Below are positions 1 through 64,000 of a stretch of DNA of 64,000 bases, in pieces (position 1 is the stretch's first letter; each line of letters begins with the position of its first letter). This stretch comes from Thuidium tamariscinum (Eukaryota > Streptophyta > Bryopsida > Hypnales > Thuidiaceae). The DNA lies in assembly GCA_947034885.2 (NCBI GenBank), contig OX344749.2, forward strand, positions 38,965,682-39,029,681, in the 5' to 3' direction. A program made the position numbers and the translations under genes. The notes beneath the pieces are model-generated. The model saw nothing but the letters and a program-made list of their open reading frames with translations, had not been told where the DNA came from and did no database searches.

Positions 1-1008
1 AGTACTAGGGAATACTTTAAATTGATGATTTAGAGCTGAGATTTCTAGGGTCTATTCCTACACTAGGTAGGCATGTTTCTACCAAATGAAATTTAAAAAA
101 TAATTATTCTCTTCCCTCTACATATGTGCTAACAAGCCTCCCTTGTGTGTACATTTTTGAGCAATCAAGATAGTTTTTAGATCATTATTTTGGTGAAAGA
201 TCTTTACCATAAAGTCTTCCCAAATGGACAATTTTTAGTTTTAAGAAAAATTACTTTCCCTATTTCTTACAAATTAAAATGTGAAACTATGGTGAAGTTA
301 CAATTTTCATGAAATTCGGCACTTTTCTAGTTCTCCTACTTAGAGATTTTTCTATGCTTTTCCTTCCTAGGGTACCTTCTTCTTAAAGGTATATACATCA
401 AACATATTTTTCACTTTTAAAAAAAATTGAGTTACACTTCTCTAAAAATTGAAAAATTGACAATTCTTACACTTCTATTTACATTAGAAAGGTTTGGCCA
501 AAATTCATTCTCTCAATGCATAGTACATAGGTCCTTTACAAATATGGCAATACTAGATCTATATCCTCCACATCTCATGAAAATGGGAGAAAATGAAATT
601 TTTTTATCCAACAACAACCTTATTGCTTTGTACACTAAAATTGGCACTTTCACTAAATCTCAATATACATTGACACTACTAGTCATCCAAGGCTATTGGT
701 TTGGATTAGCTAACTCAAAAAAATTAGGGGTAGCTAACCTAATAATTCTTGCTTAGCTTTGTTACCAAACTGGTTACAATGTAATCCTCCTTTCTTCAAA
801 AATATTGGCCCTTTGTACAATTTTGGAATGTGATTCCAAAATGTGGTCTAGTATTGATTTTTAGACCCCAAATATGTTCTTAGATTGAATCTACTTTTGA
901 AAGGAGGCAATAAAGGTAACCCTTGCTACCCATGGATAGTTGGACTATCCCACCAAACTCTCCATTCACAATGGTCTTAGGACCAAAGTTATTGTTAGTA
1001 TGTTGTTT
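1..1008. other. AT-rich intergenic DNA
   Basis: No gene is recognised here. The longest open frame (427-756, plus) is low-complexity and unlike any family I know. The stretch lies just downstream of the O-fucosyltransferase stop, so its right end probably holds that gene's 3' UTR. No clear polyadenylation signal was assigned. Confidence 0.5.
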
Positions 1009-4000
1009 CTACATAGAAAAATGTTGTTGAAAAGAGCTTGGCTTTTGGCACATGCATTCAGGGTAAGGATAAGCAAGCACATCTTTGGAGCTATTTAGTG
1101 GTCGTTGCATTGGATATCCAGTTGTGTTGACATGAAGGGCTCTAATAGTTTCATCAAACTCTGTTGGTGGCATAGTAGAGTTGAGAAAATGGGAAATCAT
1201 TTGCCGTTTGTTGGGCACTATGTGTTTGCGGTGCCCCATAAAAGCACGATGGCCCTATGCACACGACAACATAAACTTCAATTAGTTACATTAGAATTGA
1301 ATAATAACTTAGTTTCATTGATTGTAACACTAAAAATTAGATAACATTAATTTGAGAGTTGGGATTGTTAGGTGTGCATCAACATGAAACTCCACTTAGT
1401 TGTATAGTGAGGTTTTCAAGAATAAAATCCAACTTAACCCCTAAAGGACCAAGAGTCCCCTCGGGGGACTTTGGGATTTCAGGCAGGTCCTTGTGACTTC
1501 AATTTTTAATGAATTTTCTTGAAATTTTTACATAAGATAGAAAAACTGATTAGCTCCGTGGAAATATAATTTTTTTTTCAATTGGTGACCGGGAGCAAAA
1601 GTTATGCCATTTTAAGCATAATTTTCATGTCGCCGGGCAGAAAAAGAAATCTACAAAAACTTCAAAATTAAAAAATAAATTTTTTTTCCTTATAGATCTT
1701 ATTTTTGTCTATGGGTGAAGCTTTGATTCATTCCATTTGGATTAGTGATGTGGAAGTTATGAACAATCTTATTTTTCGGGCAATCTAAGCATCTTCTTGA
1801 AAAAATAACTTATAGGATTCATTTGTGAATGCAATTTTCACTATTTTTCCAAAAAAATTGTTGGACAAGGTTGGTTTTGTTTGCTAAAACAATCTCACCA
1901 CTGGGATTATTGTGTTTCAATCCCATCTATAAGATATTTGCAATTTAAATTTTCTTTCAATCTTGAACCTTCATCTATTTGACAATTTTTTAAAGAATGA
2001 AAAAAAAGTCTTCTTTTTTTGGATTTTTTTTCCTAAGGTCTCAACTCAATCCTTCAATAGAAAAAAATTTAAATTCAAGGTCTGTAGTGCAAAATACTTC
2101 CACAAATGGAGGACAAAGTCATATGAAGTTGCATATCAAAGTTTAAAAAAACCTTGTTTTCCAACTTTGAATACTCATATCTTCTAATCTATGCAGTCAA
2201 ACTTCATGAAATTTTCATCACATGATCTTAGATAAGTAAAGTACAAGATCCTAAGGTTAGATTCTAAAATTTTACTTTTTTTTGTTTTCATGGATGAATG
2301 GAGCAAAAATGACAGTTTTGAGTGGTTTTTGGCTAAAAAATGGCCATGGTCCTTTAGGGGTTAATCACTCTTAAGATTAGGTAACTTTTGGGAGTTGGAT
2401 TCCGACTCGGCTCAAGATGATTATCCGAATAGATTAACCATAATTAAGTCCGCTTGGCATGCACCAAAAAGTCACAACAGTTGGTTGATTTCTTGCTCAG
2501 GGCTCTAATTGTTGAGATTAAGTTACTTCGGGGCATCATACACACCGAGTGCAAGCTTGTATCAGTAGTGAGGCGAAGAAACTTTACCTGCATAACGCGT
2601 CCGAAGTTGCCTCCATGGGATTGCAAGAACACGTCGCTGTAGAGGCAAACGAGGTAGTCCAGGGCAGCCAAACTGGAAGCCTTGTTCTTGAAAGGCTCCA
2701 GCTCCTGCGGGGTGGCAAGACTGTCCTTGTTGAAGAGGTTGGGAAACTCCTTCCTCAGAGGTTGTAAAGCCAGCTCCTGCCCGAGAGGCTCCCCTCCTGC
2801 CCAGTAGACTCTCGTTCTCCGCGATGCTCCCAGCGCCTTCAGTAACCTGCAAAAATGAAATTGAAACCATTCAGCGACTGAATCGAAATTTATACTTCCC
2901 AAAGCGGTACTTGACATGACAGCAGTGGACAATCCCTGAGTTCCGAATCCGATGATACGACGGAAACTCTAAGAGGGTGTCAGGAGGTGTCTCAATGTCC
3001 TTGTTGAAGAAGGGAAGTTCAAAATATAATTTCACAACACGATTTCAAAAGTCTGACGAAGAGCAAGAGCTTCAAAAGGCCACATTATTTCCATGAGCCA
3101 GTTTTGGGGCCGCATATAAACGCTCCAGGAAAACGGATGTGACAAAAAACAGTAAATTTTTAGCTGGATAGAGAGAGACCCCCATTTCGTATGCAGAAAT
3201 TACAGTTGAACACGAGTAACAGTGACGAACACCCTCCATTTTCCTATCAACAAGTTGCAGTTGGACACCAGTAGTGGCAACTCCCACCCACCCAACAACC
3301 CAACCCACCCCCGAACCCAATTTTTATAGAGAACTCGCGGATACTCTGAACTCGCTGAGGTCCAAGATGGATTTTCCTAACTAGCTCTACCTTTGTTCGT
3401 TTTAATCACAGCTAAATGTGCCACTTATTCAAACACTCTGATTTTCACATTTTTGGAAGAAATTCCAGTTGAGTTCGAGAAGACAATGTCACACCCTTCG
3501 TTTTTGCAATTCATAAGTAGCAATTGGAAACCGGTAGAGCCCTAATTTCTGGTGAATAAATAGCAGTTGGATGCAGGTAGTGTGGAAAAGGGAAGCAGTC
3601 TGTCTGTTACCTGGCGACTTCGGCCCCCGTGAGCGGGCACAGCCCCTGGCGCTTCCTCTCCGTGAACCCCATTTTCCCTCCTTTCCCCGTGAGCCTGTCC
3701 GGATGCTCCCTCCGCACCGCCCGCACCTTCTCATCCCACGCCCTTCCCAGCCCAGGCAGACACCCCGTGCGCACCCACACGTCCATCTCCAGACGCAAAT
3801 GCACCGCCACGAACGCCCCTTGCCTCGCCATCCGCGACGCCAGGGAACGACCAAGAGACGCCAACGGTAAAGAGAAGCGCAAAGCCTGGAAAGCCACTTT
3901 GCAACGCAGCTTCTGGAGGTCGGGGGAGAGGTCCTTGGACAGGCGGGAGTCCAGGCCTCGAAGGAGCAACACGCCTTCGCGACTGATCTGAGAGGGGTTC

Positions 4001-6190
4001 AGACAAGGGAGGGATTCAAGGGGCGGGGGATCAGAAATGTTGCCAAAAAAATGAAAAAATTTATCGTAAATATGCATGTCACATACTATAACTTAAGCAC
4101 TAGCTTCGTAGCCTGTGGGTACTACTAAAATTTTACTCTTTAGGAAATGCTGAAAAACACTACTGCAGTTGGAGAACCCAGAATAAGGAAATTTGTTCCG
4201 TTTTCACATTGGATTTCTGCTGTGGATTTAGGGGTTTGATTCTCACACCGCTTACCGGAGATGGGAGTTTGGAATGTGAGTTTTTGGGCCCCATGCTACC
4301 GTTTTCCTCTTCAATTGTTAATCGAGGTTTCATCTTACTTGACAATGTGGATATTTGAATCCACCTGATTATGAAAGTGTAAAAAATCGAGATTCTTCAG
4401 TACCCATGGTTCTCGATTTCAACTTACATTGCTAACTAGGGTATCTGAGATGGGATATAGCCAACGGAGCTCTTGTTGATGTTGTAATCTAACTTGACGA
4501 TGTGGATATTTTGAATTAAGTGAACCTTTTATTCTAAGTGCGAAATCTAGACCGGTTGGTAAGTTTTCTAACAGATTTTAGCAGAGTCAGCGATGGATCC
4601 ACAAACTTTGGAACTGATTAGAGCAGATTAGACTGGGTGTGAATCTCACAAATTCTAATGCTAGTGAGGGTGATTGAATTGGAGATACCCACCTTGCCCT
4701 GGTAATGTTGGCGTAGCCATTGTGGGCTGGCGTTCAAGGGCGTATGCTTCTCCTCCATCGGTCGTTTCATTACGTGCGTGGACGGCAGGGACGACACGAT
4801 CCGCACGTCATCTTTCAGCGCCTCCTTGAAATGCTCCAAGTCGAAAATATCGCTGAATTCACTGCCAAAATCGATCGCCACGCGCACACGCATCAGCAAT
4901 CCAGCACCGAATGCTCAATTCGAGCGTTTCAATTGTCTAGTAAATAGGTTGAGAATAATCGCTCAATGCGTGGTTGCATTGAAATTCTCTGCACCAATTA
5001 ATGACACACCTACTACGAGTATTGATAAGTGGTGTGCGAAATCCAAAAGCATCAAGTTAACAGAGAAACCACAGAACCCTACAACCAAGGGAATCACCAT
5101 TCAAGTAGAGTAAAAATGCAAGCACAAAAACCTACAACAGAGGGAACCACATTCAATTAGAGATAGAATTCAAACTCAGAATCCTACAAAATAGGTAACC
5201 ACTTTTCAAATAGCGTATGAATCCTGATGCATTCTAGAAAAAATATTGAAAGAGGCACCACGTAAACGGGGTCAGTCAATCCGTGACTTTACAATTAACA
5301 ATATTGTGCATTGTCTTTGCCGTGTTCCCCTGTTGAGCGGTCTTGCAGTAGAAAAAACAATTAAACACCTAACAAACGGGCAGTGGTCTAGCAATTCCAA
5401 TGAGAAAAGACGAAGGCCATGTTCAATTGCTGATTCCAGAAACCCACAGCACCGAGTAGGGCTTTAGGCTGATCAACATTTGAAGACCAGAAGCGTGAGA
5501 CTCTCCAGAAATAAGCTGAAATGCGAGAAGTTCCAACAATCTGTGCGTGGATTGGAACACACAAGTGACACAAGGGCCAGGTATCCGTGTCGCTCACCTT
5601 TCGTCTTCCCAGATGGGATTGACTTCCATAACAGGCACCACCAGCGCCGCGCCCAACACGCGCGCCATCACCACAGCGTCCACGATCTGGTTACGTTGCT
5701 GATTCAACCCCCCGTTCACCACCACCATCAAATACTTCCCCCTCTCCGCCACCACCGTCGCCGACTCTCGCTTAAACGGATCACTAAGCTCCACGCACCC
5801 CACCAGTCCTAAACCCTCCGGCTGCTTCCAAAACAAACGCTCCAGCTCCGTCATCTCCACGGAACCATCATTCTCAGAAGAAACACTGAATCCCGAAGTT
5901 CTGACCTCCTTGGATTCCAAAGCTCCAGTGCAATCGTCGGTGTTGGGGTTGGGGAATTGTCCGGGTTGCCAGAAGAGGAGGAAGCGGAGCATGGAAGCAC
6001 AGGCGAAGATGGTGAGGAGCGTGAGCCAGCAATTGGAGAGGGGCGACTTGGAGGAGGCGGGTTTGTTGTGCGAAGGCTTTGACAAGGGGAGAAGCGAGGC
6101 GGGGGTTGGGGTGGATTGTATGTCGGGAGTGTTGGGATTCCAAAAGCTTGCTCCCACGGTCTGTTTCTTGCTGGTCTTCGTCGTCACCAT
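1009..6190 (-). CDS. plant-type GDP-fucose protein O-fucosyltransferase family protein
   Basis: Five coding exons: 6190-5598, 4861-4693, 3987-3611, 2846-2588 and 1254-1009. All have GT-AG borders and phases that close to 547 residues, normal for plant members. The product should be a Golgi type II membrane glycosyltransferase using GDP-fucose. What I see: a cytosolic N-terminus, one membrane anchor at about residues 54-74, GGLNQQR at 159-165 (the nucleotide-sugar loop), DIFDLEHF just after the exon 1/2 join, HLRLEMD at 317-323, and DYLVCLYSDVF followed by GHRAFMGHRK across the exon 4/5 join. The C-terminus has the usual Cys-containing tail (YPYPECMC). Start: an upstream GTG is in frame, but the ATG at 6190 (MVTTKTSKKQ) is the first proper start. 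The acceptor substrate (polysaccharide, arabinogalactan or protein) cannot be told. Intron 4 carries a 931-bp MITE. No frameshift or stop was found. Confidence 0.93.
1434..2364. mobile_element. TTAA-flanked MITE, family A copy 1 (piggyBac-like), in intron 4
   Basis: Left end TTAACCCCTAAAGGACC and right end GGTCCTTTAGGGGTTAA are exact inverted repeats including the TTAA. Length is 931 bp, identical to the copy at 13902-14832, which is alignable throughout. The TTAA target and CCC start are hallmarks of the piggyBac superfamily. There is no coding capacity. It lies in the last intron of the O-fucosyltransferase gene, whose splice sites remain intact. Confidence 0.88.
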
Positions 6191-7369
6191 CGTCGGGAAA
6201 ATCGGTGAGAATAAATACTGCACTAGCTAGCTAGAGCTGTCGATCGAAGCTTGCGAATCGTACTGCGAGAATTGGGGTCCAATTGGGATGGTTCTGTTCG
6301 CAAAGACTTGGAATTTCGTAGAGTTTTGGAAGATGATATATTGGGAGGGTAGAGTGTAGAATCTGTACACACTTGTACATGAAATTGACTTCTTCTCCGG
6401 GAGAGCCCGCGCACCACTATTGCTTAAATTGTGTTCCAGGAGTGAGTATCACGCTTCGAGGCGATGGGCTCGATCAATAGGAGACGTCAAATCTCACGAT
6501 AAATTCTGCTTCCACGATTTGAAGTTCACAACTTGGGAACAACGCGATTCAAGGGCAGAGAACATAAACTAACTAGGCATGTTGGGCGTCGCGCTTCCAC
6601 CTCAACAATCTGCAAATATTTGTCAAAAAATTCGGCACTCAAAGAAATTCGGACAGGGACCTTTCTCAACTCGGCTTCTTCTATGGCACCCGCTACTAGA
6701 AACAAAACGCAGTTGATGGCTAGCTACGAAGAATTGACAAGCCGCACCCACCATGACGAAACCTTCACACCATGACAGAGAAGCAACTAGCTTGCAATTT
6801 TTGCACATCTGAGTCCGTGATCGATCACCACTCGCCCATGACGGACCCGTCAAGTAGCGCGCACATCGCATGCCTAGCGATTACCACACGAGCTTACCGA
6901 ATGGGAACAGACAGAGCTCACACCAGACTGCTCAGTGGTAACAGACATCCTATCGTTGCTGATGTACGTTGTTTCCATTGCTCCCCGGAAAAGTAACACG
7001 AAAGTCGCGCCGCAGGCACACAAAGATGACCTTAGGGGAGCCCATCTTTGTGTGAATTGCATAGCTAGTTAAGCCCTGGGGTTTCTTAGAAGTCGTCGGG
7101 TTTTCTCCTTCTGAATGTTTGCCAACTGGGATGAGCTAGCTGCACATGAGCTGCAGCCGTGGTGGTCCCGTCGTATAGTCCGGGTGCACATGCGCACATC
7201 ATGATCCTGGAATCTTCCCGTCCCCCGCTCGTAAACCGAGGATAAAACATTTGTTCTACCCAATAGTGGAAGGTTACCTAATCTTTTTATAATTTACACT
7301 ATCTAAAACACTGTACGACCTCATTTGGGATTACCGCGAGTGTGACCGTCGGCAGTAGACTGTGATAGT
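6191..7369. promoter_or_regulatory. 5' flank of the O-fucosyltransferase gene
   Basis: This stretch is less AT-rich than the bulk intergenic DNA and lies directly upstream of the start codon, so it should hold the promoter and 5' UTR. I could not fix a TATA box or transcription start. The short open frames on both strands have no recognisable similarity. Confidence 0.4.
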
Positions 7370-8140
7370 GATAGATTGAGAAACTGAGCGCAGGATGTTC
7401 GAAATGTTGTTTTCGTGGAGTTTTGGAGAGTTCATGGAACAGTGAATGATGTTATTATTATTGTAGACTTGACTGTCACGACTTGGCCATGCTCGGTGGT
7501 AGTTTCATGTTGATGTGGGTAAGATTTTTTGTTACTGTGGGATGAAACTCAACGTGCAGACTAGGTTGAGGATGGCGAATGTGTGTAATTACACACTTGG
7601 ATAGTTTGAGAAACTGCGTGCATGATATTCGAAAATGTTGTTTTTTGCTCGAGGCTTTTGGAACCAAAAGAATACTGAAATAATTTGTGGAACAGTGGTG
7701 GATTTTTGTACTGTAGACATGCCGGGATTTGGAAGACTTTCAGTTGATGGTGGCCGGTACAGCTGATCACTCTGTGGTAAGACATTTCGTTACTGCGTGG
7801 GATTTGTGGCCGGAACGAGCAGACCCAGTTGAGGATGGCGAACCATGTGAATGTAACCAACTAGAGAATTTGATAATAGTCCGTCAGTGGGTGCCGCATA
7901 TTCCAAAATGTTGTTATCAAACAATTGGAATTGAACCCCAAAAGAAGGTGTTCGTGGAGCAGTCAGATGCTTGTCCTGTTCCGTAGACTGACGTGACTGC
8001 CATTATTTGGAAAAAAGTTTGGTAGGACAGTTGTGTTGCTGATCAGCTAGTGTGTGGTAAGAAGCGAAGAATGTTTGTTACCGCGTTGGATGGACTTAAG
8101 CGACGTACAGACTGAAGTGAGGATGGCAACGACGACTGTG
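7370..8140. repeat. degenerate tandem repeat, period about 230-290 bp, 3+ units
   Basis: Landmarks recur in the same order. GAGGATGGC occurs near 7568, 7831 and 8118. An 'ATTCCAAAATGTTGTT'-like block occurs near 7397, 7626 and 7898. GTGGAACAGT/GTGGAGCAGT and GTAGAC blocks lie between them. Units have drifted by substitutions and indels. No coding role is seen, although one open frame crosses it. Confidence 0.7.
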
Positions 8141-8539
8141 TCAAAAGCAACTCAGGCACTGTTTCCGTCCTTGGTTGGTTCTGGTGGAACCACTCACTCC
8201 GTCACTCACTGCGATTAAGCTTTTTAGTGCGACGCCGGATTCGAGCATTCGGGGGCGGACAGAAACGCGTGCAAGGGACTGGCGAGGTGCAGATTGGGCG
8301 ATGGTGATGATCATCATCGATGCCGGTAACGTACGCTGCAATTCAGTTCTGCTGCAAGTGGCAGGGAGCTTCAGTTGGTCTGCCCATCTACAGGACGCCC
8401 GAACCTCTCTAATAGCACATGCTCTTGGAGTCCAGTACTCCAGTTTGTCACAGTCTCACGACATATACAGACCAGTGTGCCCTGTGCCGTTGCCACAGTC
8501 AAAATCAAATAGAATAGAAGTAATTTTCTAATTTTTGAA

Positions 8540-8780
8540 ATTCAATAACTCTCACACCATAAGTTTAAAAGTCACAAAATGAAGCTCGTGCACCCCTCCT
8601 TGCCAAGGGCTTTCCGTTTGTATCAAGATTGCAACCAAAATATAAGTGAAAATAATTTTTTAATTTTTTAAAACCAAAAATAACTTGGAAATCCATAACT
8701 TTCTCACAATAGGTTGGAACACCACGAACCCAGGCCAGTGCACCCCTCCTCCCTGAGGGCTTTCTAATTGTACCAAGCAT
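8540..8780. repeat. tandem duplication, about 85-bp block repeated
   Basis: The block containing GTGCACCCCTCCT and AGGGCTTTC occurs at about 8545-8628 and again, diverged, at about 8692-8776, separated by an A/T-rich spacer. Nothing coding is recognised between here and 9050. A short CAAAA-type microsatellite follows at about 8819-8855. Confidence 0.65.
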
Positions 8781-9050
8781 GTGGCCGGGGGATGCATCGG
8801 CTAGGAGATCTCAACGTGACAAACAAAACAAACAAACAAAACAAAACAAAACAAATTACCTGTCTTCAACAAGGTTTTCTTTTGGGACTATATTGTTCTA
8901 CAATAAAGCCATGCATGTACTTCCACCACAGGAGAATTTCAGGAGGGAACCAGGCGCAATGGTTGAAGCAACTGACAGTCTAGCAATAAATTGCCAAGAA
9001 AAAAAAACGATGCTTGTCTTAAGGTATAGATTTGCTATCTACACAAAATA

Positions 9051-9278
9051 GTGAAATTAGATTGACCCTCATTAATTTCCTCACATTCCACACTATATAA
9101 ATATTCATTCTTAGTTTATAAGAATGCGTTACTTTTGAATCAATTATTGGTGTAGTTGGAACTCATGAACCTCCATGTATACAAATGAAAGTATTTGTAA
9201 AAAAAATTTGTTGACTTTGATTTGTAGAGTACTTTATCCAAGTAAGGCAACCTTACTATAAAGGCAACCTAATTTCAC
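9051..9278. mobile_element. small MITE with TA target site
   Basis: The left end GTGAAATTAGATTG and right end CAACCTAATTTCAC are inverted repeats, each bordered by TA. The 228-bp size, TA duplication and lack of coding suggest a Tc1/mariner-type MITE. No second copy was seen in the window. Confidence 0.6.
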
Positions 9279-9442
9279 TATTTAGTATAGGTACTTTTTT
9301 GTTAGCTCCCATATTTCTTTTGACATTGAAAAGTTTGAGAGAAGCATTTGCAAAAAGTATGAAGACATTCAGACAAAAAAAAGAACTTTTTTATGATTTT
9401 TCAAAGCTAAAATGTTAAAGCATGAATAGACTCTTGTTGAAG

Positions 9443-10267
9443 TGGGGATGCTATTTTGTGAGCCCACGAGCGTGAGCATATGAGCCTGTGAGCTTAGAAT
9501 TTTTGGTGAAATTTTTAGTGATTTTTAGGTCATGGACCTATTACCATGCTTTAAGAATTTTGGATTTTTATATCTAGTATCCCCCTCATGGGATTTGAAA
9601 TTTGTGACTATCAAAACTCTTTTTTTCAAAAAAAAATTTTCAATTTTTTTCAATTTTCTTTTAGTCCTTTTTTTATTTTTCAATTTTTTTTTGCAACTCC
9701 ATCACCCTCCAAAATCCCTCTTGATGTTGAAAGGGGTTTGGAGGTAGAGGGCTTTGGAGCTCTCAAAACTTTTTTTTTTCATTTTTTTCAACTTTTTCTT
9801 TTTCCCGACTATATTACTAGTTCATTTTTTTTGCAACTTTTCACCCTTGAAAACCTTCTCTCGGTACCGAGAGATCAATTCCAAGGTGATAAAGTCGGAG
9901 AAAAAAAAAAAACTTTTTTTTTTTTTCCCCACGACTCCGTCACCCTAGAAAACCTCTTGTTGGATTCTGGATTTTGAACCTCAAAAAAAAGTTCAAAAAT
10001 TCAAATTTTTTTTGGAAGGTATTGAAAGGCCCTTTGCAGATAGTAGGGTTTGAAATTTTAAAATACATTAACCACATTTCCACAGTCATAGGTCCATGGT
10101 CATGAAGCTGAAATTTTACTATGAATAGATTTTTTTTAAATGACTTCACTTTTTTTTCTCTTGGCTTAAAAAGTTCATAGTTTCTTTTGGTTAATTCTTT
10201 GGGCTCACAAAACCGATGCTCACAGCTCGCAAGCCCATGCTTTTAGGCTCACAAACTAGCGTCGTTG
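9443..10267. mobile_element. Mutator-like non-autonomous element, copy 1
   Basis: The element begins TGGGGATGCTATTTTGTGAG and ends CTCACAAACTAGCGTCGTTG, with imperfect inverted subterminal repeats rich in TGTGAGC. It is flanked by a near-duplicate CTTGTTGAAG / CTTGTTAAAG. The interior is dominated by long T and A tracts and a palindromic CTCTCGGTACCGAGAG. A shorter copy lies at 30070-30680. A target duplication of about 9-10 bp fits Mutator-like elements. Confidence 0.65.
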
Positions 10268-10279
10268 CTTGTTAAAGCG

Positions 10280-11839
10280 TGGGTAGACCTTTATTAAAGC
10301 ATGGGCTACCATGTCATGTTGTCTACTTCCCAAGTGCATTGCCATAATGTTAAAGGATTGCTAAGATTGTGGTAATAGGTGGAATGGGTGATTGCAAGAA
10401 ACACCTGCCAATTTTGTTGTGTTTGGGTGATTTTTTCGGTAGTACTTTAAAATTAGAATATTAATTTTTAAACAAATTAAAAAATATGAATTATGTATAC
10501 ACCTTTAAGATGAAGGTACCCATGGAAGGAATTGCAGAGAAAAATTGTCTAAGTAGGAGAACTAGAAAAGTGCAAAGTCCCAAGAAAATACATTCCTTGA
10601 TGTTTTAATTAGGGAAAAATAGAAAAATTATGTAAATTCAAAAAATCAAAATTGTCCATTTGCAACAACTTTATGGAGATGGTCATTCATCAAAAAAATC
10701 ACTAAAAGAATACTTTATAGGTTTCAAAATGCAAGTAGAAAGACGCTCACTTTGTGGACTTCCACACAACATAAAAATAACTTTTTTCAAAATCCCTCAA
10801 GTGGAGAGCTATAAGTCTACTAGAATACCATTTCATTTAAATTTCATCTCAAAATCTTTAAAAAAAAGAAGGTACTCCATTGTACTAAAAAACCCTAAAC
10901 TACCAAGTGTGACATTCAATTGGGGTCTATTTTTGGATAGTAAACTATTTTTGAAAATTATGAAAAAATTAGGGGAAGGTGTATGATAGTTATGAGTACC
11001 TTTTCTATAAATATTGATTAATTTGGAGCCAAATCATAGAAGTTATGATCAAAAAACAAATCAGCACACTAGGTGTGACAGAAAATAGGATAAGTGTTTT
11101 TTACAATTGCTCGAGTACTAACAGAATTGGGAGGATCTTATAGGTACAAAGATTAGGGAGATGGTGGTATTGGGTAGTTCTACATTATAGAAGGTGGAGT
11201 GACTTCACCTGTTTTGCTAAAAGGATATTATAGTAGTTGGCATGTGTAAATTACTTCTTTCCTAATGTTAAGCCCATAAATGCTTGAGAATCCAAATTCT
11301 AGTGTCAACAAAATTTTGAAGTTAGATAAAATCTTATGAAATTACTATTTTTTTGGAGTATTTTTTAGACAAATTATTTTTGAAGCCTAGTTTTAGCATT
11401 AGAAATCTAAATTTGAAAGAGTAATTTTGGTTTTTTATGCAAGATTTAGTGCAAGGGCTCATGCAAGGGTGTCCATTATAAATCTTGATTATTTTCTTAA
11501 TATCTAAAGCTCTTGGAAATGAACCTCAAATACACTAGATCTTGGAGAAAAAATCATCTTAGAAAATCATATTGAAAAATTTGTAGAATAGATTTACAAA
11601 AGCTGTAAATTGACTTCGAATTTAGATTTGACATGTCAAAAGAGAGTTAAAAGACTTCAAATCACTTTCATAATTTTGACACCCCTAATGATCAAGCATC
11701 ATAATCTTTCAATCCATAAGTAATATTGTTGTGTTTTCTTTTCCCATGTGATTTCTAACATGTGTAGTTAGAATTTATGCGGTTACAATTTAAAAAGATA
11801 TAATGAAAATCATGAAAATGTTGGATTTTTTGTTCAATT
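10280..11839. other. AT-rich intergenic DNA
   Basis: No gene, RNA or clear repeat is recognised. One 108-codon open frame (10660-10986, plus) is Lys/Ser/Phe-rich, as expected for chance translation of AT-rich DNA. Confidence 0.5.
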
Positions 11840-12069
11840 CACTAGAAGAAAACCATGTTAAAATCTGTGAAAACACGTCATGTAGTTTATGTTGAGTTCA
11901 TGCTTCGAAACGCAGTCAAAACGCAGTCAAAACACAAAAAAACGCAAAAAAACGCAAAAAAATGTTTTTTTTTGCGTTTTGACTGCATTTTCACTGCATT
12001 TTGAAACATGAACCCAACATAAACTATATGACGTGTTTTCACAGATTTTAACACAGTTTTCTTCTAGTG
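11840..12069. mobile_element. CACTA-type foldback MITE, TSD ATT
   Basis: A 230-bp element whose two halves are nearly complete inverted repeats. It starts CACTAGAAGAAAAC and ends GTTTTCTTCTAGTG. A 3-bp duplication ATT flanks it. CACTA ends plus a 3-bp TSD define the CACTA (En/Spm) class. The centre holds repeated AAAACGCA units that pair with TTTTGCGTTTT. A longer relative with the same terminus lies at 45637-45965. Confidence 0.85.
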
Positions 12070-12654
12070 ATTTAAAGCAAATTCAAATAATTACAAAAAA
12101 GGCCGTGGGCATCTAGGGATTAGACCTTTGTTTACATGAGAGTCCCAAATACTTTGCAATGATGAAAGCACTTCAAACTCTTTATTATATTGATTTGGGC
12201 ACTTAAAAGCTTAAATTTGTAATTTGTAGACTTTTAGGTAATTGGAAGTCTTATTTCTAATTCTAGATGAGAGACTCTCAATGGTTCATTGAAAGTATTG
12301 TAAGTAGCTTTAGCAAATGTTGAAGAATGCCTTGGAGGGGAATTTAGTTTAAATGAGAGATTTTCATTGGTTTGTAGAATGTGTTGTCTATAGTTTAAAT
12401 AAACTATTGCTCAAGGATGTCTTGGAGGAAAACTTTAGTTTGAATGAGAGGCTCTCATTGGTTACTAGAAAGTAACATCACTAGCTTTGGCCAATGGTAC
12501 GTAGAAAATGCCTTAGAAGGGATCTTTAGTTTAGATGAGAGGCTTTCATTGGTTTGTAGCCAAAGTAGTATCATTAGCTTTGGTCAATGGTTTAGGATAT
12601 CTTAGAGGGACCTTTAGTTTGAATGAGAGGCTTTCATTGGTTCATAGAAAGCTA

Positions 12655-12950
12655 GGGGGAGGACACTTCCCATTTTCTAATAACCTACGTGTGGTGGAAT
12701 ATAGGATACATTTAAATAATCTTAGGTAAAATTTATAAGAAATTTACATATAAAATAGGGGACATTAAAAAGGCAAAGTGTTTTTAAAATAAAATAGGGA
12801 TGATAATATGGCTGATTTTTCCGCTTTATGGTAAAATAGGGACTCTTTTAATGTTGCCAAGTAATGATTACAAGTAATTGATAGCCCCCCTAAAAATACC
12901 CCACCCCCGCACGTGGGTCCCCCAAATATACAAGAAGTGTCCTCCCTGGG
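12655..12950. mobile_element. putative MITE inside the tandem array
   Basis: GGGGAGGACACTTCCC at the left is inverted as GAAGTGTCCTCCCT at the right, spanning about 295 bp that interrupts the tandem array. The exact borders and target duplication are unclear. Confidence 0.45.
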
Positions 12951-12960
12951 ATAGAAAGTA

Positions 12961-13382
12961 AGGTAGAACCACCTATTCCCAACTAGGGACCCACACCCAA
13001 CTTGTAGGATGCAGGTATTTCCAACCAAGGCTAGAAGAGATTTCCAATCAAATCTTGGAATGTACTTTTTTTCCATTTTCAAGGTTGGGACTAATAAAGT
13101 CATGACACATGTCCCAAAGTGTCATAAAGTATGTGGGAAGTACTAGTAGAAAAGTAGTCCCAACTATGATCCGAATTGGAAAACTCTAAATATTGGCTAT
13201 GGATTCAAAGCACTTTTTGGCTTCCAAAAATTATAGTAATTTCAGTTTTGGGAATAAAATTATGAAAAATTTGCATTCCCCATGTTTCAAATCTTTCTAT
13301 ATGGGAAAAATTTGCATAGCCTCATATTCCTAATGAACTATCTGAAAATTGCTTAAATGATTAAGTATAGGTGGTTCTACCT
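12961..13382. mobile_element. TA-flanked MITE, family E copy 1
   Basis: TA-AGGTAGAACCACCTAT at the left and AGGTGGTTCTACCT-TA at the right are inverted repeats with TA duplication. A full-length relative of about the same size (425 bp) lies at 51315-51740. It is inserted next to another element within the tandem array, so it is younger than the array. Confidence 0.82.
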
Positions 13383-13901
13383 TAGTGTTAATGGCTTTGG
13401 CAAATGCTAGGGGATACCTTAGAAGGGGCCTTTAGTTTCAATGAGGGTCTCTCATTGAAAGTCTTGTTAGTAGTTTTGGTGGATGTTGGGAGATGCTTTG
13501 AAAGAGCTAAGACGTTTAATTTAAAGCAAAAGTTTTTATTGGTTTGCAAAAAATATTGTCAGTAGTTCTAGCCAATGGTTGAGAATGCATTTGAGGGGAT
13601 ATTTAGTTTCAATGAGAGGTTCTCATTGATTTGTACAAAACATTGTTAGTAGATTTGGCCAATATTGGCATGGGAGTGGTTTAAAAGGGACTTTAATATA
13701 AATGATAGACTCTCATTGGTTGGTAGAAAATATTGTTAGTATCCTTAGCTATTGATGGGACGTCTTCAAGTAAGGAACCTTTAGTTAAAATAATAGAGAT
13801 TTTCATTAGTTTGTGAATAGAATTTTAGTTTACATGTAGGTATGGTTTTCAAAGATTCCATACCTACCCACAAATTAAAATCCCTCATAAGTTTTGACTC
13901 C

Positions 13902-14832
13902 TTAACCCCTAAAGGACCAAGAGTCCCCTCGGGAGACTTTAAGAATTCGGGCAGGTACTTGTGACTTCAATTTTTAATGAATTTTCTTGAAATTTTCACA
14001 TAAGATAGAAAAACTGATTAGCTTTGTGGGAATATTATTTTTTTTTCAATTGGTGACTGGGAGAAAAAGTTATGCCATCTTAAACATAATTTTCATGTCG
14101 CCGGGCAGAAAAAAAAATCTACAAAAACTTCAAAATTTAAAAATTAATTTTTTTTTCTTATAGATTTTATTTTTGTCTACAAGTGAAGCTTTGATTCATT
14201 CCATTTGGATTAGTAATGTGAAAGTTATGAACAATCTTGTTTTTCGGGCAATCTAAGCATCTTCTTGAAAAAATAACTTATAGGATTCATTTGTGAATGC
14301 AATTTTCACAATTTTTCAAAAGAAATTGTTGGACAAGATTGATTTTGTTTGCTAGAACAATCTCACCATTGGGATTATTGTGTTTCAATTCCATCTATGA
14401 GATATTTGCAATTTAGTTTTTCTTTCAATCTTGGACCTACATCTTCTTGACAATTTTTTAAAGAATGAAAAAAAAGTCTTTATTTTGTGAACTTTTTTTC
14501 CTAAGCTCTTAGCTCAATTTATCAATAGAAAAAAATTTAAATTCAAGGTCTGTAGTGCAAAACAATTACATAAATGGAGGACAAAGTCATTTGAAGTTGC
14601 AAACTAGAGTTTAAGAAAACTTTGTTTTCCAACTTTGAATGCTCATATCTTCCTATCTACACGGTCAAACTTCATGAAAATTTCACCACATGATCTTAGT
14701 TAAGTAAAGTACAAGATCCTATTGTTAGATTCTAAAAATTTAGTTTTTTTGTTTTTCATGGATGAATGGAGCAGAAATGGCAGTTTTGAGTGGTCTTGGG
14801 TTGAAAAACAACCGTGGTCCTTTAGGGGTTAA
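13902..14832. mobile_element. TTAA-flanked MITE, family A copy 2 (piggyBac-like)
   Basis: TTAACCCCTAAAGGACC at the left and GGTCCTTTAGGGGTTAA at the right, 931 bp, the same length as copy 1 at 1434-2364 and similar along its length. Its right TTAA is shared with the neighbouring family B element, so it appears to have inserted at a TTAA inside or at the edge of that element. Confidence 0.88.
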
Positions 14833-15152
14833 TCCAAATGGAATGAAATAAAGCTTTCCATGTCTGTAAAAACCTAAAGAATCAATTTGAAATTTCACTT
14901 TTGAAAAAGAAGTTTTTTTAAAGAAGTTTTTTCAGGTGCCTGGGTTGCTCTCTAAGTAAAGAAAACAACATATCATGCCATAACTTTTTAACCACAAAGT
15001 CAAAAGTTATGAAAATTTTTGGGCATTAAAGCTACTCCTTGGGCACATATTGTGTAAAAATTTCAAAGAAAAAAAATAAAAACTCCACTCATAGTGAGCT
15101 ACCCAAAAAACTTATGTTGCCAAAAAACAAAGTTTAGGGCTTTAGGGGTAAA
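14833..15152. mobile_element. TTAA-class MITE, family B copy 1 (truncated)
   Basis: Read on the minus strand, this matches the complete element at 60242-60504: CCCCTAAAG end, GGCAACATA, GAGTTTTTATTTT, CTTTGAAATTTT, AGTAGCTTTAA and AAAAAGTTATGGCATGATATG blocks in order. The right terminus is GGGCTTTAGGGGTAA (TTAA decayed to GTAA). The left end is cut by family A copy 2 at CCATTTGGATTAA. Confidence 0.75.
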
Positions 15153-16756
15153 GCACCCTAAATTAAGGAGGCAGACAAACTTGAAACCTTCTTGAAAGGA
15201 AAGCAATATAACCATTTGCTTGAAAAACAAAACAAAACAAAAAACCCGTGGTGCAAGGCACTCGACCTAATTGATGAAGGACCAAAATAGGTAAAATGGT
15301 CTTTTAGTACATATGTACCATTGATTCTCGTACATTGAACACACTACAATAGATGTAGAAGAGTGGTTTGTCATATCCATTATTTTGTTGGGTGTAGATT
15401 TGGCCTAAATGGACCTTGGTTACAGTAAGTAGAAGCACCCAAATGTAGTAGGATTTGTTTATCGACACCCTGAAGTAACTTGCAAGTGGACCCAAAGTTG
15501 ATAGACAAGGTACAAAAAGTTGATACAATGATGAGGGCGAATTCCGCATTAAGCAATCTTCTACAAGTCATACAAAATTAGGGTCTATTGGTTTTGGGTG
15601 TTTGGCAAATCACTTGAACATTGGTCTATAGTCCATGCGAAGTGCATCTAAACAATTGTTTTCACAAAATTAATTTGCATTACAGTTGTACAAACTTGGA
15701 GAAATACTAAACAAATTCTTTTGGTTTCCTAAACCTTTTCCCATCAAGTGCTTATCTTATTATTTTGTAGCTACCTTGAAAATGTGCACATGCTAATCAA
15801 TACATTATATTTGTCCCCTTTTATGAAGAGTAATGCTTTTTGACTTCATCGTGTTACTTTACCTTCTCCATGTGACTTGCTTGAATATTTCAATGTATGA
15901 TTGCAAAATAATTTCTCTTTGGAATTGTTCTATTTCAGTGGATTTTGATTTTTTTTTTGAGGAGAGACTCCTGCAGATTTGAATAATACTGTCAAAAAAG
16001 AATTCAAAATTTACACATTCGATCTTTTGCAGTATTGGCTTGTGTTTTCCTCAAGATGGAAAAGTTGGAAAAGTAGAAAAGGTGGACCCATCTCCATGGG
16101 TCCATGGGTCCACCTTGAGCAGTAAAGTAAGGTAAGTGATGCTGGGCCATCAATGTTGCTGGAATCCTGGGAAGTCAGTCATGTGGGTTCCATTGTCCCG
16201 TACATTTTCATTTTCTTTTTCTTTTTCTTTCTTTTTCTTTTTTCCTTTTGGGGAAAACCCTTCAGGTTCCACAAACAATTAACTTAATTAATTAATTGGT
16301 CGTGGCTTATGAGTCAGCCAGCGTTACTTTGTACCGCGGAATAACTTAAACTGTTCAGTTCATCGAAGGACTAGAAAGTAAGAATTAATTAGTTAATTAA
16401 TTGATTAAAGAATTGTTCAACCTCCCTGGCTGACCACTTTGGCATATTGGCCAGGGAATAAGCTGAACGAATGGAAAATGAACGGCAGGCTCCTCTTTCT
16501 AGACGGAGTAGCCGCAGTAGGACCACCTGAGGGGGGGAAACCCCAAAAAAGTCCACAAGGCAAGATGTGAGGTAGGTTGGATTGAATAACTTACTCTCTC
16601 TCTTTTTTTTTCCTCTTTTTTTTTGGAAACAAGTGATGAGTAACTTACTCTGAATTTATTTTTTGGGTACACACTCAGTGATATCGGCCAACCTATAAAA
16701 GGCTACATTGGAACCCATTGGAACCCGCAATGGATTGGCAACATTGTAATTGACAA
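15153..16756. other. intergenic DNA without a recognised gene
   Basis: It contains a CTTTTT-rich pyrimidine tract (about 16206-16245), a short inverted repeat GGTGGACCCA / TGGGTCCACC at 16081-16114, and AATTAATTAATT clusters near 16285 and 16385. Open frames at 15304-15571 (minus) have a faint retroelement look but were not accepted. Confidence 0.45.
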
Positions 16757-17530
16757 ATACAGTGGAAACACCCAAAACCGTCCAAATAAGGAATTCGGCA
16801 TAGTTGGAGGCAGCGTTTTCTAAAAATGATATTTTCCCAGTATTAGCGAGTGAAAATCATGAATATTAAAAAGAAATCAAAATTTTCAAAATTAGTATGT
16901 AATTTCTATAAATTTCAAAGTGGTGGCTCCCTAGACCACTAGAACTGTCCTATAGGTGTACCTTTAAATGAACACTTGCTAAAATCAGTTGTTAGTGAAT
17001 GAAAACTATACATATGTCTTACAACTGTGTCAACAAATTAGAATTAAACATTTGTCGGATGCTTTAATGAATGCTTATGGACAGATTTAGTGATATTCTA
17101 CGGTCCAGGAATAGGTAGAGGGATGGAAATGGGTGTTTCTCCCTTAGGCACCCCGAATGCACCATTGACCCAATACCATCGCCATCACTCTATGTACAGT
17201 GGAAACACCCAAAAACGTCCAAATAACGAATTTAGCATAGTTGGAGGTAACGTTTTCTAAAAATGATATTTCTCTAGTATTAGCAAGTGAAAAATCATGA
17301 ATATTAAAAAAATATAGATTTTTTGGATACAATATGTAATTCCTACAAATTTTCAAAGTGTTGGCTCCCTAGACCTATAGAACCATCCTGTAGGTGCCCC
17401 CAAAACTGAACTCTGCAAAAATCAGCACCCAACCAACCAAATTTTCCTATGTGTCCTTTAGTTGTGTCAGCAAATTACAATCATACATGTGGCGAATACA
17501 TTAAGGGAAGTCTACAAGTGCAAGAATGGG
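16757..17530. repeat. tandem duplication, period about 440 bp
   Basis: The segment starting TACAGTGGAAACACCC at about 16757 is repeated from about 17197. Both copies contain GGCTCCCTAGACC and a shared CATAGTTGGAGG block. Copies are diverged and non-coding. Confidence 0.78.
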
Positions 17531-17553
17531 TGTTTTATCCTTAAGTTTAACCC

Positions 17554-17783
17554 TTAACCCTTGAACAACACTGTAGACGTTTGGCGTCTGCTAAATGACA
17601 AAGAATCTTTCCTTCTAGGACAAAAATGCAACTTTTCATCCTTGGTATTGGGGGTGGAAAGGGAAGATCTTCTACAATACTTTGACTTCCAATGCATATA
17701 TTTAGCTTTTTCAAAGTAGGTGATGTCACACGGTATCAAAATGCATGGTTTCTGCGGGCACTGGTCCATCCTTCAAAGGTTAA
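17554..17783. mobile_element. TTAA-flanked MITE, family C copy 1
   Basis: TTAACCCTTGAA at the left and TTCAAAGGTTAA at the right, 230 bp. The interior (GATGTCACACGGTATCAAAATGCATG and AAAGGGAAGATCTTC) recurs in copies at 19698-19927, 34898-35131 and, shortened, 33678-33855. TTAA plus a CCCT start again suggests piggyBac-type mobilisation. Confidence 0.8.
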
Positions 17784-19697
17784 ACGTCGGATGGGTAACC
17801 GTGGAGAAAAGTGGATTGCGAACAGTGGCGTGGACCGAGCTGATCGAAGGAAGGGACACTGTTCTTAAGATGTGAACAGTGCCAGCAAAGTCCACACCAC
17901 ATGTTGCCCTCCTTGAAATTGAAACAAGGGCAGCAGGGGCTCTTCTACCGTAGTTTTCAACCTCTGTGCCATTTGGATACAATCTGCAGCACCTACAAAA
18001 GGAAATGCATTCAAAGCCCCTATTTCTAGCCTTTCGTGACTAAACACATCTCTGTTATCACATTAGGAAAAAAAAATGGATGAAAAAAGACCTTTCCTAC
18101 ATCCAACAGTCTATTTTCTTTTATCATTCATTGGATGTCGGACGTCTGCATCAAGGGTTGAATCTCCAAAATCAATGTCCCTATGTGGAATTTTTTTTAA
18201 GGCTCTTCACTAAAATTTTGTTTTTGACCCCTCGTCATTTTTGCACATAGTATGTAAATGCTATATTTTTTGATGCATTAGAACCTCCTTTCATTTGCCA
18301 ACAAGAAAATATGAAGATTTGGCCATTTTAATAGTAATGACTAGGCATAGTAGCAAAAGAAATGTTGTTTTGGAAGTGCCCATTTTAAGTGAGATGCTAA
18401 ATTGCAAAGTAGCTTAATACTTGGGGTCAATGTAAGAAAATAAAAAAATTTTGACCTTTCATTGGTAAAGCTCATATTATGTCTAAGTTCTTGGATAAGT
18501 GTCTACACATCTAAAAAGTGGATGTGCTTTGGGCAACCTTGATTATAATTTTCAATACAATCATTTTAGGTATTTGATGTAACTAGGAAAATGAAGCTTA
18601 ACAAGTTCTCTTTCTAATTCATCTTGAAATTTGGTAAAAATCCAAAAAAAGATAGAATTATTGCAATTGCAAGCTCAATGTGTTAAAATCCGAAAAGCAA
18701 AACAAGTTGTATTTTTCATTCATATCTTTTTGTTTTGAAATGAATTTTTTGTTTTGATTACAAAATTAAATTTTCCATTCTAACTTTCATTTATGGTAAA
18801 ATTACATATTATTTGTATATATATAATAATTGATATGAAATTATTTCCATGTTCACCTTTGAAAAATTACAATAATTTCATTTTCCATCAAATTTTTTGT
18901 ATAAATTCAAAATATATAGAAAATACATTTTTTCACAGGAAAAAAATACCAAAAAAATTTCAATCAATTAAATAAAAGGATATATTTGATTAAATAACCA
19001 AATTTGACTTCAAGGTTTTTGTTATGCTTGTCTTGGGTGTAAAAAATAAAATAATCCATTGAAAAAATTTTACACTAATTTTTATTGCTACCTATCCCTT
19101 GTGCAAAAATTTCAAATAATTTTAATTGTTTTTTATTTTTATTTATTTATTTATGATCAACTTTTGTAAGAAAATTGATAACAACTACAAATTTTGACAA
19201 AACAAGTTGAAATTTCTTAGAGAGCTATACAATTTATACTTAACGGTAATAAAAATATAGAATAGATAGTTGAACACAATCTAATAGGCTACATTCAGCT
19301 CACATATCATGTTTGACCAATTGGCAATGGATCTAGTCCTTTAGGGGGTAAAGTGCACCCAATTGTAACCTCTACCTTAATGCCTCATTGTCTACACCTT
19401 ATCTTCATTTCATATCCTAAATCTAGAGGTGTCATTTTTCTCTTATTTATAAGACACAAATTTCATAAGACAAGAATGTCTATCCTAAATTTAGATTATG
19501 AAATGAAGGGAGGGGGGTAGATAATCATGCAATTAAGTGAGGTTTTGCTTCACAATTCTTTGGGCTTGAGGCTAAATCTAACAAAAGTTAATGGAGAAAT
19601 TGGAAAAAACAGATACATGCTCCACAATTCAAAAAGTTGAAAGAACTTGCTCCAAACTTGCTTCAAACAATATTTCTTTGTATATTGTTTGAAGAAT
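17784..19697. other. GC-richer island, then AT-rich intergenic DNA
   Basis: 17784-18050 is noticeably richer in G+C and open on the minus strand, with a possible splice acceptor (TTTTGTAG) near 18000. I do not recognise the product, so it may be an exon remnant. 18050-19697 is AT-rich with no feature except a lone family A/B-like terminus (GTCCTTTAGGGGG) near 19337. Confidence 0.35.
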
Positions 19698-19927
19698 TTA
19701 ACCCTTGAATGTTGATATAAATGTTTAATGTTTAATGGAGGATTGAGAATTTTTCTCAATGCGATGAAAGTGTAAATATTCATCCTACAAATTTTGTGTA
19801 GAAAGGAGAGATCTTCTAGACTACTTTGACTTGCAATGTGTCCTTATGGATTTTTTTAACAAGTGATTCCTAGAGTATCAAAATGGATGATTTCAATGGT
19901 CACTAGGGTCCATCCTTCAAGAATTAA
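19698..19927. mobile_element. TTAA-flanked MITE, family C copy 2
   Basis: TTAACCCTTGAATG at the left and CATCCTTCAAGAATTAA at the right, 230 bp, the same size as copy 1. Shared interior: GAGATCTTCTAGACTACTTTGACTT and the GTATCAAAATG block. Confidence 0.72.
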
Positions 19928-20477
19928 ACGCAACATAAATGATATTATTTTCACATTTGCCACACTCTTTTGATGTTGCGAAGAGTCCTATCGTTGGCAC
20001 CCAAATGGGATAAAAATACACTACACTGTTATGAGATGAATTTGAATGTAAACACATGTAGAATTTGTTATTCAAAGCTGCTGAACAGAAACAGTTTATT
20101 TACACTATTTACAGGAAAGAGACCTTATGTCACCAACATTTCTCCTCGCTGAATTCCACAAATGAAGGACTGCTAACCACACCAAGTGAATGCTCTGACA
20201 AGGTCCCTTTACAAGTGTTGATATCAAATGACAATCGAATAATTTTTAAAACCATGTTGAGTGTGTAAAGCGGTATATTTGAAAGTTTCTAGACGTACAC
20301 AGTTTAGTACATAAGAATTGATAGTGTCAAGATCTTTATGAGCTTTCTGGCTGTCAAAGTTACACTAGCCTAGAATGATATTCACAACGACCTTCATAAG
20401 AAAGAATCGCCTTAAGCAACCAATAGTTAAACTGAGCTCTACTCAGAGAAAGTGAGGCTCTTGATCTTTCTAGGAAT

Positions 20478-27283
<6,806 letters not shown>

Positions 27284-27600
27284 CGCCAGAACTCTTTTGC
27301 TATGAAACCCAGAAACACACTTGCTCCCACTTCTACTTCGAGTTGCACTTGCAAGAAGAAAGAGCTGCAGCCTAGCCTCGATTCTTTGTCTTTGTGAGGC
27401 ACTGGCAACTGTTTGAGGAGAACAGAGCACAAGCACCCACGTCTTATAATGTACTGAGAACAGGGAGCTTGAAAGTGATCGCATTTTGACCCCGAGTCCA
27501 CCTAAACACGCATTTAGAGAGAACAAAGCCGTGGAGGTCAAATTCAACGGCAAAAAAGCTGTGTGCACAGTCTGCGCTCTGTACGAGACTGTCGACAAGA
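27284..27600 (-). promoter_or_regulatory. FAH 5' region with open upstream frame
   Basis: The reading frame of exon 1 continues open upstream. An ATG at 27484 would give a Ser/Arg-rich, acid-poor extension (begins MRSLSSSLFS). A TATA-like CATTATAAG on the minus strand at about 27443-27451 would place transcription start near 27415, between the two ATGs. Either one cytosolic product or two products are possible. Confidence 0.45.
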
Positions 27601-30056
27601 ATGTATGTGATTCGGTTTCAAATTATTACCAGTTGATGTGCATGCAGTCAAGTTGGGGTACCGTGCTCCCAATTTCGCTATGTTTAGCAAAAAATTCGTC
27701 AGAAATGGCAATTGCCAACAGAAAATGGGACAGGAGTCAAAGGGGAGACCCGAAGAGATCGTAAAGTGGAGAAAAATTGAAAAAGCTAACGACGACAAGA
27801 GGGATGTCGTAGCCTCACATTGCGGAAATAAGGTGATGATGTCCGGATGTTCTCTTACAGACCAGCGACTTCCGTCCTTTACACTTTTGAGGTGGGGTGG
27901 GGGGTGGAAAGTAGCAGGCGAGCAAGGTGGCAATCCCCAAAAAGTACTCCAATAAAAGTTTAGTGCATTTAACCCCTAGAGAACAAAGCCTCTGGCCATG
28001 CATCATACCACCATGTAGTCAAACTTGAAAGTCCCTCATTGGATACTCTTTACTAACGAGTGAAATTTATTTTTTGTTTTATTCTCCAAACATGAAATGA
28101 CATGTTTTATACTTTTCATGAAATTTTCAATTTTTCTTGAGAATATTTTAATCTACCATAAACTGTTGAAGAAGAAATGAAGAAATTTCATATCAAATAT
28201 GCAAAATTCTAAAATCATGTTCAAAAAATCTAAAATTTTCAAAATAGAAATACACTATACTATAGAATATTGTCATGTAAAGAAAAAAAATTTGTATCAT
28301 TCTATATTTAGAAATGTAGATATAGATTTTCAACTTCAAACTTCTGACTAAAAATCTTCCACTATTTTACAAGTTAAAAAAAAAATTTAGTAGTTGAATT
28401 CAAGTGATGGTGCAAAAATGGAAGCCTTCTAGAGGCCCCATTTCTCTCCTAATGCCTTGGATAGTGAAGTTACAAATGCGTTGGTTCACTTAGCAAATAG
28501 GACCAATTTAAAATGACCTTATTCAATCTTTGACCCAATAATTATAGAAATTCAAGTAAGAATGTAATAAATAACTAAAACAAATCATTGAATAGTTGAA
28601 TTTTATTTATTTATTTAAATATTGGTTGGTTTGGTCTAAACTTCTAACTAAATAGTGAATAGGAAGGCCACTAGTACTATGTCCAACCAAGTAGGTACAG
28701 AGTATAACAATAAGCTAGATTACTGCTATAAAATTCTATATTGTTCTATCTTGGAACCATTGAATCTATTGACCTTCCTTCCTTATGGCAATTCAATCCA
28801 TCAACTTCAATTTGGAATTTAATAAAATAGTTAACATGTATGCCCTTTGACATTTATTTTTTGCATGATGAAAATAGCAAAAAATGGATGATGAGTATGG
28901 TACTTGAAGCAATGTTTGGTTTCACTAACTTCTCATTAATCCCAAATAATACTTGAATATTTGAAAAACTACCTTCTTTAATGATTAATTTGATGGAGTT
29001 AATGAAATGATATATCCATACTAAAATATAGGTAAAATTTCGCAAAATTATAAATAAAAATTGAACCATTCTTGGATTAAAGTTCAAAAGAACAAGACTT
29101 ATTTTAAGGCTTTTTTCCAAGAATAATATAATTCAATTCTTAAACCAATACATGCATTCCTCATTTGTATCACAAGTGGTCACCTATTTGCATTGCCATT
29201 TAATGGCCTTAACATATTTTCAAGGTTAGGACCAATTAAATTATACTCAAACTTCTTTATTATAAACTCTCTAATTTCTAGAACAATATTTTGGATGAAC
29301 TACTAGTTAGTCTATTATTAGTTGGTGCCTTTGGAAATATAACTAGTTGGAGTAAAAAACCCAAGGATTCAATATCAAACAAAAAAATGGGACATCCAAC
29401 AACAAGCCAATGTGCAAATACATAACATGGATTTGTACTAGCACCGTTTTGTCATTTTTAACTGCTTATTATTATTTTGAATTGAAGGCTAATTCAAAAA
29501 TAAATAGTTAAATAAAAATAAAAATTGAAGGCTAATATCCTAGTTGTTGGAAGTAGGTATGCTTTTAGTCAAGGCAAATATGGCTTTAGGGTTGGCTACT
29601 AAGGGCTTAGAGTGCTAGAATAGGCAAGAAGGGGATATTACTTTAGATTGGTTTGTAGGCTCATAGTATCCAATTCCTATTCCATTGTTATAATCCCCAC
29701 AAACCCTATTGACATGCCTCAAAGGCAAATTGGATTGAGTTCATAGGGGGTTTAATAGTTGAATATTCTTTTGCAATAATAGGCACAAATGGTAAGGATG
29801 AAAATTCTTACCTCTTACGATAGATTCTATAGCCATTGTTAGTGAGGATATTTTGCTTTCAAGTTATAAGGGTCTATAGAATAGGGGAATGTTAGCATAT
29901 GAGCATAGAATCTATGAGCTTGTGAACCGAGAAATCTATATTATAGACAACTCCTATTGTTATAGGTGGCTATATTATAGGGACCTATATTATAGATTCT
30001 TTCATTGTAATAGGGTACCTATGTTATAGATACATCTTCACTCATGCACTAGCATT
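27601..30056. other. intergenic DNA, increasingly AT-rich
   Basis: 27600-27960 has moderate G+C and is probably FAH upstream sequence. From 27966, a lone TTAACCCCTAGAG terminus marks a probable decayed family A/B end. The rest is AT-rich with short TATAG-rich hairpins around 29935-30030. No gene was recognised. Confidence 0.45.
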
Positions 30057-30069
30057 GTTGTATAGAATG

Positions 30070-30680
30070 TGGGGATGCTATTTTGTGAGCTTGCGAGTGT
30101 GAGCCTATGAGCCTGTGAGGTTGTGAGCCTAGAATTTTTGGTGAAATTTTTAGTGATTTTTAGGACATGGACCTATTACCGTGCTTTAAGAATTTTGGAT
30201 TTTTATATCTAGTATCCCCCTCATGGGATTTGAAATTTGTAACTTTCAAAACTCTTTTTTTCAAAAAAAAGAATTTCAATTTTTTTCAATTTTTTTTTCA
30301 CTCCTTTTTTTATTTTTCAAATTTTTTTTGCAACTCCATCATCCTCCAAAATCCCTCTTGATATTGAAAGGGATTTGGAGGTAGAGGGCTTTGAAGCTCT
30401 CAAAACTTTTTTTTTCATTTTTTTTCAATTTTTTTTCCAACTATGTTACTAGTTCATTTTTTTTGCGACTTTTTACCCTTGAAAACCTTCTCTCGGTACC
30501 GAGAGATCAATTTCAGGGTCAAAAAGTTGGAACAAATTTTTTTTTTTAAAAATGACTTCACTTTTTTTTTCTCTTGGCTTAAAAAATTCACAGTTTTTTT
30601 TGGTTAATTATCTAGGCTCACAAAACCTATGCTCACAACTCACAAGTTCATGCTTTTAGGCTCACAAACTAGCGTCGTTG
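30070..30680. mobile_element. Mutator-like non-autonomous element, copy 2
   Basis: Same ends and order as 9443-10267 (TGGGGATGCTATTTTGTGAG ... CTCACAAACTAGCGTCGTTG), about 210 bp shorter through loss of the segment after CTCTCGGTACCGAGAG. Flanks TATAGAATG / TATAGGATG form a 9-bp target duplication with one mismatch. Confidence 0.75.
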
Positions 30681-30689
30681 TATAGGATG

Positions 30690-33264
30690 GATGGAGAAGA
30701 CATTTGGAGAAATATTGGTTTCCATCAATTTGAACCTATTAGTTGAATTGAAGTATCCTAATCTATTAACCTTTGTAGAGATAGCAAAGTGCCAATATGT
30801 GAGCACTCCTACTTGTACATGTACTTTTTTTGTGCAAGATTCCATAAAGATCAAGGTGATTTGTTTGAAATCTCAAGACAACTTTGAGTTTGAAAAGTGT
30901 TATGCAAGTCTCTATGGAAGGGATAGGAAAAGAAATTGACTCTACACTTGTAGATGCAATTATGTTGTGAAAAAGCAACACCAAGTTTCTTTACATTTTA
31001 AAAATTCTAAAAAATACCTATAAAAGGCAACTAAAGATGTACCTAAAGAAAATAAAAGTCTTGAACTTGAACTTTGGAAGGAGGGGTTGATGATCATTGA
31101 TTTCAAGCCTTAATTTGCATCATTCTATTTACTACCATTTTACAACTATATAAGAATAAAAAAAAATTATATCTATATTTTAAAGATGAAGTCATGTACC
31201 TATAACAATGTATAAAATTTGAAATTTATTTTTTGGAAAATTTGAAATTATTGTGAATTTTTCAAGAAAAAACGAAACAGAAATCCTATCAAATACAAAC
31301 CATACTCAAAAAGTGTGGAATTTTCACCATGAATGTATATTATAGTATAAAAATTGTAGTATAAATAAAATATATTGTGTCACTCTAAGACTACAAAATC
31401 AACAAACTATAATTACACATTTAGAATTTATATTGCTATTAATTATGAAAATATAAGTTGTTTTTGAAATTTCCAGTTGAAGTAGAGACTACACTTGATA
31501 AGATTCACTCCTCGGGGAGATCACTCTTGGTAATTTAAGGTATATACCTGAGTTAAGAGGGTATTTGACATAGGGCTATTTACCTTAAGTCATTTATTTA
31601 AGACAATCATATTTTTACATAAAAAGCTACGAAGGGCATATTTTCAATACCCTATAATTTTTGTAAATTCATTCTTGTGGGATTTAAAGTGGGGCTATCT
31701 TACATTTAAAATTTAAGTTTCAATTCTACTATTATCCTACCTCCACTTTTCTTTACAAAAACTTCCTTTTTTTCTACTCCATACTTGTATATGATATACA
31801 CTATGAAACCAACAAGAATCAATTCAATTCAAGTGTCATTGACGATGTGGTAGTTTTTGACCTCACAAAGCCAACTCTTCATTGAACAAACAATTGAAAA
31901 TTTGGATAGGTTCCAATGAAGTGAATTTTGATTGGATGTTCATAAGTTTTGACACAAGATGTAAAACATGTATATCTTTGAGTGAAATTATAAATTTTTC
32001 CAACCAGGGATCCACATCAAAGTTATATTCCTCTAAATTTCCTTATAGGCTAGGCAATTTGGGCATCTTTGGTACATCTTTTGTAAAAAAATTCATCAAT
32101 TTTTTAAATTTGGCATATAATTAAACAACTAATAAAATACGGCATTCAAGTGTCCTTAAAGAATTAAGTTCTCAATTCACATTCTAAGAGAAGTCAAACT
32201 TTGTTAGCTATATTAAGGCAACTTAAAAAAAAACATTTTCTTCTAACTTCAAGTTCCATTATTTTGCAAACTATGAAGTCAAAGTTCTTGAAACTTTTTA
32301 GACATATTTTAAATGTTTCTTCTAATTTTATTAAATTTGAATTTCAAATGAAATATTTCTTCATTGCACAAAAAAACATCAAAAAATTTCTAGTATATTG
32401 CTAATGCATTTAACCTCCTTTCATTGTAGGTTGATTTAGAATAAGCTAAATTCCATTGATATAAGATTTTGAAATTTTCTATGAATGACCCTAACATCAT
32501 ATATTCATAAATGGTCACATAATTTTACTCTAAAAAGGCTTGAAGTTCATTCCCTTATTTTGTAGGAATAAAAGGAAATTTTCACCTCAAACATTGTAAT
32601 TTTTTGATCCACAAGGTCAAATGGGTTGAATGTTTTTCTAGACATTGCCTTACTTGTTCAACACATTTTTTGTATAGTTGGAATTTTATTTTAAATTGGA
32701 AAGTGCATCTAAAATTGGCTATTTGGACCAATAGATGAAGTTTGAGGCCTTGGGAGGGCTGTTTCAAGTTTGTTCTAGAAAGAGTTCTCAAAATAGTTTC
32801 CAAAATTGATGGCCCCTCTCATGCCAACAATTTTTTTTAATTCAAAAAAAAATTTAGTCTTGAAATGAAAAAAAAATTTCAAAAAAAAAATTAATGACAT
32901 GGCATGGTCTCAGCCATATCAACTTTTGTTGTTTCTGTGTTCCCCACAGTAGTTACCATGTTGTCATAGGAGTTATTGTGTTCTCATAGTAGTTACTTCG
33001 TCCTTATAACATAATAACTTGCGGTCTTCCAAAGGCTTCAAATCTCATCTAATGTTCTCTTCTTCTAAAACACCCTCCATGCTTTAGGGAACAAGAAGTT
33101 TAATACTAAATACTTCTAGGATCTCCATTGGAACTATTCTATAAACATTCTATTCAATATGATTGTGTATAATATACATGGCTTCATAGATTGAAGTTAC
33201 ATGGACCCTAAATTTTGTCTTCATATTATACAATTTTTTGTTTGTTGAATCTAGTAAGGTAAAC
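30690..33264. other. AT-rich intergenic DNA
   Basis: No gene was recognised. 32755-33065 looks like a heavily decayed copy of the family G element (compare 49391-49677 and 54618-54884): the order TGAAATGAAAAAAA, AATTAATGACATGGCA, GTCTTCCAAAGGC, TCTAATG is kept. Confidence 0.45.
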
Positions 33265-33302
33265 TCCCTATTCATATTGATTTAAATCAATATGAATAGG
33301 GA
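33265..33302. repeat. 38-bp perfect palindrome
   Basis: TCCCTATTCATATTGATTT is followed directly by its exact reverse complement, with no spacer. The surrounding DNA is AT-rich and geneless. Confidence 0.9.
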
Positions 33303-33677
33303 ATTTTTAATAGTGATCTCCTCGGGATTCACTCATTGGTTGAACCCAAATTCAAGAAGATCCTTTTGTTGGCTAAAATTTACATCAAGAATAAATAGCA
33401 AGAAGTGGTCAAAATATGTTACAAGGTAATTTGTAGATTCTATGTCTTCTTTTTTAGAAAAGTCATTAGGACCATAAAGATAGAATTTGCAATAGTATTC
33501 TCTAAAAATGTTCTTAGGTGAATTCATCAAAAACGTCATTTTGTATCCTTAGTAGAGCTCAAGGTTAATTTCTTTTGATATTTTGCAACCTTCTCTAAGT
33601 CACTCTCAACTTCTTCAACAAATTTGGTAGATCCTTGCCTTCAGTTGGTGAAGGGCCATACACTACAAGGTTAACCC

Positions 33678-33855
33678 TTAACCTTGAAACAATGGGTTGG
33701 TCTCTATGGAAATCATTTTTTTTAAATGAATGTGAATCATCTACTAAAAAAATTTAGAAATATTCACTTCCAATGAGTGATTTTGAATTTTTTAAACCAT
33801 TGATATCCACGGTATCAAAATCAATCATTTCCATGATCACTAGCTTGTCCATTAA
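33678..33855. mobile_element. TTAA-class MITE, family C copy 3 (shortened)
   Basis: Starts TTAACCTTGAAAC. The interior keeps the ATCCACGGTATCAAAATCAATCA-type block, and it ends GTCCATTAA, lacking the usual CCTTCAA terminus. It is a decayed internal-deletion copy of the family at 17554-17783. Confidence 0.55.
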
Positions 33856-34897
33856 CCTCTCAATGCCTAAGGGGCCTAAAATTAAGTGGTTGTATATAGT
33901 CTAAAGATCCAATTCAAAGTGCTATAATTTTTGCATCCAAAGGACAAATCTAATAAAATTTGATGGGAAAGTTGCACATCCTAGTCTAGTTTGTATAGTA
34001 AACTTCTTCGATCAATCTAAGATGTACAATTTCTTTGCAAGACAATTGAAGTTCACAGGTTCAATTTGAGTTCATGAAACTACAGTTGATGGCTGCAACT
34101 TTGGGGCTTGTATCTTCTTCATCTAATGTTTGTTTTCAACAAAAGTTGTTGAGTTATGTTTCTTTAGAAGTCTTGTTTATACAATCAAATTTCTATGGCA
34201 ATCCAAGTTGTTTTGAATATTAAGAAGCAATTTAGAGTTCAATAACCAGACATTTTTGGATAATAGTAAACTTTGGCAACTTGTTTTTTCTTCATATGGT
34301 GTCCATTTCTAATAATTTCTTTTGGAAAAGTTGAGCATTTTAGTCTAGTTTGTGTGGATAAAATTTCATATCAATCCAAGAAGTTATGAATGACTAAAAA
34401 GAATTTTAGTAGGAGGTGTAGTCATAGATGTGTTTTTTGTACCTTTTTTGATATTTTTTTTTTCATTTTAAAGTCATATTGCAAACAATTCAAAGCACTT
34501 GAATGGATTTTTTTTAACAATGTGTTTATATGTTGGTTTTAAAACACTTTTTAGTTCAAAGTTTTTGCATTTGTGTAGGTTTAGAAATCAAATTTCACCT
34601 CCAAATGTGTTTTTAGGAAAATTTCAACATCTTTTTTCAACTTTAAAACATTATAATCTTGCAATCTAAGAGGCCAAATGACTCCAAATTTGATTCACTT
34701 CATCTACAATATGCACACTAAAAGATTGTATAGTTGAGATTTTCATACCTTAGTGACATGTAGACTTAAAAGGCTTGAAAAGCAATGATGTTTTTAAACC
34801 TAGAAAGGCCTTAAACTCTTTTAGTGTTTTGCAACTTTCTCTAAACCACTTACAACTCACTCTTGGATAAGTTGAATGGATCTTTGTCTTCTATTGG

Positions 34898-35131
34898 TTA
34901 ACCTTTAAACGTCAAGGAAGACGTTTTGTGTTTGATGAATGACAAAGAATATTTCCTTGTAGGATAAAAGTGCAACTATTTATCCTCAATATTAGGGGTA
35001 GAAAGGGGAAATCTTCCACAATACTTTTGACTTCCAATGAATATATTTGACTTATTCAAAGTAGGTGATGTCACACAATATCAAAATACATGATTTTCAT
35101 GACTTCCACTACTCTATCCTTCAAGGGTTAA
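34898..35131. mobile_element. TTAA-flanked MITE, family C copy 4
   Basis: TTAACCTTTAAACGTCAAGG at the left and CCTTCAAGGGTTAA at the right, 234 bp. The body is clearly alignable with copy 1 (GACAAAGAATATTTCCTTG, GTAGGTGATGTCACAC, ATATCAAAATACATG). Confidence 0.78.
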
Positions 35132-35152
35132 AAGCCATGCTAGGTTCATTTC

Positions 35153-35690
35153 TTGCCATTTAATGAAATGTGGAGTTTAGTTTCACCTTCGATAAGGAGG
35201 GATTGTAGCCTTCACAAATTTGAAGTTGAAGAAAAGTGCTTTGAAACTGCAGAAAATGAATTGGGAGATTTTGATAAGCAGATCTTGGGAAAAAAATCTA
35301 GCTCCTTTCTACAAAGAGGAGGCAAATTCCTGAGGCAGCTCCCAAAACTTCTGAGCTGTTCTAGAACATGTTGCACACTTTCAACAATATCATTGAACGT
35401 AACACACTTCTCACACTTGCACACGTTCAAAGTATGACATCAGGGATCCAAGGTGCTCAAAGTGCTAGCACCAGATTTCATAAAATGTGGTTGACTGGCA
35501 AAGAGAAAGAATTCTGGAAAGAATATTACTGAACAATTTGCAGGCACATAACATTGTCATGATCAATCATTCAACTCCAGAGTGTTTCGAGGCAGTATCA
35601 GATGTAGATAAAGTTAGTCACGAAAATTCGAACAGAAACTGCGTTTTGGGAACAAAATTGAATAGATACAAGTTTGACTCTTAGAGCATA
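35153..35690 (+). other. unrecognised coding-like remnant, convergent to the TVP15-like gene
   Basis: This G+C-richer block breaks a 7-kb AT-rich stretch. In one plus frame 35153-35437 is open and hydrophilic (FEVEEKCFETAENELGDFDK). From about 35363 the adjacent frame reads NMLHTFNNIIERNTLL and ends at a stop near 35549 after GKEKEFWKEYY. The change of frame could be an intron or a frameshift. I do not recognise a family. It may be a gene fragment or the last exon of a gene with no visible upstream exons. Confidence 0.3.
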
Positions 35691-36009
35691 CGAGAAAAAC
35701 TTTTTATTATGCGTAGCACCATAGGTGAATTATACAAGTACATGCCGCCGTCTCAACTCAGAAAAAAAAAAAAAAAAAACCCCTTCAGCTCATTATCTAA
35801 GTTACACACACATGAAAACTCCTTCGCCTATGCAAGAAAGTAGTAACCAAGCTTCTTCATTTATTATCACAAGCTTGGGCACATCTATATGAATACAACT
35901 CTCGTCTTGCCCAAGATGTCATGAGGTCGGATTCTAAGAAATCTTTAAGGATGCAAGTCAGCTTAGAGATTAAGTAACCACGCCAACAGAGGATAGACAG
36001 TTGTAGGAC

Positions 36010-38323
36010 TTAACCCGTTCGATGCCCACCAAGCTCAGCCTCCAGCTCTTCCCGTCGCCTATGCACTTCCTGGTAAGAATCAGAAGAAGAGGTATTTTAA
36101 TTTATAATGTGGGACAGTCATAAAAAATCAGAGAATATGGATAGCATTCTTCATTGGAATAATTATTCGAATTCTATTTGGGCACAATCTAGAGCTCATC
36201 TCAGGTGGGAGGTACCATAAGCAATAGGAGGAAGCAATTGCATTGAGGGCCGTACATGCTCTCAACACTGAAGTTTTCAGTCGTTTTCTTTGGTTGTCAG
36301 ATATAGTGAAGGGTTGTTAGAACTGCTAAAGAATGATAATCGGAGAAACAAACTGAACATTACCTCAAGGTCTTTTTCAGCTTGTTCCCTCCTATCACCT
36401 TTGTGCAGGCGATTTCGTTTCAAGGTGCCAAGACACAATAATCCCTGCCAAAGAACGCATGGACTGTAAGATAATGATACAACGCTAGCAATATGATGCG
36501 TTCATTCTGAATTCAAGAAATTAAATCAGTGGCACGGCGAGCCTCTACTACTCAAGACATGCACAAATCTTGAGGAATGCAATCAATAGAAGTCATAGAG
36601 ACAACTGGTAACTTACAGACACAATGTAAATAATCCCGCACACCAATAACCACCAGCTGGCTACGTCGTGCAATAGCCCTTCTGCCTTTGTCTCCCCGCT
36701 TGAACGTGCCAAAACCTTGGTCAAAGATGCCACACTGTGCCCAACAACAATGCGTCAGCCTTCATCTTTGGTTGGCAAGGAAATGAAACATGCTGATTAG
36801 CTCTTCCCAAGAGGTTTTGTACTGAACCACTGGTAGAATTAAAGATGAAGAGCACGCAGATTGAACCAATGGACAAAAGCAGTGAACCCTACGGGTGAGA
36901 TATGAAAAAACTTACAAGATCTGGAGAAGTCCGCGACCTACCCAGTAATCCAACACCTGAAACAGTTTATTTGTACGAAGTAAGGTCCACAAGAACTTTA
37001 TTTTATTTTTAAATTCGTAATGTTATAGCAATCAGAGATTCACAATAGAAACTGAAAAAACTCAAGCAGAGCATAGAACATTCTTCCAAAGAGTTTGACG
37101 AAGTACTCTTGTTTCTAATGACAACTTCAAAACAAAGCTCCAGAATGTTTAGAGACAACCATCAATATGCGGCGGTCAGTGGAAATCATCAAACATAGAT
37201 TACCTGTGAAATTGCTTGCTCACAACAACAATACCAGATAACGTATTGCACAACCACGAACCAACTCATGCTTGGAGATTATCATTGTTAAGAAAACTAC
37301 TATACCTTCCAGAATCTAAGGATAGGCCCCCACTCTGTCTCAGCGACAACCACCACGAGAGCAAATGCAACTGCGAAGAAGTGCAAGACGCCAACAAATA
37401 CCTGCCATGTGCAAACACTCACACATCAATAAGCAAACTCACCCCAGATTCCTCTGCTTGAAGTGATTAATGACAGCAATTTATTACTTCAAAAACCTAC
37501 ATCCTCATTGTGCTACAAAACATAGGAGATTATCTTGAGTATCGTAGTCAAATTGCTCTAACTAAAGAGAAATAAAGAATGATAAACAATTCAATCACTT
37601 TATCATACTTCAAGACTAATGAATAGAACGAAATGCTCAGCAGCACAACTAAGTATCAATTTGCACAGGTCGCAGGGATGAGATCACAAGCACAAATATA
37701 TCAACTGTATTCGTGAGACCTTACGAGACATTTGAGGTAGCAAGTGTCCAATTCACCTAAAAGACGTAGCTTGAAACCTTGTTATCTCAAATGTTCATAG
37801 TAGAAGCCATGTCAGTGCCACTTGACGTAGGCCATGTTCACTCTTGTTACTCGAACTAGTGTAAATTCACCATTGAATAAAACAAGATGACACAAATAAA
37901 AAATGATTTGTGCACCAAACATCGTGAAGGATTACTTGGTGTACCAAACCTGCTGATTCGACCTGTGCAATCTAAAGTAGCCCTAAGCAGTACATACAAG
38001 GCAGTGTATTAAAACGAGAGGGTGGGAATGTGGGAACATACACTGACGCGATAATCAAACCCGTGGTAGTCGATAGATCGCAGCAAAGAGATCAGATTGA
38101 CCACGAGACAGAGCAAACCACCCACCGCAGTCACGATGCTCAGAATGGCGCATACATACAGGAGTGTGTCCTGCTGCGCATTGCGAGGCCCATCTTGCGA
38201 CGGCGCAGCAGGAGCATCGGCCTCGTTGGGCAACAGCGGCGCCTCCAAGTCCCGTCCTTCCTGAGAAGGAGCTGGCTCTTCGCCGGGCTCTCGCGAGCTG
38301 GGCACTTCCTCCTTGTTTGCCAT
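36010..38323 (-). CDS. COPI-associated / TVP15-like Golgi membrane protein
   Basis: Six exons: 38323-38042, 37401-37306, 36956-36916, 36734-36617, 36444-36364, 36069-36010. All phases close to 225 residues. An acidic Pro/Glu-rich cytosolic N-terminus (1-52) is followed by four membrane segments: about 54-80 (YVCAILSIVTAVGGLLCLVV), 95-114, 131-150 and 167-186. A highly charged, probably coiled-coil tail follows (DRREQAEKDLEEVHRRREEL). Size, four-helix layout and the motif WVGRGLLQIF fit the COPI-associated protein family, which includes yeast Tvp15, a membrane protein of late Golgi vesicles. Its exact role is not established. The first in-frame Met codon upstream is GTG, so the ATG at 38323 was taken. 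It lies about 0.94 kb downstream of the GDH stop on the same strand. Confidence 0.82.
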
Positions 38324-39262
38324 CACTCTGAAAATAACTCAAGAAAAACCCGTCGTGAACTTGGAATTCAATTCCGAGGGAAAACTCAGCTTTCAGAACC
38401 CAGTCGGCAGCACGAAGAGACAGCAAGAAGGAAGTGATAGAGCAGCAGCGAAAGGACAGAGGTTGTGGGCTGGCAAGTCCAGGATGCCTTTACACGTGTC
38501 TCGATGACTCGACAACGCCAGCTAGTAACGCCCCCACAGCGTCCACGTGGAAAAGGCAGGTGGAACAAGTCACGTTTCCCAGGTGGACAAGTCAGCAGCG
38601 GGTCATATACGGTACCTAAGGCAGTCGAAGAGCATCTTCAGAAACCATGCTCCTCCCGTGCACTTCAAATCTCGTTCAATTGTAGCAAAATGAACCAAAA
38701 CATAAAGTCATTATGCAAAAGTGCAGTATCAAGTCAACAATTCTCATTCTCTTCAATTTCAGCAAGTTAAGCTACTGTAGTCCTTATTCGTCGCGTGGAA
38801 GACAATAGATTTAATATTGTCTTTGGCATGAAAATGCGCCCCCTTCATTTGAAGCATTAAAAGGAATTTAGAGTAGGCCCTACCAACAAGCAGTAGCACT
38901 GAATGACTTGTGACTTGGACAGCATGACACAGAGAGACACAAAATGTAACACTTATAAAACCGTGTAATGCAGAAATCTGTTGGTTACACGGGTTTGTAT
39001 GCACCTCAGTCGTAGCCACACCAAATCCAGACTACTGGAATCAGAAGGCGAGAGTTCCAATCCAGATACCCTAACTAATTGGGAGACTTGACATTGTCGG
39101 TCAAGCAGGATACTGGCAAAAATGAATGAAAGAATGTCTTAGCAAAATTCTGTTGGCTAACAATAGGATAGTATTAACGTATTAACTTGAAGGGACTTCG
39201 TTCACATTGGCAGCAGGTCCTTCAGGTTCGGAGATAGCCCCATCCAAATTCCAGCTTCAGCT

Positions 39263-43248
<3,986 letters not shown>

Positions 43249-43559
43249 TGTCGCAAAGAAAGTACCTGATCTTCGAGACAAATGGTTGTCTTTTCGATGC
43301 ACCAACAGCAAAAACAGAGTCAGTACAATACTGGCAGTCACTGCGCTACAATTTCTTCAACAAACAAACGTCTCACTCTGTTTCAGATACAAAGATAGAG
43401 TGAACAGAACTCCTACTCCCTTTCAACTCGCAAAATTCTTCTCAAGAAATTCACCATATCCTAATTAATCAGCACAGCCTTTCAAGACAAAGAAGAGAAC
43501 TCTTCATTCAAACCAATTGCTAAAGACTGCATCCATCACTAATTCTAACCGCAGCCCGT

Positions 43560-44400
43560 GCAAAGCTCAAAATCAACGACAACAGTCGTCTCAGCAACTC
43601 AGCTACGACAATCTCAGAGTTTTGAAAAAAGACAGAGCGATCGAGAAAATGAACTCACAATTACAAGAAGTTTACAAATCCTAAAACGACTCTCAAACCT
43701 GAGACCTACAACCATAATCTCACAAAAAAATCACTACTCTCGGCAATCCTCACACAATAGAAAAGCGCAGGCGATCCTGACACAGAACTTACAAGATTGA
43801 AAGAAATTCCTGAAATTCCTCTCAAACCTCAGACCTGCAACCAAAAATTTTGACGAGAAAACCACTCCTCTAACCTCTCGGCAATTCTCATTCAACAGAA
43901 AAGCGCACGCGATCGAGACAATGAACTCACAACTTCAAGAAGTATGAAATTTCCGAAATTACTGTCAAATCTCATCGACCGAAACTTCACCGAAAAGACA
44001 ACAGTGCACCGATATATCACTGCGAATCAATCAATCATCATCCTAATCTCTCGATAATCCTCACACACAACAGTAAAGACCAAGCGATTGAAACAATGAA
44101 CTCACAACTCTTGTATAGAAAAATTCAGAAACTACTCTCGCACCACAGACTTACAACTAATCAATCACCACTAAATTAAAATCAATCCCAGCAATGCTCA
44201 CGCAACAGAACAATCGCACGCAGTGAACTTCCAAATACAAGAAGTGTAAGAAATCCCGATCTACTCCAAACTCTCAAACCAAAATTTCATCGAAAATTCA
44301 GAGTATGAATCAATCACTCCTCTAACCTCTCAGCAATGAATGCTCCCACAGGCGATCGAAGCGTACTTACGATTACAAGAAGAGTGGAAATCCAGGGACA
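43560..44400. repeat. tandem repeat array across the GDH leader intron and first splice donor
   Basis: On the minus strand, CTTCTTGTAATTGTGAGTTC followed by a TCGATCGC block recurs about every 125-175 bp, near 43646, 43780, 43919, 44096, 44222 and 44364. Between them lie CTCTCAAACCTGAGACC-like and CGGCAATNCTCAC-like blocks (plus strand). The last unit contains the real 3' edge of the leader exon and its GTAAGT donor, so the array appears to have grown by duplicating an exon border. Confidence 0.75.
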
Positions 44401-44760
44401 AGAATGGAATTGCTGGCAATGGCAGCGCAGAGAGAGTCCGAAACCCGGGCAGATGCTCCTGTGCCAATGGAAGGGACGGTTGCGATGGCGGAATAAGTAG
44501 AGGAGCGAGGTAGGGCCAGTGGAGACGAAGCCGCGGAGCGTGGGAAGGACATGTTAACTTGGTGAAGGCCTGATATCAATCAAGACGAACTCCACGCCAG
44601 GCAGCAATTGTGGTGCAATCGCATGAAGTTCACGAGCGGCATGCAGCCATTCGGGAAAAACAGAGAAACTATGACACGATTCTATGGAGGCAAGGCCACA
44701 TGAAGAATGAAGGGAGAGGGACGCTATGATCGAAGCCGCGAGACTGGACTGCGGAGGGGC
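44372..44760 (-). promoter_or_regulatory. GDH leader exon with upstream ORF and GC-rich promoter
   Basis: A G+C-rich stretch carries an ORF from ATG 44552 (MSFPRSAASS..., about 59 residues) that stops two bases before a strong GTAAGT donor at 44371. The predicted acceptor is near 43270, upstream of the coding start at 43248. The ORF is transit-peptide-like (Ser/Ala-rich), but its stop prevents fusion to GDH by the obvious splice. I read it as a 5' UTR exon with a uORF. An alternative promoter or alternative first exon is possible. Confidence 0.5.
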
Positions 44761-45578
44761 TGGCGTTTAAATATCACCCCCCCAAGTTTTCATCCGTCTC
44801 GGGGGACGTTCATCCGGTTCGGTGCACGGTGAAGGCGGCTGCGGTCTGGTTTCAACGTTTCAGCCAATTCGGTGTTCGCAGCAGTTCCCCGTTTCGGTCG
44901 CCGTCGGACTACGGTACGTTATCTACACAGCAACTACTGTTCCTGACTCCTTGTTGGACTGTCCAGCTTTCCCCCAAAAGTGCAATTTAATTTCACCCAC
45001 CCAGAGTGTGTTTTTTCATTGTTTTTTCATTTTTGGGAGAGGAAAGAAAATGCAGCATTTCTATGAAATAAAATAAAGCTTTTGCCGTTTTTCCAATACA
45101 TCGCCATCTCAAAAAACAGGCTGAGTCAACTTGACCTTTTTTAATGTCAACTTCTCTAATATACAACCCATTGTTTACTCATCATGAGAGAAGGTTAGCA
45201 CCACCCTAGTACACTCTCAAATGTACATATAAGATTTTTTTCAATCCTTCTCCTTCTTAAATCCAACTCTTGTATACAAAATGTGTTGTAGAGATAGTGA
45301 ATTGACCTATCACAAATCAAGTGTAGGAAAAAAAATAATTTAACATTTAAAAACTTTAAAAAAACTTTAAAATAATACTACCTGGAGGACCTATATTTGA
45401 CCTTGTAGGTTTAATACCTTAGAGAATATTTGAAAGAGTCCATAATACATTTCATCTAACTTTATAGTGGACCAACCTCTTCTAAAGTAAGGGTGTAAAT
45501 GTTCAAACATTCTTGAACATAGAACTATCTATTTGCTAGAACTTAGAATCTTTTAATTCTCAAAAAAAAAATCTTCCA
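44761..45578. other. GDH upstream flank grading into AT-rich DNA
   Basis: 44761-45000 is GC-rich (CGTCTCGGGGGACGTTCATC) and probably promoter-proximal. From 45100 it is AT-rich with no recognised gene. Confidence 0.45.
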
Positions 45579-45636
45579 TTAATCCCTTGACGATTAAGCT
45601 AATTTTAGAAAAAGCTAGATTTGGAAGGGATGGTTA

Positions 45637-45965
45637 CACTAGAAGAAAACTACGTTGTATTTGACAAAATCTGTATTGAAATTGTGTTGCATTCAACGTA
45701 ACGGATGGAGTGGATTGTCTTGAAGTCTTGCTTTGTCATGCGGAATTTTTCATTCTAACACAAAATTCTACATTTTTCTTGTTGAATTCTGCGTTTTCCT
45801 TGTTCAATTTTGTGTTGACACGTTGAAACACAGAATTTTGCGTTATGAAGGGAGAACTCAAACACAATCCACTCCACACGTTACGTTGAACGCAACGCAG
45901 TCCCAACGCAGGTTTGGCAAGTTTAACACAATTTTTGGCATGAATAGTGTAGTTTTCTTCTAGTG
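45637..45965. mobile_element. CACTA-type MITE, TSD TTA
   Basis: Starts CACTAGAAGAAAACTACG and ends GTAGTTTTCTTCTAGTG, 329 bp, with perfect 3-bp duplications TTA on both sides. Subterminal repeats built on CAACGTAACG and CACAGAATTTTGCG are inverted across the element. It shares its terminus with the 230-bp element at 11840-12069. Confidence 0.88.
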
Positions 45966-46929
45966 TTATATTTGGAAAAGAAGATGGTTATCTTAGTGGC
46001 TTAGATGACTATACAAAATTGATGTCTGTACATAATATAGTGCATACTATATTTATTTCAAATTATTTGAACCATCGAATTATGATATTATAATTATATC
46101 TTGAAGGGGGCTTGTATATAATTGTTACTAATTTTAGGTGACAAATAACTCCAAAAATTCTGGAAAAATGAAAAAGTTTGAAAATCAATTTTTTCGTGGG
46201 ATACCATATTTAGACACTTATTCTACACATCTTTGGAAAAAAAAGGTTCAATAGAGCATAAGTGAGTGCATCAAACTTCTTCAAAAGGGGAGGGGGTGTT
46301 TAAATCAACAAATTTGAAGTTGGAAATACATACCAAGTTTTAGAAAATTCTTAACATACATTCTATTCAAATCCTTCAATAACTACCAAAATGTTTTGGC
46401 AAATTTAAAGTGGCAAAAAAAAATTATCTATCTTTGAACTTCTTCTATATAGACTATGGCTATAAAAGCTGAAATTTTGGAATGCTTGATATAAATCTAG
46501 CCACGTGAAAAGGCTATAATATGCTCGATCAAGCTATACTATACAATATGAGGACATACTCCAAAATATTTATTGTGGGACTGAGCCAAATAAAGAGGGT
46601 ATACATCCCAACCACAATGTATCAATGGCTCAAAGAAGCATACAGGACAAAAGAAGGGCAAACATGCAATTCATCAAGACGAGATGCTCATTGTGCACTT
46701 TGTAACTACCAACTACCACTACAAGAGTCATACAACATTGCGGGAATAAGCTTCTCTAGAACTTCATGGGTAGAATTTTAGTACAAATATATTACAAAAT
46801 TGGCAAGTTCAAATTGGACTAAAAAATATTTACAAAATCAAAATTCACACGTACTATACACGCCTAAAATGCTCAAAATTGACTAACAAACCTACAATTC
46901 TATCAACTTGGGAAAATTATGTAAATCTA

Positions 46930-49096
46930 TTGTAACATCCTAAGATTAGAGTTGGCTTTATATCCAACTTGTAAGTAGTGTATTCAAGTAGTCCAATGCA
47001 TCCTATTACTCTTCACTCCAAGGGGAACAAGACAAAACTTCAATTGCAATGTCAGAAGTCCTACAAAATAACAAATGTGAACTACCACTTTGACTATAAA
47101 CAAGCAACGAACTTTGTATGATTGTAGGCTTTTACAAAGCACTAACCCTTTAAAATGTACTTTCTACCAAAGGCCTTGCATATCCACACTTGTTTCTGTC
47201 TACATATTCAACATTTGTACCGCTTCTTCTCTGAATATCTTGTATTGTAGTGTAGTCATGAATGCATCAAAAATACCTTGTATATGGTCCAACCAAGCAT
47301 TATAGAGCCATTACTCAACCACTCTACAATAGCAACATGATACGCCTTTCAAGACATCAGAGGAACACCTCTCCATTGGCAGTTTAGGTCATACAATACA
47401 TATGAGTTTCTAAAGCTAATATCTACAAGAAATAATAGAAGCCAATGCACCCATTTGTTTGAATGTATTGGCAACTATAGTTTGCACACTTCTACTCCAC
47501 TACATCAATGCCTCTGATATGGGTGATGAATCTCTAAGATGATAGGGCTTATTGGCAATACTATTTGACAACTCTAAATCCACCTCTATGTGAAATAGTT
47601 GATAGAAAGGGTACTACTGTGTATATTCAAAAAGTGTACAATCTATGAGTCAAACCAACAAATAGAAGACATGTGTTGGGCGGCAGGCATTTTGTGGAAT
47701 ACAATGCCCTTACTATCCTTGTTTATCTTTTGATGCCCTATAAGACTCTTGGAAAAATCTTTTGTGTTACTCTTGCACATATTGATAGCAAAGAATCATT
47801 TTACTAACAAAGTACCCAAGAGCTTCACCCCTATGAAGAAGTTATCAACAACAATGCAATGACATCAGTGTGCTAATTTGTTTGTCTACTATAATACTAC
47901 TTGAGCATCTAATAGTTGATCACTAGTAGTAGCCTTAGTGTAGGTGTCCAAATATGCTTTGAAGTTCTACATGTAACAAGTGACAGAATAAGCTATAGCA
48001 TAAACCTTGATGTTGTATTTGATGAGTTTGTTCATCATCTACAATTGCAAACTAGAATAGCTCGATCCTTATATGCTATCATAATTTCATCTATAGTAAG
48101 AAATTTGTCTAGGTTCAAATATTTCTTATAGAGTGTCACAAAATTGTCTACAAGGCAACACACCTTCCTAAGGTTGTCAAACTACGGATCAATCCAATTG
48201 GTACAAAACTTTGTGTTATCCACAAGTGGATATTTCTTAGAATGCTCAAAAATCAATCTCAAGACATGATGATCATGAGTCTTGGATGCCCAAAAAACCA
48301 ATTATCTTTCAAAGGAGGTTCACTTTTCAACCCCAAATATACTACAATTCCAAGCCACACCTTCAAGGTCTTCACCATCAATTCTTCCACTTGGGGCCCC
48401 CATTCAATGTTGTTTTGTTTCTACCGCAACCATCATGAATAACTTGAGTCACATACAAATTTATTTGATTGACTATCTAAACTAGAGGAATTTTAGGCTA
48501 GGATTGTGAGAAAAACAAATGGACTTCAAATTTGTTTTGTCCATAGAAAACGTAAGGCTTGGTTTGGATCCAATGAACGTGTCTCAAGAACCTCTAAATG
48601 ACCATTGTTGACTTTCCTACTTAGAGTCATCATATTTATTTATGAATGACAAGTTTTGAGACTCTTCTCACCAAATACGTATTTCACCAAGAAAGTCAAC
48701 ATCACTATCTACATTAGATTGCTTGTGATCACTATCTCCCATATATGAATTAGCTTCAAGAAAGTCCTAAAAGCCCACTTTCCAATCCAAACCATTTGAA
48801 TCATCAATGACCAATTCAAATTGACAAATAGCTTTGACAAAGCTTGAGAATATTGATCCTAAATTAGGATAATACATTGAAAAAAGTGTTGATGATGACG
48901 ATGTACCTACAATGGGGCCATCAACACCTTGTTCACATTGTTCCACATCTATAATAGGTGCAATTTTCTTCCGCTTGTAAAGTTGGTCTTCAAGATAAAT
49001 GCCACACTCAAAAAGAAATTCTTGTGAAAACATGTCACTTCCACCATCACTACTCGAGCCATGGTCACTATTGCTTCTAAAAATGTCAGCCTTCAT
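46930..49096 (-). pseudogene. piggyBac-type transposase relic (multiple stops and frameshifts)
   Basis: On the minus strand, an intact acidic N-terminal frame (49096-48767, begins MKADIFRSNSDHGSSSDGG) is followed by decayed DDE_Tnp_1_7-like sequence. WFFGHPRLMIIMS lies near 48300. FDNLRKVCCLVDNF, then LDKFLTIDEIMIAYKDRA, lies at about 48060-48150. NKLIKYNIKVYAIAYSVT follows at about 47990. VVDNFFIGVKLLGTLL at 47800-47855 corresponds to the conserved DN(W/F)FTS catalytic block. The Asp expected in the CDS block is not present (AYSVT). At least ten in-frame stops and several frame changes rule out function. It reads in the order expected for the family, and the C-terminal Cys-rich domain was not found. 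Confidence 0.85.
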
Positions 49097-49390
49097 TTTT
49101 TGGCTTATGCAATTGTTCCTCTTAGCAACAAAAGAATGCCATCATACTTCGTGTAGGCTATCCTAATGCTAATATCAATAAAGTCAATTGCCTAAATGTC
49201 AACAATGTTAGTCATTTGTACAAATTTCACCTGATAAATTTCTTCCCCAATTAAAATATTTGTATACATTGAAAAATTGGATGTGAGGAAGCATTCAATG
49301 TGAGCTCATTTCTTTGACAATCCAATCAACTTGTTCTCAAGTACATAATACCTCCTAAGGAAATTCTCCAAGGGCATAGAGATCTTGGGG

Positions 49391-49677
49391 CATTAGAGGG
49401 GATTTGACGCCTCCAAAGGGCCGTTTTGGGGTTGTTTCCCGAAATTGTTCCCATAACTGCTAGCCGTTGTCAGGCCAGCATTTACCCAAACAAAAAAATA
49501 AAAATAAAATTGGGTCTTGAAATATGAAAAAAATCCCAAAAAAAAATTTCAAAAGAAATTAAAATTAATGACGTGGCACTCTCTCGACCACATGGGATTC
49601 CTGTTCACGCGGCAGAAACTGCGTTCTCGCAATCCGGAAACCTACAGTCTTCCAATGGCCTCAAAAATCCCCTAATG
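49391..49677. mobile_element. MITE family G copy 1
   Basis: CATTAGAGGGGATTTGACGC at the left pairs with AAAAATCCCCTAATG at the right. Interior blocks AAAGGGCCGTTT, GGCCAGCATTTA, TGGCACTCTCTC and GACCACATGGGATT match 54618-54884 in the same order. The target duplication is unclear. Confidence 0.75.
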
Positions 49678-49779
49678 ATTGGAGATCTTCATCCTAGTTA
49701 CTAGCTACAAAACCTTTTTTGTGTTGCGATTTCCAACATCACCTCCAAAAATTCAAGCGAATTTTTTGAAATTCAAAGT

Positions 49780-50530
49780 TTATCATCCCGTATGATTCCA
49801 CAAGGTTGGTGGTGAGCTTGCCAAATTTTTGAGCTCCAAATTTGTCAAGCCCTCCATTGTACTCAATGGTGTGCATGGCAAGGATTGTTGATTTCAATTG
49901 ACTCTATCCTTCTACCACATCTTTGTAGCTCGCCCGTAGATTGCCCCCCACAATTACCGTTCCATGATTGGTCTTGTAGGAGGTAAAGGTGCACTGCAAG
50001 GTTTCCATTGCCATTATTGTGTCTACTTCCGATGCAATTGTTCCTACATTGTCTATTGTTCAAGAGACAATGCCAATTTTGTTCTCCATGTTACTATTTT
50101 CATTGCCACGAGCGACCTACACAAAGCTTTTCTAACATGTTTGACCATTTTCGAAAATCCTAATGTCGGGCCAAAGTCTATCACTCACGACTTGGAGAAT
50201 TTCTTTTAGAAACACTTTCTCCTTGCACTACTCTAGAAACCCAACAATTGAGCAATAAAATTTATACCTCCACTCTTTAGCAAAAAAGTTTTTTTAGAAG
50301 TTTGGACTACCCCTCTTAGTCAAGAGAGTTCTAAAGTAAACATTGCTCATGCACCCTAAAATTCTAGCAATGATCAACTCATTTTGTATTTGTAACCTTA
50401 TATAGGCCTCAATTATAGTCGTTTCTTATGCCAAATGCGTTGGTGGAATTGGCAACTCCCTTGATTGTTCTATAATTATAACAATTGCACCCTTACAAGT
50501 CTCACTAAATTCCAATGGGCCTTTGTATTG
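49780..50530 (-). other. eroded coding-like sequence, unidentified
   Basis: Minus-strand frames give long hydrophilic stretches broken by occasional stops (for example ILGCMSNVYFRTLL and GLDKFGAQKFGKLTTNLVES). The second faintly recalls the TTN-hES motif of Mutator transposases, but the order of other blocks does not fit. It could be another part of the same decayed element. Confidence 0.25.
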
Positions 50531-51040
50531 TTTGAAATGTCAAGAAAACATATAAAAATCACAAGCACTCACAACATTCATTTCCTAAATCCTAATTGAA
50601 AAGGATATGCAACAAGTCTAATAGTCTTATGAGAGAGTGGAAGAAGGGATCTATGAGTAGAGAGAGGTAAGAAGTTCAACTTGTGGTGGAAGTGTAATCA
50701 ATTGAAGTTCTAGCAAGTTAAGCTACAAGGGCATTGGCACGTCTAGGACACTTAGAGACCTAGCCTGTTCCTTTCTTACCTAGCCCATCAAGCTATTACA
50801 CGTTTCTAAATCTCAAATCCATCCCAAAACTTTATGCACATCCATTGATTTTAGATTAGAAGGTTGTGTCAAATTCTAGATTATGTTTTTGCATCATCAA
50901 ATTCTACATCTACATTCCACTTGATTCCTAGTAATTTGATAATTTAATTTTTTTTCAAATTTTTTTTCAAATTTTTCTCCACACATCATGCAAAGTTTTT
51001 TTGAGGGCACATTGTGTCATCGTAGTCCTCAAGAGGTTAA

Positions 51041-51314
51041 AAAGACCCTTTTCACAAATTATTAAGAATTTTAGTATTAGTATGGATTCAGTAATTTTAG
51101 TGATTTTTCAATTAATTAATGAAGATAGAACAAAATGACATTATAACAATTCCAAAATAATACTTCAAGTATTTGTAGCATCAAATTTAGTGTCCACATT
51201 CTATACATTATAATATTCAAAGAACTAGCTATGTCTCCCCCAAGTCAACATGACTTCCATTATTTCCTTCTCATCAGCCATAAGAAGTTCACCCATGATC
51301 AATTTGCAAAATTA
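51041..51314. other. short intergenic gap
   Basis: AT-rich sequence between the candidate piggyBac element and the next MITE. Nothing recognised. Confidence 0.5.
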
Positions 51315-51740
51315 AGGTAGAACCACCTAATCCTGATCACCGACCCATACCCAACTTGTCAAATGCGGCTATTTCCAACCAATGCTAGAAGGATTTCTAA
51401 TCAAAGCTTAGAGTGTACTTTTTTCCCATTTTCAAGGTTGAGACTAATAAAGTCATGACACATGTCCCAAAGCGTCATAAAGTATCTGGGAAGTACCAAG
51501 TAGAAAAGTAGTCTTGGCTATGATCTGAATTGGAAGACTCTAGACATTTGCTATAGGTTCAAAGCACTTTTTGGCTTTCAAAAATCATATTGATTTTAGT
51601 TTTGAGAATAAAATTATGAAAAATTTGCAATCCCCATATTTCCTATCTTTCTACATGAGAAAAATTTGCATAGCTTCATATTCCTCATGAACTATTCCAT
51701 AATTAATTGCTTAATTAATTGAATATAGGTGGTTCTACTT
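51315..51740. mobile_element. TA-flanked MITE, family E copy 2
   Basis: TA-AGGTAGAACCACCTAA at the left and AGGTGGTTCTACTT-TA at the right. The body is alignable throughout with 12961-13382, including AATAAAGTCATGACACATGT and TTCAAAGCACTTTTTGGCTT. Confidence 0.82.
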
Positions 51741-51859
51741 TACAACCAAACATTTGGCCAATTTACAACTAAAGGTTTGGCAAAATAAATGCACTGATGT
51801 AAAGTATTCAAGTCATTTGAGTTTACTTTTCTCCATTTGTCTTACATAACTTAACTTGC

Positions 51860-52440
51860 TGAATTACCCTAAAGCGCTCTGACATCCACTATCTAGATGA
51901 TATACAAAATGAAAATCAGATTTCTTTCTCATTATAGCTTGGATGAAAGTCATCCTAATTTTTAGAAATATTTTATGAAGTCGTGGTCCTATTCAAGGGT
52001 TGGATTTGGTGTTCTTAAAGCACATATTTTTCTAAAATTACAAATGTGGAAGTATATCAAGTAGTTGACTTGTATTGACTCTAGTTCAAACTTAGAATTG
52101 CAAAAATGAGGTCATAGAATCAAAGAACACAAAAAATCTAAAAAATCACCATATCAAGAGAACCTCATTTCAAGTCCTATCCAACAAAATTTACTCCAAA
52201 AATGAAAATATTTTGCTTATAATTGAATTTTGAAAGAATTTCGAATTTTTCCTTTCACAATTTATAGAAAAATATTGGTGATAGCATTGGTGAATCTAAC
52301 CATATGGATAGAATCTAAAACTCAAACTCTACAATTTTTATTTGCATCTCAATTACAAAATATTTTTTCAAATAGTACTTTATAAATGATTTTTCTAAAA
52401 CTATCAATTTTGTAGATGAGTCTAGATGTTTAAAGGTTAA
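51860..52440. repeat. dispersed repeat H, copy 1
   Basis: About 580 bp alignable with 55230-55815: TTGGATGAAAGTCATCCTAA, ACAAATGTGGAAGT, ATTGACTCTAGTT, and GATGAGTCTAGA near the right end. It is non-coding and no terminal repeats were identified. Confidence 0.75.
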
Positions 52441-53070
52441 TGAAATTAAATTTTCATTTGACTACAATGAAGAGAAAAGTTACAAAGTCCAAGCACAAGC
52501 TGTAGTCAAAAGCTTAGTGGAAGACAACAAAAGCTAAATAATGAATTTTCAAAGTAGTGTCTCTTGGTGTATCCAAAACCTACAATAGGATGAATGTCAT
52601 AAACTCTTATATTATGATTGTGTTCATCTTTTGTAATCTATATTTGGATTTTTGTGACACTTTTTGGTTTAAATATAGGTGTTGCATTTTTGGTAGAGTT
52701 ATTTACAGGTGCACACACCTGAAATTGATATTTATGGTGAGCTTTGTTTACTCATCTATCTTCGAAGTTTAGAACTTCTTTTGTTATGGATCCCATGAAA
52801 TTCATTTGAATCAAAACAATTGAAAATAAATTATCAAATTGAAGTAGTTTGCAAATGCCAAGAGTAAATTCTTAGATTGAATGGTACCCCATTGTCTATC
52901 CAATAACATTAAGAATTAAATTATCATCTCTTTTTTTGATTTTGAGAGACGGCCCTACCTCATGCCCATTCCTAAAAACTTGGGCATTGGAAGCTGTCTA
53001 CTAAATGAGCCTAATTGGTGGAATTGATGGCCTCTCGACTTGGATGGCTATAGTCTGAAACACCGTTAAA
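52441..53070. other. AT-rich intergenic DNA
   Basis: Nothing recognised apart from short chance open frames (for example 52557-52772). Confidence 0.45.
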
Positions 53071-53560
53071 ATCACACCCTTCTTTGACATAGGTTTGGCA
53101 AGAATTCTTGAAACTTTTTTCGTAGATAAAAAAACTTGATAATTTTTTTGGAAATATAGTTATTTTTTCAATTGGTAATGGGGAGCAAAAGTCACGATAC
53201 AATAAATCTAAATCATGTGAGGTTGGGTAGTAAGAAAAAAAACTTGAAATATTTTTTTCCTAATTTATAGATTTTATTATTGTCTATATCGAAATATTTG
53301 ATTGATCCATTTTGGATAGGCAATATGAAAGTTACAAACCTTCTTGTTTTGTGGGCAATCTTAGCAAATTCTTGAAAAGACTATGTATTGAATCCGTTTA
53401 TGAACTTAATTCTAACAATTTAAAAAAAATAAAATTGAACATAGTATAATCTATTTTTTAGAACAATCTAATTGTTGGAATTATTGTGTTTCAATTTCAT
53501 CTTAGATCCTAAACAATATAGTTTTTTCTTCTATCTTGTACCTACTTCAATTTAGTAATT
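53071..53560. repeat. decayed internal part of a family A element
   Basis: It follows the same order as 1470-2000: TCTTGAAAC, GATAAAAAAACTTGAT, TTTTTTCAATTGGTAATGGG, GAGCAAAAGT, then the TTGATTGATCCATTTTGGAT and GGAATTATTGTGTTTCAAT blocks. Divergence is high and neither TTAA terminus remains. Confidence 0.6.
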
Positions 53561-54617
53561 TTTTAAGAATAAAAACTGTATTTTCTCTTGTTGTTTTGTA
53601 ATATACCAACTCTCAAGTCAAATTTCTAATATAAAAATAAATAAAAATATATAAAAAATTTAACTTCACAATTTGTTGTACCAATTTTTTTAAAGTTAAT
53701 CCTTCAACTATTTTACAATGGACATTTTCAATGAATTGTCCCATTTAGATCATTTTTTTGCTCATAGATGCACTTGAAATTTTTAATTCAATTGTACAAA
53801 AGTAAGACTAATTTGTCTAGTATGCATGTAATTAATTGAGAAAGAGATTGACTGTTGGATTTTCAAATAATAATAATTTTGGATGATCTAAACTTTATAG
53901 ACAAGAAATATAGCTATTGGAAAAGAAAATTTATATAAAGACAAATAATGCCTTTTTATCCACACACACACACACACACACACATACACACACAAAAATT
54001 GATTTCGAATCTAAAGCAATTTTAGTATTTTTTAATTTTTAAAAATGATAATTAAAAAATTCTCTCAAATTTGTACACATTTCATTATAAAAGGAGTAGA
54101 ATGAAAAAATTAATCAAATTGGATCCTACAAAAAAAAATTTAATTATATATGCATCAATTTTGAAATTAAACAATTGATATTACTAACATATTATTTGGA
54201 ACATCTTAAAAAATTCTAGAATCATTCTAATTATTTTATATTCTTCATTACACAGAATTGAAACATGTATTTTTGAAACTTCTAAAAATATAAATTTGAA
54301 AAAAAACCAAGATCCAATTTGTTTGTGCAAATCTAGTAAAGACTAACTAAATGTCCAAGAAAATCATCCCTACTATTCCCTTCATTGGAAAAATTATATT
54401 TACTCACTATTTTATCAAATAAAATTTGTTAAATAAAATTTTAAATTTTTCTTACATTGAAATTATGAAAATTAGAAAATGCAACAAGTATGTCAATTTG
54501 TTGTTCTACAAGATCCTACTTTATAATGTATTGACATTTGTTTTACCCTACCAAGAATTTTCCATTAAAAACTTGAAGAAGATATATTGTATTTCCTTGG
54601 TTCTTGAGGGATTAAGA
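53561..54617. other. very AT-rich intergenic DNA with (AC)n
   Basis: A CA/AC microsatellite with one T interruption occupies about 53961-53994. The rest is very AT-rich with no gene. Confidence 0.6.
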
Positions 54618-54884
54618 CATTAGGGGAGATTTGAGGGATCCAAAGGGCCGTTTCAGGACTATTCTTATAAGTGTTGGTCGTTGTTAGGCCAGCATTTATC
54701 CAAAAAATAAAAAATTGGGGGGTCCTGAAATATGAAAAAAAAGCTCAATTTTTTTTTAAATTTAATCACATGGCACTCTCTCAACCACATAGGATTTCTA
54801 CAAAATTGCGTCCCCGTGGCTATTTCTGCGTTTTTGGACTATGGAAACTCATGGTCTCCTAAAACCCTCAAATCTCCCCTAATG
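54618..54884. mobile_element. MITE family G copy 2
   Basis: CATTAGGGGAGATTTGAGGG at the left and CCCTCAAATCTCCCCTAATG at the right are a perfect 18-20 bp inverted repeat, 267 bp overall (approximate perfection at the inner edge). A possible AGA flanks both ends. The interior matches 49391-49677. Confidence 0.85.
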
Positions 54885-55229
54885 AGATTTGGAGTCTTAT
54901 AATGTATAACTTCATGCTAGGAGAAAAAAAACTTGGTTTCTTTATTTTAGATGCTTACATCTTTTGATCAATGTGGACAAAGTTTGTAAAAAAATTCTTG
55001 AATTTTTTTACACTAGTCTAGTATAAGATCCTACAATTGAATATGTAAAAGAAACAAAGATGAAATTTTTTGTTGTTTGCATTAAAAGTAGAATTTTGAA
55101 TGGTTTTTGACACCCCCCCCCCCAAATGGCCCTGGAACTTTTGAGGTTGTTATAGTAACGGATAAACCAAAAAAAATATGGATCAATGATATAGAATAGT
55201 GAGCTTTGTCTCTCTGGTTCAAACACTTA

Positions 55230-55815
55230 AGGATTAACCTTGAAGCACTCTCACATTTAGTTTTTGGATAATGTACAAATTGAAAATCAAATTTCTTTTT
55301 CATTACAACTTGGATGAAAGTCATCCTAATTTTAGAGACACTTTATGAAGTTATTGCCTTATCCAAGAGTTGGATTGGATGTTAGAACAAATATTTTTCT
55401 GAAATCACAAATGTGGAAGTGATGTCAAATGGTTGACCATTCCAAATTGCATTGACTCTAGTTTAAACCTCGAATTGCAAAAATGAAGTCATAGATGGAA
55501 TAAAAAAATAAAAAAATCCCCCAAAATTACCATGTCAAGATAATCTCATTTCAAATCCATTCTATCAAAATTTATACAAAAAAATGACAATCTTTTGCTT
55601 GTAATTTAATTTAGAAGGAATTTTAAAATTTATTAAATTTTTTTATAGAAATATATTGGTGATAACATTGGTGAATCTAACTATATAGGTAGAATCTAAA
55701 ACTCAAATTTTACAACTTTATTTGCATTTCAATTCCAAGATATTCTTCTAAATAGTCTTTTATGATGATTTTTTTTGAAATTGTCAATTTTGGAGATGAG
55801 TCTAGACATTTAGGG
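55230..55815. repeat. dispersed repeat H, copy 2
   Basis: Direct-orientation relative of 51860-52440 with the same block order. A poly-C tract (CCCCCCCCCC) sits just upstream at about 55113-55123. Confidence 0.75.
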
Positions 55816-56174
55816 GATAACTTATATAAATGACCTCACAACATGAAATTTACTGAGAAATGGACTATTCCATTAAATAATGGAGTTTACAAAAGTAGTT
55901 ATAAGAATAATGGAATGGTCAATTTCGTTAAAATGGCAGTATTCCAATAAAATGGTATGATATTCCATTAAAATGGCACAACATTCCGTTAAAATGGCAC
56001 ATTTTCTTCCTCTACCTCTAGGTCTCTATGTCAAAGTGGCACATGGAATATGTCAAAATGGCACACAGAATACCACCATTTTAACGAAATTGACCATTGG
56101 AGTCTATCTTTTGTAAAATTCACATTGTTTTTAGTCCTCTTGCACTTCAACAAATTTAAGTTTAGAATGCAAAA
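55816..56174. other. AT-rich DNA with short reiterated AAAATGGCA motif
   Basis: Between about 55865 and 56100 the phrase 'CATTAAAATGGCACA' and close variants recur five or six times, in part as inverted copies (GGTCAATTTCGTTAAAATGG / CCATTTTAACGAAATTGACC). This arrangement looks like a small foldback element. Confidence 0.5.
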
Positions 56175-56762
56175 TTAACCCCTAAAGGACAAAGATGCAT
56201 TTTTTTGGCAACATAGTGATTTTTGGCAGCTTACTATGGATGGATTTTTTATTTTTTGCTTTGAAATTTTCACACAACCTATGCCAAAGGGGTAGCTTTA
56301 AGGCCCAACAATTTTCATAATCATTGAATACATGGTTGAAAAGTTATTGCATGATATGTCATTTTCATCATTTGGCAGATAGCTTGGGTAGTTCAAAAAA
56401 ATTCTTAAAAAATCACTTTTCAAAAAAATAAAAAATAAAAAAGTTGATTCCTTATATATATGTAGGAAGCTTTGAATCATTCCATTTTGATTAATGAGAT
56501 GAAAGTTATGAGGAGTTTTAGTTTGCGGGTAGGTATTGGGAATCTTTGAAAACTATATAGTCAAGAGTCATGAAAATTGTTGGGCCTTAAAGTTATTCCT
56601 TGGGTACACATTGTATGAAAATTTCAAAGAAAACAATTTTTAAGAACTTCATCTATAGTAAGCTCCCTAAAATTGCTATGTTGCCAAAAAAAACCTTCAT
56701 CTATAATGAGCTGCCTAAAATCACTATGTTGTCAAAATATAACTTGGTCCTTTAGGGATTAA
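56175..56762. mobile_element. TTAA-flanked element, family B copy 2 (foldback)
   Basis: TTAACCCCTAAAGGACAAAG at the left and TTGGTCCTTTAGGGATTAA at the right. The two halves are related in inverted orientation (TTTTTTGGCAACATAGTGAT versus CTATGTTGTCAAAATA; AGTAGCTTTAAGGCCCAACA versus GGGCCTTAAAGTTATTCC). It is related to the simpler copy at 60242-60504. Confidence 0.78.
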
Positions 56763-57083
56763 AAAACAAATAATTAAAACTTTATTTATCACTCCCTCTC
56801 ACACACAAAAGCACCAATTCTAGACTCTAGTTTTTTCATGGAACAACCCTTTTGGGTTCCTTTTTGGCAAATTTTTCTTTGACCACCTTTTCATCTATAA
56901 TGAGCTGCCTAAAATCACTATGTTGCCAAAATGTAATTTGGTCCTTTAGGGATTAAAAAACAAATAATTAAAACTCTATTTATCACTCCCTCACACATAC
57001 ATAAGCACCAATTCTAGACTCTAGTTTTTTCATGGAACAACCCTTTTGGGTTCCTTTTTAACAAATTTGCTTTGACCACCTCC
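56697..57083. repeat. tandem duplication, period 194 bp
   Basis: TCATCTATAATGAGCTGCC starts at 56697 and again at 56891, and both units run to TTTGACCACCT. The duplication copies the right end of the TTAA element, including its CTTTAGGGATTAA terminus, plus about 115 bp of flank. It is nearly unmutated, so it is recent. Confidence 0.9.
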
Positions 57084-57109
57084 TAGCAAGAAAAAGAGTT
57101 AGGAAAATA

Positions 57110-57116
<7 letters not shown>

Positions 57117-57174
<58 letters not shown>
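57117..57174. repeat. (TA)29 microsatellite
   Basis: Uninterrupted TA dinucleotides over 58 bp, immediately after the tandem duplication. Confidence 0.95.
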
Positions 57175-57181
<7 letters not shown>

Positions 57182-57299
57182 GTTTGCTCGTAAAGCGACT
57201 ATGTAAGCCTACCTACCTCATCATTGACAGTATAATGTAAATATTTCAAACAACATGTCCCTTATTCCTAGATATGGGTTCCATTTCGAACACAATCAC

Positions 57300-57907
57300 T
57301 TTTAGAACAGACTAGCTTTAGTTATTCACCGACCACATTGATATTTGCTCCGTGAGTTCCGTGATGCATCTCTCTCTGGCAGTGTAGTAACTGCCCCAAG
57401 GAAGGAAGGAAGGCTTGTGAGCAGGCAAGCGGAAAGCCCAAAGGCAAGCACCTCTCCCCCAGCAAGTCTAGTGTGAAGCTGTGTAAGACGCCCCTGGTGG
57501 AGTGATTTGATCTCCGTCAGTGCGATTGAGGTGCAGTTGGATTTTCCCAGCATGCCGTGAGTCTAATGGAGTGGCTCCCTGGTGCCCCGTACAATACAAC
57601 TGATACATATCTGATCGGCCAGGCCAGGGGACCACCACATGTGACTCCGGTCAGGACTCGGAGGACTGGGAGGGGCGGAGGTGCTTGGCATGAGCTGCGT
57701 TGCTGCTTCAGTTGCAGACACCTGCGGAGGGGGAGGGGCGGGACTGAGGACTCCGACAACATGGAGTAGCAACCAAGTGAAATTGAGCCAGTTTCAGGAT
57801 TGCTGCCCCCACCTGATCCGCCATCCGCGATCACTCACACCAGGCCCCTCTGTCCCACTAAAAGCTTCCCAAATTCTTCTTGCAAAGACTACAAATCAGC
57901 CTAACTA
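57300..57907. other. GC-rich island, unidentified
   Basis: This is the G+C-richest non-genic stretch in the right half. Several overlapping frames are open on both strands (57326-57553 minus; 57517-57834 minus; 57557-57769 plus), none with recognisable similarity. It may be a gene fragment or promoter-like DNA. Confidence 0.3.
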
Positions 57908-58736
57908 AGGTAAGAGGCCCTATAATGGACCATCTAAAGGCTGAAACAGAATTTCAAGGAGGTAAAACTTGTAGAAATATTTTTCAGTAAATTTTCCTTG
58001 AAAGACAAGTAGAATTGACAACTAACCCAAGTCGTTTCATATTTTTTTGAGCTTTGTGGAATTAGTTATCAAATTTTGAAGTTGAAAGGGCATAGGGCTC
58101 TAAAATGGTGCCCTAGCTAAAATGTACACTGTCTGTACACTGCTAAAGGCTATGAACAAACAATATGTACAAATATTGTACATGTAAGGTAGGGCACCCT
58201 TTTAGGATCCGCTCCATTTAAGAGCCATCTATCTTAGGAAGCTTGTAATGAGATAGAGGGAATACTTAATTTCTTCATGCCCTTAGTGTAAATTCAAAAA
58301 AAAAACTTTCAAAAAAGAACATTTGACTAAAAACCTTAAACTTGTTATAAGATCAGTGGTTGTAGGAAGAGGGATGTTGAGCACTGAAATAATTTGGGAA
58401 GATTGCAGTTGGAAGCTAGCTAAGGTAGGAGGCTCAAACTCCAATAGGGCATTTTGAATCAAACATGACTAAGAGTTCATTTTGCTTTCTTCAATATATC
58501 AATATGTACAAATTGTGTACATTTTAGGAGGTGATTGCTTTTAGAGCCTTATAGCATTTCAACTTCAAATTTTCATAATTAATTTCACAAAACTCAAAAA
58601 AATATGAAACAACTTGGGTTGGATGTCATTTCCTCTTGTCTTTCAAAGAAAATTTATTGAAAAATCTTTCCTGATGTTTTCCCTCACCAAAATTCAGCTT
58701 CAGTGCTTAGATGATCACTTTATGAACCTCCTACCT
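57908..58736. mobile_element. TA-flanked long-inverted-repeat element, family F
   Basis: The left arm (TA-AGGTAAGAGGCCC...) and right arm (...CCTCCTACCT-TA) are inverted over about 250 bp. They share CTGAAACAGAATTT-like, TTTTCCTTGAAAGACAAG, AACCCAAGTCGTTTCATATT and AATGTACACTGTCTGTACA blocks. The spacer carries a further AAGGTAGGAGG copy near 58424, suggesting nesting. Single arms occur at 61690-61945, 62360-62650 and 60600-60870. Confidence 0.8.
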
Positions 58737-58740
58737 TAGT

Positions 58741-60092
58741 GCAACCAAATTTTGTTTGAAGAGCATCTGCAGTTCTGCACTGACAAATGGAGTGATAGAG
58801 GACTTGGCATGTTCCTTGCTGCCTGCAAGGCCCTGCTTCTTAATTGGGCCCCCATAGGAAGACGTTGGAAATTGAAACAAGGTAGTGCACTCCTTTCCAA
58901 TCACAACTCCCCTCTTCTTAGAGTCTAGGTTGTTCTATTTCAAAGCATAAGAGGTGGGAGTAACAAGTGCATTATGATGCATTATGAGCCCACCTGTTGA
59001 TTTCTTCTAAATTTCCTCACCAACCTATGGTCAGAATTAGACAAACATATATAATAAGAACAAGTTTTCTTAGAACTCGATGAAAAAAATTCACAATAAT
59101 TTTGTTCTTGGGCAAAAAATGAAATAAAAAGTCAAATTTTGTCTTAAATCTATTTATCTACACAAAGAAATTGTTTCCCCCACCAAACCTAGTTGGTGGC
59201 TATGTTGAATTTCTTAAGTTGTTAGAAATAGGTTGTAAGTTTCTTAGTAGTCAAAGAACATGAATTCCAATGCATAAAGCAAATAGAATTGAGTGAAGTA
59301 GGTGATGCGTCACTAAGCAAGTGTCTAGAGACAATATTTACATACTAAGGTAATTACATCTAAAATCACACATTACAAATTCTTGCCTAAAATGTACTCT
59401 CACTATTTATAAGAGTCTATGATCGCTTTTAGGGACACCTATTTTCAACACTTTAGAATTTGTAGTTTATTTATAAAGTGTCCAAAAAATGTATACTAAA
59501 GGAACCTAAAATATCTTTTTAATTACCAACACAACTCCTCAAAAGTTTTTTGATATATTAATGAGAAATATACTAAATTACTTATTTGTGCAATTTTAGG
59601 TGTAGCTACCATATCAGGCTCTCTATAGAAGGGGTCAGGGCTCCAAAACTAAGAGCTCTTTTACAATTTTTTTCATGAACTTTGAGCTAGGTCTTATAGA
59701 GTAGAACTTCTCTAACTTGACCCTTTGGAAGCTAATAAACCTCTATAAGCCAATGTATTAGACTAGTCCCCGACTAGGCCACATTGCAAATTAAAGCTTA
59801 CAACTAAATCTAATCCTCAATAAGCCGCTAAACCTTTATAAGCCAATGCATTAGATTGGTTCCAAACCAATTGAGTTAGAGAAGTTCTACTAAAGAAGTG
59901 GGGCAAAGATCAAATGTGATGGGCCTCACTACTTAGAATTTAAAGAACAAAGTTTGAAGAAGTTGGACAAATTCCAAAAATCCTAAATTATTTAATTGTA
60001 TTATCTATGGAACTCTCCTCAAAGCCAAACCATTTATTAGACCAACATTCTATGTTCTAGTACAATGATGCAAGTATACGAGCACATGAGCC

Positions 60093-60096
<4 letters not shown>
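58741..60096. other. intergenic DNA without a recognised gene
   Basis: 58760-58990 is moderately GC-rich and may be a coding fragment (CTGACAAATGGAGTGATAG), but no family was recognised. The rest is AT-rich. Confidence 0.4.

Positions 60097-60149
<53 letters not shown>
60097..60149. repeat. (AT)n microsatellite
   Basis: About 26 AT dinucleotides. The plus-strand open frame through it is an Ile-Tyr artefact. Confidence 0.95.
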
Positions 60150-60151
<2 letters not shown>

Positions 60152-60241
60152 TACACTACCACCATTGAAGGTGCTTATATGATAAACACCTATAATATAA
60201 GTAACTACAATATAAATACACCATCATCAAAGAAGATTTCT

Positions 60242-60504
60242 TTAACCCCTAAAGTATTGAACAACATTTTTTGGCAACATAGCAATTTTGGGCAGCTCGC
60301 TACGAGAGGAGTTTTTATTTATTTTTCTTTGAAATTTTCACACAAGAAGTAACCGAGGAGTAGCTTTAAGGCCCAACAATTTTCATAACTTTTGACTTTG
60401 TGGTTAAAAAGTTATGGCATGATATGTCATTTTGTTTGCTTGGTGGACAACCCGGGCAGTTGAAAAAACTTCTTTAAAAAAAAGTTTAGGGCTTTAAGGG
60501 TTAA
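60242..60504. mobile_element. TTAA-flanked MITE, family B copy 3 (complete)
   Basis: TTAACCCCTAAAGTATTG at the left and GGGCTTTAAGGGTTAA at the right, 263 bp. The body matches 14833-15152 in reverse orientation and the left half of 56175-56762. Confidence 0.8.
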
Positions 60505-60599
60505 TAAAGAAATTTATACTATAGGCTTGACTTTAGGTATATAGTCTTCTAGATTCATCACCTTACACTCCTATGTTCACATAATACTTAACAACCCTT

Positions 60600-60870
60600 G
60601 GCTTGGTAGACATGCTCTAAGGTAGGAGGTCTATAAAGCACTTGGGCTCTATAATCTTTTTCTAATGTAGAGGTACATTTTACTTTCTCATTACACATGT
60701 TATATAAAAATAGTATACATTTAATGATGGGGAAGGCTTGTAGTGATCCCCGGTTTCCAACTTGAGAAATTCCTGAGTAATTTCATAAAATCCTCCAAAA
60801 ACATTTGAAACAACTTGAATTTAATGCCAATTCCATTTTGATCTTTTGTTTTGACATGGTCCTTAATGGG
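60600..60870. repeat. family F arm fragment
   Basis: TCTAAGGTAGGAGGTC near 60618, a TACATTT pair, and the AACAACTTGAATTTAATGCCAATTCC block correspond to a diverged right-arm-type sequence of the 57908-58736 element. Confidence 0.5.
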
Positions 60871-61144
60871 TTAAAGGAAAGGAACTTACCTAGCACTTGA
60901 AACCACTTGTGGCCACTGCACCACCAACTCCTGCGTTGTTGCCAAATTATTTAGAGTTTCAAGTACCATTGAGGTGTGCATGACGGGAAGAGACACACCT
61001 TAAAAAAGGGGGGATGTGAATGCAAATGGCATATCCCGTTGCAGTGCCTGGTTGAGGATGCTCCAAGGGAAATTGCCTTGCCCAGCAGGAGGAAATGAAA
61101 CTGAATCAGACAAACCAAACCCGAGAATCTGAGGAAGTTGTGTA
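60871..61144. other. intergenic DNA, moderately GC-rich
   Basis: Open on the minus strand over 60951-61169 without recognisable similarity. No gene called. Confidence 0.35.
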
Positions 61145-61421
61145 AGGTGGGTACACCTAAAAGCGCCACTTACTCTTACTGTGCCTAGTTCTTGTTATCA
61201 TGCTATTCAGATTTTTATACTAACAGTCTTGTTGGCGAGTGAAAGCATGTTCCAACGCACCAAAGAACAGAGGATTTGGATACCATATGCCAAAGTTATT
61301 AACAGTCAAAGTCTGTTTCTGAAAGCGCCATCTACAGTCTGAGTACATGACTGATTTTGGAAATGTATGCACATTGTAGATGGCACTTTAAGGTCAGGTG
61401 CCATTTGGGGTGTACCTACCT
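61145..61421. mobile_element. TA-flanked MITE, family D copy 1
   Basis: TA-AGGTGGGTACACCTAAAAG at the left and GGGGTGTACCTACCT-TA at the right, 277 bp. Internal inverted repeats GCGCCATCTACAG / TGTAGATGGCAC lie in the right half. It is highly similar to 61952-62224. Confidence 0.88.
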
Positions 61422-61424
61422 TAC

Positions 61425-61951
61425 AATACAATTATGCTGTCCTCTGGTGCTTGAAGTCCAAGAGCCCTTCCCAAGTTCCAAAGTCATGATTCATGAATGA
61501 GTCAGGGGCATTCCATCGGTCCACTTTGGCTTTGCATCCACTTCTCAAAGTGGATGCAAGCCAGGGTGGGTGGAATTCAGTGCAGCCCTGTTGGGCTGCT
61601 CCCCAAACCAACCAACTGACCAGCTGCAGAAGAAAACGGAACGTTCAAAGTGGCAAGCGAAGTTACTCACAAGTTAAGGTATGCGGCTCTGAAAGCAACC
61701 CGGCTCTAAATGCGACCTGTAACAGATAGGTACATTTTGTTTTCTTCAGTGTACAAATAGTGTACATTTCAATAGGGGTTGCTTTAAGAAATCACAACAT
61801 TTCAACTTCAAATTTTTTTTAACTAATTCAAAAGAGAGGTCCAAAATATACTTGGGTTGGATGCCAATTCCATTTATCTTCCTATGAAAATTTACTGAAA
61901 ATTGTTTACAAATGTAATCAACTCTTAAAAGGTCACTTTACGATGACAATA
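61425..61951. other. unidentified GC-richer block plus family F right arm
   Basis: 61440-61690 is open on the plus strand (61493-61729), unrecognised. 61690-61945 matches the right arm of family F (GTACATTTCAA, TTTCAACTTCAAATTTT, TTGGGTTGGATGCCA) and is interrupted at its end by family D copy 2. Confidence 0.5.
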
Positions 61952-62224
61952 AGGTAGGTACACCCAAAAGCGCCACTTATTCATATTGTGCCTAGTTCCT
62001 GTTATTAGCTAGTTCAGATTTTTATGCAGTCTTGTTGGCAAGTGAAAACATGTTCCAACGCACTAAAGCACGCAGGATTTGGATACCGTATGCAGAAGTT
62101 ATTAATGGTCAAAGTCTGTTTCTGAAAGCGCCATCTACAGCCTCTGAACATGACTGATTTTGGAAATGTATGTGCACTGTAGATGGCGCTTTTAGGAACA
62201 GGGCGCTTTTGGGTGTACCTACCT
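61952..62224. mobile_element. TA-flanked MITE, family D copy 2
   Basis: TA-AGGTAGGTACACCCAAAAG at the left and TTTTGGGTGTACCTACCT-TA at the right, 273 bp, with almost perfect termini. The body is highly similar to copy 1 in direct orientation. It is inserted at the end of a family F arm. Confidence 0.9.
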
Positions 62225-62359
62225 TACCTTATGGTTCTGTCACCAAACAAGAATAACGTAGTGTTGGTCATGGAAAAAGGAAAGGCTCCTGAAGGCCACC
62301 AGTGAGGTTCAATTCTCCCTCTCCTGCTTGGGAATTTGGGATGTATGGGAGGAGGTCCA

Positions 62360-62650
62360 GAAAGTTCCCATCTAAGCTGAAACTAAATTCTGGGGAGGTG
62401 AAACTTGTTCAATAAATTTTCTGTAAATTTTCCTTGAACATCAAGTGGAATTGGCATCTAACCCAAGTTGTTTCATATTTTTTTGAGCTTTATGGAATTA
62501 ATCATGAAATTTTGAAATCAAAATGGAATAGAGCTCTAGAACTACCTACCCCTTCAAATGTACATTGTTTGTACATTCCTATAAAGATGAAAAAGAAGAA
62601 TGTACAAACAATGTACATTTTGAGAAGATGGGCAGTTTTAGGGTCTAAGT
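62360..62650. repeat. family F left arm
   Basis: AAGCTGAAACTAAATTCTGG, TTTTCCTTGAACATCAAGTG, AACCCAAGTTGTTTCATATT and AATGTACATTGTTTGTACAT match the left arm of 57908-58736. With the right arm at 61690-61945 it brackets family D copy 2 in an outside-in arrangement. Confidence 0.7.
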
Positions 62651-62677
62651 GTTTTTCAAGCCTGGCCTCCTCCCTTA

Positions 62678-62989
62678 AGGTGGGTATCTCCAAAATTGCC
62701 ACTTTAGCTACGGTGCCTAGTTGTTATCATTGTTGTTGTCATTGTTGTCATTGTTGTTATTACTAAATTGTCCAAATATTCATGTTTTTCTTCTTAGGAA
62801 GTAAAAGGAGGTTTCAACACACCCAAGGACGCAACATTTTGATACCATATGCAAAAGTTATGAAGGAACAAAGTTTGGTTGTAAACAAAGTTCTTCCATA
62901 TACTTAGGTACATATATAATTGATTTTGGCAATGTACATAAAGTGAAGATGGTGGCTTAGGGACGATAGTGCATTTGGGGGAAGTACCT
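62678..62989. mobile_element. TA-flanked MITE, family D copy 3 (diverged)
   Basis: TTA-AGGTGGGTATCTCCAAAAT at the left and GGGGGAAGTACCT-TA at the right. Shared blocks are GGTGCCTAGTTGTTATC, CCAACACACCCAAGG-like, and GATACCATATGCAAAAGTTAT. A GTT/GTC trinucleotide run near 62722-62763 expanded inside it. Confidence 0.7.
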
Positions 62990-63501
62990 TATTTTACTAA
63001 ACTAAAGCTATGTACTTATCCAAGCCTGAAAGAAAATCTTAGAATCTATTTTGTAGCATTTTCATTTTAGGAAAGTTGACCAATATCCAATACAATTACA
63101 TTCAAAGAGCTCAAGGAAAAAGATTGGATGAGAGATTTTGTAATTTTTCATCTTGTTGTACTCTTTTGAGATTATTTAATCCCTTGAGGACTGTGCATTC
63201 AAATTTCTAACAAAAGTAGAATGCAAATACATCCCAAGCAAAAAAATGCATTTTTTCATCCATCAATTTCTTTGAAGATTCTTGTATTAGTCCTTTAATG
63301 TTTGTATGGTATACTAGATAGTGAAGACTTTCTTTTCTTCTAATATTCTAAAATTCAAAAGATACCGGCAAGTCTAATTCCAAAGTTGATTTTCTTAGTC
63401 CAAAAATGATCCTACAAAAATAAATCAAATTTAAATTTAAATTATTTTTAAAATAAGAAATATAAATATAAATATAAATATCCCTACAATAAAAAATGAA
63501 C
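62990..63501. other. AT-rich intergenic DNA with a lone TTAA terminus
   Basis: TTAATCCCTTGAGGACT at 63179 resembles the inferred ends of the large piggyBac candidate, but no partner end was found before the window stops. Confidence 0.45.
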
Positions 63502-63870
63502 ATTTTAGCTCCTAAAGGACCAAGTTCCATTCTTTGACAACATAGAAAATTTGGACAACTCACTACAAATGAAGGGTTTGTTTGTTTTGTTTTTTAAATT
63601 TTTTATGTAGAGGGACATGGAATATCCTTAATGAAAAACCATTTTCATAAATTTTGATTACATGGTTCAAAAGTTATTGTATAATATGTTTTTCTTCACC
63701 ATTGTTCAAGTAAAATTTTTAAAATGACTATATATTTTCAAAAACAAAAATTTGAAACTAGTTTTTTAGATTTATATATACATAATTATGTGGGAACCTT
63801 TGAATCATTCCATTTTGAATAATGAAGTGAAAGTATCAAGAGTTTTATTTTGCAGGCAATTATGGATTGA
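63502..63870. mobile_element. family B relic at the window edge
   Basis: CTCCTAAAGGACCAAGTTCC (TTAA decayed to TTAG), GACAACATAGAAAATTTGG, then AAAAGTTATTGTATAATATG and GGGAACCTTTGAATCATTCC follow the order of 56175-56560. The right end is not evident. Confidence 0.65.
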
Positions 63871-64000
63871 CTACTCTAAAAATGAGGGGGATTACTCTTT
63901 GGGGATTTTGTATATTATGTGCGATAAACGGATTTTTTGACCCCCTATTAATTTTTTTAATAAACTATAAAATCAACCTACAATTTTGAACATTAATTGA

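Follow-up and report, generated by a model that had tools for sequence, protein, structure and literature searches.

The DNA between positions 45579 and 51040 (minus strand) of the Thuidium tamariscinum window, meaning the whole 64,000-nucleotide stretch that was analysed, is a full-length but decayed piggyBac element, bounded by TTAA at both ends. We are highly confident that it is a TTAA-inserted member of a large and diverse piggyBac population, accompanied by miniature inverted-repeat transposable elements (MITEs) and mostly carrying an upstream conserved domain (UCD). The direct observations behind this statement are homology, the termini, the TTAA insertion site of one MITE, copy numbers that are lower bounds, the co-location of the UCD with the transposase and a codon-position bias.

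Results

The relic measures 5,462 bp including two nested inserts, and its closest relative, L020, measures 5,017 bp. In a blastn alignment, L020 covers relic bases 1-990, 1163-1390, 1656-5061 and 5407-5462, reaching both TTAA termini, and the two larger gaps fall at the positions of the inserts. The 3' terminus relative to the transposase, TTAA-TCCCTTGACG (45579-45592, plus strand), and the 5' terminus, TTAA-CCTCTTGAGG (51027-51040, minus strand), each align to an L020 terminus, as expected from the enclosing TTAA termini of the original prediction. The relic's own ends are degenerate (TCC and CCT) and the terminal inverted repeats of its relatives start with CCC; L020 reads TTAA-CCCCTTGAGG at both ends and thus provides the better-preserved relative with similar ends that had been set beforehand as a test. 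The first insert (45635-45979), a stretch absent from L020, contains a short element whose ends, read by eye, resemble ACACTAGAAGAAAACTAC and which is of an unrelated MITE type; the second (49391-49689), largely a gap against L020, is a repeat with further copies at 54618-54898 and in L039. Elsewhere in the genome, a nucleotide search with the relic returned ten pieces, nine at 65-71% identity and one of 46 bp at 87%. Rfam gave 0 matches within the 64-kb window. The LEAFY exon of this genome best fits the structure of Physcomitrella LEAFY, in keeping with a moss host.

The decayed DDE transposase region lies at 47103-48557 on the minus strand and is interrupted by stops and frameshifts. Transposases from the same genome match it by tblastn on the minus strand from 48557 to 47103 (best E values, 1.4e-29 and 2.8e-27), which bears out the minus-strand piggyBac transposase with many stops that had been proposed. 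The many stops leave no intact frame of the kind that an autonomous element would have, and because of them the piggyBac identity of the relic rests on its relatives: it was assigned through tblastn with these relatives, and the relic lies outside the set of 116 PF13843 loci described below. A decayed UCD with three in-frame stops is located at 50147-50473 on the minus strand (HMM E value, 2.4e-26), with 58% identity to the UCD of L020 over 50144-50470 (E value, 2.5e-36). Its single-sequence structure model is helical and too poor for use (mean pLDDT, 54; pTM, 0.33).

At least 116 loci with a PF13843 (DDE_Tnp_1_7) domain were scored in the genome (best E value, 5.7e-80), and none was found in 14 control genomes. 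Four relatives match PF13843 with E values of 2e-72 to 7e-80, and the delta transposase matches PDB 6x67 (E value, 5e-29), entitled "Transposase" and which we take to be T. ni piggyBac, as well as piggyBat 9c0f (E value, 8e-27), and its three Asp motifs line up with theirs. Complete DDD motifs are found in 11 of the 13 elements sampled (10 by pattern and L039 by reading) and are incomplete in L021 and L022. Copies of the alpha, beta and gamma families have TTAA at their ends and flanks that differ between copies; for delta, one TTAA end was seen, the other lying beyond the retrieved stretch. The relatives combine several features of the piggyBac superfamily, namely, the PF13843 domain, the DDD triad, a TTAA target and inverted repeats starting with CCC. 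A Tudor-like middle domain was considered for these transposases and rejected, as alignment A2 matches PDB entries weakly (best E value, 0.43, for an adenylyltransferase) and the KDM4A Tudor match starts from an E value of 0.62 and spans about 18 residues only.

The UCD, a conserved region of ∼120 amino acids, is positioned upstream of the transposase at 91 of the 116 scored loci, in fixed order and strand and with a spacing of 1.35 to 3.4 kb. It is on the wrong side or strand in 2 loci and was not detected upstream in 25, and 122 of 213 UCD loci are without a listed transposase; some of these missing pairings may stem from the limit on the number of loci scored, and some may be real. A UCD is present in L030. 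None of nine members has a significant Pfam match (best E value, 0.14), and the best match of the UCD profile in the PDB is a TRP channel (E value, 0.016), with no piggyBac among the three matches listed. The codons of the UCD show a third-position excess in all six pairs, and the tail of the open reading frame containing it (ORF1) is under weaker constraint than the UCD; to judge from sequence, the UCD appears to be, or to have been, selected as a protein.

How the UCD relates to the transposase can be read in two ways. We consider it an even call whether the UCD is the first exon of one long transposase and is joined to the DDE frame by splicing. Such an arrangement is consistent with the constant order, strand and limited spacing, and at C1:49389285 a UCD match lies within a 945-aa open frame that, by coordinates, is shared with the DDE match at C1:49391247; however, the in-frame UCD match is weak (E value, 4.5e-4; 29% identity) and a stop lies within the DDE frame at C1:49391247. 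Three of the four clade-1 elements read have a donor-like AG-GTGAG after the ORF1 tail motif, but the ORF1 frame ends before this site in two of these three, the fourth element (L039) has a different GT site, gamma and L020 are without a good donor at the place examined, and the ORF1 of alpha, beta, gamma and L020 overlaps the next frame in another phase. The candidate donors are thus not convincing as proof of a single spliced UCD-DDE gene.

By analogy with PIF/Harbinger elements, in which a Myb-like ORF1 protein is required for transposition, the UCD might instead be an accessory protein in its own right that transposition requires, a proposal whose probability we place slightly short of even. 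The presence of a Met at or shortly before the UCD start in nine of nine sampled copies, the tail motif before the ORF1 stop (common to three clade-1 elements of the four read, the other having a variant of it), the overlap in alpha between the ATG of the ORF2 frame and the end of ORF1, and the third-position excess all argue for it. The possible in-frame copy at C1:49389285, the 25 transposase loci lacking a detected UCD and the less constrained ORF1 tail argue against it. If the UCD is a separate protein, the moss elements resemble PIF/Harbinger in pairing a DDE transposase with another conserved protein region; they differ from it in their transposase and target site and in that the UCD has no significant Pfam match.

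For the alpha family (5.1 kb), the scoring of 40 of 119 candidates gave 11 full copies listed as 100% identical across about 5,096 bp, and four aligned copies are 99.98-100% identical. The remaining 29 of the 40 scored matches lie at 67-71% identity, none higher. Further families are represented by two or three near-identical copies each among those sampled. These sequence identities point to recent piggyBac transposition in this land plant. The isolation of 11 virtually identical copies, with nothing else above 71% among the candidates scored, would also be expected had alpha entered the genome in a recent horizontal transfer instead of multiplying from an element already resident; we regard this as unlikely, as the alpha figure comes from only 40 of 119 candidates and alpha shares with other residents both the UCD and 50-55% amino acid identity in ORF2.

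Ends of the type TTAACCYYT, in either orientation, occur 19 times in the window, whereas 200 dinucleotide shuffles gave 4.9 on average and never more than 14. Plain TTAA, with 402 occurrences, falls below its shuffle mean of 642. Two looser end motifs provide weaker evidence (13 versus a mean of 5.8 and a maximum of 13; 22 versus a mean of 9.8 and a maximum of 22). By reading, eight elements in the window begin and end with TTAA, the relic among them. Two belong to family A, both of 931 bp on the plus strand and 90.6% identical to each other (1434-2364 and 13902-14832). Three belong to family C, the B/C of the original prediction, also on the plus strand: 17554-17783 (230 bp, 80% identical to 34898-35131), an older copy at 19698-19927 (230 bp) and 34898-35131 (234 bp). 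Two are A-like, one at 56175 to ∼56956, with CCCCTAAAGGA ends, an internal tandem duplication and an uncertain right end (56762 or 56956), and one of 263 bp at 60242-60504. In four others, one end is degenerate or not clearly defined: two copies of a further TTAA family, 78% identical (51862-52440, with a degenerate left TTAA, and 55234-55823, with a degenerate right TTAA), the older element that 13902-14832 interrupts, and an element from 33852 to ∼34650. The "at least ten" elements originally counted are thus eight clean ones, and ten are reached only if these four are admitted.

The family A copy at 13902-14832 inserted at a TTAA of the older element: when its flanks are joined at one TTAA, they match three unoccupied copies of the host repeat, and the alignment runs ungapped across the junction. 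At the empty site, the copy in the window has TTAA and L024 has TTAG; L032 has a different word there, with a 10-bp length difference nearby.

The exact 18-bp ends of MITE A occur 4,488 times in the genome, versus 0 for the reversed pattern, and the first 100 listed contain 16 inward pairs, 15 of which span 915-934 bp. With 40 of 6,723 candidates scored, 41 matches to 1434-2364 were listed, the window copy included, and 39 other full-length copies among the candidates scored are 96-98% identical. For 34898-35131, the scoring of 40 of 2,955 candidates gave 46 listed matches; apart from the element itself, these have 73-88% identity, and 29 of the 45 are full-length within three bases. On these sequence features, families A and C qualify as MITEs, being short and high-copy with inverted ends at a fixed target.

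MITE A has both ends in common with L033, a piggyBac element of a different lineage from the relic, so that the relic is not supported as its direct source; since the ends share only 71-74% identity, L033 is not the source itself but is related to it. An origin of the CCCTTGAA MITEs (families B/C) from the relic family, as had been suggested, is improbable, for the short ends are indeed alike over ∼10 bp (CCCTTGAA in C versus CCYCTTGAGG in the relic family) but no match between C and L020-L022 was obtained at an E value of 1e-8 and the delta end CCCTTTAAGGACC is, by eye, about equally like C.

Discussion

We propose that a DDD transposase inserted the relic element at a TTAA and that the element then decayed and took two later inserts. 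The relic would be one member of a large piggyBac population of diverged lineages with inverted ends starting with CCC, which would include the 11-copy alpha family and thousands of short nonautonomous elements presumably mobilised in trans by transposases. Most of the larger elements scored also encode the UCD, which is probably part of the transposition machinery. The view of a once very active lineage was right about the high activity; "once" is too modest given alpha copies at ∼100% identity and the best MITE A copies at 96-98%.

piggyBac transposons are best known from animals. The moss elements share with T. ni piggyBac and piggyBat the DDE_Tnp_1_7 domain, the three catalytic Asp residues, the TTAA target and ends starting with CC, and the C-terminal Cys-rich region of the moss transposase aligns with that of piggyBat. 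Unlike these two, they have a land-plant host and an additional UCD upstream, a domain that the structures of piggyBac and piggyBat do not show. At 4.9-5.6 kb, with stop-to-stop frames of 744 to 1,214 aa (alpha to delta), they are larger than T. ni piggyBac, given in the accessible part of PMC10140906 as 2,472 bp and 594 aa, and bee piggyBacs there span 2.2-3.5 kb. The moss MITEs are short, with inverted ends and TTAA, like piggyBac-type MITEs; they differ from those described in that thousands of copies of one 931-bp family occur beside transposase genes, in a moss.

In the portions available of the respective papers, PiggyBac is listed among angiosperm MITE superfamilies (PMC10004981), one 75-bp piggyBac copy is given for a grass (PMC8319324) and 1,230 piggyBac pieces totalling 0.12 Mb are given for a fern (PMC6890710). 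The parts seen of PMC10905368, PMC8101967 and PMC10175614 contain no mention of a native plant piggyBac, and the "piggyBac" text match in the part seen of a moss genome paper (PMC10619864) reads "piggybacking." The literature searched, which lacked most subscription papers and Repbase, describes no sequence evidence for recent activity of piggyBac in a land plant.

The chances seem to us evenly balanced that the moss piggyBacs represent a recently mobile land-plant branch in which a UCD module, as an N-terminal domain or a partner, and MITEs together constitute a native plant system. With its many full-length elements, a family of 11 nearly identical copies and dependent MITEs in the thousands, such a system would lend itself to the study of transposon activity, host control and the birth of MITEs, and the UCD raises a concrete question about how moss piggyBac transposases work.

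Results

The decayed piggyBac element at positions 45579-51040 of the window, with its transposase on the minus strand, is an ordinary dead transposon. In tblastn, transposases taken from this genome match its minus strand at 48557-47103, and positions 46500-49200, used as a nucleotide query, recovered the window itself and ten pieces elsewhere at 65 to 87% identity. The closest locus in this nucleotide search, L020 at C3:25.04 Mb, is 71% identical across 1.8 kb and belongs to a 5,017-bp element with TTAA and CCCCTTGAGG on either end and a stop in its own transposase. Because the alignment of L020 with the relic reaches both termini and runs through the body, the boundaries placed in the original prediction are correct and the relic is full-length and dead. 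Two larger gaps interrupt the alignment: one corresponds in the relic to a repeat with further copies at 54618-54898 and in another piggyBac locus, L039, and the other contains a short nested element. Elements with ACTAGAAGAAAACTAC ends occur at 45635-45979, nested within the relic, and at 11829-12081, the latter being a foldback with 83% identity to its own reverse complement. Pieces of host genes, all on the minus strand, lie within 2447-6226, 27071-27622, and 39647-42314; they comprise two pieces of an O-fucosyltransferase, the N-terminus of a fumarylacetoacetase, and two pieces of a Glu/Leu/Phe/Val dehydrogenase, one slightly below the Pfam cut-off.

The window corresponds to C1:38965682-39029681 of this genome, which is most likely that of a moss: a LEAFY exon from it matches PDB 4bhk (Physcomitrella LFY1) at 210 bits versus 155 for 2vy1 (Arabidopsis LEAFY), and this exon has the Asp and Cys residues of the moss type. 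In the 363 Mb of the genome searched (19 contigs), at least 116 loci scored from 659 candidates matched PF13843, every one above the family cut-off, and none was found across 14 control genomes. Proteins of these relatives matched Pfam PF13843 and, at the sequence level, the piggyBac and piggyBat structures, and 11 of the 13 elements sampled have the full set of DDD motifs. All-against-all blastn of 20 fetched regions revealed near-identical copies in differing flanks, which we assigned to families alpha (four sampled copies, 99.98 to 100%), beta (two, 99.6%), gamma (three, 99.7 to 99.8%), and delta (two, 97.8%). TTAA is present on both sides in the first three, and the DNA fetched for delta covers one TTAA end. 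With alpha as the query, at least 11 full-length copies matched at about 100% (40 scored of 119 candidates), and no relative beyond these exceeded 71% among those scored. Judged from these sequences, this is a very abundant piggyBac population in a land plant, with signs of recent movement.

In alpha, beta, and gamma, the frames upstream of the transposase (DDE) frame have in common a domain of about 120 aa, the upstream conserved domain (UCD). A profile built from these three families was searched in 15 elements, some with approximate boundaries; it matched six more (L031, L032, L039, L020, L027, and L021; E 1e-35 to 2e-10), L022 retained broken traces, and no UCD was detected in delta or L033. 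The relic carries a UCD with three stops on the minus strand at 50147-50473 (E 2.4e-26). Two protein searches of the genome gave 93 and 146 matches, merged into 213 loci. In 91 of the 116 transposase loci, a UCD on the matching strand lies no more than 6 kb upstream, at an actual spacing of 1.35 to 3.4 kb (3.4 kb in L030), and two of the 116 have one downstream or on the opposite strand over that distance; 122 of the 213 UCD loci have no listed transposase, the list holding the 116 loci scored of 659 candidates.

Among nine members, no convincing Pfam family was found for the UCD (best E 0.14, in one of the nine), nor did its profile match any solved structure convincingly (best E 0.016, a TRP channel). 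Alpha and L031 differ in the UCD at 39, 26, and 70 first, second, and third codon positions, and a third-position excess was seen in all six pairs tested, as in two DDE control pairs, so the domain is, or was, translated. The excess is weaker in the tail of ORF1, the frame holding the UCD (56, 56, and 75 for the same pair). The UCD may be either an exon joined to the transposase or a second protein. One copy, at G000:C1:49389285-49392356, has an open frame of 945 aa that includes a weak match to the UCD (E 4.5e-4) and shares its phase with the DDE match; this copy is useful for establishing how the two are joined.

The two 931-bp copies of MITE A in the window are 90.6% identical to each other. 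Both ends of MITE A resemble those of L033, which is 5,143 bp long and has a transposase (74% identity over 140 bp and 71% over 306 bp). Its 18-bp end occurs exactly 4,488 times genome-wide versus 0 for the reversed pattern, and the first 100 ends listed include 16 inward-facing pairs, 15 spanning 915 to 934 bp and one 1,171 bp, with one outward and three same-direction neighbors within 2 kb. Scoring 40 of 6,723 candidates gave 41 matches, 40 of them full-length (the window copy at 100%, 39 others at 96 to 98%) and one partial at 72%. The copy at 13902-14832 interrupts an older element; when the two flanks of this copy are joined at a single TTAA, they match unoccupied copies, one of which retains TTAA there.

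For MITE C (about 230 bp), at least 46 matches were obtained (40 scored of 2,955 candidates), at 73 to 88% identity except for the window copy, and a C-type end pattern composed for this analysis occurs 75 times versus 0 reversed. This pattern also forms short series, five at about 100-bp steps at C1:28224588-28225003 and three at C8:21512847-21513147, which suggests tandem amplification of MITE ends. A repeat of about 430 bp that is not of the TTAA type, with ends like AAGGTAGAACCACC, is present at 12955-13384 and 51309-51742 (86% identity) and again in locus L034. Elements of about 280 bp with inverted ends GGTAGGTAC...GTACCTACC, at 61143-61424 and 61950-62227, have further copies in the fetched flanks of L027, L034, L038, and L039; they are perhaps recent, since identity reaches 95%.

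Discussion

PiggyBac appears among the MITE superfamilies given for angiosperms (PMC10004981), and piggyBac pieces totaling 0.12 Mb are listed for a fern (PMC6890710) and one 75-bp copy for a grass (PMC8319324). No paper on moss piggyBac was found in the literature searched, which lacked most subscription papers. What appears new is the system around the relic, a variant of an established transposon type: a very abundant piggyBac population in a land plant that shows signs of recent movement, together with a conserved module without a known match.
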